From: a virus
IMG/VR virus record: IMGVR_UViG_3300036861_000719
Coordinates: 1-35,748 of that record
DNA: 35,748 nucleotides
Strand: one strand, 5' to 3'
Shown piece by piece: positions 1 to 35,748 of this stretch (positions within the stretch are counted from its first letter, which is position 1; each line of letters begins with the position of its first letter). Both the position numbers and the translations under genes were made by a program. The notes under the pieces were generated by a model. That model did no database searches. It was not told where the DNA came from and saw only the letters and a program-made list of their open reading frames with translations.

Positions 1-186
1 GGTGGTGATGACGATGTGTTCGGCGCATTCGGTGTCGATCTTGTCGGGCCCGTACAGGAGTACGCGTTCTCCGAGCCGGGTCATCATCCGGCAGAACTTC
101 CGTGTTTTCATCGAGTAGGCGCATGTGAGGGCGTGGTCGGTGAGCGTCGTGTGCGGCAACGCGACGACGTGGAGGGTTCGGGTCAG
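1..186 (-). CDS. Glycosyltransferase-like protein, N-terminal fragment
   Basis: The 62 visible residues begin TRTLHVVALPHTTLTDHALT and contain KTRKFCRMMTRLGERVLLYG. This resembles the start of phage glycosyltransferases (HVVGLPHT...CAYTMKTRKF...LGHEVILYG). The frame has no ATG, GTG or TTG nearby. The only start that fits is a CTG at 186 overlapping the previous stop (CTGA). The gene continues beyond the left edge. Confidence 0.65.
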   Translation of the reverse strand, partial: MTRTLHVVALPHTTLTDHALTCAYSMKTRKFCRMMTRLGERVLLYGPDKIDTECAEHIVITT

Positions 187-1478
187 CTGGCTCTGAGACT
201 GGTGACGCTTGCGCTTTTGTGCGCGTACGTGTTGCGGCTGGCGGAGACGACGCTGACGCAGTGCGCAGGCTCGGAGGTGGCGACAGCGGTGAGCAGCACG
301 TGTTCGGGGTGGCTGCCTGGGTCGGAGCCGGACAGTGTGATCTTGGTGGTGTCGAAGGTGACGTCTTGTGTGGCGAGCGTGCTGCCGTCGGTCTGGTAGA
401 GGATCGCTAGCGAGGAGTCGGTGAGTGTGGCTTCGCCGCGGTGGTCGTCGCCGGTGGAGAACACGCCTGTGGGGTCGGCGGGGTTGCCGGTGAACACTTG
501 CCCGAAGATCGCGCCGGCGTTGCCGTCCTTGTCGACGGCGCCGAAGCCGACGCGGCCGAGCCGGTCACCGTTTTTGCCGCCCGTGTGCAGCGCGGTGACA
601 GCTTCGGGTTGGAAGCCGGTGGTGTAGTCGGTGGAGACGGTCGGCCAGCTGCTGGCGCCGGCCCAGAAGCCGGCGCTCGCGTCCGGGTCGGCAAGCGCGA
701 GGTATTGGAATGTCAGGTCTGCGGGCGGCACGCCGGCGAGCGTGAACCCGGTCGCGTCGAACGAGGCGACTGTGATGCCGAGGTCACAGATCATGCCGGT
801 GCCGTTTTGGTAGCCGCCGCCGTTGCCGGGCGTGACGCCGCTGCCGAATTCGTAGGCGTGGAAGGTCTCGAAGCCTTGGAAGTCGGGGGTGGCTGCGCCG
901 CCGCGCCAGTGCTTGTCGCGGACTGGGTTGTAGTAGCTCATGAACTCGATCAGCTGCGGCTCGAAACCGACCGTGACCGTCGCGCCGGCGCCGCTCGCCG
1001 GTACCGTCACCTGGCCGGCTTTCCGTGACAATGTCTTGCCGCTGTAGGCGATGAAGTAGAGGCGGAACGCTGGTTTGGCTGCTGTGCCGACGGGCGCGAC
1101 GGTGAACGTCCAGCCGAAACAGTCCCAGCTGCGGATCGCGACGGTGATGTCCGGTGTCGTCTCGTACTCGGTGTGGATGGAGCCGTAGAGGATGTCGTCC
1201 CAGCTGCTGGAGCCGGCGTTCTGGAAGGAATGGTCGCCGACGCTGCGGGCGCCTTCGATCATCGCGTACTGGGCCGTGAAGTCGTCGGTGGCGAACCCGA
1301 CCGAGAACGCCTGCCAAGCATCGAAGTACGTGTCGACGGTGTGGCTTGGTTCGCTGGAGGTGCCCCACATTTTCACGGCCTGTGGTTTCCAGGGGAGCGC
1401 GTTGTAGACGAGCGTTTGCGGGCCGGCGCCCGCGCTGATGGCGGGAACGTCGATGTGGCCGACCGCGACAGCCATCAC
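183..1478 (-). CDS. Beta-rich tail-associated protein
   Basis: The 431-residue protein follows the fibre. It is rich in Gly, Thr and aromatic residues, with repeated strand-like text (VGHIDVPAISAGAGPQTLVY, FTVAPVGTAAKPAFRLYFIA, QLIEFMSYYNPVRDKHWRGG) and a C-terminal half ending VSASRNTYAHKSASV. It is probably a structural or receptor-related tail protein. GTG at 1478 (ATG at 1475 is an alternative). No enzymatic motif is seen. Confidence 0.6.
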   Translation of the reverse strand: MMAVAVGHIDVPAISAGAGPQTLVYNALPWKPQAVKMWGTSSEPSHTVDTYFDAWQAFSVGFATDDFTAQYAMIEGARSVGDHSFQNAGSSSWDDILYGSIHTEYETTPDITVAIRSWDCFGWTFTVAPVGTAAKPAFRLYFIAYSGKTLSRKAGQVTVPASGAGATVTVGFEPQLIEFMSYYNPVRDKHWRGGAATPDFQGFETFHAYEFGSGVTPGNGGGYQNGTGMICDLGITVASFDATGFTLAGVPPADLTFQYLALADPDASAGFWAGASSWPTVSTDYTTGFQPEAVTALHTGGKNGDRLGRVGFGAVDKDGNAGAIFGQVFTGNPADPTGVFSTGDDHRGEATLTDSSLAILYQTDGSTLATQDVTFDTTKITLSGSDPGSHPEHVLLTAVATSEPAHCVSVVSASRNTYAHKSASVTSLRAS

Positions 1479-1627
1479 TAGACAGGAACCTTCCTATCGT
1501 TCACGATGAATACGTGAAGACCGCTTTGGGTTGGCTCGTATGCATTCCGTTGCTCGTGGTCGGGATCGCTGTGGCCATCGCGTCGCTGTTTTTCAAACGG
1601 CTGCGATGGAGCGGCCACTAGGCTCAT
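1478..1627 (-). CDS. Small hypothetical protein between tail genes
   Basis: The 49-residue protein begins SLVAAPSQPFEKQRRDGHSD and ends GLHVFIVNDRKVPV. The ATG overlaps the fibre stop (TGATG) and its TAG overlaps the next GTG (TAGTG), so it fills the gap exactly. A plus-strand ORF with a hydrophobic segment covers the same bases, but has no ribosome-binding site. Function unknown. Confidence 0.5.
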   Translation of the reverse strand: MSLVAAPSQPFEKQRRDGHSDPDHEQRNAYEPTQSGLHVFIVNDRKVPV

Positions 1628-3624
1628 CACACACCGATGATCAGCATCCGGCTGCCCGCCTTGAGGTTCTTCCCGGCTGGTGCCGCGATCTTCGCCCGGG
1701 AAATCGCTGTCGTGTCGCGGAAGGCGATGCCCTGCTTATCCACCTGATTGTTGCCAGCGGTGGAATCCATGATTGCTTTGTCCGCGCTGCCGATCTTGAA
1801 GCCGGTCGTTTGCGCGTAGGCAGGAATCTCGGCGTGCCAGACGCTGAAGAAGCTGGCTGCGAGGTTGGCTCCTGCCGCCCCGATGACGAGTCCTGTTTGC
1901 GCGAGGCTGATCACGCCTGAGACTGTGGTGTTGGCGACGCGGATCAGTTCGAGGTCATATTTGGCGCCAGTGTCGTTGTTGAACGTCAGCGTGCAGGCGC
2001 TGATCGCGACTGCCTCATCGGTGCGCAGATACAGGTAGATGTCGATCTTGTTGTAGGAGCCGGAGATGCCACCTGCGCCCGTATCGATCGAGGCGGCGTC
2101 CGCGCCGAGGGTGGAGTCGAACAGGATCGCGGTCGCGCCGCTCCCAGCAGGGCCTGTCGCGCCCGTGGCCCCAACACCGGTGGCTCCCGCAGCCCCCGTG
2201 GCACCCGTTGCGCCTTGAGCTCCCGTCGCCCCGGTCGCGCCCTTCTCGCCGATCGGCGAAGCACGGAAATTATCCGCGACCAGAGCGCCGCTGTTCCCGT
2301 ACGCGAACCCCACATACCCGGCGCCCGAATACGTCTCGTCCGTCGCGTAACCCGCGAACTGCCAGTTCGACCCGTCGTAATACCACGCCTCGATCCGGGT
2401 GCCGACAACCGCGATCCCGATCGCCGCGACCGCGCTCGTCACCACACCCGTGAACGTCGCCAGTGTCGCCGCCGGCGTCGCGATGTCGCCGCCGCCGGTG
2501 TTCGAGTCGAACCGGCAGATCTTCAGGCTGGCTGCGTGCCCGCCGCCGGTCTCGGTCGACTCCAGCCGCACCCCATAACACTGCAACGGATCCGTCTGCT
2601 TGATCCGCGCGAACACGTCGAAATGGTCACCTGACGGGTAGCCGCCAGCGCCGACAGCGTTCTCCAGGGAAACCATCGGATTCTCGTACTGGAAGTCGTT
2701 GCGGTAACCGGCCGCGTGGAAGCTGTTGGTCGCTACCGAGTTTTTCAACTGGTTCGAGAACACACGGCCTGGGTTGGCGAGCCCTGCCAATGTGCCCCAT
2801 TTGCCGCCGTTGCTGTTGGGGTCTTCGTCGGCGCGGTTGAAGTTGTCGACGAGGCTGGGTGAGAAGATACGGCCTGCGGCGCCGCTCGCGCCCGTCGCAC
2901 CAGTGGCGCCCTGGGCGCCAGTGGCGCCCAGGGCTCCTTGCGCTCCTGTCGCGCCTGTGGCGCCGCCCGGTGTGCCCTGCGGGCCAGTCGCGCCGGTCGC
3001 CCCTAACGCGCCCACCCCTGTTGCGCCGGTCGCCCCGTCGGCGCCGACGGTGCCTGTCGCGCCGGTCGCCCCGGTCGCGCCACCGGCAGGCCCCGCCGGT
3101 CCCGTGGCGCCGGTCGCGCCACCAGCCGAACCCGTCGCGCCAGCCACGCCCGTAGCCCCCGTAGCACCCAGCGAGCCTGTAGCCCCCACAGGGCCAGCCG
3201 ACCCGACAGCACCGGTAGCGCCAGCAGGAAGGGCGGGATAGAAGATCGACAGATCCCCGGTCAGGTAATCCAGCACCCAGCGGGCGACCGTGAAATCGCC
3301 GCTGCCCGGGTCGACAATGTCGTCGATCCAGGTCGGCTCCTTCTCCGTGAGCAGATAGGCCGGGAGCGTGCAGACGACAGTGCCGGAATCGCCGCCCTTC
3401 ACATGGCCACGCTTCTCCAGCCCGGAGGGGCCCTTCCGGAACGCGAGTCGTGCCAGATCACCGCCCGTCAACGGGTCGGTGAGCGCATCCTCCCAACTGT
3501 TCTGGAACCCGAGCGGGAACGCGTCCGTATCGGTTGCAACCTCGTACCAGTCGCTGACGATCCGGTCTGAGCCGCCAGGCAGGTGGCTGATGCCGTGGTC
3601 GACGATGTCGTCGAGTCCGCTCAT
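1627..3624 (-). CDS. Collagen-like tail fibre
   Basis: The 665-residue fibre has an N-terminal attachment part (about 1-133), then about 115 residues of Gly-X-Y triplets rich in GAT (about 135-251). A LamG-like region follows ([20 protein letters not shown], about 257-455), then a second GXY run (about 457-500) and a C-terminal beta-rich tip from [18 protein letters not shown]. The triplets would form a trimeric helix. The ATG overlaps the distal tail stop, and its own TGA overlaps the next ATG (TGATG). The tip is the likely receptor-binding part. Confidence 0.88.
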
Positions 3625-4949
3625 CAGACGGAGATGTTGTAGTAGGCGACCGGGGAGACGTTGACCTCGAGCGTGACCATCGCGTAATCGCCGTTCAACG
3701 GTCTGATCAGGTAGGAGAGCCCTTCGACGTAGAATTCGCTGCCGCCGAAACCGCCGCCGCCCGGGTGCGTGGTCGTCAGCGCGATGATGTCGCTGATGTC
3801 GATTTTGGTGAGCAGATCCCAGTTGGCGGTTGCACGGTGATCGTCGGGGCGGAGCGACTTGAACACGATCTTGCTCAGCCGCGGCACCGGGGCGGCGTAG
3901 TTGTCGACGATGTATTGCGCGAACGTCTTGCATTCGTCCTTGGCGTTGTTGCCGGTCGTGGTGCCCGCCTGGACGATCAGGTTCGGCGCCGACCAAGGCC
4001 GCACGCCGAACCGGGCGATCGACGTTCCCAAGTCCTGGATCACCTGGCCTGGCAGGTAGATGTCTTTCAGGCCTTTCGGGTAGGCGAGCGCGACGTTGTA
4101 GATGAACTGTGTTGGTTGCGCGAACCCGAGCTCGCGGATCTGCGCGGTGTCCGGGTCGTCCGCTATGGCGGCGCCGTCACCGGCTTTCCAGCGGTGGAAG
4201 TCCCAGTCGTTTCCGGGCTGCGCGGCGATGGCGTCCGGTGTGAAGCGCGAGAAGCGACCGTGGAAGCAGAAGCGGCCTAGGCGGTCCATGTACGTGTTGG
4301 CGACGTCCGGGAATTCGGCGTCGGCGGCGTCCTGGATGATGCTCAGGAACGACGTGCCGGGGTCGTACACCATCGGCTGCACGTCCACGTTGCCGGTGAA
4401 GACGCGGCGGAGTCCTGATGGCCAGCCTGCGTCTGTGAGCGCCTGGATGATCCTGACTTGGACGCTGCCGTCCTCGTAGAAGACCATGCCGTCGGAGCCT
4501 TCCGCGCCTGACGGCGGCGGGTCACCGGCGAGTCCCGGTGCGGCCTCTGCCCGTGTCAGGTAGTCGAATCCGTCGACGAGCGGGATCGCGTCACGGGTGA
4601 GGATCTTGGACGGCGCGACCTCTGATTGCTCGTCATCGGTGAAGCCGCGGAAGATCGTCTGCCATTCGGTCGTGACAGGGTTGTAGAGGTCGATCCGGCC
4701 TTGTCTGCCGATGATGTCCGGGTAGGCGGCGGACGGGTTGGTGGGGTCGAAGTCGCCGGCAATGTCGTTGATGGGCGTGTTGGCGGTGCCGGTGCCGGTG
4801 CGGTTGAACTCGTCTTGCCGTCCCCGGTCGATCGTGACGCCGGTCGCGGCGACAAGGTCTGAAGGGATTTGCGTCCAGGTGGGGTCGGCGGCGAGCATGC
4901 CTTCGCTGTCCTCGAGCGCGAGGTAGAGGCGCAGCCCGCCGTCCGGCAT
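3624..4949 (-). CDS. Minor/distal tail protein
   Basis: The 441-residue protein begins [20 protein letters not shown] and has [36 protein letters not shown] and [18 protein letters not shown]. This beta-rich arrangement and its position after the tape measure fit a distal tail or baseplate hub protein. The C-terminus is [17 protein letters not shown]. The stop overlaps the next ATG (TGATG). Confidence 0.72.
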
Positions 4950-7496
4950 TTAGGCGAGCCCGAGCCGGTGTCCTGGATGTCTGCCGCGCCGCTGCGAGTT
5001 GGTGCGGCGCGCTCTGCGCTGCTGCGTTTTCGTCAGGGCAGGCTCGATCCGTTTCCCGTCCAGGTACACGTTCACGCTCACGTCCGTGCCGCCCAGGTCT
5101 GGTAGCGCGAACCCGAACGCGCTGAAGCCTCTGCCGGGGGTGACGCCGCCGGGGCCGAGCTGCGAGACGCGGCCCTGCAGCTCGCGCAGCTGATCGGCTG
5201 TCAGGCCGAGACCGCCCAGCAGCGCGGTCAGGTTCGCTTTGCGGAACTTGGTCTTCAGGTTGTCCGTGTTCTGCGACAGCTGCCGGTTGACGTCGCCCAG
5301 CAGCTGCTGGATCGTTCGGCGCACATCAGCGCTCATGCCGCCCAGACCGTCCTTCAACGCTTTCCGGATCCGGTTCAGCAGCCCCTTGGTCTTGTCGGTG
5401 TCCAGGAACGTGCCTTTGACGGCGGCGCTGACGGTGAGCAGCTCTTTCTGCAGCCGTTTCACGGTCGGCACGATCGGTTCCCCGGTCGGGCCGAGGCCGA
5501 GGACGCGGAACTGTCTGGCGCTTCGCTGCTGCGCGAGCAGCTCGTTGGTCTGCTGCCGGTTCTCGAACAGCTGGCGCAGCAGGTCTGTGCTTTTGCCTTC
5601 CGACGCGATCCGCTGTTTGATGGCGGCCTGTTGAAGCGCGACGATGCGTAGGTCGTCGCGGAGCGTGCCTGTGATCTGGGCCTGCTCGAGCCGGAGGCTG
5701 AGCGCGTCTGCTATCGCCTGGTTGCCAGCCTGGACGGCGTCCTTGATGTTCTGCGCGAGCTGCTCACGGTCGCTCTTGATCTGCCGGAACACGTCGCGTA
5801 GTTGTCCTTCCAGTGTTAGCCGGCGCGTCACGTCCTTTGTTGCAGCCAATCTCTTCTGGATCAGACCGGCGATCTTCTCCAGCGCACTGATCTGCGCCTG
5901 CAAGCTCGTCTGGTCCTGAACGAGATCCTGCAGCCGACCGATCGACGCGTCGAAGAACTGGTTGCGCTGAGTGGCCGTCAACGGACGGGAAGGTCGCCCG
6001 GTGGCTCCGGTAAACCCTCCCTGACGAAGCCTCTCCGCGAACGTGGGAGCCGCCGGCACGACCGGTAGCCCTTGACTTGCTTGCAGCCATTTACGGAAAT
6101 CCGCGACCATCTGCGAAGACACAGACGATCCTGTGCGCCCGAGCTCTCTTAGCTTCTCGATGATCCTGTCGAGCGCCTGAACTTCAAGGCCATGCTCGCC
6201 ACGAAGCTTGGCGAATCGAGCGCGGATCTGCTCCACGTCTTCCACGTTCGCGTCAACAGGAATCTTGATCTCGGCGCCGGTGAGAAACCCGAGACGGTGG
6301 CTGCGCAGGAAGTTCGTGAGCGAGCGGTCGATCTTGTCCTTGTTCAGCAGCACCTCGACAGCAATGGCGATCGTCCCGATCGCCGCCAGCCGAAGCAGGC
6401 TAAGACGGAGAGCGACTGCGCGCCCCTCTGCTCCCTTCATGCCGATCGCAAGATCCGCCAGCCCGGTTACCCAGCCGCTCAGCCGTGACGCAACTTTGAT
6501 GGCGATCAGGCCGAGCAGCGCGTTACGCAAACCGCCGACGAGCCCCACCAACGGAGCGGTCACGGACCGCACAGTTTGCAGCACGCCGATGAGCGCTTTG
6601 AGAACACCAAGTCCCGCCTGCACGGTATCGCTGAGTTCGCGCTGGATACGCTCCTGATTCGCCGTGGAAGAGAGCCACGCCGCAGCCTTGTTCACGTACG
6701 CGGTCAATGCTGGGATCAACCCTTTACCGAGGCGCGCCTCGAGATCGGCGACCGCGGCCCGCAACTTGGAGGTAGCGACGCTGAGGCTGCCTGTGTTGCG
6801 GGCGACGTCTCCCTGCTGCAGCTTCGTGTCCTTGAGAATGATGTTGTAGGCGGCCTGCACCCTCTGGGCGGTAGTCAGATGCTTCGAGGTCTTGGCGATG
6901 CCGTCCGCGACCGCCTCCTCACCGATCCTGGCCTGGGAGAGGAAGACGCCGAACTGGCGTAGCGGCCGCACTTGGCCGGCGAGGCCGGATTGCAGCGCCT
7001 CGAGCACCTGGGCTGGGCTGACGTTGTTGAACGAGGCCATGTCGGCCGCCAGCTCGACCAGCCGCTCGCTCATTTTCGCCGCTGCTTTCTCGCCGAACCC
7101 GAGCGGACGCAGCATGTTCCCGAACACACCTGAGGCCTGGAGCGCGGCTGCCTCCGAAACGCCGAACGAGTTGCTCAATGTCTGCGCCCAGGATTGCACC
7201 TGCCTAGCGTTCCGGCCGAACACTATGCCGGTCTTCTCGGTCTCTTCCTGCACCTTCGAGGCTTCGCTCACGATCGACTTGAGCGCGATCACGACGCCAG
7301 CCCCACCCAGGAACTGGGCTGACGCGAACGTCAGCGCGCGTGACAGGCCGCTGATCCGCAGCGTGGCGGCTAGCGCACCCCTAGAGGTGCGGTCGAGGTC
7401 GCGGCCGAACACTTTGGCGCCCGCGCTCGAACGCTGGAACGAACGCAGCAGCGACCGCTCGTCCCCGACGACCTCGACGACGAGCTTGCGCGCCAT
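4950..7496 (-). CDS. Tail tape measure protein
   Basis: The 848-residue protein sets tail length. The N-terminus (LVVEVVGDERSLLRSFQRSS) and the block ASFNNVSPAQVLEALQSGLA, then GQVRPLRQFGVFLSQ, match the TP901-like tape-measure domain. The middle has helix-rich stretches and a hydrophobic segment near residue 365 (LRLAAIGTIAIAVEVLL). The C-terminal half has coiled-coil blocks (LRIVALQQAAIKQRIASEGK). Length predicts a tail near 120-130 nm, using the usual 0.15 nm per residue. The next gene begins right after its stop. Confidence 0.9.
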   Translation of the reverse strand: MARKLVVEVVGDERSLLRSFQRSSAGAKVFGRDLDRTSRGALAATLRISGLSRALTFASAQFLGGAGVVIALKSIVSEASKVQEETEKTGIVFGRNARQVQSWAQTLSNSFGVSEAAALQASGVFGNMLRPLGFGEKAAAKMSERLVELAADMASFNNVSPAQVLEALQSGLAGQVRPLRQFGVFLSQARIGEEAVADGIAKTSKHLTTAQRVQAAYNIILKDTKLQQGDVARNTGSLSVATSKLRAAVADLEARLGKGLIPALTAYVNKAAAWLSSTANQERIQRELSDTVQAGLGVLKALIGVLQTVRSVTAPLVGLVGGLRNALLGLIAIKVASRLSGWVTGLADLAIGMKGAEGRAVALRLSLLRLAAIGTIAIAVEVLLNKDKIDRSLTNFLRSHRLGFLTGAEIKIPVDANVEDVEQIRARFAKLRGEHGLEVQALDRIIEKLRELGRTGSSVSSQMVADFRKWLQASQGLPVVPAAPTFAERLRQGGFTGATGRPSRPLTATQRNQFFDASIGRLQDLVQDQTSLQAQISALEKIAGLIQKRLAATKDVTRRLTLEGQLRDVFRQIKSDREQLAQNIKDAVQAGNQAIADALSLRLEQAQITGTLRDDLRIVALQQAAIKQRIASEGKSTDLLRQLFENRQQTNELLAQQRSARQFRVLGLGPTGEPIVPTVKRLQKELLTVSAAVKGTFLDTDKTKGLLNRIRKALKDGLGGMSADVRRTIQQLLGDVNRQLSQNTDNLKTKFRKANLTALLGGLGLTADQLRELQGRVSQLGPGGVTPGRGFSAFGFALPDLGGTDVSVNVYLDGKRIEPALTKTQQRRARRTNSQRRGRHPGHRLGLA

Positions 7497-7901
7497 TTAC
7501 GCGTGCTCCCATGTGGTGCCCAGCTCGACCAGCAGCCGGTCGAAGCGTTCGAGCACTTCCTCGGTGTGTGCTTCTAGCGCCGGTTCCATCGCCTTGTCCA
7601 TCAGCAGACCGGCCAGGTTCGGGCGGCGTAGGCGTGGGTTGCGCCGCGACTGTCGTCCGCGTTCCACAGGCGCGACGTAGACGAGGTTGCGGCGGGCGAC
7701 CGCGCGCATCCGCTGCCAGGAAGGCCCGATCCGCGAGATTTCGTCTGCGGCTCGGTGCTCGGCGTCGATGCGGACAGGTTCGGCGACGTCCTTGAGGCCC
7801 TCGCGCAGTTCTTTGCTCGCTTGTTTGCCCGCCGTGGCGAACGCCCGTTGCAGGTCACCGAGCCCGTGCACGATCAGCTTCTGGCCGGAGAGGGCCGGCA
7901 C
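7497..7901 (-). CDS. HK97 gp10-like minor tail protein
   Basis: The 134-residue protein resembles HK97-gp10-type tail completion proteins: VHGLGDLQRAFATAGKQASK, ELREGLKDVAEPVRIDAEH and EVLERFDRLLVELGTTWEH. It is positioned between the chaperone and the tape measure, whereas this family more often sits near the neck. GTG overlaps the frameshifted chaperone stop. Function in tail completion is by family. Confidence 0.65.
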   Translation of the reverse strand: MPALSGQKLIVHGLGDLQRAFATAGKQASKELREGLKDVAEPVRIDAEHRAADEISRIGPSWQRMRAVARRNLVYVAPVERGRQSRRNPRLRRPNLAGLLMDKAMEPALEAHTEEVLERFDRLLVELGTTWEHA

Positions 7902-8475
7902 TACTGGTCGCCCGGGAACAGCGCGTCGAAGATGTCTAGGGCCATCAGCAGGTCTATTGGCCGGAGGCTGCCGGCGTTAGCGCGGGTGTATCCGGGGAGG
8001 GCGTGACTAACGCGAGCGTCGACGTAGTCGGCTGGTCGTCGGCCGGTGTGTCCGAACTCGGCGTGGAATCGGTCCCAGAACTCTCGCTCGAGTCGACTGA
8101 GCTTGTCGGCGATGATCCCTCGGGCTCGCTCGTCGACTCCTCGACCGGGGGGCTCTCTTCACCACCACTAGCGAATAGCGAGACGAGCGCGTCGGTGGCG
8201 CTGGATTTGCCTGCCAGTTTCGCCACTGTTTTCTCATCGATGTTCGGGTGCTTGCGCCGGTAGGCGATCCTCGCCATCGCTTTCAGGGTGGTCGGTCTGA
8301 TGATCCGTTTCGCGATCTCTTCCGCCTGCTCGTCGTCAGGGTCGAAAACGAAGTCTTCTGGCCCCCAGCCTGTGGCCAGGTAGAGCAGCTCGGCCTCGTC
8401 GAGGTCGAGCGAGTCGAGCGTGGGGAACTGGTAGTGCTCCCCGTCGATCAGGAAGCCGGGCTCGGCTTCACTCAT
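7901..8475 (-). CDS. Tail assembly chaperone, gpGT-like (-1 frameshift product)
   Basis: Reading 110 codons in frame and then slipping back gives a 191-residue protein. The -1 part contains ARGIIADKLSRLEREFWDRF, HAEFGHTGRRPADYVDARVS and IDLLMALDIFDALFPGDQ. It ends at a TAG whose last base is the first base of the next GTG (TAGTG). This is the expected longer form, in which the T domain recruits the tail tube. Frame 0 ends 53 bases earlier. Confidence 0.78.
7954..8475 (-). CDS. Tail assembly chaperone, gpG-like (0-frame product)
   Basis: The 173-residue 0-frame product begins GEHYQFPTLDSLDLDEAELL and has FVFDPDDEQAEEIAKRIIRP and ARIAYRRKHPNIDEKTVAKL, matching tail chaperones that coat the tape measure. 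After codon 108 the sequence turns into a Ser/Thr/Pro/Glu-rich run ending TPAASGQ. This low-complexity run appears because that DNA also encodes the -1 frame. Confidence 0.8.
   Translation of the reverse strand: MSEAEPGFLIDGEHYQFPTLDSLDLDEAELLYLATGWGPEDFVFDPDDEQAEEIAKRIIRPTTLKAMARIAYRRKHPNIDEKTVAKLAGKSSATDALVSLFASGGEESPPVEESTSEPEGSSPTSSVDSSESSGTDSTPSSDTPADDQPTTSTLALVTPSPDTPALTPAASGQ
8146..8152 (-). promoter_or_regulatory. Programmed -1 frameshift slippery site
   Basis: The transcript carries a heptamer C CCC CCG in 0 frame (six C then G), which allows P- and A-site tRNA-Pro to re-pair after slipping back one base. It lies at the boundary where the 0 frame becomes low complexity and the -1 frame becomes protein-like. 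Its position in a tail chaperone gene matches the known frameshift of this gene pair. Confidence 0.75.
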
Positions 8476-8492
8476 GCTGCCTCCTCTGCGGT

Positions 8493-8909
8493 TTATGAGC
8501 CAGCGGTAGCGGCGATGCCGTTCTCGTCAGCGGCGGTGAACGTACAGGTCATCACGCGGACGCTGCCGCGGGTCGCGTCCGGATTGAACGTGAGCAGCTG
8601 CACGTTCCCGATATACGTTTCGCGTGTGCTGTCGATCAGCCCGTCCGGCTGCCACTGGATCGGGAAGATCGTCCTGTTCGCGTGCAGCGGGTACAGCAGC
8701 GCGTACGTTTCCGGCGTGTAGAACGCCTCCCCGCTCAGGCTCTGGTTCGTGACGCCGGCGAGAAACTCGCTGAAACCGCTGACGGAGAACCCGGACACGT
8801 CCTCCTGCGTGTGCTCCGACGAGAACCCGAAGGTGCGGAACGCGTTAGACGCGTCTGTGCCGTCGATGATGATCTCGTCGTGGAGAGCGATCTCCTTGGT
8901 GTAGGTCAT
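8493..8909 (-). CDS. Major tail protein (tube)
   Basis: The 138-residue strand-rich protein contains EIIIDGTDASNAFRTFGFSS, GVTNQSLSGEAFYTPETYAL, FPIQWQPDGLIDSTRETYIG and VRVMTCTFTAADENGIAAT. This and its position before the chaperones fit the major tail protein. It has its own strong ribosome-binding site (AAGGAGGGAAG) rather than an overlap, as expected for an abundant protein. Confidence 0.75.
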   Translation of the reverse strand: MTYTKEIALHDEIIIDGTDASNAFRTFGFSSEHTQEDVSGFSVSGFSEFLAGVTNQSLSGEAFYTPETYALLYPLHANRTIFPIQWQPDGLIDSTRETYIGNVQLLTFNPDATRGSVRVMTCTFTAADENGIAATAGS

Positions 8910-8911
8910 GC

Positions 8912-9139
8912 CTACTTCCCTCCTTCTTCGGTTAGCCAGCCGTGCGGGAGCCTGAACGTCCCCGGCTGAATTGACGGTGTGGAACGTTTGAGGAGCCTGA
9001 GGTCGCCGCGCTGGATAGCTCGTTGCGCGGCGGAAGGGTCAAGCGCCGCCTCGAAGACGCTGCCGGGCGTGTGGCCGCGATAGCTGCGGCGGCCGACAAC
9101 ACGGTAGAGCGCGTAACGCTGCGCCGAATAAACGGTCAT
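8912..9139 (-). CDS. Small phage neck/tail-region protein
   Basis: The 75-residue basic protein begins TVYSAQRYALYRVVGRRSYR and contains PSAAQRAIQRGDLRLLKRST. It lies between the modification cassette and the tail tube. ATGA overlap with the glycosyltransferase stop. A structural role is inferred from position only. Confidence 0.55.
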   Translation of the reverse strand: MTVYSAQRYALYRVVGRRSYRGHTPGSVFEAALDPSAAQRAIQRGDLRLLKRSTPSIQPGTFRLPHGWLTEEGGK

Positions 9140-9903
9140 ACGGCCACCAGCACTCCCGCCCGCTGGTAGTGCGCGCGCATCTCGCGCAGCGCCTCAGCCG
9201 GGTAGATTTCGGCCAGGCTGTCGAACGGGTCGCTGACCCCTTGCTGCTGGTACTTGGCCAGGTCGCTGTACGCGTTCAGCTGCTGCCCCGGCGATTTCCA
9301 GTCGACCAGCTGGCGAGCGTCGATCTCCCGGTGGCGTATGTTCAGGAACCGCTGCCTGCTGGCGATGTTGGTGAGGATGCTGGTGTCGCAGCCGCGCCTG
9401 CGATCTTCGTCAGCAGGCCGGAAACCGAGGCGCCTGACGACGTCGCGCGGATAGATCCTGATGCCGGATCCCCCCGTGTAGTTCAGGAACCGCGCGACCA
9501 TTTCTTTGCCGTCCTCGCGCACGAACGACATCTGCTGGAAACCGACGATCGTATTGCCGTCGGGCAGGTCGAGCAGGATCCGGTAGTCGACCCAGTCGTC
9601 GGAGCCAATCGGGACGACGTAGTCGGCTGGGCGCCTGTTGTATTGCGGGTCGCAGGCGAGTTGGATGCCGTCGTTGAACCGGCGGCTGAGGAACTGGTTG
9701 TCGCGCTCCACCGTTCCGAACCCAAGATTGCCTTCCAGCCTTCGGTTGAGCTCGCGCAAGTTCGGCCGGTCGGCGACGATCACCGCTGTCGCTTCGATGC
9801 CTTCCTGGCGGAGCCCGTCGCAGGTGCGGCGCAGCTGGCGGAGGCAAATCGCGGCGAGCGGGAGCCTCCCGTGTACCGGGACGACGAACCAGAGCGTCGG
9901 CAC
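9136..9903 (-). CDS. GT-A glycosyltransferase-like protein (family 2-like)
   Basis: The 255-residue protein begins WFVVPVHGRLPLAAICLRQL, typical of GT-A enzymes. It has a nucleotide-binding strand TAVIVADRPNLRELNRRLEG and a probable DxD-type motif at IGSDDW (D102, D103). Later, NYTGGSGIRIYPRDVVRR and RRRGCDTSILTNIASRQRFL form an acceptor-like region. It would add a sugar. The GTG directly follows the deacetylase TAG. Last gene of the cassette. Confidence 0.8.
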   Translation of the reverse strand: MPTLWFVVPVHGRLPLAAICLRQLRRTCDGLRQEGIEATAVIVADRPNLRELNRRLEGNLGFGTVERDNQFLSRRFNDGIQLACDPQYNRRPADYVVPIGSDDWVDYRILLDLPDGNTIVGFQQMSFVREDGKEMVARFLNYTGGSGIRIYPRDVVRRLGFRPADEDRRRGCDTSILTNIASRQRFLNIRHREIDARQLVDWKSPGQQLNAYSDLAKYQQQGVSDPFDSLAEIYPAEALREMRAHYQRAGVLVAV

Positions 9904-10638
9904 CTAGGCTGCTACCTGCTCAGGTAGAAAGGCCTCCGCCCACCAGTCGGCGTGAATCAGCATGTGCAGTTGCCCGTCAGGCGGAAAGCGTCGGCACACG
10001 TCGTCGAATGGTTGCGACCAGGAGCCGCCGGAGTCGCTGATGTAATCGGCGCGGCTCAGCCAGTTGGCGTCGTAGTCGAAGCCGAGCTCGGCGCGGCTGA
10101 TCGGGGCGAGCGGGACACCGGCGATAGAGCGTGTTGCGTCACCGTAGTCGGGCCGGCGCGACTCGAGGAAAAGTTCGTCGTTGACGAATCGGTGCTGATG
10201 ACAGAGGTTGTCGCCATGGGCGACGACGCCGCGGACAGGGTAACCGTAGGAGCGGAGTTCTTCGATCGCTTCCTCCGCGATCCCGACCGGATCCCTCCTG
10301 TTCGTCTGGATGGCGGCGGCGATCGCGTTCAAATGGAACCCGATCTCGTGGCCGCAATTGGCGATCAGCTCGAGCGATTCGACCAGGAGCCGCTTGTCGT
10401 TCCAGTATGGCGCCGTGTGCAGGATGAAGTAGGTTGCTCGGTAGCCGCGCTCGCGCTCCCACGCTGCCATCGCTACGGCCGGCTGAATGTAGTTGTCGAC
10501 GTCGTGGCGTAGACCGATGATCCTGCGGTCGAGAGCACCGTCGTGGATCTCCTGCATGGAAAGAACGGCGGTAGCTTTCACGAGCAGCTCGTCCAGGCAT
10601 TCGAGGTCTTCGCGCTGGAACGGCTCCTGGGCTCTCAT
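9904..10638 (-). CDS. Polysaccharide deacetylase (NodB-like)
   Basis: The 244-residue protein has the NodB homology domain: IIGLRHDVDNY gives the metal-binding Asp pair (D46, D48) and NCGHEIGFHLNAI gives H97 and H102. Further blocks are RERGYRATYFILHTAPYWN and VRGVVAHGDN. Enzymes of this fold remove N-acetyl groups from sugars. Embedded between two glycosyltransferases, it probably edits the same glycan. ATGA overlap with the upstream gene. Confidence 0.82.
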   Translation of the reverse strand: MRAQEPFQREDLECLDELLVKATAVLSMQEIHDGALDRRIIGLRHDVDNYIQPAVAMAAWERERGYRATYFILHTAPYWNDKRLLVESLELIANCGHEIGFHLNAIAAAIQTNRRDPVGIAEEAIEELRSYGYPVRGVVAHGDNLCHQHRFVNDELFLESRRPDYGDATRSIAGVPLAPISRAELGFDYDANWLSRADYISDSGGSWSQPFDDVCRRFPPDGQLHMLIHADWWAEAFLPEQVAA

Positions 10639-11555
10639 GCCGCCGCCATCTGACGCGCTGCCAGCGCAGCTAGGTCCGCGTCCGCAGCGGTGGCAGGCGA
10701 ATGGAAACGCGCGACGAATTTACGGCCAGCTGCTCCCAAGGAGACGCGCAGGCTACGGTCTCGCATTCTTCGCAGGTAGACGCGCAATCCAGCCTCGTCC
10801 TCGACGAAAACGGCCGGCGAGCCGACAGCGTGTAGTTTCTCGATCGTCGCTGCCGACGCTGTCGTGATCACCGGTAGCCCCATCGCCATCGCTTCCACAC
10901 CGTTGACGCCGTAACCGTCAGGCAGTGACCCGCGACCGATCGAGTCGACGACGAGCGAGCTGTGCCGCTTGCGCCCGAGCACCCCCTCGTTAGCCATGTT
11001 CTCGATCAGATCCACTTGCCATCCGGTCGCCTTCGCGGCGCGCAAGACCAGCTCCGTGCCCTTGGCTTCACGATCCGAGGGCGCATGGCAGAGACACAGC
11101 CTGTCGGACATGCTGGCTACCTCGAGCAGCGGATAGGGCGCTCCGCACAGTTCGATGTCGAGCGCACCGGCCAGATCGGCTGTACCGGTGGTGGCACGGA
11201 CGACGTTGCCAGCCCGGAGCAATTCCTTCACTACGCCGGGGTTGCCGCGAGCCCAGGAACCCAATGCTCGATAGAGCACTGGTTTGCCGGTGACGATGGC
11301 GGTCTCCAGGTAGAACGGATGCTCGTAGGCCATGATCGCGTCCGCCCAGGCAAGCAGATCGGCGATCGTGTCGGCGCGTTGCTCGGCCGAGTCGGTGCCG
11401 GGCGTCCACCGTCTCACTTCTGCATCAGCGTCATAGCCGAAGGGGTGCTCGAGCTCGACCACGAGCCGCGCCTGCTGGCCAACTGCGCGATGCGCTGCCG
11501 CCCAGCGTCCCGGGACTCCTGATGTGTCCCGGTAAGCGAGGTGCAGGATCTTCAC
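10635..11555 (-). CDS. GT-B glycosyltransferase (group 1-like)
   Basis: The 306-residue protein has two Rossmann-like halves. The N-terminus is KILHLAYRDTSGVPGRWAAA. The C-terminal donor-binding half shows CLCHAPSDREAKGTELVLRA, SLVVDSIGRGSLPDGYGVNG and VEAMAMGLPVITTAS, the hallmark of group 1 glycosyltransferases. It would transfer a sugar from a nucleotide donor. Its GTG overlaps the methyltransferase-like stop and its own stop overlaps the deacetylase start, so the enzymes are coupled. Confidence 0.8.
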   Translation of the reverse strand: MKILHLAYRDTSGVPGRWAAAHRAVGQQARLVVELEHPFGYDADAEVRRWTPGTDSAEQRADTIADLLAWADAIMAYEHPFYLETAIVTGKPVLYRALGSWARGNPGVVKELLRAGNVVRATTGTADLAGALDIELCGAPYPLLEVASMSDRLCLCHAPSDREAKGTELVLRAAKATGWQVDLIENMANEGVLGRKRHSSLVVDSIGRGSLPDGYGVNGVEAMAMGLPVITTASAATIEKLHAVGSPAVFVEDEAGLRVYLRRMRDRSLRVSLGAAGRKFVARFHSPATAADADLAALAARQMAAA

Positions 11556-12052
11556 GCGGCCTCCAGCACCGTCCAGTAGACGCCGCCTCTGAACGGCGAC
11601 CGAAACAAAATTCGGGTGACCGACCAGCCGTTGGGCGGTAGCACTACCGTCGCGAAGCCAGTGCCCAGCACGACCGCTCTCCGCGCCAGCCCGCAAAAGA
11701 CCGAGATCAGGTCAGCGCACCTGTCGAACTGCGCCGACCCGCAGTCGACCGTGACCACGTCCCATTTGCAGAGCAGCGCGTCGTAGACGAACTCGTACAC
11801 GTTGGCGACGATGAAGTCCCAGTCAGGCGGGTAGATTCGCTTCATCACCTGCACGCGTTCCGCGTCGGTGTCGACGCAGGTGGCGCGTAGGCCGGCTTCG
11901 GCGATCCAGACGGCGTCTTGCTCGCCGTAGAAGGCCGCGCAGAAGAGCACCAAAGCCGTCTCCGCGCCAGCAAGCACGCTGTGCGGGAACACGTCAGGGT
12001 CTGAGACCGATTTGATCCGGTCGAGCCCTCGCGGTGCCGTAGCGAGGTTCAC
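11552..12052 (-). CDS. Methyltransferase-like protein (Rossmann fold)
   Basis: The 166-residue protein shows a Rossmann pattern: TALVLFCAAFYGEQDAVWIA, EAGLRATCVDTDAERVQVMK, DFIVANVYEFVYD and KWDVVTVDCGS. The acidic residue after the second strand (CVDTD) could contact the ribose of S-adenosylmethionine. The glycine-rich motif I is poor, so it may be degenerate. GTG at 12052 overlaps the upstream stop. It sits between the acetyltransferase-like gene and a glycosyltransferase, suggesting a role in the same modification. Exact substrate unknown. Confidence 0.6.
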   Translation of the reverse strand: MNLATAPRGLDRIKSVSDPDVFPHSVLAGAETALVLFCAAFYGEQDAVWIAEAGLRATCVDTDAERVQVMKRIYPPDWDFIVANVYEFVYDALLCKWDVVTVDCGSAQFDRCADLISVFCGLARRAVVLGTGFATVVLPPNGWSVTRILFRSPFRGGVYWTVLEAA

Positions 12053-12705
12053 GGCAGCCACTTCACTGGGCGGGCGGCGAACCCGAGCCGCTCCTTGAAA
12101 AAGCGGAGTCCGTCCGACCCGGAGTCGTGGCGGTTGTAGACGAAGCAGCCGTCGCTACCGGCCTCGCTGGCCACGACTCCCTGGAAGAGCAGGAACATGA
12201 CGTCGTCTGCGAGCATGTCCGCGTGACCGAGGATGCTGGAAACCAACGCCAGCTCGCCGGCACGGTACAACCACATGTAGGCGCACAGATGGTCGCGCCG
12301 CAGCACGCCGTAGGTGCGCACGCAATGGCGCGCGCACGGATACTCCGGCAGCGGCGCAGGTGTAGGCCGGCGCCGGTACGGCTCGCTCATCGGTCTGCCC
12401 TGACGTTCATCCGCTGACGTGTTGATGGCGAAGATCGCATCGGAGTGGAGATGACGTTCGATGCGCTCGAAGCGGTATCCCAGGCGGGCGCTGCGGTCGG
12501 CGCGCTTGCGTGCCGTGCGATGGTCAGCTCTCCAATCCTCAAGCTGCTCGGGGATGCGCAGCACGCTGCAATCCTCGTAGCCGCGATTCAGCTGCAACAA
12601 GAGACCGCCGGCGATGTCCGAACAGAGCGGACTGACGGCACAATCCAGTTCTAGGCTGATAGCGACGTTCAGGGACTGACGGGTCTCTGTCGCGGGGGCG
12701 CTCAT
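12049..12705 (-). CDS. GNAT/FemX-like acetyltransferase-like protein
   Basis: The 218-residue protein has an acetyltransferase-like C-terminus: NRHDSGSDGLRFFKERLGFA then RPVKWLP, which resembles the end of GNAT/FemAB enzymes (FKxRxGF-x-PVxW). Other blocks are SDAIFAINTSADERQGRPMS and CAYMWLYRAGELALVSSILG. It could acylate a sugar amine or another group. It is the first gene of the modification cassette. The upstream frame is a shadow, and the TGATG overlap sets the start. Confidence 0.6.
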   Translation of the reverse strand: MSAPATETRQSLNVAISLELDCAVSPLCSDIAGGLLLQLNRGYEDCSVLRIPEQLEDWRADHRTARKRADRSARLGYRFERIERHLHSDAIFAINTSADERQGRPMSEPYRRRPTPAPLPEYPCARHCVRTYGVLRRDHLCAYMWLYRAGELALVSSILGHADMLADDVMFLLFQGVVASEAGSDGCFVYNRHDSGSDGLRFFKERLGFAARPVKWLP

Positions 12706-13127
12706 CAGCTGGTCACGTTGAGGACGGTGACGCGCCACTGGCAGCCGAGCAGCGCGCCCTCGCCGCCCGGATCGGGGTAGAGGCCGTAGCCTGTGGGTGG
12801 TTCGACGAAAACACCGTGCGCGAGCCCGCCCAATGTCGGCTCGTCCATCAGCGGCCGTGCCACGCAGAGGTCGTCTTCGTCGTCCATGAAAGCGATCAGC
12901 AAGTCTTGGCCTGCGACATGGTCGGCCGTGGTCACGCGGGCCCTGATCGTGAAAACGACTCCGCCGGCGATGTCACCGAAACCCGCGGTGTCGGTCTCTC
13001 TGGGCGGATCACCCGGGTAGATGTCGATCGTCGGCGGCGTCGGGTTGAGGATCAAACGGGGCTCCACCTGCACCGCGACATCCAGTCCGCTGTAGGCGGC
13101 TTCGAGCGTCTCAGCGATCGCTTCCAT
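12705..13127 (-). CDS. Tail terminator/completion-type neck protein
   Basis: The 140-residue protein contains IAETLEAAYSGLDVAVQVEP, PPTIDIYPGDPP and VVFTIRARVTTADHVAGQDL, ending WRVTVLNVTS. The pattern of strand-rich blocks and position after the connector fit a tail-terminator protein. Assignment is mainly positional. The stop overlaps the next ATG (TGATG). Confidence 0.6.
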   Translation of the reverse strand: MEAIAETLEAAYSGLDVAVQVEPRLILNPTPPTIDIYPGDPPRETDTAGFGDIAGGVVFTIRARVTTADHVAGQDLLIAFMDDEDDLCVARPLMDEPTLGGLAHGVFVEPPTGYGLYPDPGGEGALLGCQWRVTVLNVTS

Positions 13128-13148
13128 GATGTCCGGCCAACTGCTCAG

Positions 13149-13502
13149 CTACGCCAGCCCCCAATGGGTCTTCAACGGCGCCAGCTTGAACGCATGCCGT
13201 TCCCACGAATCACGTGCCGTAAACGCCGGCCCAAACTCGGCGCCGACACCGATCAGGCCGAACGGTGATTCCTGCTGCCGCCAGTGCTCCACGCCACGCT
13301 CGAGATTGACCTCGGCGGCAAGGTCGAGCTGCCAGCCGGCGAGCGCCGGATCGTCATCGCTCCGGTCGATCTCCGCGTCGATCTCGCCGGCGGCAGTGGA
13401 GAGCACACGCGCCATCGCTGCCTGCTGTTCGCTGCTGGGATCACGGAGCTTGAGGATCCGCTGCAGCTCTTCGACTGTCGTGTATCCGACCGTGGTTGGC
13501 AT
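13149..13502 (-). CDS. Head-tail connector protein
   Basis: The 117-residue protein resembles HK97 gp6/Phage_connect proteins: TVEELQRILKLRDPSSEQQA, MARVLSTAAGEIDAEIDRSD and ALAGWQLDLAAEVNLERGVE. It is placed right after the capsid, as in most siphoviruses. It would form a ring under the portal. The ATG lies downstream of the capsid hairpin. Confidence 0.7.
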   Translation of the reverse strand: MPTTVGYTTVEELQRILKLRDPSSEQQAAMARVLSTAAGEIDAEIDRSDDDPALAGWQLDLAAEVNLERGVEHWRQQESPFGLIGVGAEFGPAFTARDSWERHAFKLAPLKTHWGLA

Positions 13503-13513
13503 CAGATGTGAGC

Positions 13514-13537
13514 GGGGGCCGCCTTGCGACGGCCCCC
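13514..13537 (-). terminator. Strong hairpin after capsid gene
   Basis: On the transcript, GGGGGCCG pairs with CGGCCCCC over an eight-base loop (TCGCAAGG). It falls in the 48-base gap after the capsid stop. No T run follows, so it is more likely an attenuator or a 3-prime mRNA stabiliser than a full terminator, which would give more capsid than downstream transcript. Confidence 0.55.
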
Positions 13538-13550
13538 ATGGTCGTGCTTG

Positions 13551-14804
13551 CTACGAGGCGGTCGTGATCATCGCGAACGCGCCCGGGTCTACAACCACGG
13601 CCTCGAACGCTCCGATGATGCCGACCTCGACACCGCCGATCGCGGGCTCCACGACACGGAGCTCGACCGGCGAGCCGGTCCTTTCCGCAACGAGCAGCGC
13701 CGACGAGTCGCCCACCGCCATCACGCCGGAATCCATCCCGCGCGACGCGACGATCTTCAGCGGCCCGATGCCCGCGTCGCTGACGGTCGCGAACTGTGCG
13801 AACGCCGCCGACGTGAGCCCGAACACGTACCAGTACCGGTCGACGGACGTGTACAGCGTGTCCGCCTTCCGCCCAGAGTTCGCGAACACGTCCGACGCTC
13901 CCGCCGCGACCGCGGTCAGGAAATCAGCGAACGTGAACGTGCCGGCCAGCGTGGTCGAGATGTTGTAGGTGAACGCCGAGTGCTGCATCGCCTGGGCGGC
14001 GTCCGCCTCCGTCTTCAGCGCGTAGTCCGCCGCGGCAAGGTCGAACCACAGCTGCAGCGCGTCCGGCGTCGACCAGTTCAGCGCCTGCCAGGACAGGTCG
14101 CCACCGCCGAGATAGGTAGACGCGGTCGTCGTCTCCATATCGACGACCATCCCCTGGTTCCCAGCCTCCGTCTTCTCCGTCGCCTGCACCGCCACGACCG
14201 GACGTTGCGACACGAGCGGGTAGGTGAGCGTGCCCCGCTCGAGCGTCGTCCGCCGGGCCGAATCGACGAGCGGCCTGGAATCGTCGATCACCTGCAGGAT
14301 CTGCGCGATGTGCTGCGGCGGCTGAAGACCGCCGACGTTCGACGACAGCGTGTTCGCAGGTGTTCGTTTGATCAGCTGCAGCCGCTCCTTCGCCGCCTGC
14401 ACCGCTGCCTTGTCGCCGAACTGGGACGCGATCTTCGAGCACACCTGTGACTCGCGGGTCAGGATCACGTCGCGTGCGTACGCGGCCATCGACCGGTACA
14501 CGATCCCGTCGTCGTCGACGTCGACGCCCTCCATCGACCCTGCGAGTGCACGCCTGATCGCGGCCGACGCGGCAATCGCGCGACGGTCGGACTCCATCAC
14601 CTCGGACAGCTCGGTGATCTCCGCGTCGAGAGCGTCGTTCCGCTCCCGGTACATCTTCAGCTGCTCCTTCTGCGTCGAATCCGGAAGCTTGTCGTCCATC
14701 TCCTGGATCCTGCTGATCAGCTCCTCGTGCAGCTTCTGCGTCGTCTCCCGCTCGTCGAGCAGGCTCTGAAGCCGAAGCTCGGTCTGTGTCGTAGTCGCGC
14801 TCAT
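13551..14804 (-). CDS. Major capsid protein (HK97 fold)
   Basis: The 417-residue capsid protein has an N-terminal coiled-coil delta (scaffold-like) domain: LRLQSLLDERETTQKLHEEL, ISRIQEMDDKLPDSTQKEQL and EITELSEVMESDRRAIAAS. Then the shell part follows: MAAYARDVILTRESQVCSKI, LVDSARRTTLERGTLTYPLV, TYLGGGDLSWQALNWSTPDA and TFADFLTAVAAGASDVFANS. This is the protease-cleaved HK97 layout. It has one of the strongest ribosome-binding sites in the window (AAGGAGGT), although buried in a hairpin. A hairpin follows the stop. Confidence 0.93.
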   Translation of the reverse strand: MSATTTQTELRLQSLLDERETTQKLHEELISRIQEMDDKLPDSTQKEQLKMYRERNDALDAEITELSEVMESDRRAIAASAAIRRALAGSMEGVDVDDDGIVYRSMAAYARDVILTRESQVCSKIASQFGDKAAVQAAKERLQLIKRTPANTLSSNVGGLQPPQHIAQILQVIDDSRPLVDSARRTTLERGTLTYPLVSQRPVVAVQATEKTEAGNQGMVVDMETTTASTYLGGGDLSWQALNWSTPDALQLWFDLAAADYALKTEADAAQAMQHSAFTYNISTTLAGTFTFADFLTAVAAGASDVFANSGRKADTLYTSVDRYWYVFGLTSAAFAQFATVSDAGIGPLKIVASRGMDSGVMAVGDSSALLVAERTGSPVELRVVEPAIGGVEVGIIGAFEAVVVDPGAFAMITTAS

Positions 14805-14920
14805 AGCGCGGCACCTCCTTGTCGAATCGAAGTTGCTGGCGTCGATTCGGCGGGTGCTGCTACGGAGGTGCCGCACAAGGCGGGGTGTCCGTGTCCGGCA
14901 GGGTGCGCCTTGACTACCAT
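14801..14920 (-). CDS. Putative 39-residue leader ORF coupled to capsid gene
   Basis: The ATG at 14920 opens a frame ending in a TGA that overlaps the capsid ATG (ATGA). The peptide is Ala/Gly/His-rich, e.g. VVKAHPAGHGHPALCGTSVA. The inverted repeat that hides the capsid ribosome-binding site lies in its second half, so its translation would open that structure. No strong ribosome-binding site precedes the ATG. It could be a real small protein or only a leader. Confidence 0.45.
   Translation of the reverse strand: MVVKAHPAGHGHPALCGTSVAAPAESTPATSIRQGGAAL
14808..14874 (-). promoter_or_regulatory. Hairpin sequestering the capsid ribosome-binding site
   Basis: A perfect 11-pair inverted repeat joins GCGGCACCTCC (14874-14864 on the transcript) to GGAGGTGCCGC (14818-14808). 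The second arm contains the GGAGG of the capsid gene, whose ATG is nine bases downstream. Inside lies a second stem of eight pairs (CGAATCGA at 14849-14842 with TCGATTCG at 14830-14823) and an 11-base loop. The structure lies within the leader ORF. Confidence 0.8.
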
Positions 14921-14949
14921 CAGTCTAACGGTCGATCCTGTGGTCTTGG

Positions 14950-15909
14950 TCACGCAGCTTGGTTCGCTTTCGTAAGCAGTCGCTCCAGCATCGCCCTTGC
15001 TGCGTCGCGTTGAGCTTGACTCGCGTCCTGTGGGTCGCCCTGGCCGATCCGGCTCAGCGCCGCACGAAGCGCGTTCACGTTGACATCGCCGCTGCCCGGC
15101 TCCTTGAACGGCAGGTGGCAGCGCTCCTTCGTCTTCGGTTCGCCTGTCGGGTTCAGGTCGATCGCGCTGGAAGCGCAATACGCCGCGGCGGTGTCCCAGC
15201 GGGACGCGCTTCCGTCCCAGGGCTGCTCCGTGAACGCGCGCTCGATCACGTCTGCCACGTCGTCCGTCAACTCGGCCGGCAGGTAACGGTCGGGGATCGC
15301 GACGCCCAGCCGCTGGAGCCGCTCGATCACGTCTGGGTCCGGGGCCTTGGGCAGCAGTTCCTCGTCGAGGATCACGTTGTCGTCCTCCCTGATCGCCAGC
15401 ACCTCGGCACCCACATAGGCCGGCTCGCGACAGAAAGCGACGGCGCGCATGTGGGCCTTCACTCGCTGTACGACCCCGGCGCTCGTGCGGACGCTGCGTC
15501 CGGGCTTCGCTTCGACCGAGATGCCGCCGAAGACGCCTTCGCGGACGAGCTCGAGCGCCTTTTCGCCGTCAGGGTGGTCGAGGAAGCGAAAGACCCCGTA
15601 CGTCCCGTCGCCGCTCTCGCTCAATTCCATTCCGCGGCCGACGATCCCCGCCACGCCCATCTGGTGCTCGAGGTTCGCCACGACGCGGTTGGCAGCGTTG
15701 AACTGATGGGCGAAGCAGCCGCGAACGAACTCCTCCTCGTACGGCACGCCTTTCGGGAGGCCGCCCAACCCGTCCGCGGCCGTCGCCCTGACGCCGTAAG
15801 GAACGATCCGAACGTGCGCCGTGCGCCCGTCGCCGGGCGTGATGTCCGCTGCGAACGTCCTGACGAGCAGCTGTTCAGCCGCAGTGGGCTCTGTCTCGGT
15901 CGTGCTCAT
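14950..15909 (-). CDS. Prohead maturation protease (S78/HK97 family) with C-terminal extension
   Basis: The 319-residue serine protease cuts capsid scaffolding during head maturation. H82 in ANLEHQMGVAG and S131 in GVFGGISVEAKPG are the catalytic pair of the family. Other conserved blocks are VPYEEEFVRGCFAHQFNAAN and AVAFCREPAYVGAEV. The last 110 residues hold a WDGSASRWDTAAAYCASSAI module followed by EPKTKERCHLPFKEPGSG, found fused to proteases or as separate capsid genes elsewhere. ATG overlaps the portal stop. Confidence 0.92.
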   Translation of the reverse strand: MSTTETEPTAAEQLLVRTFAADITPGDGRTAHVRIVPYGVRATAADGLGGLPKGVPYEEEFVRGCFAHQFNAANRVVANLEHQMGVAGIVGRGMELSESGDGTYGVFRFLDHPDGEKALELVREGVFGGISVEAKPGRSVRTSAGVVQRVKAHMRAVAFCREPAYVGAEVLAIREDDNVILDEELLPKAPDPDVIERLQRLGVAIPDRYLPAELTDDVADVIERAFTEQPWDGSASRWDTAAAYCASSAIDLNPTGEPKTKERCHLPFKEPGSGDVNVNALRAALSRIGQGDPQDASQAQRDAARAMLERLLTKANQAA

Positions 15910-17051
15910 CCTGCTCCACCTCCGATAGCTGTCAACCGCTGCGCCGGGCTCGTGCTCGCGACCGGCGGGAAATTCTCCGCGGACTCAACCGCGGCCTGAG
16001 GATCGTCCTCCGGTGATGCAGCGCCGATCGGCGCGAACGTGTCGTCGGCACGGAACGACACCCAGTTGCCGCGCGGCAGCATCTGCGCGCTAAACGCGTT
16101 CGCGACCCGCGTCGCCGTCGTCCGCAGCTCGAACCGCCACCACATCTCGCCCAACGCGCCCGGATTCTGGTACGTAAGCCCGCCCTGCAAAGCCATGTTC
16201 AACAGCACCGACGGCACCCCGTACGCGGTCGCGATCATGCGCGCGTCAAACTCGCGCATCTCCAGCAGCGCCAGATCCTTCGGGTCAATCGACAGCTTCT
16301 CCGGGTCGATCTCCGGCGGGATCACCGGCGGCGCCCCATTCCGCCGCTGCGTCGCGCTCATCCACTGCGCCTGCAACGCCTTCGCCTGCTCCTCGGTCAG
16401 CTTCCGCTGGCTCTTCAAGTAGTAGAGCGGCACCCCGCCCTCCGCCAGCGACAACGACTGGTTGCCGGCGGCGAGCAGCCCCCACGCCATCTGCGCGTAC
16501 GCGCGCAACGCCGACGTCCCGCGCAACCGCACACCCGGGTTCCGGTCAATCTGCACGACATCACGCCGGTCCAACGGCTTGGTCGCGTACTCGTATTCGC
16601 GCGCCCCCGCCGGCGCGGTCACGTTCATCCGGGACGAATCGAGCACCGTCCAGGCGCGCGGGAAACCGTCCGCGTAACGATCAGTCACGAGCAGAAACGC
16701 CGACCCCCACCCGTAAAGCTGATCAACGATCGCGTGCACCGCGTCGCCGATCCCGTTCGGGAACCAGTTCGGATCGGGGTTGTATACCCAGGCCGGTTCC
16801 GACGTGCCGTGGAACTCGAGCGGCATCGACGCGATCTGCTGCGCGTTCATCTGCTGGCAACGGTTCGCCACCCACACGCGCTCCGCCAACGTCGGCGTGT
16901 CCACCCACAGCGACGACACGTTGACGTTCTGATCCCACCAGGACGGGATGATGGAGTTGAACAAGCTGATGTTCGTCCCCTCCAGCGGTTCCACGTCACG
17001 CTTGATCAGGTCGCTGTCGCGGCCGAGCACCCAGTCCAGCACGCGGCCCAT
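15906..17051 (-). CDS. Portal protein (HK97 family)
   Basis: The 381-residue portal forms the dodecameric DNA gate. Blocks seen are WVANRCQQMNAQQIASMPLE, YGWGSAFLLVTDRYADGFPR, VVQIDRNPGVRLRGTSALRA, PPEIDPEKLSIDPKDLALLE and ATAYGVPSVLLNMALQGGLT; these match the HK97 portal fold. The ATG overlaps the terminase stop and an upstream extension is a shadow. The C-terminus (EDDPQAAVESAENFPPVAST) is flexible. The stop overlaps the protease start. Confidence 0.93.
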   Translation of the reverse strand: MGRVLDWVLGRDSDLIKRDVEPLEGTNISLFNSIIPSWWDQNVNVSSLWVDTPTLAERVWVANRCQQMNAQQIASMPLEFHGTSEPAWVYNPDPNWFPNGIGDAVHAIVDQLYGWGSAFLLVTDRYADGFPRAWTVLDSSRMNVTAPAGAREYEYATKPLDRRDVVQIDRNPGVRLRGTSALRAYAQMAWGLLAAGNQSLSLAEGGVPLYYLKSQRKLTEEQAKALQAQWMSATQRRNGAPPVIPPEIDPEKLSIDPKDLALLEMREFDARMIATAYGVPSVLLNMALQGGLTYQNPGALGEMWWRFELRTTATRVANAFSAQMLPRGNWVSFRADDTFAPIGAASPEDDPQAAVESAENFPPVASTSPAQRLTAIGGGAG

Positions 17052-18511
17052 CAGAAGATCGCCAGTTCGCCGACGTCGCTTTCGACCGCCGACCACAGCG
17101 CCAACGTCGCCGCCACCAGCGGCGCGATATTCACCGTCGACTTCGTCCGTGACCACGCCCACCTGTCCACCAGCGGCCGCGCCTTCGCGCCCCGGATCGC
17201 CAGCAGCAACTCATCCTGACCGATATGCCTGAGCGTCTCCTCGCCGATCGCGTCCACGAACACCGAGCACGCCTGCCCGTATTCATTCGCGTCCAACCGG
17301 CGCACCTTGATCCCAGCGTCATCAGCCTTGCGCGCCATCGCCGCCGCCGGCCCGTACCCGTCACAGACGATCTCCGCCACCTCATGCTTGGCATACAACT
17401 CCGCCAGACGAGGCGCCAACCAGCCCGTCCCCGCGCCAGCGCTGACAACCTCAACATGAAGCTTCCCCTGCTCGTTCCGCCCCGCAGCCAGGATCGCCGT
17501 CTGCCGCTCAGGCGACACGTCAAACGCCAGACAGATCGGATCCAGCAGCACCGACTCGGGATCCTCCAGCGCCAGCCAGTCGTCGACCGACACGAGAACA
17601 TCGGCTGAAACGTCCGTCGCCGGATAGTCACCGACACCCAGGAGTTCGACCACGAAACCGCGGAACGACATTGCCCGCCGCTCCCACTCCATGTGCTCCT
17701 CCGTCACACGGCCCCTCGCGATCGCGAAATTCACGCGCCTCCACAGCTCCTTGTCCAGCGCCGTCTCGTCCGCCACGTCGTCGGGATGCTCAGCGTCCAA
17801 CGACCACTCGAAATACGCCAGCGCAGGATCCTCCCCGGCGATGCCGCGCTCACGCACCCGCGTCCACACGACACCCTGATCGTGAATCTCCTGGTCGACC
17901 GCCGACCCCGCGTACCACAGCTGCGGCCCACGCTCCGCTTTCGACGCGCGGATGATCGGCATCGCCGCCGAATGCGCCGCCTCCGAGATGATCATCGCCT
18001 CATCCAGCACCAGCAGATCGACACCGGCGAACCCGCGCATACCGCTCTTCGTGCGTGTCTTGAACTCGATCCGCGCGCCATCCTGCAGCTCGATCGACTC
18101 CTCGCCATGCGAATACCGGTAGCCGATGATCCGACCGGACGGGTTCCGCTTCACGAGCGAATGCAAGTCCGGGCAGTCACGCACCACTGCCTCGAGCCGG
18201 TTGAAATGCTCCGCCGAAGTCTTGAACTCGTGCGCCGTGTGAATGATCAACCGCTCACCCAACTCGAACAGTCCGAACAGCTCGCGCGCGATCAGGATCT
18301 CGCCCTTCCCATTCTGGCGCGGCATGTTCACGCCCACCTCGCGCGTCTGCCAACGACTGTCACCGCGCAAAGCGAGCGATGCCTCGAGCACGAGCTCTTG
18401 CTCAGGATCGAGCGTCATCCCCACTCGCCGAGCGAACGCGACCGCCTCACCACCAAGCGACCCGGCCGCCTCCGGCACACGCTCGATCCGCGGGCGAATG
18501 AGATCGATCAC
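17051..18511 (-). CDS. terL: Terminase large subunit
   Basis: This 486-residue motor and nuclease packages DNA into the prohead. Walker A is VNMPRQNGKGE (about residues 61-71) and Walker B is VDLLVLDEAMII (about 164-175). A coupling block (IIHTAHEFKTSAEHFNRLEA) matches Terminase_1/HK97-type proteins. The nuclease domain begins near CLAFDVSPERQTAILAAGRN with further acidic residues in EIVCDGYGPAAAM. A GTG at 18511 makes a GTGA overlap with HNH; a GTG one codon upstream is an alternative. The stop overlaps the portal ATG (TGATG). Confidence 0.95.
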   Translation of the reverse strand: MIDLIRPRIERVPEAAGSLGGEAVAFARRVGMTLDPEQELVLEASLALRGDSRWQTREVGVNMPRQNGKGEILIARELFGLFELGERLIIHTAHEFKTSAEHFNRLEAVVRDCPDLHSLVKRNPSGRIIGYRYSHGEESIELQDGARIEFKTRTKSGMRGFAGVDLLVLDEAMIISEAAHSAAMPIIRASKAERGPQLWYAGSAVDQEIHDQGVVWTRVRERGIAGEDPALAYFEWSLDAEHPDDVADETALDKELWRRVNFAIARGRVTEEHMEWERRAMSFRGFVVELLGVGDYPATDVSADVLVSVDDWLALEDPESVLLDPICLAFDVSPERQTAILAAGRNEQGKLHVEVVSAGAGTGWLAPRLAELYAKHEVAEIVCDGYGPAAAMARKADDAGIKVRRLDANEYGQACSVFVDAIGEETLRHIGQDELLLAIRGAKARPLVDRWAWSRTKSTVNIAPLVAATLALWSAVESDVGELAIF

Positions 18512-18816
18512 CACGCCCGCGACTGCCTCCGCTTACGCAACCCCGGCCGCGACGCCTCCAGGTTGCACCGCTCATGACTCGGCCCCAGATAGCCGCGACG
18601 GTCATCCCGATGATCGAGATTCCACCGCTCACCCGGCAGAATCCTGTTGCCACAACGGGCACAATCCACCAGTCCCCTAGCAACAATCGGAGCCCATCGA
18701 GCGTGAATCCGCTGGTGTACGCACCCATAGCCGCGAAACGTTGTCGAACGCCGCGAACGCCTGCGAACTGGTGCTAGGGAGAGAAAAGTGCCTTCGGGGG
18801 TCGTGGCGGATGGCAA
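18508..18816 (-). CDS. HNH endonuclease adjacent to terminase
   Basis: The 102-residue HNH protein has GYGCVHQRIHARWAPIVARG, LVDCARCGNRILPGERWNLD and HRDDRRGYLGPSHERCN, a complete one-metal HNH core with zinc-binding Cys pair. HNH proteins beside the large terminase are needed for cos cleavage and packaging in HK97-type phages. The best start is a TTG at 18816. No typical small terminase gene is seen, so this nuclease may act with the large subunit. It overlaps the terminase start. Confidence 0.82.
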   Translation of the reverse strand: MPSATTPEGTFLSLAPVRRRSRRSTTFRGYGCVHQRIHARWAPIVARGLVDCARCGNRILPGERWNLDHRDDRRGYLGPSHERCNLEASRPGLRKRRQSRAW

Positions 18817-18821
18817 GACTT

Positions 18822-18838
18822 AAAAAACCTTCTGGGTT
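18822..18838 (-). terminator. Weak intrinsic-terminator-like site before packaging genes
   Basis: On the transcript AACC-CAGAA-GGTT is followed by a T run (GGTTTTTT). The stem is only four pairs, so termination would be partial at best. It lies between the early/small-gene region and the HNH-terminase genes, just upstream of the TTG start at 18816. Confidence 0.25.
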
Positions 18839-18850
18839 GTTTGGGCGTTA

Positions 18851-19012
18851 CTAATCGCTGAGGTGATGGCGAGGGTTGTGAATGGCCAGTTGGTAGACGT
18901 GCGTTCGCGTTGTGATGTGAATCCCGAACCAAACTGGGCCGCGGAGAAGCACGATGCCTGAGCGGCTTCCAACTTTAATGAGGCGCCTGATTGTTAGAAG
19001 GTTGGTGGGCAT
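18851..19012 (-). CDS. Small hypothetical protein
   Basis: The 53-residue protein begins PTNLLTIRRLIKVGSRSGIV, with VWFGIHITTRTHVYQLAIHN near the end; strand-rich and basic. The ATG at 19012 follows a GAAAGGGCGG stretch that lies in the third hairpin. A GTG at 19078 would give 75 residues but has a purine-rich site only two bases away. Start and reality are uncertain. Confidence 0.45.
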   Translation of the reverse strand: MPTNLLTIRRLIKVGSRSGIVLLRGPVWFGIHITTRTHVYQLAIHNPRHHLSD

Positions 19013-19018
19013 GAGTAA

Positions 19019-19088
19019 GCCGCCCTTTCGAGCGGCTGAAGAGACACGTGTGGCGTGGCGGGCAGGCAGGAAGTCCACGTCTCCTGCC
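19019..19088 (-). other. Three consecutive RNA hairpins in a gene gap
   Basis: On the transcript, GGCAGGA (19088-19082) pairs with TCCTGCC (19071-19065) around a ten-base loop. Then CACG pairs with CGTG at 19057-19045. GCCGCTC-GAAA-GGGCGGC (19036-19019) forms a seven-pair stem with a GAAA tetraloop, ending six bases before an ATG. This 97-base gap is otherwise empty. It could be a leader or processing element. I did not find a tRNA fold. Confidence 0.45.
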
Positions 19089-19109
19089 GTACCGGGGACG
19101 GTAGCAGCG

Positions 19110-19340
19110 CTACATGACGGAGCGCAAGAGCTCGGCTACGGGATCGCTACCTGGGCTGACACCGGCTACTCCTCGGGCGACGATCGGAAAGCCGCGAAGG
19201 CGCCGTGAATCGCCGGCGAGCGTGACCTTGACGACGGTCGAGGTGGGGTTCGGGTCGGTTTCGGCGAGGATGGCTGCGATGCGTTGGAGGTCGTGTGCTT
19301 TTTCGGCGTGTCGGCGGTGGCGCGGCAGGATGCGGCTCAT
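19110..19340 (-). CDS. Small basic hypothetical protein
   Basis: The 76-residue protein is basic at its N-terminus (SRILPRHRRHAEKAHDLQRI) with strands PTSTVVKVTLAGD further on. ATGA overlap with the upstream gene. It ends in VAELLRSVM before the TAG at 19110. No family recognised. Confidence 0.5.
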   Translation of the reverse strand: MSRILPRHRRHAEKAHDLQRIAAILAETDPNPTSTVVKVTLAGDSRRLRGFPIVARGVAGVSPGSDPVAELLRSVM

Positions 19341-19597
19341 CGCGCTTCTCGGTAATCGTCCTTGTGCTCAGCTAGAACTTTCTCGATCGCATCACGGTAG
19401 GGCTGGACATGCTCGGCGTATCCCTCGATGGCGATGAGCATCCTCGGTCCTGGTTTGCTCTCGAGGTTGCCCTTCTGGAAGTTGGGAAGGTTCACCGCTG
19501 GTCGTTCCCAGGTGATGTTGATCACGCTGGCGAGGTAGCGCTCTCCGAACAGCGAGCGTACGGCCATCTCGTCGCGATACGTCTCGAACTCTCTCAT
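19337..19597 (-). CDS. Small hypothetical protein
   Basis: The 86-residue protein has the regions SLFGERYLASVINITWERPA, NFQKGNLESKPGPRMLIAIE and a C-terminal helix QPYRDAIEKVLAEHKDDYRE. It is probably a small alpha/beta protein. ATG start overlaps the upstream stop. No function assigned. Confidence 0.55.
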   Translation of the reverse strand: MREFETYRDEMAVRSLFGERYLASVINITWERPAVNLPNFQKGNLESKPGPRMLIAIEGYAEHVQPYRDAIEKVLAEHKDDYREAR

Positions 19598-19812
19598 GCT
19601 GCGTGCTCCTTCGGGTAGTCGGGGTGCGCGTTGATCTTGACATCGGCTTCCGCGAGCCGATCGCGGATTGCGCGGCGGCTGACTTGGCAGTGGATCGCTA
19701 TCTCGCGTTCTGTCATTCCGTTGGCGTGTAGGCGGTAGGCGAGTAGCTGTTTGGCGGTGAGCACTTGTTCGGCGATCTGGCGGACGGCGGGGTCGAGGGT
19801 GTGCCAGCTCAT
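19594..19812 (-). CDS. Sigma-70-region-4-like HTH protein
   Basis: The 72-residue protein carries an HTH: TAKQLLAYRLHANGMTEREI then AIHCQVSRRAIRDRLAEADV. This matches region 4 of sigma factors and related transcription or small-terminase domains. Candidates are a transcriptional regulator of the late operon or a packaging small subunit, since no small terminase is otherwise visible. ATG overlaps the upstream stop. Confidence 0.65.
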   Translation of the reverse strand: MSWHTLDPAVRQIAEQVLTAKQLLAYRLHANGMTEREIAIHCQVSRRAIRDRLAEADVKINAHPDYPKEHAA

Positions 19813-19964
19813 CGGCGTGGCTTCTTCGGATGCTTTGGTTTCGGCTTGGGCCAGGGTGCGTATCCGACCGGGCGCTTGGTGGTTTCCTGCAGGTGGACGG
19901 TGATGGTGCACGTGGCTGCTGGTTTGATTGGCCCGTTGTCGGGTTCGTGGAAGTGGACGCTCAT
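19809..19964 (-). CDS. Small basic hypothetical protein
   Basis: The 51-residue protein begins SVHFHEPDNGPIKPAATCTI and ends with a lysine/proline-rich tail (YAPWPKPKPKHPKKPRR), suggesting nucleic-acid binding. ATG and stop overlap both neighbours. The upstream frame is a shadow. Confidence 0.5.
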   Translation of the reverse strand: MSVHFHEPDNGPIKPAATCTITVHLQETTKRPVGYAPWPKPKPKHPKKPRR

Positions 19965-20059
19965 CGGCGTAGCCACCAGACGACGGCGAGGCCGAGCGGG
20001 ATGAAGATGAGCTCGGTGTAGACGAGATTCCAGGTGACGAGGGTGGCGGTGTCGGTCAC
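19961..20059 (-). CDS. 32-residue single-span membrane peptide
   Basis: GTG at 20059 three bases after the preceding TAG. The peptide is one hydrophobic helix (YTELIFIPLGLAVVWW) ending LRR. Its stop overlaps the next ATG (ATGA). It is short but has a clear membrane signature and operon fit. Confidence 0.5.
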   Translation of the reverse strand: MTDTATLVTWNLVYTELIFIPLGLAVVWWLRR

Positions 20060-20062
20060 GGT

Positions 20063-20722
20063 CTAGAACGGGATGTCGTCGTTGTCGCTCGCTGCGACGG
20101 GCTCGGGTTGCGGCTGATGTTTGGCGATCAGCTCGTGAAGGTTGACGGCGGCGGCTAGCTGTTTTCGTTCGTGCCAGTGGATCCAGGGTTTGGTTTGGTA
20201 GGCGAGCGTGGCGGTTTCGGCTTGTTGGCCGCGCGTTCGTTCGCTGTGCCAGAGGTCGATGAAGCGTTGGGCGAGCGTGGTATCGCCGGTGAGCTGGTAT
20301 TCGCGGGTGGGGTTGTTGTCCTCGTCGGCGACGATTACGGCTTGCGCGTACGGGTGTAGTGGCGCGTTGGCGCCGAACAGGATGTCGAGCATGGCTTCTT
20401 CGCGGTCGAGGTAGAGGCCGGCGTTGTGGAGCCAGGTTTCGCTGTTGCGGATGCGTTGTTCGCGTTGGTGGGCGCCGGTGATTCTGATGTCGGGGAGGTC
20501 GCGGGTGAGTCGTTGTCGGAGGACGCTCCAGGGGTAGCGGATGGTTTGGCCGGCGTCGATGTCGGCCGCGAGTTGGTCGACGTGTTCGCGGACGGTCCAA
20601 GGTTTGTCTTGGAAGACGTTGAGGATGGCTTGTTCGTCGTCGGGGCGGAGGTTGTGGGCGGCGAGGATCCTGGTGGCGCGGGCGCGTTCTTCGCTCCAGA
20701 CCCATTCGTCGTGTTCGGTCAT
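20063..20722 (-). CDS. Hypothetical protein with SSB-type C-terminal tail
   Basis: The 219-residue protein is mainly helical. Its last residues, AASDNDDIPF, closely match the acidic tail (DDDIPF) with which bacterial SSB recruits replication and repair proteins. No OB fold is evident in the body (for example ILAAHNLRPDDEQAILNVFQ, WHERKQLAAAVNLHELIAKH). It overlaps the initiator stop by four bases. It may act as a loader or adaptor at the fork. An SSB diverged beyond recognition is an alternative. Confidence 0.65.
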   Translation of the reverse strand: MTEHDEWVWSEERARATRILAAHNLRPDDEQAILNVFQDKPWTVREHVDQLAADIDAGQTIRYPWSVLRQRLTRDLPDIRITGAHQREQRIRNSETWLHNAGLYLDREEAMLDILFGANAPLHPYAQAVIVADEDNNPTREYQLTGDTTLAQRFIDLWHSERTRGQQAETATLAYQTKPWIHWHERKQLAAAVNLHELIAKHQPQPEPVAASDNDDIPF

Positions 20723-21420
20723 GCGTGCTCCTCGAGTTGCGCGAGCTGGTCGCGGTTGGTTGTTCCGATCGTTTGAAATCCGTCCCGTTCCGTTTCGGTG
20801 CGGGATTCGGCGACGCGTTGTCGGGAGAGCTCGAAGGAGGCTTGGATTTCTGCTTCGGTGTATTTGGCGGCTCGCGCGCGGGTGTTCTCAGTTCCGGTGG
20901 GGGGCGGGTTTAGATCACGGTTGAACCCTTCTCCCACCTCTTCAACCAGCAACCTATTCAACCGCAGGGGTTTCGAAAGGGGTTTCCAAACCTCTTCGGG
21001 AAGGGGTTTTAGAAGGGGTTCTCCGGAAGTGAAGATTTCCGGGTATTCATGCGCCAGGATCAGCCTGATCGTCTCGCTCTGCAGCTGCTCGAACTGCTTG
21101 CGGGCCGACTTGACGAGGTTGCCGACCTTTTCGACGCCGTCGTGGCGGATGAACGTGCGCACGAGCAGCTCTTCGAAGTCCCAGTCGGCGTAGATGTAGC
21201 GTTCGTTTTGGAGCTCGTCGAGGAGCGCGGTGACGCTGGTTTCGGTGGTGTCAGCGCTCAGCCTGGCCCAGCGTCGCGGTGCCAGGTGGAGTACGCCTAG
21301 GTTGTTGATCTGGGGTTGGCTGATCAGCAGCTGGTAGAGCCATTGGCAGGAGTGCGGGAGTTCGCGCCAGTCGTCTTGTGACCAGGCGCTGCCTTTGAAG
21401 GCGGCGAATGTGCGGGCCAT
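20719..21420 (-). CDS. Replication initiator-like DNA-binding protein
   Basis: The 233-residue protein looks like the winged-helix replication organisers of actinophages. The N-terminal 110 residues contain WRELPHSCQWLYQLLISQPQ, NNLGVLHLAPRRWARLSADT, VTALLDELQNERYIY and LVRTFIRHDGVEKVG, a wHTH arrangement. Residues about 134-152 carry four [K/E]PL units that reflect AGGGGTT-type DNA repeats, and the C-terminal half is disordered and acidic. TGATG overlap with the preceding gene. The protein could bind its own gene, as lambda O does. Confidence 0.7.
   Translation of the reverse strand: MARTFAAFKGSAWSQDDWRELPHSCQWLYQLLISQPQINNLGVLHLAPRRWARLSADTTETSVTALLDELQNERYIYADWDFEELLVRTFIRHDGVEKVGNLVKSARKQFEQLQSETIRLILAHEYPEIFTSGEPLLKPLPEEVWKPLSKPLRLNRLLVEEVGEGFNRDLNPPPTGTENTRARAAKYTEAEIQASFELSRQRVAESRTETERDGFQTIGTTNRDQLAQLEEHA
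20919..21021. repeat. Iteron-like repeat cluster, candidate replication origin
   Basis: Four copies of [CA]AGGGGTT[TC] lie with G-run starts at 20967, 20979, 21003 and 21015, i.e. spacings 12, 24 and 12. Three copies of TTCAACC or its complement are at 20919-20927, 20941-20947 and 20957-20963. A GGTTT-CC-AAACC inverted repeat spans 20981-20992. All lie within the initiator gene, in the segment between its DNA-binding domain and its C-terminal part. Direct repeats in the initiator gene are typical of lambdoid origins. Confidence 0.5.
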
Positions 21421-21626
21421 CAGCCGGCCGCCCATTCGTGTTCGCGGCAGTAGTGCTGTTTCGGCCGTGTGGGGTGGCCGCAGAGCAGGCAGTGTCCGGG
21501 GAATCGGCGCATGTTGCCAGGCTGCCCTGTTTTGGCTGGGTTGTCACTGTTCGGCATGTTGTCCACAGACTGTTGAACGGTGTCTTGTAGTTGGCTTTTC
21601 TTGTAGCCTTGCCCTGGTTTGCTCAT
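21420..21626 (-). CDS. Small Cys/His protein upstream of replication initiator
   Basis: The 68-residue protein has a Gln/Asn-rich N-terminus (YKKSQLQDTVQQSVDNMPNS), then CLLCGHPT and HYCREHEW. These five ligands suggest a zinc site. The stop overlaps the initiator ATG (TGATG). It begins after a 23-base gap that contains only a seven-codon open frame. Confidence 0.5.
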   Translation of the reverse strand: MSKPGQGYKKSQLQDTVQQSVDNMPNSDNPAKTGQPGNMRRFPGHCLLCGHPTRPKQHYCREHEWAAG

Positions 21627-21649
21627 CCCCCAATGAGTCTTTCCACAGG

Positions 21650-21835
21650 TCAGTAGGGGATCCCGGTGAAGTCATTGGGGTCGTAGGTGACGGTGCCGGC
21701 GCCGTTGCAGACGCGACAAGTGTTTTGCACCATCCAGCCGTCGGGGATGCGGACTGGTTGTTGCTTGATGCCTGTGCCTTTGCAGGCTGGGCAGGGCCAG
21801 AGTTTGTCGAGCGTGAGTTGCGCGGGTGCTGTCAT
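21650..21835 (-). CDS. Small DnaJ-like zinc-finger protein
   Basis: The 61-residue protein has CPACKGTG and CRVCNGAGTV, which are two of the CxxCxGxG repeats of the DnaJ cysteine-rich domain, separated by about 25 residues. One zinc would be held by the four cysteines. No J domain or other chaperone part is present. It may bind unfolded protein or nucleic acid. ATG overlaps the upstream stop. Confidence 0.65.
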   Translation of the reverse strand: MTAPAQLTLDKLWPCPACKGTGIKQQPVRIPDGWMVQNTCRVCNGAGTVTYDPNDFTGIPY

Positions 21836-22029
21836 GCGGCTGCCTGTCTTCGTTTCTGGGTCCATCCGTCGATGCCGCTCTTGTACGGGGGTAGCGGGTG
21901 GCCGTGCCAGGTGCGGGCGCAGGTCATGGCGTGGAACGGGTCGCGGTGGTCGCGCGCGAACTTAGGGACTTGTTGGTCGCAGCCGGGGAGGGCGCAGAGC
22001 CCGTCGGGGCGAGGGGCTGGATCGTTCAC
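21832..22029 (-). CDS. Small putative zinc-binding protein
   Basis: The 65-residue protein contains LCALPGCDQQVPKFARDHRD and HAMTCARTWHGHP, a C-x4-C ... H ... C pattern seen in short Zn-binding domains. Overlaps neighbours by four bases at both ends. Confidence 0.5.
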   Translation of the reverse strand: MNDPAPRPDGLCALPGCDQQVPKFARDHRDPFHAMTCARTWHGHPLPPYKSGIDGWTQKRRQAAA

Positions 22030-22235
22030 TGGCGCGCCTCGGTCTTCGCGAGGACGGCGCGGAATGCGTCACGCTCGCGTTCTGCTATGGCCATCCGCCG
22101 GCGTAGCACGCTTAGGGATCGACGTGCGCTGCGCCAGTAGTTCGCGTCGAAGTCGCGGCCGTCGAGCAGGCGCGCGTCTCTTTCGCCGCGAGCGAGTGCC
22201 TCGGCGACGCGAACCGCATGAGGCGTTCGCGTCAC
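22026..22235 (-). CDS. Small basic helical protein
   Basis: The 69-residue protein contains RVAEALARGERDARLLDGRD and RSLSVLRRRMAIAERERDAF. It is Arg-rich and helical. GTG start and stop overlap both neighbours. No known family. Confidence 0.5.
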   Translation of the reverse strand: MTRTPHAVRVAEALARGERDARLLDGRDFDANYWRSARRSLSVLRRRMAIAERERDAFRAVLAKTEARQ

Positions 22236-22489
22236 TCCGCCTCCTCGGTTTCCGCGAGCGCGGCGCGGGCGGCCTCGCTGATCTGTTCGTAGCTCGGGAT
22301 CTTTTCCTCGTCCGTCTCCTCGACGAATGCTAGGAAGAGCTGCGCGGCCTGCTCATACCGTTCCAGCCGCGCGCGGACGCGGGCGAGGGCGGCGTCCAGC
22401 TCGCAGCGACGGCATCTCGGTAGGTGCTTCGTCCACGCATAATCATGCGCCACAGGGAATCTTTCCGCGATCAGGTCGAGGTCGTTCAC
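22232..22489 (-). CDS. Small helical protein with CRRC motif
   Basis: The 85-residue protein has HLPRCRRCELDAALARVR followed by two long acidic helices ending ISEAARAALAETEEAE. GTG start overlaps the upstream stop. A single CxxC may pair with another subunit. Function unknown. Confidence 0.5.
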   Translation of the reverse strand: MNDLDLIAERFPVAHDYAWTKHLPRCRRCELDAALARVRARLERYEQAAQLFLAFVEETDEEKIPSYEQISEAARAALAETEEAE

Positions 22490-22683
22490 GCCCCAGCCTT
22501 TTCGACTTCCGTGAGGGCCTGCTGCAGTTCGCGCTCATCCTGCTCAAGTGCGGCGATCACCGAAGCGAAGGTCTCACCGTTCCCCGTCAATTGATCCGGT
22601 GTTCCGAAATGCCGATAGCGGTAGAGATTGTCCTGCACGTTGCTGAGCGCGCTTCTTATGGCTTTGACGCCTGCGTTGTTCAT
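22486..22683 (-). CDS. Small hypothetical protein
   Basis: The 65-residue helical protein contains KAIRSALSNVQDNLYRYRHF and ASVIAALEQDERELQQALTE, a likely coiled coil. The ATG at 22683 overlaps the RuvC-like stop. The upstream extension of the frame is a shadow. Confidence 0.55.
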   Translation of the reverse strand: MNNAGVKAIRSALSNVQDNLYRYRHFGTPDQLTGNGETFASVIAALEQDERELQQALTEVEKAGA

Positions 22684-23207
22684 ATGACCACCGCCGGCCT
22701 TTCCACGAGCCTGGACACGGCGAGAGCCAGACAGAATGCGTCGCAAGCGTCCTGGGACGGGGACTCGTGCGTGAAGTAGATCATCTGCGTAAACGGCGGC
22801 CGCCACGGATCAGAGGCCATTCCCAGCCGCATACCCAGACAGGTCTTAGCGAACTTCTCGACATCCTCCTTGCTGGCCCGTCCGGACAGTCCCACGTGCT
22901 TGCGCCAAGCGCTCGGCGGCAGCGGCGTCACCAGCAAATCCCTCGGTAAACATGCGAGTATCGCGCCCTGCAATCGCATCATCACGCCGGTGCCTTGCTT
23001 TCCCGCCGGGTGTTCGATCGCCAGGGCTTCGATGTCGTCCCAGATCATGGCTGTCCGGGGTGGCATGGCGTCTCTGACGTGGCGGGTGCGGTCAAACGCG
23101 TCGGCGCCGTTGAGCGGGTAGCGGCGCCATTCGGCGGCGTGGCTGTCGGCGTCGATGGTGACGAGGTCGACGGCGAAGCTGCTGAAGTCGATGCCAGCAG
23201 TTTTCAC
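22680..23207 (-). CDS. RuvC-like Holliday junction resolvase
   Basis: The 175-residue protein has an RNase H-like fold with spaced acidic residues. AGIDFSSFAVDLVTID gives D7 on the first strand, ALAIEHPAGKQGTGV gives a second-strand E, and SPSQDACDAFCLALA gives the C-terminal Asp pair. The motif LPPSAWRKHVGLSGRASKED is a typical RuvC-family segment. It would cut branched DNA made during recombination or replication before packaging. ATGA overlap with the upstream gene. Length fits the family. Compared with host RuvC, it is the phage variant with a shortened loop. Confidence 0.8.
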   Translation of the reverse strand: MKTAGIDFSSFAVDLVTIDADSHAAEWRRYPLNGADAFDRTRHVRDAMPPRTAMIWDDIEALAIEHPAGKQGTGVMMRLQGAILACLPRDLLVTPLPPSAWRKHVGLSGRASKEDVEKFAKTCLGMRLGMASDPWRPPFTQMIYFTHESPSQDACDAFCLALAVSRLVERPAVVI

Positions 23208-23398
23208 GCCAATTCCGCCATGAGTTTTGTCCTGACTGACGATGGTGCAGGCGAGTAGCCGAGCGCGATCACCGTACGTTGGTCCGGGGCGAGCAGCACC
23301 GTGACGTCCCAGCCAGCGCGCCGCAACTGTTTCCAGTCCTCGAGGTGCCGGGCCAGTTGCTTGTCGGTGGCGACGCGTTCGATGAAGTAGTCCGTCAT
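23204..23398 (-). CDS. Small hypothetical protein
   Basis: The 64-residue protein contains ATDKQLARHLEDWKQLRRAG and the strand WDVTVLLAPDQRTVIALGYS. The ATG at 23398 overlaps the upstream stop and its own stop overlaps the RuvC-like gene. The helix plus strand pair suggests a small alpha/beta fold. No function assigned. Confidence 0.55.
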   Translation of the reverse strand: MTDYFIERVATDKQLARHLEDWKQLRRAGWDVTVLLAPDQRTVIALGYSPAPSSVRTKLMAELA

Positions 23399-23622
23399 CG
23401 TTGGCTGATCCCTCTCGGCGGGCAGGCGCGGAACGGGGGCGGCCACTCGTTAAGCGAGATCCCGGGCGGCAGCGGTCGTTGTGTCCCGGCTATAGCGAAG
23501 GACGGGAGCGTCGAGTTCTGTGGCTGCCAGCCGCACGTCAGACACTCATCGTTCGGCCCGCGTTCACATGGCCAGTCGCCGTACTCGTCGGGGCCGCTCG
23601 GGCAGATGAACGCGGGATTCAT
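23395..23622 (-). CDS. Small Cys/Pro-rich hypothetical protein
   Basis: The 75-residue protein begins NPAFICPSGPDEYGDWPCER and has DECLTCGWQPQ, so four cysteines could hold one zinc. The C-terminus is Pro-rich (EWPPPFRACPP). ATG overlaps the mini-ORF stop. Family unknown. Confidence 0.55.
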   Translation of the reverse strand: MNPAFICPSGPDEYGDWPCERGPNDECLTCGWQPQNSTLPSFAIAGTQRPLPPGISLNEWPPPFRACPPRGISQR

Positions 23623-23669
23623 GCTCCGCGGCTCCCGATGATCCGGTACGTGTCGCAGGTGCAGCTCAC
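23619..23669 (-). CDS. Putative 16-residue Cys-containing mini-protein
   Basis: A GTG overlapping the upstream TGA and a TGA overlapping the next ATG (ATGA) define a 16-codon ORF, MSCTCDTYRIIGSRGA. It exactly bridges the gap and contains CxC. Short peptides can be chance, but both overlaps fit the operon style. Confidence 0.35.
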   Translation of the reverse strand: MSCTCDTYRIIGSRGA

Positions 23670-24248
23670 GCGCTCGTCCTTGATGGCCAGCATTGGCGGC
23701 AGATATAGGGGCGCTCAGGGTCGCCTCGGTGGGCGCGGCCGCCGCCTTCGACCATGCGGCCGCAGCCGCCCTCGCACGCGACCTTGTGCTTTTCCCGGTA
23801 GGCGCGACGCGCGACGGTGTTGCATTCGCGGCACTGCTTGTGACGATGTCTGCGTGCCTTTCTGCTGCGTCGGTCGCGCGGGAAGTCGCTGTCGGGCAGC
23901 CAGCGTCGGCAGGTCACGCAGCGGAGCGTGTCCGCCCGGACGCTGTCCGCCTTGAGCAGGCTGGCGCAGACGCGGCAGCGCGGCCCATCGGGGCCCCGGT
24001 GGTACAACGCGACGCCTTCTTTGCCGCAGTCGACACAGATGCCGCTCATCTGGTGACGTCTCATCGCCTCTGTCATGCGGGCTCGCACATGAGCGTCGAC
24101 GACACGTTTCACCGCCGTAACGGTGACGCCGTATTCGCGTGCGAGCGCCGCGACTGTCTCCCCGGCCGCGTGCCGGGCCTGCGCCTGCTCGTGATCGAAC
24201 TTTGCGCCGGTAGACGCGCCCGTTTGCGGAGACGGTGACGAGACTCAA
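23666..24248 (-). CDS. HTH / zinc-ribbon protein with apparent +1 frameshift
   Basis: The HTH segment (GETVAALAREYGVTVTAVKR) is in frame with no start codon: the frame is closed upstream by the TGA of the transglycosylase gene. A TTG at 24248 that overlaps that TGA opens another frame reading SLVTVSANGRVYRRK. This joins naturally to FDHEQAQARHAAGE if one base (position 24200) is skipped after AAA. The joined protein is about 194 residues: N-terminal strand, HTH at about 33-55, zinc ribbons (ICVDCGKEG, RCRVCASLL, RCVTCRRWL, QCRECN) and CEGGCGRMVEG...ICRQCW. I associate the unshifted form with actinobacteriophages. A fallback start is the GTG at 24112, which would lose the HTH. Programmed frameshift, mutation and sequencing error are all possible. 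Confidence 0.65.
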
Positions 24249-24775
24249 GCGCTTCTACACCCCCACCCGGAAAAGCCGCCGTGCAGCCGGTAGTGCGCGA
24301 GCGCCGTCCGGTACTGCTGCCACGGCGAAGGGTGCCTGTCCCATTGCGGCATGTGAGCGGCCCGCGCGTCGGCGGCGTAGTTGGCGCGCGTGATCCCGAA
24401 CGCGCTGACGTGGGTGCCGCTGTCCCAACGCCAGTTCCCGGGGCGTCTGCCGTAGCCTGTCTCGCAGGCTCCCAGGCGAGCCCATTTGTCCGGCAGCCAC
24501 AAGCGCCATGACCATTCCCATTCGCGGCGGGCCTGCCGCAGCTCTCGTTTCGTCCACACCAGCGCGCGGCAGTGAAACGTGCGGCGCATCACTTGCGCAT
24601 GCCTGCATCCGAACCGATGCGTTTTCACGCGCTCCTGAAGCCACGCGATTCGCTGCTCCACCGGGCGGACGCGCGGAGCCGCGCTATGCCTGGTTTGTGG
24701 GTGCGCGTTCGCCCGTTGCGCATGTATGGCATAAGCGACGAATAGGAGGGTTACGGTGAGAATCCCTGTCGTCAT
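24245..24775 (-). CDS. Secreted Rpf/lysozyme-like transglycosylase (possible endolysin)
   Basis: The 176-residue protein has an N-terminal hydrophobic segment (TGILTVTLLFVAYAIHA) that is a signal anchor or signal peptide, then a basic Arg-rich region. The C-terminal domain reads ARLGACETGYGRRPGNWRWD, SGTHVSAFGITRANYAADAR and PWQQYRTALAHYRLHGGFSG with WGC at the end. This is the layout of resuscitation-promoting-factor/transglycosylase domains, with E in CETGYG as the likely catalytic acid. It would cut the glycan strand of peptidoglycan. Either a lysis enzyme or a virion-associated one is possible. The gene starts eight bases after the upstream stop. Confidence 0.75.
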   Translation of the reverse strand: MTTGILTVTLLFVAYAIHAQRANAHPQTRHSAAPRVRPVEQRIAWLQERVKTHRFGCRHAQVMRRTFHCRALVWTKRELRQARREWEWSWRLWLPDKWARLGACETGYGRRPGNWRWDSGTHVSAFGITRANYAADARAAHMPQWDRHPSPWQQYRTALAHYRLHGGFSGWGCRSA

Positions 24776-24783
24776 CGCGCGTC

Positions 24784-25140
24784 TCAGCGGCCCGCTTCTT
24801 CCTTGAGGGGCGCCGGGGCCTCGGACCCGGCCTGAGCGGAGCGCGTGTCCAGGTCAGGCCGACACCGCTCGTAAGTGAGGAGCACCAGCGCGCACCACGC
24901 CACTGACGCGAGGTGATGTTGCCCGTCCTCCTGGTCGTGCGTCTCGCCGTTCCACCACGCCCACGCATGCCTTTGCAACGCGCTATAAACGCGGCCGAAT
25001 CCGCCCGGGATGCCATGCTCCCAGTTACGCTCGCCGTACTTGTCGGCGCCGATCCGGAACACGTCGGCGACGGCGGTAAGCGCGTCGGGTGGGAGGAGAT
25101 CGAAGCGCGGTTTGCCGTTATCGTGCTTGACGGCGCTCAT
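24784..25140 (-). CDS. dATP/dGTP diphosphohydrolase-like protein
   Basis: The 118-residue protein matches the N-terminal domain family of phage dATP/dGTP diphosphohydrolases (PF18909-like, MazG-related all-alpha NTP pyrophosphohydrolases). Hallmarks are KHDNGKPRFDLLPPDAL, GADKYGERNWEHGI, YSALQRHAWAWWNGETHDQE and DGQHHLASVAWCALVLL. These enzymes hydrolyse dNTPs and adjust pools, sometimes helping modified-base synthesis. No PurZ or other base-modification gene is visible here. ATGA overlap with the upstream gene. The last 20 residues are a disordered tail. Confidence 0.8.
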   Translation of the reverse strand: MSAVKHDNGKPRFDLLPPDALTAVADVFRIGADKYGERNWEHGIPGGFGRVYSALQRHAWAWWNGETHDQEDGQHHLASVAWCALVLLTYERCRPDLDTRSAQAGSEAPAPLKEEAGR

Positions 25141-25307
25141 TCACCCCTCGCTTTTTGTGACCGCGTCCTTCTCAAGCCGCGGAAGGGGCGGACGACGCGC
25201 GTACCGTCAGCGCGTTCGATCAGGACGTTGCGCGGGCCACCACCTTGTCCCCAGCGGATGAGCACGGTGACGGGCTTGCCGCGTTCCATGTAGACGCGGC
25301 CGATCAC
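25137..25307 (-). CDS. Conserved small phage protein
   Basis: The 56-residue protein contains RVYMERGKPVTVLIRWGQGG then GPRNVLIERADGTRVVRPFR. This beta-rich sequence resembles a small protein I associate with many actinobacteriophage genomes. GTGA overlap at the start and ATGA overlap at the end. Function unknown. Recognition is from memory of the pattern, so it needs a similarity search. Confidence 0.65.
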   Translation of the reverse strand: MIGRVYMERGKPVTVLIRWGQGGGPRNVLIERADGTRVVRPFRGLRRTRSQKARGE

Positions 25308-25501
25308 GCGATTTCTCCGCGCTCGAAACGCTTGATTGCCTCATTGACGGAGACGCAGAGATCCCGGGCGTTGGCATTTCCGTCGGCCCGCATCGGGGTT
25401 GCGGCAATCTCGTCGGCCAGGATCCGTGCGAACCGGGCAACTTCACGGCTAGCGATCTCAGCGACCTCTTCGGCGTGCTCTCCGCGCAATGGTTCCATCA
25501 C
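25304..25501 (-). CDS. Small acidic/helical protein
   Basis: The 65-residue protein is almost wholly helical: EHAEEVAEIASREVARFARI and DLCVSVNEAIKRFERGEI. The start is GTG at 25501, directly followed by ATG at 25498, both overlapping the HNH stop. The stop overlaps the next GTG. No known family. Confidence 0.55.
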   Translation of the reverse strand: MMEPLRGEHAEEVAEIASREVARFARILADEIAATPMRADGNANARDLCVSVNEAIKRFERGEIA

Positions 25502-26142
25502 GCGAGCTCCAGTTGCTGGTCTTCGAGGGCGAGCAGCTCGTCGAGCCGCGCCATCGTTTGTTCGCGTGTTAGTTCCTCACCGAGGAAGCTCCAGGCGTAG
25601 TAGCCGGCCGCGTACGGCTTGAACCAGTCGCTGTGCTTTCGCTTCCAGGGGCGCTCGAGGTAGACCTTGCCCTGGATCGTGAGGTGGCAGCGTTGGCAGA
25701 GCGCGGCGAGGTTCCACCAGCGGCAGTCGTGCTTGACCCGGTTCAGGTGGTGGACGGTGAGGATCCGCCACTGCGCGAAACGCTCGGGCTCGGGCGTGTC
25801 TCCGTGGGCCAGACCGCCCTCGGGGTAGACGCGTTCTCCGAACCGGACTGGGCCACTGTGCGTACATTGATAGTCACAGCGCGACCATTCGCCGGCGCCC
25901 TTCGCGTACGGGTGGCCGCAGCGGACGCAGCGGTTGTCAGCTTCCCAACGGATCAGATCCTTGATCGAGCCCAGGCCGAGACACGCGCCGCACTGATCCC
26001 AGTCAGCAGGCTCGCTGTCGTCGTCCGGCAGCCCGTAGGGCACGCGGCCGGAGATGCATTCCTGGCAGTGATGCCACGAGAACGGGTAGCCGTCAGGCCC
26101 GATCTCGGCCGAGTCGAAGTAGACGCGCAGCAGATCGCTCAC
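25498..26142 (-). CDS. Zinc-rich HNH endonuclease
   Basis: The 214-residue protein combines three Cys clusters (HHCQECISG, DQCGACLGLG, NRCVRCGHPY) with an HNH core: TVHHLNRVKHDCRWWNLAAL then CQRCHLTIQGK. The HH...N...H order is the standard one-metal nuclease fold. The first clusters resemble DnaJ-type zinc loops. GTG at 26142 overlaps the upstream stop, and 12 extra upstream codons are unlikely. It may be a DNA-nicking enzyme or a homing nuclease. The C-terminal helix is REQTMARLDELLALEDQQLE. Confidence 0.75.
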   Translation of the reverse strand: MSDLLRVYFDSAEIGPDGYPFSWHHCQECISGRVPYGLPDDDSEPADWDQCGACLGLGSIKDLIRWEADNRCVRCGHPYAKGAGEWSRCDYQCTHSGPVRFGERVYPEGGLAHGDTPEPERFAQWRILTVHHLNRVKHDCRWWNLAALCQRCHLTIQGKVYLERPWKRKHSDWFKPYAAGYYAWSFLGEELTREQTMARLDELLALEDQQLELA

Positions 26143-26570
26143 GCGGCTGCCTCCTGACGGGCGCGACACGACTCGCACTGCTCACAGGGGATCGGCAGCC
26201 ACAGGTCCGGGTCGCCGCTGTCCCCGATCGGCTTCCGGCGCGGGTTCGCGCACGGCTGGATCGCCGCCCCGGTGACGCCGCGCGCCCACAGCAGCTCGAC
26301 GGACGCGCCGGCCGTGTCGGTCGCCTTGAACTCGTGGAACGAGCGCCGCAAGCCCACCTCCTCCTCGTTCGTCAGGCCGCGATGCCGGCAGACGGTGATG
26401 TTCATCCGGAACGCCACCTCCCGACCCGGGTCACCGACACCGTCGAGCAACCGTTCGATGACACGGTCGGCCTTCTCACGTCGCCGCTCCGACCAGCGGC
26501 CAGTCGGGACGATCCGGCCGAGCGAGTCCCTGTGCGACACGGACGCCAGCCACACGGGCCGGCCATTCAT
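26139..26570 (-). CDS. Hypothetical protein with C-terminal CxxC cluster (RusA-like position)
   Basis: The 143-residue protein begins RPVWLASVSHRDSLGRIV and has a central helix-rich region (REKADRVIERLLDGVG) and strand text REVAFRMNITVCRHRGLTNE. It ends with PCEQCESCRARQ, a metal-binding-like cluster. The centre, FHEFKATDTAGASVELLWAR, is conserved-looking. I do not recognise the family. Stop overlaps the next GTG. The position beside an HNH protein and the RuvC-like gene further on suggests DNA metabolism, as inference only. Confidence 0.6.
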   Translation of the reverse strand: MNGRPVWLASVSHRDSLGRIVPTGRWSERRREKADRVIERLLDGVGDPGREVAFRMNITVCRHRGLTNEEEVGLRRSFHEFKATDTAGASVELLWARGVTGAAIQPCANPRRKPIGDSGDPDLWLPIPCEQCESCRARQEAAA

Positions 26571-26579
26571 GGCGTCCAG

Positions 26580-26723
26580 TCACTTGTTCACCGTCAGGCC
26601 GACCGCGACCTCGGCGTCGAGCTGCCGGAAGTAGGGGAGGGCCGCGCCGCGCGCCTGTGTAAGCGGCACCGCGTACGCGAGCTCGCGCATCTCCCGGAAC
26701 ATCGCCTCGGCGGCTGCGGTCAT
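26580..26723 (-). CDS. Small hypothetical protein
   Basis: The 47-residue protein begins TAAAEAMFREMRELAYAVPL and ends VAVGLTVNK. The ATG at 26723 is preceded by GGTGG. Helical and hydrophilic with no motif. The longer frame upstream overlaps the YkgJ-like gene and is a shadow. Confidence 0.45.
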   Translation of the reverse strand: MTAAAEAMFREMRELAYAVPLTQARGAALPYFRQLDAEVAVGLTVNK

Positions 26724-26755
26724 GCGCCCACCGCGATCGTCGTGCCGCTCTCCAT
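26720..26755 (-). other. 11-codon bridging mini-ORF
   Basis: A start codon overlaps the upstream stop (TGATG) and the frame ends in an ATGA overlap with the next start. It spans the whole 31-base gap. The peptide (MESGTTIAVGA) is too short to call a gene. It probably keeps ribosomes moving to the next start. Confidence 0.3.
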
Positions 26756-27135
26756 CACGTGCTCTGTCTCGTGATGACGCCAGCTGCAGCCTCTGGCTGA
26801 AGGCGGGCGGCGCGCGCGAGAAATTCAAAGCCCTCCTCGCGCGTCAAATACCGCTCCGGAACGCAGCCCCAGAGACACGGCATCGTCTCGACCAGCCCCC
26901 AAAGACGGCAGATCATCGGCCGGATTAGGTACACCGAGCACCGCGCGTTCTGAAGCAGCGGACATGTCAGCGATGTGGCGCGCGGCTCATGCCCGACGCG
27001 CTTGCAGATCCGTTGCCACTCGACCCGTCCCATCATCACCGGTCCGCATGACTCAGCGCACTCACCGCGACAGTCCAGGCGGGGAAGCTCGGCGTAAAGC
27101 TCGTCAAGCCGACGCTTGATCAGTACATCGCTCAC
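26755..27135 (-). CDS. YkgJ-like CxxCxxC cluster protein
   Basis: The 126-residue protein matches the YkgJ/Fli-like family of zinc- or iron-binding proteins (PF03692 type). It has CRGECAESC near residue 22, TSLTCPLLQNARCSVYLIRP and MICRLWGLVETMPCLWGC, which are the conserved order of cysteine clusters including the C-x-V-Y-x-x-RP-x-x-CR signature. Cellular members have unknown roles, with links to metal handling. GTG start in a GTGA overlap. Its occurrence in a phage operon of Cys-rich proteins is notable. Confidence 0.75.
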   Translation of the reverse strand: MSDVLIKRRLDELYAELPRLDCRGECAESCGPVMMGRVEWQRICKRVGHEPRATSLTCPLLQNARCSVYLIRPMICRLWGLVETMPCLWGCVPERYLTREEGFEFLARAARLQPEAAAGVITRQST

Positions 27136-27365
27136 GCCTGCTCCTCAAGGATCCGTCGGGCGTCGCCAAGCACGGCTTCGGCGGCGTCGCACCGGTGCCC
27201 CTGCGAGCTACACGGCTGGTCACAATACGAGCAGTGCCAACCCATGCACGGGCCGAACTCGAAGGAGCCGTCGTCGCGGCGGGCGACCATACGCGTGCAA
27301 CGCACACAACCGAGTTTGCCCCGGTAGGCGAGCGGGCCGACCAGCCGGTAGCCGGGAACGTTCAC
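27132..27365 (-). CDS. Small double zinc-finger-like protein
   Basis: The 77-residue protein shows GCVRCTRM, GPCMGWHCSYCDQPC and GHRC, about eight Cys/His ligands, enough for two zinc sites. The C-terminal helix is EAVLGDARRILEE. The GTG at 27365 is preceded by AGGCGG. An ORF extending to 27482 is possible but lacks a good start. The stop overlaps the next GTG. Function unknown; a nucleic-acid or protein-binding role is plausible for this type. Confidence 0.6.
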   Translation of the reverse strand: MNVPGYRLVGPLAYRGKLGCVRCTRMVARRDDGSFEFGPCMGWHCSYCDQPCSSQGHRCDAAEAVLGDARRILEEQA

Positions 27366-27439
27366 GACCGCCGCCTGCTGATCGCCCACGCCGGCAGGAA
27401 CAACACGGACGCCTCCAACAGCTGCAACACGAGCGTCAC
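27362..27439 (-). CDS. Putative 25-residue hydrophobic mini-protein
   Basis: The GTG overlaps the preceding TGA (GTGA) and the TGA overlaps the GTG at 27365. The peptide is one hydrophobic segment (TLVLQLLEASVLFLPAWAIS) followed by RRR, a typical minimal membrane anchor with positive inside end. It could be a membrane micropeptide or only a coupling ORF. Evidence is the overlap pattern and the composition. Confidence 0.35.
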   Translation of the reverse strand: MTLVLQLLEASVLFLPAWAISRRRS

Positions 27440-27570
27440 GCGGGCCGCCCCGATAGCTTGTGGGCGGATGCGCCGGAAACACCCCGAAGGGCTGTTGACG
27501 CCTTAATACCGCTTCCCGGCCGGGAGCGGCTTGGCTGCGCGGGTTGGGGTGGGGACACTGTTTTCAGCAT
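27436..27570 (-). CDS. Putative 44-residue coupling ORF
   Basis: ATG two bases after the upstream TAG, as in the 24-residue ORF at 28129. The first 16 residues follow the same pattern (ML-T-S---Q-AQ-SRS) because both derive from the 61-bp repeat. The rest is Ser/Gly/Ala-rich and unlike a folded domain. TGA overlaps the next GTG. Real translation is uncertain. Confidence 0.3.
   Translation of the reverse strand: MLKTVSPPQPAQPSRSRPGSGIKASTALRGVSGASAHKLSGRPA
27509..27529. repeat. Palindromic hairpin next to repeat B
   Basis: CCGCT-T-CCCGG followed by CCGGG-AGCGG gives ten complementary pairs with one bulge. No T run follows on either strand. It could be an RNA hairpin or a binding site for a dimeric protein. 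Confidence 0.5.
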
Positions 27571-27584
27571 GGCTACGTTTGTGA
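27524..27584 (-). repeat. 61-bp direct repeat, copy B
   Basis: This is the second copy, starting in the last codons of the gene ending at 27573. The copies lie 559 bases apart in the same orientation. It borders a palindrome at 27509-27529, which copy A lacks. Confidence 0.75.
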
Positions 27585-27749
27585 GTCCGTGATCAGATCG
27601 ATCGGCTCGTCCGGATCCTCACCGTCGAGGAGCATTTCGATCACGACCGCGGCGCGCATGAGCAGCTTGGCCAGATCGGTTATCCCTTCGGCCAGAATGA
27701 TCCGCTGTGATTCCAGTCGGAGTCTGTCCGGCAGTTCCCGACTACTCAC
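27573..27749 (-). CDS. Small acidic helical protein
   Basis: The 58-residue protein has a helix around ITDLAKLLMRAAVVIEMLLD and the acidic tail GEDPDEPIDLITDSQT. GTG start follows the third copy of the junction module. The frame is open further up to a GTG at 27806, but that segment overlaps the mini-ORF above. Its last three codons (Ser-Gln-Thr) and stop lie in the second copy of the 61-bp repeat. Confidence 0.5.
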   Translation of the reverse strand: MSSRELPDRLRLESQRIILAEGITDLAKLLMRAAVVIEMLLDGEDPDEPIDLITDSQT

Positions 27750-27763
27750 AGCGCCGCCACCTT
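27745..27763 (-). repeat. Junction module, copy 3
   Basis: On the transcript, AAGGTGGCGGCGCTGTGAG. It ends the 26-residue mini-ORF (KVAAL-stop) and starts the gene at 27749. It shares 28 of 36 bases with copy 2 including flanks, by my count. Confidence 0.65.
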
Positions 27764-27826
27764 TGATTCCATAGAGCAGCGAAGTTCCTTGATGCAATGC
27801 GAACACCAGTAGCGTGATTCACGCAC
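27746..27826 (-). CDS. Putative 26-residue cysteine-containing mini-protein
   Basis: The GTG overlaps the end of the preceding gene by eight bases and the TGA overlaps the next GTG (GTGA). The peptide contains RYWCSHCIKELRCS, a CxxC plus a third Cys that could bind metal, and ends SKVAAL-stop like the integrase. It fills what otherwise looks like a 69-base gap. It is short, so confidence rests on the coupling pattern. Confidence 0.4.
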   Translation of the reverse strand: MRESRYWCSHCIKELRCSMESKVAAL

Positions 27827-28058
27827 GACCTTGTGCGTCCTTCTCGACGAATCCCCAATCGCTCCAGCAGATTGGGCCATCCGGGTGATACCAGCCGTTC
27901 CTGACCCAAGCCGCAGCAGCATTGAGCCGGTACTCACTGATGAAGGCGCTACCAAGTACGGCCGCGCGCGCCAACGCATCGCTTTCTGACAGCCACACCG
28001 AGTCGATGTTTTCGCTCTCGTAATCTGGCTGACTGACAATAAACACGGGTTGGCTCAC
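27819..28058 (-). CDS. Small hypothetical protein
   Basis: The 79-residue protein begins SQPVFIVSQPDYESENIDSV, followed by an Ala-rich helix (SDALARAAVLGSAFISEYRL) and a Trp-rich end (AAAWVRNGWYHPDGPICWSD). A GTG start is preceded by the GGCGGC-containing junction module. I see no known family. The upstream extension of the frame is an out-of-frame shadow of the preceding gene. Confidence 0.5.
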   Translation of the reverse strand: MSQPVFIVSQPDYESENIDSVWLSESDALARAAVLGSAFISEYRLNAAAAWVRNGWYHPDGPICWSDWGFVEKDAQGRA

Positions 28059-28072
28059 AGCGCCGCCAGCTT
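28054..28072 (-). repeat. Junction module, copy 2
   Basis: On the transcript, AAGCTGGCGGCGCTGTGAG. It ends the 24-residue mini-ORF (KLAAL-stop) and starts the next gene. Similarity to copy 3 continues upstream for about 17 more bases. Confidence 0.65.
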
Positions 28073-28129
28073 TCGTACAACAGAGCGGCTTTGCTGCGCG
28101 GATTGGTGTAGGGAGAGTGTCGCCAGCAT
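28055..28129 (-). CDS. Putative 24-residue coupling mini-ORF
   Basis: The ATG lies two bases after the upstream TAG. The frame ends RKLAAL-stop, with the TGA overlapping the GTG of the next gene. It fills the gap between the genes at 28467-28132 and 28058-27819 exactly. Its first 16 codons come from the 61-bp repeat and its last seven from the junction module. It may only keep ribosomes in place for re-initiation. Confidence 0.35.
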   Translation of the reverse strand: MLATLSLHQSAQQSRSVVRKLAAL

Positions 28130-28143
28130 GGCTACGCTTGTGA
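28083..28143 (-). repeat. 61-bp direct repeat, copy A
   Basis: This copy and copy B share 51 of 61 bases by my count. It runs from the last three codons of the gene ending at 28132 through the following gap. The conserved core is CAGCATGGCTACG plus GAGCGGCTT and GCTGCGCGG. It lies within 400 bases of the integrase stop. It may hold integrase sites or be a duplicated gene boundary. Confidence 0.75.
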
Positions 28144-28467
28144 CGCCTTCTCGTCGTCCAGCTCTTCCGACCAGCTGGCGGTGATGATCTGTCCGCCTGG
28201 CGTGTGCAGGCGTTCCTCGGTAACGATTCTCCGACCATCGCGCATTGTCTCAGTGCGTTCCCCGACGATCCAGGGTGATGCTGCCCGGTCGGGTCCCGTA
28301 AGTCGCGGTGGTTTTGCTGGGGGAGCCCACCTGCCATCAACCACGCATACCGTTGCGAAAGGCGCCACCAGTTGCACATCCGGCGGTATCGGGTCTCCCT
28401 CGGAGAGCTGCACGACGATCTCTTCGTTCGTATCGATTCTCCAGGCTGGAACGTGCCACACGCTCAT
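28132..28467 (-). CDS. Hypothetical protein downstream of integrase
   Basis: The 111-residue protein has strand-rich N-terminal text (WHVPAWRIDTNEEIVVQLSE), a proline-rich middle and RDGRRIVTEERLHTPGGQII near the end. ATG overlaps the integrase stop. Its last three codons lie inside a 61-bp sequence that recurs after the gene ending at 27573. No family recognised. Confidence 0.55.
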   Translation of the reverse strand: MSVWHVPAWRIDTNEEIVVQLSEGDPIPPDVQLVAPFATVCVVDGRWAPPAKPPRLTGPDRAASPWIVGERTETMRDGRRIVTEERLHTPGGQIITASWSEELDDEKASQA

Positions 28468-28481
28468 AGTGCCGCCACCTT
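28463..28481 (-). repeat. Junction module, copy 1 (integrase stop)
   Basis: On the transcript this reads AAGGTGGCGGCACTATGAG. It encodes the integrase C-terminus (KVAAL-stop) and contains the GGTGGCGGC ribosome-binding-like stretch and the start codon of the next gene. Copies 2 and 3 differ by only three and two bases. Confidence 0.65.
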
Positions 28482-29369
28482 CTTCGCTACGTCTTCGATT
28501 GTGAGCGTGCCGTAATATTTGACGGTTGTGTTGATGCTCTCGTGCCGCATCATCAGCCGGCGCTCCTCGAGATCGAACCCGAGCTCGCGCAACCTATGCC
28601 CGAATGTGTGCCTGGTCTGGTGTGGGTTGAGGTAGCGGACGCCGGCGACCTGGATGCCGCGCGTGTACCAGCGTTCAAAGGTGGTGTCGGCGATCGGGTC
28701 GCGGCGCAGCCGGCGCGAGCCACGTCTCGTGTACCAGTAGTGATCTGTCGCGTTCAGCCGTTCGAGCAGGTCGAGGTCGGCGAGCGCGGTGGCGGCGTCG
28801 GGGAGCGGGACAATGATGCTGTCTTTCTGCCCTTTGCCTTGGTAGACGATCAGACGGTTTCGTTTCAGGTCGATGTGGTCGCGGCGCAGGTGGCGGGCCT
28901 CGCTACGGCGTAGGCCGGTGCCGAACAGGAGCGCGAACAGTTCGCCGTCCGGGGACGGGAGCGCCTCCAACAGGGCTTGCTCCTCGGCGCTGAAGATGTC
29001 TTTCGGGCGGCCTTTGGGTGCGCGCATCCTGGCGACCTTGTCCATCGGGTTGCGCGGCACCCGGTCTTGCTCGTAGGCCCAGCGGAACCAGCTGTTGTAG
29101 ATCGACCGGGTGATGTGGCGGGACTGGCGCGGCACGGCGGCGAGCGCGTCCTCGATCTGCGCGGCGGTGAACTCGTGCAGCTCAAGCTGAGGGTAAGCGC
29201 GGAGAAGAGGGGCGACCTGGCGGACGTACTGATAGAGGGTCTTGGCCGCTTTGCCTTCGAGGTCTAAGCGGACGAGCCATTCGGCCAAGTCCCCGGCGGC
29301 CCGTGCCTCCATGTGCCGGAGATCGCGCAGGTAGCCGGGAGCATACGCCCTGTGGGCGATCGCGCTCAT
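28464..29369 (-). CDS. int: Tyrosine-family site-specific recombinase (integrase)
   Basis: The 301-residue enzyme would integrate or excise phage DNA, or resolve multimers. The N-terminal SAM-like core-binding domain spans about residues 22-105. In the catalytic domain the visible residues are R154 (GTGLRRSEARH), K179 (GKGQKD), H250 and R253 (HQTRHTFGHRLRE), H276 (MRHESINTT) and a nucleophile Y285 or Y286 (VKYYG). All expected residues are present. The short length and lack of an N-terminal arm-binding domain make it XerC/D-like in architecture. It is co-oriented and coupled with genes on both sides, so it would be transcribed with the long leftward operon. The last codons (KKVAAL-stop) form the first copy of a junction sequence repeated downstream. 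Confidence 0.93.
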   Translation of the reverse strand: MSAIAHRAYAPGYLRDLRHMEARAAGDLAEWLVRLDLEGKAAKTLYQYVRQVAPLLRAYPQLELHEFTAAQIEDALAAVPRQSRHITRSIYNSWFRWAYEQDRVPRNPMDKVARMRAPKGRPKDIFSAEEQALLEALPSPDGELFALLFGTGLRRSEARHLRRDHIDLKRNRLIVYQGKGQKDSIIVPLPDAATALADLDLLERLNATDHYWYTRRGSRRLRRDPIADTTFERWYTRGIQVAGVRYLNPHQTRHTFGHRLRELGFDLEERRLMMRHESINTTVKYYGTLTIEDVAKKVAAL

Positions 29370-29653
29370 CCCGTCTCCTTGTCGGCGTCAAGAGGAATGT
29401 GCCGACGTACCTCCGTGACCGCTTCCCAGAAGCGACTTAGGTCATTCAGTTCGGTCTCGCGGCCTGTCGGCGGATACGTGGGATTGGGCAGCATCGTCTT
29501 TGTGCGCACCCACCATTCTTCGCCGTTCCAGTCGACAGAGACGACCTCGATGAGGCAGCGGGCGGGCGGGTTATCGAGTTCCCAGACCCAGATCGATCCG
29601 ACGCGTGGTGTGTCTGCGTTCCGGTTGTAGCTGTTGGTGATCCGTTTAGCCAT
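29366..29653 (-). CDS. Small hypothetical protein, SH3-like
   Basis: This 95-residue protein contains VGSIWVWELDNPPARCLIEV and VDWNGEEWWVRTKTM, a strand-rich pattern like a small beta-barrel, then a helical C-terminus (ELNDLSRFWEAVTEVRRHI). It starts at an ATG overlapping the upstream gene by eight bases, and its stop overlaps the integrase ATG (ATGA). It is therefore translated together with the integrase. I cannot call it an excisionase: no HTH is visible. Confidence 0.55.
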   Translation of the reverse strand: MAKRITNSYNRNADTPRVGSIWVWELDNPPARCLIEVVSVDWNGEEWWVRTKTMLPNPTYPPTGRETELNDLSRFWEAVTEVRRHIPLDADKETG

Positions 29654-29843
29654 TCGCCTCTCCCGTCTGGGACGGAACGCGCCGACGACCTGAACGCCGC
29701 TCCCACCAACGCACCCATTCCTCGGAAGGGATCTCGCCAGTGATCCGCGTAGCGCAAGAGGGGCACTCCATCGCCTGCCGCGTGTGACCGTATTCGCAGG
29801 GCGGGTTGATGATGCGTCTCCCATCGCGAGCGAACTCAGACAT
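29646..29843 (-). CDS. Small putative zinc-binding protein
   Basis: This 65-residue protein has a CEYGH ... MECPSC arrangement, giving three Cys and one His that could hold one metal ion. A basic, Trp-containing tail follows (EEWVRWWERRSGRRR). The ATG at 29843 overlaps the end of the upstream gene by eight bases. A longer upstream extension in this frame is a shadow. Function unknown; it is one of about ten small Cys-rich proteins in this genome. Confidence 0.5.
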   Translation of the reverse strand: MSEFARDGRRIINPPCEYGHTRQAMECPSCATRITGEIPSEEWVRWWERRSGRRRVPSQTGEANG

Positions 29844-30207
29844 CCGGCTCGCCCGTCTGGGACGACAACAACGAAAAGAGGAACGCTTCGCCTGCGATTG
29901 TCGAGCGTGTCCAGCCCTCGCCGGTCTCATCGCGCACCGTTTGGATCAGCCCGCGTTCATGGGCGAGTGTCCACACGTCGTCACCGACTGCGTCACCGGC
30001 TGAGTTCTCGGTCGTGTGCGTTGCGAGCGCCACGGCGATTGCCAGCCTCAGCGCTGCGTCTTTGCGGGCGAGAGAAGCGAGGAGCGCGGAGATATCTTCG
30101 GCAATATCTCGGCGTTCTTGCCGGGTGAGCACGATCTCGTCGTCATGCAGCAGTTCGATCATCGCCTCGGCCCGCTCGCCGCTGCCCTGGTCGGTGACGC
30201 CGCTCAT
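29836..30207 (-). CDS. Hypothetical protein
   Basis: This 123-residue acidic protein has the ATG overlapping the upstream stop (ATGA). The central helices (DEIVLTRQERRDIAEDISAL, LASLARKDAALRLAIAVALA) are followed by a more polar C-terminal half (DDVWTLAHERGLIQTVRDET). It has the look of a small phage accessory protein. No motif or catalytic signature is visible. Confidence 0.55.
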   Translation of the reverse strand: MSGVTDQGSGERAEAMIELLHDDEIVLTRQERRDIAEDISALLASLARKDAALRLAIAVALATHTTENSAGDAVGDDVWTLAHERGLIQTVRDETGEGWTRSTIAGEAFLFSLLSSQTGEPDV

Positions 30208-30392
30208 GGGGAAGTCTTCTCGTACGTGTTTACCGTGTCTTCGGCTAACTGCTCAGCGCCCTCACGGACGGCAGATGCCATCGCTCTAGATGCACGCTCG
30301 GGGTCGGCGCCGAGTCGGATCGCCGATTGGAGAATGCTGGCGGCTTCATCCACGCGCCTTTGTGCTTCGCGTGCCACGCTTTCGCCGCTCAC
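30204..30392 (-). CDS. Small helical hypothetical protein
   Basis: The 62-residue, probably all-helical protein contains REAQRRVDEAASILQSAIR and ERASRAMASAVREGAEQLAE. GTG start and TGA stop are both in four-base overlaps with its neighbours. Charged amphipathic helices suggest an oligomeric or binding role, but no family is recognised. Confidence 0.55.
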   Translation of the reverse strand: MSGESVAREAQRRVDEAASILQSAIRLGADPERASRAMASAVREGAEQLAEDTVNTYEKTSP

Positions 30393-30634
30393 GGGGAAGC
30401 CTCCGACCCAGGCGAGACAGGAACGTCCATCCGCGACAGGCACTCCGGGCAAGTGACGTCCATCCACCTGACATCGGTTATCCAGTCATGCGTCGCGTTG
30501 GGACCTCGCGCTTGCTGTTCAGGCGTCAATGCCCAGAGTCCGCACAGTGTCTGCCACGTGCCCTCAGTGGGCATGAAGTGAACGAGTTTCCGTCCTTGTT
30601 CGCGAGTGCGGGCAGCAGCGACGTCAGAAGACAC
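30389..30634 (-). CDS. Small zinc-knuckle-like phage protein
   Basis: This 81-residue protein has the arrangement HFMPTEGTWQTLCGL ... WMDVTCPECLSRM. A His followed by a TxCG motif and later VTCxxCL is a pattern I associate with short actinobacteriophage and actinobacterial proteins that probably bind one zinc ion. The function is unknown. GTG start at 30634 overlaps the upstream gene by 11 bases, and the stop overlaps the next GTG (GTGA). The upstream part of this reading frame is low-complexity and lies over another gene, so I excluded it. Confidence 0.6.
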   Translation of the reverse strand: MSSDVAAARTREQGRKLVHFMPTEGTWQTLCGLWALTPEQQARGPNATHDWITDVRWMDVTCPECLSRMDVPVSPGSEASP

Positions 30635-30848
30635 GGGCGTCCCTCTCGATGCTCTCGGGCTTGACGTACCGGATCGCCGTCTCGCCATCCGCCTTCGACA
30701 CGCGGATCTTGATTCGCTTGGCGGTTTGTTTGAGTACGCGGCAGGGGATGCGCGGCTCATAGGCGTAGCGGCTGCGGGCTTCGCGTATCCGCACGTCCGG
30801 GTAGTCGTGGCGCGAGGGTTCGTCCCGGGCACGGACATCAGCGGTCAC
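30624..30848 (-). CDS. Small basic hypothetical protein
   Basis: This protein has 74 residues, with a GTG start overlapping the lyase stop (GTGA). It is rich in Arg and charged residues. The central part (RVLKQTAKRIKIRVSKADGE) followed by TAIRYVKPESIE reads like a small beta-barrel or SH3-like fold. The longer frame upstream is a shadow of the lyase gene. No function can be assigned. Confidence 0.55.
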   Translation of the reverse strand: MTADVRARDEPSRHDYPDVRIREARSRYAYEPRIPCRVLKQTAKRIKIRVSKADGETAIRYVKPESIERDARVF

Positions 30849-31831
30849 GCTGTCACTTCGCTCTGGAGGCCTGCCTCGAGGATCCTGACGCCGTACCGGT
30901 GCTGTTTCCCGTCCTGCGGGCGACCGATACGGACGGAGTTCGCCGATGGTGACAGGGACGGATGCCGTTTTCCGTCCGTGAGCACGTCTGCCCCGTCGAG
31001 GAGTGGCACGAACCCGGCTTGTGTTGGGGGAGGTGTCCAACCCAGGGTGACCACGGTGGCAGTCAGCGCGGTTATGTCTAGCGCCAGTGGCACGGGAGGC
31101 GCTGCTCCGTAGAACGCGAGCGTCTCGTCCCTGGTCGAGCCGCGCACCGACCCGTCATGCAGGATCACCGTGTCCGTGGCGGCGCTGCCGTACCAGCCGA
31201 GTTCCGTGTACAGCGGCTTCGGGTTCGTCACACCCGCCGCAGTGCAGTAGGGGATCGTCGAGACACCGCTTTTCGACCAGGTCGGCGACGCAGGGAACGC
31301 CTGCTGCCCGGTCGCGTCCACCCGGTATTCGACCAGGCCCGAAGTCTTCGAGAACCTGATGTGCACGAGCACATCGACCCACTGGTTCATCGGCGGGACA
31401 CTTGACAGCACGTTGGCCGGGTACCAGACCGGCCAGCCTTGCCCGATCACGCCGTCCCCGGCGGCCAACCGGCATTTCAGCTGCCCTTGGTGGCGGATGA
31501 GTGCGTGCGGCGCCACCCCCAGATTCGACAGGTTGTACAGGTCCGACTGGTGGTGCAGTTCCCAGATCAGCCCGTCGTTGTTCGGCATCTGGAAACTGAC
31601 CCGGTACCACCATTCCTGCCCGTCTGCTTCGCCTGTGTCGTAGCGGGCGCAGAGGCAGCGGGTGCCCGGCGCGCCGCCGAACGTGTCGCCAGGACGGACA
31701 AGTACCCGCGCGGACGGCTTGCCTCTGCGACCGCTGGCGAGATACGAGAGTTGCGCTGTGACGTCGTGGCATTCGACCGCGCTGAACGCGGAAGCGTCCG
31801 CCTTGTCGAAAGTGAGGGCGAGCAGGCTCAT
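30845..31831 (-). CDS. Polysaccharide lyase-like protein (heparin-lyase-I/alginate-lyase fold)
   Basis: This 328-residue protein resembles the Polysacc_lyase (PF14099-like) jelly-roll family. Diagnostic stretches are ARVLVRPGDTFGG, EWWYRVSFQMPNNDGLIWEL, HHQSDLYNLSN, WVDVLVHIRFSKTSGLVEYR and LYTELGWYGS. Such enzymes cleave acidic polysaccharides by beta-elimination. Here the enzyme could be a depolymerase that opens capsule or exopolysaccharide. The last 90 residues (TALTATVVTLGWTPPPTQAG) look like a fibronectin-III-type beta sandwich. No signal peptide is evident. I chose the ATG at 31831, which overlaps the preceding stop; an ATG 15 bases upstream is less likely. It is unusually far from the tail genes. 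Confidence 0.7.
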   Translation of the reverse strand: MSLLALTFDKADASAFSAVECHDVTAQLSYLASGRRGKPSARVLVRPGDTFGGAPGTRCLCARYDTGEADGQEWWYRVSFQMPNNDGLIWELHHQSDLYNLSNLGVAPHALIRHQGQLKCRLAAGDGVIGQGWPVWYPANVLSSVPPMNQWVDVLVHIRFSKTSGLVEYRVDATGQQAFPASPTWSKSGVSTIPYCTAAGVTNPKPLYTELGWYGSAATDTVILHDGSVRGSTRDETLAFYGAAPPVPLALDITALTATVVTLGWTPPPTQAGFVPLLDGADVLTDGKRHPSLSPSANSVRIGRPQDGKQHRYGVRILEAGLQSEVTA

Positions 31832-32625
31832 GTCAGGCTTTCCCATCTTCCGATTTCGCTGACCGGCACACGGTCAAGCAGATAGACCAAGTACGGGCCG
31901 GTTAGGTACGGCCGGTACGTGTTGAACGTCACCGCCAGCGGCGCGTCCGACCAGACGCCGGCCCCTAATGTGGGGATCGCACGGCCGAACCCCTCGAGGC
32001 GCGCGTGCTCGCAGCACACGTCCGGCCGCCACCTCGCGTCCGCGTTCATGTACGCCTCCGGCGACCCGATCGCCGTCCCCAGCCGCTGCCAGCCGGCACC
32101 GTTCTGAAACCAGGGCAGCCCCTGCACGACGTCCGTGTCGGTCACGTGTGGGGCGAGCTGCGCTGGTGTGACCAGGTCGACGCGCTCCAGGTTGAAGATC
32201 GCGGATTTCGCGCCCAGTTGCTGTTTCGCCCGCACTAGCGCTTCCGCTTCGGCGAGCGAGTCGATCGGCGACCATGGCACCACCGCTAGTCCCCATGCTT
32301 GGGCGAGCTCGATCCATGAGCTCCAGGACGGCAAGCCCTTTCGGACGTTCACGGCGAGCACCGTAAAGCCCGATTGCGCGATGACGGCGACGCGTTCCTT
32401 CTCGGAGCCCATGCCCGGGTTGTCCGCCTGCCAGCCGGAACCTGCGTAGACGCCGTAGTTGGGAATCGGAATTGGCTTAGGGCGTCTCTCTGCGAGGCAT
32501 GACCAAGCCCACTTGGGGATCAGCGGCGGGATCCCGGCGGGCCGTTCAGCGCGGATGCCGCCGGCGAGCCGCCACCGTTCCCAACGAAAGAACCAGAGTG
32601 GTAGCTTCGCGGGGCAAGCGGTCAC
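31828..32625 (-). CDS. Hypothetical protein, possible beta/alpha barrel
   Basis: This 265-residue protein of unknown function has a basic, Trp-rich N-terminus. It then shows alternating strand-helix units: VAVIAQSGFTVLAVNV, IELAQAWGLAVVPWSPID, LVRAKQQLGAKSAIFNLE, followed by short strands (DVVQGLPWF, RPDVCCEHARLEGF). The pattern resembles a TIM barrel of the glycoside-hydrolase or DUF1906 kind. Candidate acidic residues are in NLERVD and PWSPID, but I cannot assign catalysis. The gene is coupled to the polysaccharide lyase downstream (ATGA), which favours a role at the cell or virion surface. A tail-associated or lytic enzyme is a guess. Confidence 0.55.
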   Translation of the reverse strand: MTACPAKLPLWFFRWERWRLAGGIRAERPAGIPPLIPKWAWSCLAERRPKPIPIPNYGVYAGSGWQADNPGMGSEKERVAVIAQSGFTVLAVNVRKGLPSWSSWIELAQAWGLAVVPWSPIDSLAEAEALVRAKQQLGAKSAIFNLERVDLVTPAQLAPHVTDTDVVQGLPWFQNGAGWQRLGTAIGSPEAYMNADARWRPDVCCEHARLEGFGRAIPTLGAGVWSDAPLAVTFNTYRPYLTGPYLVYLLDRVPVSEIGRWESLT

Positions 32626-32885
32626 CGGATGACCTTCGCGCGCGAAAGACGTGGACCTAGATCACGTAGAAGCGCGGAGCAGTCCACGGCGGGATAGAGC
32701 TCATCTATCCGACATGTAACGCCGGTATCTGTGCGCCAGAGAATTTCATGACCCTTTGGCTTCGGAACGGCCAGACCCAAGATCAGGCCGAACGCCACAG
32801 AAAAGACGATCGCCCCGATGGCGACGCCTCCAATCATCGAAGGACCGTCGAAGTGATTCTTCTCATGAGGACATGGTTCGCTCAC
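32622..32885 (-). CDS. Small single-span membrane protein
   Basis: The 87-residue protein has a short polar N-terminus (EPCPHEKNHF), one transmembrane segment at about residues 17-40 (IGGVAIGAIVFSVAFGLILG) and a soluble C-terminal domain with two cysteines (TCRIDEL, VDCSALL). These cysteines could form a disulfide outside the membrane. GTG start with a four-base GTGA overlap with the preceding membrane gene. I do not recognise a family. A pair of adjacent small membrane proteins next to wall- or glycan-active genes is compatible with a holin or spanin-like role, which is only an inference. Confidence 0.6.
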   Translation of the reverse strand: MSEPCPHEKNHFDGPSMIGGVAIGAIVFSVAFGLILGLAVPKPKGHEILWRTDTGVTCRIDELYPAVDCSALLRDLGPRLSRAKVIR

Positions 32886-33211
32886 CGGATGATCCCGAGT
32901 ACAGCGAAGACGATGAACGAGACGCCGCTGAGGAAAAGCAAGATGGCCAACAACATGAGTGACATTCCGAGTCGCCAGCAGGAGCGCGCCAGTTCGTACT
33001 CGCGCGGCGGCGGCGGCCAGTAGGGCTTCAAATCCAGCGTAGCCGTCTCCTCCTCGCGCAACCTACGCACCGTCCTCTGCAGCCACGGCAACTGCCGTCG
33101 AGCGATCACCTGCCGGTCACGGCGCATGCCCACCGGCCGGAACGGCTCACGACACGCGTGCTCGCAATCGCGCAGATCCTGCTCCGCGACGGCCAACTGG
33201 TCGATCTTCAT
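32882..33211 (-). CDS. Small membrane protein with C-terminal hydrophobic region
   Basis: The 109-residue protein has a charged, Arg-rich N-terminal region (RDCEHACREPFRPVGMRRDR) with a helical repeat ending in LQRTVRRLREEE. After a proline run (YWPPPP) comes a hydrophobic stretch of about 27 residues, from GMSLMLLAILLFLSGVSFIV to FAVLGIIR. That stretch is either one long transmembrane helix or a tight hairpin. It starts at an ATG overlapping the Sak4 stop and is followed by another membrane gene. A holin or lysis-associated role is possible given the membrane pair and the nearby cell-surface enzymes, but no sequence motif proves it. Confidence 0.65.
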   Translation of the reverse strand: MKIDQLAVAEQDLRDCEHACREPFRPVGMRRDRQVIARRQLPWLQRTVRRLREEETATLDLKPYWPPPPREYELARSCWRLGMSLMLLAILLFLSGVSFIVFAVLGIIR

Positions 33212-34239
33212 GCCGGCACCGGCTCGGCCTCAATCACAGCCAGGACGGCATCAACAAGAGCGCGCGGCAGCTCGCGGGTCGACTCGTTCCCGGCGTTCAC
33301 TTCGCCGAGGATCTCGCGCAACCGCTGATCATCGACGCCGCGCGCGCGAGCAGCAGCGAACAGCTTCCGGCGCTGCGCCTCGGTCGCCATGGGGACGTCA
33401 GCGGGGGACGCAGGCTCGGACGGTGAACCGGCCCGCGAGACGGCTCCTGGAACGCCATCAGCCCCTGCCGCCTTCGGTCCCCCCGCTGAACTCTTGCCGC
33501 CAGCAGCCCACGCGGCGAGCGCACGGCCGACGCTCTCATCAAGTGGCCTATCGAGCGGAACGAAGGGACGATGGCGCGCCTCGAGCTTGATGGGCTTCGG
33601 CACTCCCGGCGACTCAGCCAGAAGCAGAAGCGATAGCGTGAGTTCGAACGGAAGACGTCGTTCGCAGATCGGCACCCAACCATCCGCGCCGATCAAGCTT
33701 TCCATCGGCCGAATGACCGTCCGACCGTCCTGTTTGACGATCTCGATCTTGTCTTGCGCTCTGAAACAGAGCACAAGGTGGGACCGCAACTGCGTGAGTT
33801 GGTTCACAAAGCGGCGGTGCCGTTTCTTCGGCTCTATCCACGACGACGGAGTCATGGCCTTCCGCCGTGACTCATCGCCATTGATTCGCCGCTGAAGGTC
33901 CTCCTCTTGCATCTCGAGTATGCCACCTACGCCTTCCCAGATATGTGAGACGGAGTCGATGACGATCACTGGATAGTTGGCATCATCAGCAGCCTTGATT
34001 GCTTCCGTGTAGCGCTCTGGCGTGAAAGGTGCGGACAAATCACAGTGGTCGAACAAATAATCATCAGCCTTGTGCAACGCGCGGCCAGCCTCCGTATCGA
34101 GCACGGCGAACTTCTTGTCGCCGGCGAATCCTGTGGCGATCCGCATCGCCGATTCAGTCTTGCCTGATCCCGTTCCACCGGCCAGGCCGATCAGGATGGG
34201 CGCGTTTCGGCGTTGCGCCGCGACGTATTGGAAGCTCAT
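33208..34239 (-). CDS. Sak4-like RecA-fold ATPase, ssDNA annealing/recombination
   Basis: This 343-residue P-loop protein of the AAA_24/Sak4 group is predicted to bind ssDNA and promote annealing. Residues 21-29 are a Walker A motif (GGTGSGKTE). The Walker B strand is YPVIVIDSVSHIWEG near residue 92. Further RecA-like blocks include LVLCFRAQDKIEI and EARHRPF. A Pro/Gly/Ala/Ser-rich linker leads to a short C-terminal helical domain (EAQRRKLFAAARARGVDDQR), typical of phage single-strand annealing proteins. I chose the ATG at 34239 because it overlaps the HNH stop (ATGA). An in-frame ATG at 34251 would add four residues; neither has a strong ribosome-binding site. Confidence 0.82.
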   Translation of the reverse strand: MSFQYVAAQRRNAPILIGLAGGTGSGKTESAMRIATGFAGDKKFAVLDTEAGRALHKADDYLFDHCDLSAPFTPERYTEAIKAADDANYPVIVIDSVSHIWEGVGGILEMQEEDLQRRINGDESRRKAMTPSSWIEPKKRHRRFVNQLTQLRSHLVLCFRAQDKIEIVKQDGRTVIRPMESLIGADGWVPICERRLPFELTLSLLLLAESPGVPKPIKLEARHRPFVPLDRPLDESVGRALAAWAAGGKSSAGGPKAAGADGVPGAVSRAGSPSEPASPADVPMATEAQRRKLFAAARARGVDDQRLREILGEVNAGNESTRELPRALVDAVLAVIEAEPVPA

Positions 34240-34682
34240 ACGTGCCGCCATGTGATGCGCCGACAGATGTACGAGACGTTCTCGGGGGTGACACCGAACC
34301 GAGGGGCAATGGCAGAGAAGGTCACCCCGGAATCGAAGAGGTCACGGATCTCCCGTACCTGCTCAAGGGTAAGCTTGGGCACACCCCGTAGGCGTCCTTT
34401 TAGGGATGCATCGCGCATGTTGTCGGCATTCGTCCCGAGGAAGAGATGGCCGGGGTTGCAGCACAGCGGGTTGTCGCAGGAATGGCAGACGTGCAACTCG
34501 CCAAGATCCTCTCCGGTGGATTCTGCGTATGCGAGACGGTGGACGAGCTGCTGCTTCCCATTGAGGTTGACCTGTCCATATCCATACGTGTTTGGCGCCC
34601 CGATGAATGGCCAACAATCGTCCGGGTGGCCCATCTGGATGCGCGCCCAGACATCCTCGAGCGTATTGGGACGCCGGGGCAT
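34236..34682 (-). CDS. HNH homing-type endonuclease with C-terminal HTH
   Basis: The 148-residue protein carries the His-Me finger signature of the HNH_3 family: VHRLAY, then HVCHSCDNPLCCNPGHLFLG and NADNMRDA. This beta-beta-alpha metal fold cuts DNA. The C-terminal 50 residues (LTLEQVREIRDLFDSGVTFS to ENVSYICRR) form a helix-turn-helix that would give site specificity, as in NUMOD-type homing enzymes. A longer reading frame extends upstream, but it is only an out-of-frame shadow of the exonuclease. The ATG at 34682 overlaps the upstream TAA, so it is the natural start. Its position between two recombination genes fits a free-standing homing endonuclease, which is common in phages. Confidence 0.85.
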   Translation of the reverse strand: MPRRPNTLEDVWARIQMGHPDDCWPFIGAPNTYGYGQVNLNGKQQLVHRLAYAESTGEDLGELHVCHSCDNPLCCNPGHLFLGTNADNMRDASLKGRLRGVPKLTLEQVREIRDLFDSGVTFSAIAPRFGVTPENVSYICRRITWRHV

Positions 34683-35533
34683 TAGGACGCGCTCTCGTCT
34701 CTGCGCTCGAGCCATTGCGCCTCCGCCCACGGCAGCGCGTCCACGGTCGCGACCTGCCGCGGATAGCCAGGCCACTTCCCGGTCTCGATGCAGGCGCGCC
34801 ACAACCGGATCGCGTGATTCACCTTGTCCTCAGCGATAGCCAAGGCGTCAGGAGCCAACGTCACCACCGACAGCGCGAACGGCGGCTCACACTCCACCAC
34901 CACCCACCGCCACGCAGGCTCCGCGTCCAGCACCGCCCGCACGCCGCGCAAGTAGAACGCGGCCTGCACGTCCGCGCCCATCCCGAACAGCGTCTTCTGC
35001 CACGCCTGCGGATGCGCCGACGCCCGCGTCGACTTGAAGTCATCGATCGCCGACAGATCATCATGTAGCCAGTCCAGCCTGGCCTTCAACGTGACGCCGT
35101 GCTCCTCCCAGATCAGCGTCTGTTCTGGCTTCCCGGCCGTGAACGGTGTCGGCTGGGCCTCGTGCTCGGCGAGTTGCGCGCGGACCGCGTCGAACATCGG
35201 CTGCACCGATTCCCATTGACCCGACAACAGCGGGATCAGACCGGCTTCGCGCGCTTCCTGCCGTTCCTGTTTGGCCGCGTTCGTGCGCCAGTCGTCCCGG
35301 TCGATGACGGCGACACGGTCACGGCCTTCGAGCAGCACGGCATGGACGGCCGTGCCTAGGTCAAATTTGTCTTCTGCTTTGCGCGTGAAGAACGGGTTTA
35401 GCTTGGGGTGGTTCGCCCACGCGTGCGCCGGTGACTGCGTGATGAGCACGTTGGCTATTGACGCGCTCAGCGCTGGTTCTTCGGCGACCTTGTCGGCGTG
35501 GTACTCATCGCTCGTGATTTCGAGGACGGTCAC
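34682..35533 (-). CDS. PD-(D/E)XK exonuclease-like protein (YqaJ/RecE-like, DUF3799 type)
   Basis: This 283-residue protein resembles the phage Cas4/RecE-like nucleases that resect DNA ends for single-strand annealing. The N-terminus (SDEYHADKVAEEPALSASIA) matches the usual opening of the family, in which the substrate-binding segment precedes the nuclease core. Putative catalytic residues are D154 in ARLDW and D165/K167 in AIDDFKST, a D-x-K motif, followed by a Q-rich helix around QAWQKTLFGMGADVQAAFY. It starts with GTG, overlapping the upstream stop by four bases, and its TAA overlaps the ATG of the HNH gene (TAATG). The Sak4-like ATPase two genes on is a natural partner: nuclease plus annealing or ATPase protein. 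Family assignment is by motif reading only. Confidence 0.78.
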   Translation of the reverse strand: MTVLEITSDEYHADKVAEEPALSASIANVLITQSPAHAWANHPKLNPFFTRKAEDKFDLGTAVHAVLLEGRDRVAVIDRDDWRTNAAKQERQEAREAGLIPLLSGQWESVQPMFDAVRAQLAEHEAQPTPFTAGKPEQTLIWEEHGVTLKARLDWLHDDLSAIDDFKSTRASAHPQAWQKTLFGMGADVQAAFYLRGVRAVLDAEPAWRWVVVECEPPFALSVVTLAPDALAIAEDKVNHAIRLWRACIETGKWPGYPRQVATVDALPWAEAQWLERRDESAS

Positions 35534-35748
35534 GCGCGCGCCTTGCGGCTGTGCGGGTCGAGCCGTATCACCTCGGCGAGGTTGGTCTGTCCGGCGGCGT
35601 GTTTGAGCGCTGCGTGTTCGATCCGGTCGAAGATCACCTGATGTTCCGCATCGAGCTCGATGACCGTGCGGATGCGGAGGCAGTCGGCGGCCATTCTGGC
35701 GAACGGGCTTGTGAACGGTTTGTGGCCGCCCGTGTCCCCTGTACCGGC
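35530..35748 (-). CDS. Hypothetical phage protein, 5-prime truncated by window edge
   Basis: The frame is open from the window edge to a TGA that overlaps the GTG of the next gene (GTGA), leaving the C-terminal 72 residues. The visible part contains ARMAADCLRIRTVIELDAEH and ends EVIRLDPHSRKARA. It is mostly helical and hydrophilic, with no motif I recognise. Its place directly before an exonuclease-like gene suggests a role in the recombination module, which is context only. The true start lies outside the window. Confidence 0.6.
   Translation of the reverse strand, partial: AGTGDTGGHKPFTSPFARMAADCLRIRTVIELDAEHQVIFDRIEHAALKHAAGQTNLAEVIRLDPHSRKARA

What the first reader, a model, noticed from the sequence alone, without database searches (positions are those of the whole stretch)
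9136..12705. Five-gene glycan-modification cassette inside the virion assembly operon
Between neck and tail-tube genes lie, in one coupled string, an acetyltransferase-like, a methyltransferase-like, a GT-B glycosyltransferase, a NodB-type deacetylase and a GT-A glycosyltransferase. Overlapping or directly abutting stops and starts mean they would be made with the capsid and tail proteins. This suggests that virion proteins are decorated with a sugar that is then N-deacetylated and further acylated or methylated. Glycosylated virions are known for some mycobacteriophages, but a set with a deacetylase and acyl- and methyltransferase-like partners is not something I recognise. Alternative: it changes the host surface.
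Basis: partly seen in the sequence, partly recalled or inferred. Interest (0 to 1): 0.8.

Follow-up and report, generated by a model that had tools for sequence, protein, structure and literature searches.

The report
Phage sugar-coat cassette with NodB–FemAB pair
A soil phage carries, among the genes that build its particle, a portable set of enzymes that probably attach a sugar, strip its acetyl group and put something else on the freed amine; close relatives lack the whole set at exactly this spot, and other, very different phages carry the same enzymes next to their own shell genes.

Summary
Five translationally coupled genes (window 12705→9136, minus strand) lie between the tail-terminator and tail-tube genes of a probably temperate siphophage-like record. 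Reading: A, GNAT fold nearest FemX/MprF/streptothricin aminoacyl-tRNA transferases; B, class-I SAM methyltransferase fold; C, GT-B; D, divergent NodB/CE4 deacetylase; E, probable GT-A (weakest call). 33 contigs keep the block between tail terminator and the small gene F; 19 cassette-free relatives join those two genes directly (2–27 nt), so the block is a discrete insertion. All 41 A loci with ≥4 kb downstream also have D. The glycosyltransferase slot varies; A and D are the constant pair, usually with E. In phages with an unrelated capsid, E–A–B–X–D lies directly after the capsid gene (or capsid plus tail-tube-like gene). A+D also occurs in bacterial surface-polysaccharide loci, where NodB–FemAB adjacency is already known.
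Best explanation: a soluble, late-expressed cassette that glycosylates virion proteins, N-deacetylates the sugar and re-acylates or aminoacylates the freed amine. Virion targeting is inferred from position; no glycan has been measured. Host-surface modification is the main rival. No relative of A, C or E was found among 50,697 phage records. New variant of a known kind (phage virion glycosylation).

The parts
12049..12705 (-). A: 218 aa, GNAT-fold transferase nearest to FemX / MprF / aminoacyl-tRNA-dependent transferases; predicted N-acyl- or aminoacyltransferase
   Evidence: AlphaFold2 pLDDT 94.9; Foldseek top PDB matches Sbb17, Sba18, FemX, MprF, E 6e-8 to 1e-5; cellular relatives hit Acetyltransf_6 / LPG_synthase_C below cut-off; K204 invariant in 53/53
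11552..12061 (-). B: 169 aa, class-I SAM-dependent methyltransferase fold; absent from some relatives
   Evidence: AlphaFold2 pLDDT 92.5; Foldseek matches almost all methyltransferases, best E 2e-6; D64 and D106 invariant in 41/41
10635..11555 (-). C: 306 aa, GT-B (GT4-like) glycosyltransferase; in most relatives this slot holds another putative glycosyltransferase family (X)
   Evidence: Glyco_trans_1_2 E=2.8e-4, below cut-off; NCBIfam glycosyltransferases E=3.9e-6; slot replacement
9904..10638 (-). D: 244 aa, divergent NodB-homology (CE4-like) sugar N-deacetylase, no signal peptide seen
   Evidence: hhalign to NodB domains E=2e-7, other pairings >=0.014; R44 H45 D46 D48 H102 H141 invariant in 43/43, H229 in 42/43
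9136..9903 (-). E: 255 aa, probable GT-A (GT2-like) glycosyltransferase with a conserved SDDW motif
   Evidence: Best PDB profile match 3bcv putative glycosyltransferase, E=0.023; D102 invariant in 36/36; found beside the tail-tube or capsid genes in relatives
8912..9139 (-). F: 75 aa gene of unknown function; right-hand boundary, native to the tail module rather than part of the cassette
   Evidence: Present directly after the tail terminator in 19 cassette-free relatives
12705..13127 (-). Tail terminator gene; left-hand boundary of the insertion
   Evidence: phrog_17840 tail terminator, E=1e-3; abuts F in cassette-free relatives
8493..8909 (-). Tail-tube (major tail) protein, 138 aa; candidate acceptor
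   Evidence: Homologous to recognisable tail-tube sequences of relatives; PHROGs only E=0.06
13551..14876 (-). Major capsid protein; candidate acceptor
   Evidence: phrog_2263 major head protein, E=5e-29

Best explanation
A-E is a mobile, late-expressed, cytoplasmic cassette that decorates virion proteins with a tailored sugar. Proposed order: C and E (or X in relatives) transfer sugars from host nucleotide-sugar pools to virion proteins, most likely the abundant capsid and/or tail-tube protein; D removes the N-acetyl group of a HexNAc unit; A, a FemX-like GNAT enzyme, couples a new acyl or amino-acid group to the freed amine; B methylates the product. Shown here: gene order, coupling, predicted folds of A and B, NodB relationship of D, precise insertion into an otherwise contiguous tail module, constant A-D pairing, recurrence beside capsid or tail-tube genes in unrelated phages, and A-D in bacterial polysaccharide loci. 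Inferred: substrates, reaction order, donor of A, late expression, and that virion proteins are the acceptor.
For: Translational coupling inside the head-tail operon. Gene order kept across divergent contigs. 33 occupied sites (2.6-10.8 kb between tail terminator and F, all with A, D and E) against 19 cassette-free sites (2-27 nt). D beside A in 41/41 A loci with >=4 kb downstream. E ends 35-267 nt before the tail-tube gene in most contigs where both occur. In phages with an unrelated capsid family (phrog_267) the cassette follows the capsid gene (L089, L073) or a capsid plus tail-tube-like gene (L059). D/A also near terminase or capsid genes in L198, L199, L201. A; B: 64, 72; C: 11, 43; D: 80. 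A+D in bacterial loci with a flippase, Wzm/Wzt-type exporter, epimerase and glycosyltransferases, as read from sequence. No membrane segment in A-E (highest 19-residue hydropathy 1.57). Precedent: Che8, Corndog and Myrna virion glycosylation (Freeman et al. 2023, as reported in PMC12363180; the original paper was not held).
Against: No experiment, no cultured phage, no glycan data. E is only weakly assigned to GT-A. D lacks the canonical second histidine of CE4 motif 2 (L, I or V at that place) and falls below Pfam detection. In L018 and L035 the tail-tube gene lies beside the capsid gene while the cassette stayed where it was, and in L098 cassette and tail tube are about 7 kb apart, so closeness to one given protein is not strict. 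No homology to the Che8 glycosyltransferases. Bacterial A+D loci act on polysaccharide, so a polysaccharide acceptor is possible. Many contigs are partial and genes were called from raw frames.
Confidence: 0.6

Rival explanations
1. The enzymes modify the host's surface polysaccharide during infection or lysogeny (receptor alteration, superinfection exclusion).
For: The A+D pair sits in bacterial surface-polysaccharide loci; the window encodes a tyrosine integrase, so the phage is probably temperate; phage glycosyltransferase clusters have been read this way in jumbo cyanophages (PMC7824862).
Against: Coupled to virion genes; no flippase or membrane glycosyltransferase in A-E and no membrane segment, unlike gtr-type seroconversion operons (general knowledge); repeated placement beside capsid or tail-tube genes in unrelated phages.
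Confidence: 0.22
2. The glycosylated acceptor is a fibre (such as the collagen-like tail fibre at 1627-3996) rather than capsid or tail tube, with a role in adsorption.
For: The window has a collagen-like fibre and several relatives have collagen-like genes next to D.
Against: Collagen-like proteins are common in such phages and those hits may rest on the repeats alone; the most constant neighbours are tail-module and capsid genes.
Confidence: 0.09
3. The cassette makes a small diffusible or lipid-linked amino-sugar product (an analogue of Nod factors or of aminoacylated amino-sugar antibiotics).
For: The enzyme set resembles nodA/B/C/S logic, and A's nearest folds include enzymes solved with the amino-sugar compound streptothrisamine (PMC12945691).
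Against: No exporter, carrier-lipid enzyme or sugar-nucleotide synthesis gene in the cassette; conserved position in the virion operon.
Confidence: 0.05
4. The cassette modifies phage DNA bases (glycosylation, methylation and acylation).
For: Phage DNA hypermodification uses glycosyltransferases, methyltransferases and GNAT enzymes such as Mom (PMC7824862).
Against: No base-modifying partner in the cassette or among the other window proteins scanned (not every ORF scanned); genes sit in the virion operon; cellular relatives of A+D are in polysaccharide loci.
Confidence: 0.04

Closest known systems
Virion glycosylation of mycobacteriophages Che8, Corndog and Myrna (Freeman et al. 2023, cited through PMC12363180 and PMC13313380)
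   Same: Phage-encoded glycosyltransferases; capsid and tail-tube proteins are the reported acceptors. Che8 gp108 appears by sequence to end in a methyltransferase-like domain (reading from motifs).
   Different: Che8 genes 108-110 lie at the far right end of the genome, have no NodB- or FemX-like partner among them, and show no detectable homology to A-E or X.
Bacterial exopolysaccharide loci with NodB-FemAB neighbours (for example the PEP-CTERM-associated cluster of Rubrivivax gelatinosus, PMC3684757)
   Same: A NodB-family deacetylase gene is listed next to a FemAB-related gene and to UDP-GlcNAc 2-epimerase; L102 shows A, D and an epimerase-like gene side by side.
   Different: Those are cellular polysaccharide loci; the phage set is compact, lacks export genes and sits in a virion operon. 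The phage A gave no hit to any NCBIfam model.
FemX / MprF / aminoacyl-tRNA-dependent GNAT transferases (Sbb17, Sba18, Orf11)
   Same: Overall fold and top structural matches; an invariant lysine in the C-terminal helix, possibly the counterpart of FemX Lys305 (inference).
   Different: A is shorter (218 aa against about 285-340 aa) with TM-score 0.5-0.57; donor and acceptor untested.
Rhizobial nodABCS logic
   Same: Works alike: glycosyltransferase, NodB N-deacetylase, N-acyltransferase and methyltransferase acting on one sugar (general knowledge).
   Different: Analogy only; homology of A to NodA was not tested, and no lipid or chitin-oligomer product is implied.

Membership tests
NodB / CE4 polysaccharide deacetylase (D) | NodB homology domain detectable by profile | tested here: met
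   hhalign to 11 PF01522 domain sequences: probability 94%, E=2e-7; other family pairings >=0.014. Pfam itself gives no hit.
NodB / CE4 polysaccharide deacetylase (D) | Motif 1 aspartates and catalytic histidine | tested here: met
   RHDxD invariant in 43/43; H229 in 42/43. Assignment to CE4 roles is by motif reading.
NodB / CE4 polysaccharide deacetylase (D) | Canonical motif 2 HxxxH metal-binding pair | tested here: not met
   H102 invariant, but the +4 position is L, I or V; another invariant histidine, H141, may take its place. D is therefore called NodB-related, not a canonical CE4 enzyme.
NodB / CE4 polysaccharide deacetylase (D) | N-deacetylase activity | not testable with these tools
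   Needs enzymology.
FemABX / aminoacyl-tRNA-dependent GNAT (A) | GNAT fold of FemX/MprF type | tested here: met
   AlphaFold2 pLDDT 94.9 and Foldseek E down to 6e-8 with this group at the top.
FemABX / aminoacyl-tRNA-dependent GNAT (A) | Curated sequence model above cut-off | tested here: not met
   No hit for window A; cellular relatives reach Acetyltransf_6 or LPG_synthase_C below cut-off. So 'FemX-like', not filed as a FemABX member.
FemABX / aminoacyl-tRNA-dependent GNAT (A) | Catalytic lysine (FemX Lys305) | tested here: inconclusive
   K204 invariant in 53/53 in the C-terminal helix; residue equivalence not verified by superposition.
FemABX / aminoacyl-tRNA-dependent GNAT (A) | Aminoacyl-tRNA as donor | not testable with these tools
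   No conserved CoA-type [QR]xxGx[GA] motif (pattern present in 19/53 only), which is suggestive at most.
Class-I SAM methyltransferase (B) | Rossmann-like methyltransferase fold | tested here: met
   AlphaFold2 pLDDT 92.5; Foldseek.
Class-I SAM methyltransferase (B) | Glycine-rich motif I (GxGxG) | tested here: not met
   Consensus LFAAAFxGxND in its place; the acidic residue D64 is kept. B is called methyltransferase-fold; activity is open.
GT-B / GT4 glycosyltransferase (C) | Glycosyl transferase group 1 profile | tested here: inconclusive
   Best Pfam E=2.8e-4, 21.3 bits against cut-off 25; NCBIfam 3.9e-6, far below the model's cut-off.
GT-A / GT2 glycosyltransferase (E) | GT2 profile or fold match | tested here: inconclusive
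   No Pfam hit; PDB profile best hit a putative glycosyltransferase at E=0.023; hhalign to GT2 E=0.09, no better than controls.
Phage virion-glycosylation systems (Che8 type) | Glycan on virion proteins | not testable with these tools
   Needs mass spectrometry.
Phage virion-glycosylation systems (Che8 type) | Glycosyltransferases homologous to Che8 gp108-110 | tested here: not met
   hmmsearch, blastp and hhalign all without signal.

The most novel reading that the evidence does not exclude
The phage coats its own particle with an amino-sugar that is N-deacetylated and then aminoacylated from aminoacyl-tRNA by a FemX-like enzyme, giving a charged, peptide-like glycan on capsid or tail proteins, and this module spreads among unrelated phages as a unit inserted beside virion genes.
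Probability: 0.2. Interest if true: 0.85.

Novelty: new variant of a known kind. Interest (0 to 1): 0.62.

Why it matters
Phage virion glycosylation is documented in only a few cultured actinobacteriophages, where it changes antibody recognition. A recurrent module pairing deacetylation with amine re-acylation would widen the chemistry known on virions, show that such coats are gained as whole cassettes at defined sites, and give a sequence signature (adjacent A and D genes beside virion genes) for finding them. It would also make testable whether the NodB–FemAB pairing known from bacterial polysaccharide loci can work on protein-linked sugars.

Tried and rejected
Direct Pfam, NCBIfam, PHROG and PDB sequence searches of A, B, D and E and of their alignments gave no assignment. 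No DNA match in phage records; protein searches with A, C, D and E, and with divergent A and D homologues from other contigs, found nothing or only one unannotated faecal contig with a partial D-like match. Whole-ORF hhalign for D was noisy and was replaced by a domain-trimmed version; E stayed inconclusive in both. A first tail-tube alignment was too divergent to search with; a narrower one worked. Considered F as part of the cassette because it follows E; rejected because it is present in cassette-free relatives. Considered the 138-aa protein as a capsid decoration protein because it sits beside the capsid gene in L018, L035 and L059; kept as tail tube because divergent homologues in tail position look like tail tubes. 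The tail-tube tree was labelled by contig content; L233 and L236 are labelled cassette-free but end before the site, so the count of 6 changes is an overestimate and no number of gains is claimed. An early script used a wrong start for C, corrected.
Full report
What is there. The window is a 35,748-base IMG/VR virus record. On the minus strand the gene order is terminase, portal, protease, major capsid, adaptor, tail terminator, A, B, C, D, E, F, tail tube, two further small tail genes, tape measure and, after one more gene, a collagen-like fibre. A–E are read as tightly coupled frames: overlaps of 1, 13, 4 and 4 nt, one direct junction, and a 4-nt overlap with F. The G+C content does not differ from the flanks. 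A tyrosine integrase at 28464-29369 makes a temperate phage likely.

What the proteins are. Only C has a direct profile signal, below cut-off. A: an AlphaFold2 model from 53 sequences (pLDDT 94.9) matches aminoacyl-tRNA-dependent transferases best (Sbb17, Sba18, FemX, MprF; E 6e-8 to 1e-5, TM-score about 0.5-0.57), and cellular relatives reach Acetyltransf_6 and LPG_synthase_C below cut-off. B: pLDDT 92.5, class-I methyltransferase fold, but without a glycine-rich motif I. D: profile-profile match to NodB domains at E=2e-7, the other pairings at 0.014 or worse; RHDxD, H102 and H141 are invariant in 43 members and H229 is kept in 42, while the second histidine of CE4 motif 2 is missing. E: weak GT-A evidence only, plus an SDDW motif.

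Conservation and insertion. Iterative searches of viral contigs gave 43 E loci, 54 A loci and 74 D loci, overlapping in contigs. After merging into 70 contigs or loci (window and four bacterial-genome loci included), the order tail terminator–{A,B}–X or C–D–E–F–tail tube recurs, with A and B in either order and the glycosyltransferase slot usually filled by another family, X. Every A locus with at least 4 kb downstream has D within 6 kb (41/41). A tail-tube search brought in relatives without the cassette: in 19 of them tail terminator and F are 2-27 nt apart, against 33 contigs with 2.6-10.8 kb and the A, D and E genes between them. F therefore belongs to the tail module and A–E is the inserted unit.

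Other settings. In contigs with a different capsid family (phrog_267) the cassette follows the capsid gene directly (L089, L073), or follows a capsid gene and a tail-tube-like gene (L059). More distant A/D pairs lie after a terminase gene (L198), after a terminase and a glycosyltransferase-like gene (L201), after a capsid–protease-like gene (L199) and before a tail gene (L197). In L018 and L035 the tail-tube gene sits beside the capsid gene while the cassette keeps its place. In bacteria, A and D are neighbours in loci that, by reading of the sequences, hold a flippase, polymerase, epimerase and glycosyltransferases (L102), a flippase (L103), or a Wzm/Wzt-type exporter (L279); in L101 they sit next to groEL and in L280 near a glycosyltransferase-like gene. 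A is rare in bacterial genomes: 1 of 250, 3 of 251 and 2 of 397 sampled genomes, each count including the genome used as centre.

Mechanism. The most economical reading is a sugar attached by C/E, deacetylated by D, re-acylated or aminoacylated by A and methylated by B. A–E have no membrane segment (highest hydropathy 1.57) and no evident signal peptide, so the work would be cytoplasmic; late timing follows from the operon. The acceptor is inferred from gene position: virion proteins, capsid and tail tube first. The donor of A is unknown; the absence of a conserved CoA motif and the invariant K204 fit a FemX-type enzyme but do not prove it. FemX-type Orf11 adds glycine from Gly-tRNA to streptothrisamine (PMC12945691).

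Known comparators. Mycobacteriophages Che8, Corndog and Myrna glycosylate virion proteins (PMC12363180); the original report was not held. The Che8 glycosyltransferase genes 108-110 lie at the far right end of its genome and show no homology to this cassette. A NodB-family gene listed beside a FemAB-related gene and a UDP-GlcNAc 2-epimerase is reported for a PEP-CTERM-associated cluster (PMC3684757), so the pairing itself is known from bacteria; its place in phage virion operons was not found in the papers searched.

Limits. All phage relatives are metagenomic contigs, some partial; gene calls come from raw frames and profile hits; the Actinomycetota bin behind L100 may simply hold a phage contig, so the host is not settled. 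No protein of the cassette has been tested.

Noticed in passing
L009:8001-8987: The E gene of this contig holds, in frame, a stretch resembling the small protein F, while no separate F gene lies before the tail tube. One case; an assembly fault is possible.
   Followed up: partly
L018:2748-3161 and L035:2412-2825: The tail-tube gene sits directly after the major capsid gene instead of after F, while the cassette and F keep their places.
   Followed up: partly
window 28464-29369: Tyrosine integrase (Phage_integrase, E=9e-22), so the phage is probably temperate.
   Followed up: no
window 1627-3996: Collagen-like tail fibre gene; some relatives have collagen-like genes right beside the cassette.
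   Followed up: partly
window 30845-31846: Weak Polysacc_lyase match (E=3e-4, below cut-off).
   Followed up: no
L003:6242-6847, L195:1780-2367, L198:5850-6401, L201:8084-8686: Other methyltransferase-like genes recur near the A/D genes, in place of or in addition to B.
   Followed up: partly
L012:3509-4066 and 5665-6030: HNH-endonuclease-like frames before and inside the cassette region, perhaps homing elements (read from sequence only).
   Followed up: no
window 7497-7901: The gene labelled tac2 in my scripts looks more like a HK97 gp10-type tail protein than an assembly chaperone; its order relative to tac1 swaps in relatives.
   Followed up: no

Follow-up and report, generated by a model that had tools for sequence, protein, structure and literature searches.

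In a 35.7-kb viral record from IMG/VR (the window, by which we mean the whole stretch of DNA analysed), small genes follow the integrase gene in one orientation and their junctions share sequence. Where do these repeats come from, and how was the array assembled? Terminase, portal and capsid genes are recognisable in the window. Its terminase shares about 37% identity with the one of Rhodococcus phage REQ1, and the phages sharing this integrase family are of the actinobacterial type. On the minus strand, the locus is composed of the following features, and a non-coding stretch follows the second 61-bp repeat. J denotes the junction sequence and R the 61-bp repeat.

28464-29369, minus strand: tyrosine integrase, 301 aa, whose 3' end (...KKVAAL-stop) is the left array boundary (PF00589, 9e-22; phrog_1, 2e-39).
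28463-28481, minus strand: junction copy 1, the integrase 3' end, whose TGA overlaps the ATG of gene A (19-mer match).
28132-28467, minus strand: gene A, 111 aa, an orphan ending in SQA-stop (no Pfam, PHROG or PADLOC match).
28083-28143, minus strand: first copy of R, the gene A end plus attP-arm-like sequence (alignable with the L106 sequence that precedes the core, score 23, 0/300 shuffles).
28054-28081, minus strand: junction copy 2, an integrase-3'-end-like scar (VVRKLAAL-stop) fused to R, whose TGA overlaps the GTG of gene B (19-mer match and reading in the integrase frame).
27819-28058, minus strand: gene B, 79 aa, an orphan (no Pfam, PHROG or PADLOC match).
27746-27826, minus strand: candidate 26-aa Cys-rich mini-ORF with a GTG start, ending in a KVAAL-stop scar, probably not a gene (called from the letters).
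27745-27763, minus strand: junction copy 3, a putative integrase-3'-end scar, 18/18 with the L106 integrase end, whose TGA overlaps the GTG of gene C (19-mer match).
27573-27749, minus strand: gene C, 58 aa, an orphan ending in SQT-stop (no Pfam, PHROG or PADLOC match).
27524-27584, minus strand: second copy of R, the arm of a probable attP (repeat alignment and shuffles).
27514-27525, minus strand: perfect 12-bp palindrome TCCCGGCCGGGA between R and the core.
27498-27506, minus strand: probable attP core TTAAGGCGT, which reads AAAGGCGT in seven relatives (conserved position).

The integrase carries the PF00589 domain and the catalytic R, H-x-x-R, H and Y of tyrosine integrases; R154, H250, R253, H276 and Y286 are invariant in five relatives. 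The likely overlapping starts are ATG at 28467 for gene A and GTG at 28058 and 27749 for genes B and C. None of the cargo genes has a Pfam, PHROG or PADLOC match worth naming as to function. No homologue of gene A was found in the relatives or in IMG/VR, and none of gene B in IMG/VR; among sequenced phages, no match was found for gene B or for the array DNA.

The repeats are well above chance expectation. With up to 3 mismatches allowed, the 19-mer AAG[GC]TGGCGGC[AG]CT[AG]TGAG is present at three sites in the window (28463-28481, 28054-28072 and 27745-27763), all within one 737-bp stretch, where 0.11 sites are expected by chance, and at no others. The two copies of R are identical at 51 of 61 positions (84%), a level reached in 0/100 shuffles, and the window contains no further copy. 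Both start in the final codons of a gene (SQA-stop and SQT-stop), and most of each lies downstream of the stop. The initial annotation had described three shared junctions and a common 61-bp gene end, and had asked whether such repeats occur at random elsewhere; both descriptions are borne out, and outside the array the window holds no copies. Overlaps of the NTGA type are common in the window genome, which is what could make GC-rich compact gene junctions look alike by chance. This explanation is refuted by the counts for both repeats, and an independent scar in the phage L110 (see below) speaks against it as well. When junction sharing was scored across the whole window, the array pairs lead, and one other pair (30207/30392) scores comparably.

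For comparison, alignment-based scans together with G017 provided seven phages with integrases 38-67% identical to that of the window at the amino acid level: L106 (67%), L107 (61%), L102, L110 and L114 (43-45%), and L104 and G017 (38-39%). By its sequence, the 19-mer is the 3' end of the integrase gene itself. The L106 integrase ends in RKVAAL-stop (VARKVAAL-stop) in the same DNA as the window junctions; junction copy 3 agrees with this end at 18/18 bases and with the end of the window's own integrase at 16/18. Read in the integrase frame, the two mini-ORFs yield the integrase C-terminus, VVRKLAAL-stop at copy 2 and SKVAAL-stop at copy 3. The K[VL]AAL-stop text previously noted at the end of both mini-ORFs is thus confirmed and traced to the integrase, while their standing as genes is not: as the sequence shared by the junctions is the 3' end of the integrase, they are probably in the main integrase-tail scars. 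It is possible that the GTG-started, Cys-rich peptide of 26 aa at 27826-27746 is a real product. Upstream of J, non-coding repeat is joined to copy 2 and a sequence of unclear origin to copy 3, where a shuffle test found no significant similarity to R. A G017-type core joined to J was considered as the origin of copy 3 and dropped, as 78/300 shuffles were equally good.

Since the integrase tail carries an overlapping ATGA/GTGA start, it would serve as the start region of the gene that follows, and the cargo starts would then depend on J. The last integrase codons are accordingly predicted by the scar reading to act as a portable start region. J might instead be a functional regulatory element, a translation signal repeated and kept by selection at several genes, and each copy does lie exactly at an overlapping start codon. 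We regard this as quite improbable: there are three copies only, all of them in the array, and the homology in L110 runs along integrase codons, far ahead of any ribosome site. In IMG/VR, the exact 19-mer occurs at six loci elsewhere, some of them in tail-gene motifs and none with a related array. The initial annotation had been reminded of the start-associated sequences of cluster K mycobacteriophages, where the 13-mer GGGATAGGAGCCC is found at many genes genome-wide and is kept across subclusters (PMC3203893). Like these, the array repeat is short and sits immediately at gene starts; unlike them, it derives from integrase codons and is confined to the array. With a different sequence and three copies in a single 737-bp stretch, it does not belong to that class.

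The right boundary is found at a conserved position. AAAGGCGT (in the window TTAAGGCGT) lies downstream of the integrase in 8/8 phages, 66-957 nt past the integrase stop. The exact 8-mer AAAGGCGT occurs 10 times on both strands of the eight contigs (275 kb), and seven of the ten occurrences are at this position. The 78 nt before the core are alignable, with 0/300 shuffles reaching the score, between the window and L106, L102, L110, L114 and G017, and between L106 and both L104 and L114. The 61-bp repeat of the window is this alignable stretch, beginning near the cargo stop codon, and in the relatives R likewise occupies a fixed place, from the last stop codon toward the AAAGGCGT core. In L107, an excisionase-like HTH gene on the opposite strand (4877-5167, minus strand; HTH_17, 2e-17; phrog_66, 8e-15) lies between integrase and core and replaces the cargo. 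As the stretch of R and core adjoins the integrase, with an excisionase-like gene beside it in L107, we read it as the probable attP, composed of arm and core.

Neither attB nor attL or attR turned up, and the genome contigs searched yielded no prophage relative. A tRNA as attB was considered and discarded, as there is no tRNA in the loci. Direct repeats of the attachment-arm type around the core were not above control in the family. In L114 (5612-5685), CCCCACTCTC flanks the core at -50 and +13 and may be an arm-type repeat; it is not general in the family. The palindrome TCCCGGCCGGGA of the window (27514-27525) was not seen in the relatives. R was also considered as an RNA element and rejected: it has no supported structure, no Rfam match and no terminator-like site by the rule of the tool. 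An extra scan with the R pattern revealed no new phage.

Between these two boundaries, gene content varies. The interval from integrase to core holds no gene in L102 and L104, one in L106 and L114, two in L110 and G017, and three in the window; in L107 it holds the excisionase-like gene. No homology was detected among the nine forward cargo genes. L106 shows the order integrase (ending RKVAAL-stop), one unrelated gene, a homologue of R, and core. The integrases of L102, L110 and L114 are 69-79% identical and their flanks are homologous, yet the interval contains zero, two and one genes, respectively. Both the L102 and the L110 contig carry direct repeats of 127 bp at their ends and therefore look like circular genomes in which the site is intact. 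Judged from these comparisons, the integrase-attP interval of this phage family is a hotspot at which unrelated small genes are inserted. The proposal that small genes are exchanged between conserved boundaries, for which a check of relatives for gain, loss or shuffling had been advised, stands insofar as small genes are gained, lost and replaced there, exactly between the boundaries. What changes is the nature of the boundaries: the left one is the integrase 3' end and the right one an attP-like arm, not a dispersed regulatory element. Likewise, the integrase, formerly described as the first member of the array, remains its first boundary by virtue of its 3' end.

A second scar is found in L110, which belongs to a subclade different from that of the window, with integrases ending in LVGDRV-stop and LVGGAA-stop. 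Here the order is integrase, gene 1, a second, diverged integrase 3' end of about 60 nt (DSHPNMDELGDRVLSLVGDAA-stop), gene 2, R and core, and the stop of this second integrase end overlaps the start of the next gene. The scar matches the L114 integrase at 48/58 positions and the integrase of its own phage at 45/60 (scores 38 and 30, shuffle maximum 14). It is also found by BLASTN from L102 (58 nt, 79%, E 3e-7) and from L114 (53 nt, 85%, E 3e-11). The L110 scar is a case independent of those in the window. Scars occur in these two phages only; the cargo of G017 and L114 has none.

We consider it probable that the interval is a hotspot at which the array was built by stepwise recombination between related phages, leaving scars of integrase ends and attP arms. 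For the nature and order of the crossovers, we infer the following. The left boundary J would be the last integrase codons, with the cargo start overlapping the integrase stop (ATGA/GTGA), and the right boundary R, as the attP arm, would start near the cargo stop codon and extend to the AAAGGCGT core. Phages of the types int-A-R-attP, int-B-... and int-C-R-attP would have undergone out-of-register recombination close to these borders. One phage would have contributed all sequence through the end of its cargo gene, or through its R, and this would have been joined to the integrase tail of the other phage. The join would have to fall upstream of the start region of the next gene, and a piece of integrase tail would hence be kept. 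Each crossover would retain the resident gene and add one gene, with the integrase tail carrying its start region, and one scar. In the window, integrase-end scars would thus be left at 28054-28081 and 27745-27763 and one R at 28083-28143. Illegitimate recombination and joining over short homology would both be compatible with this scheme.

Outside donors are favoured because the scars match the integrases of other phages slightly better than those of the phages that carry them. As the difference amounts to a few bases only, there is a rival, which we hold to be unlikely: integrase end and attP arm would have been tandemly duplicated inside a single genome, and the genes separating the copies replaced later. 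Such a duplication would fit repeats that are clustered in one orientation and scars of the same clade as the host integrase; apart from the closer matches to other phages' integrases, the turnover of genes between phages seen in L102, L110 and L114 argues against it. For the window itself, no close pair with and without the insert was found, and no donor phages for the array.

The position of the array between an integrase and its probable attP, and the regularity of its units, might also point to the integrase as the agent. Acting on the attP core and, in another copy of the phage, on the 3' end of its own gene (AAAGG / GAAGG), it would recombine the two and add units of gene plus R in an integron-like manner; J does contain an AAGG-like sequence as the core does. 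The fusions, nevertheless, have no common recombination site. Their join points differ, being R with J at copy 2, a sequence of unclear origin with J at copy 3, and gene 1 with 60 nt of integrase in L110, and this argues against a single site cut by the integrase. The L110 scar begins about 60 nt before the stop, in a clade whose integrase ends lack AAAGG, and copy 3 does not significantly resemble the arm that precedes the core. Capture of cassettes by the integrase is therefore very unlikely. The same slight probability attaches to a cassette system carried by the phage, where the integrase would capture small genes at attP and at the 3' end of its own gene and stack them, its tail giving each of them a ready-made translation start. 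In integron gene cassette arrays, too, a tyrosine recombinase gene adjoins small genes that all point the same way, and the cassettes are defined by a shared joining site (attC). The array resembles them in the former respect but its units have no shared attC-like site, and its genes follow the integrase 3' end in the same orientation. The suggested kinship with cassette arrays of this type is thus not upheld, the L110 scar breaking at a different place.

Recombination between phages at the hotspot has a close precedent with the same signature. In the cluster I mycobacteriophage Island3, the orphan gene 68 and its neighbour, gene 67, have a 60-bp 3' end in common; the close relative Brujita has a single copy and lacks gene 68 (Pope et al. 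2011, PMC3029335). In our case, too, an orphan small gene lies beside a gene with a duplicated 3' end: orphans are flanked by copies of the upstream gene's end at J copies 1-3 of the window and at the L110 scar. The counterpart of Brujita, a one-copy relative with homologous flanks and without the insert, is L102 (no gene) as compared to L110 (two) and L114 (one). In Island3, the duplicated end comes from a non-integrase gene and there is one insert, whereas here it is that of the integrase, the interval ends at a probable attP, a copy of the attP arm is duplicated as well, and up to three genes are stacked. The exchange of small modules between short common borders is also shared with phage mosaicism at conserved boundary sequences, as discussed in the same paper (PMC3029335); here, by contrast, the origin of the borders is identified, namely the integrase end and the attP arm.

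The array is thus largely explained as a variant of a known mode of gene acquisition in phages, with unusually readable scars. How single small genes enter phage genomes without disrupting compact overlapping operons has mostly to be deduced from completed mosaics. In this family, scars of single events can still be read, independently in two subclades, with their source (integrase end) and right border (attP arm) identified and an empty-site relative available in one of them. The integrase-attP interval is also a place to seek short accessory or prophage-expressed genes in actinobacterial phages.

The viral contigs nearest to the window by terminase lack its integrase, with the exception of G017 (40-42%). 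The terminases of L008 and L010 are 85% and 80% identical to that of the window, and neither the window integrase nor the array genes found a match on these two contigs. The only matches there were an HNH gene, on the L008 contig, and a weak one to 30845-31846, on the L010 contig. Among the close terminase relatives L008-L028, nearly every contig starts some 150-400 bp ahead of the terminase gene, suggestive of a fixed genome end there; the window runs across this point.

Two further gene-end junctions were observed upstream of the integrase. At 29648-29674 and 29838-29864, successive genes share a 27-nt 3' end (85%; ...SQTGEANG-stop and ...SQTGEPDV-stop) at overlapping starts, a candidate gene-end scar of the Island3 67/68 kind. 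A small gene also lies between two copies of a 20-nt junction repeat (90%; 30198-30217 and 30383-30402), with the ends TSP-stop and ASP-stop followed by [AG]TGAGCGGC; the anchored junction score of this pair, 14, is the second best in the window.
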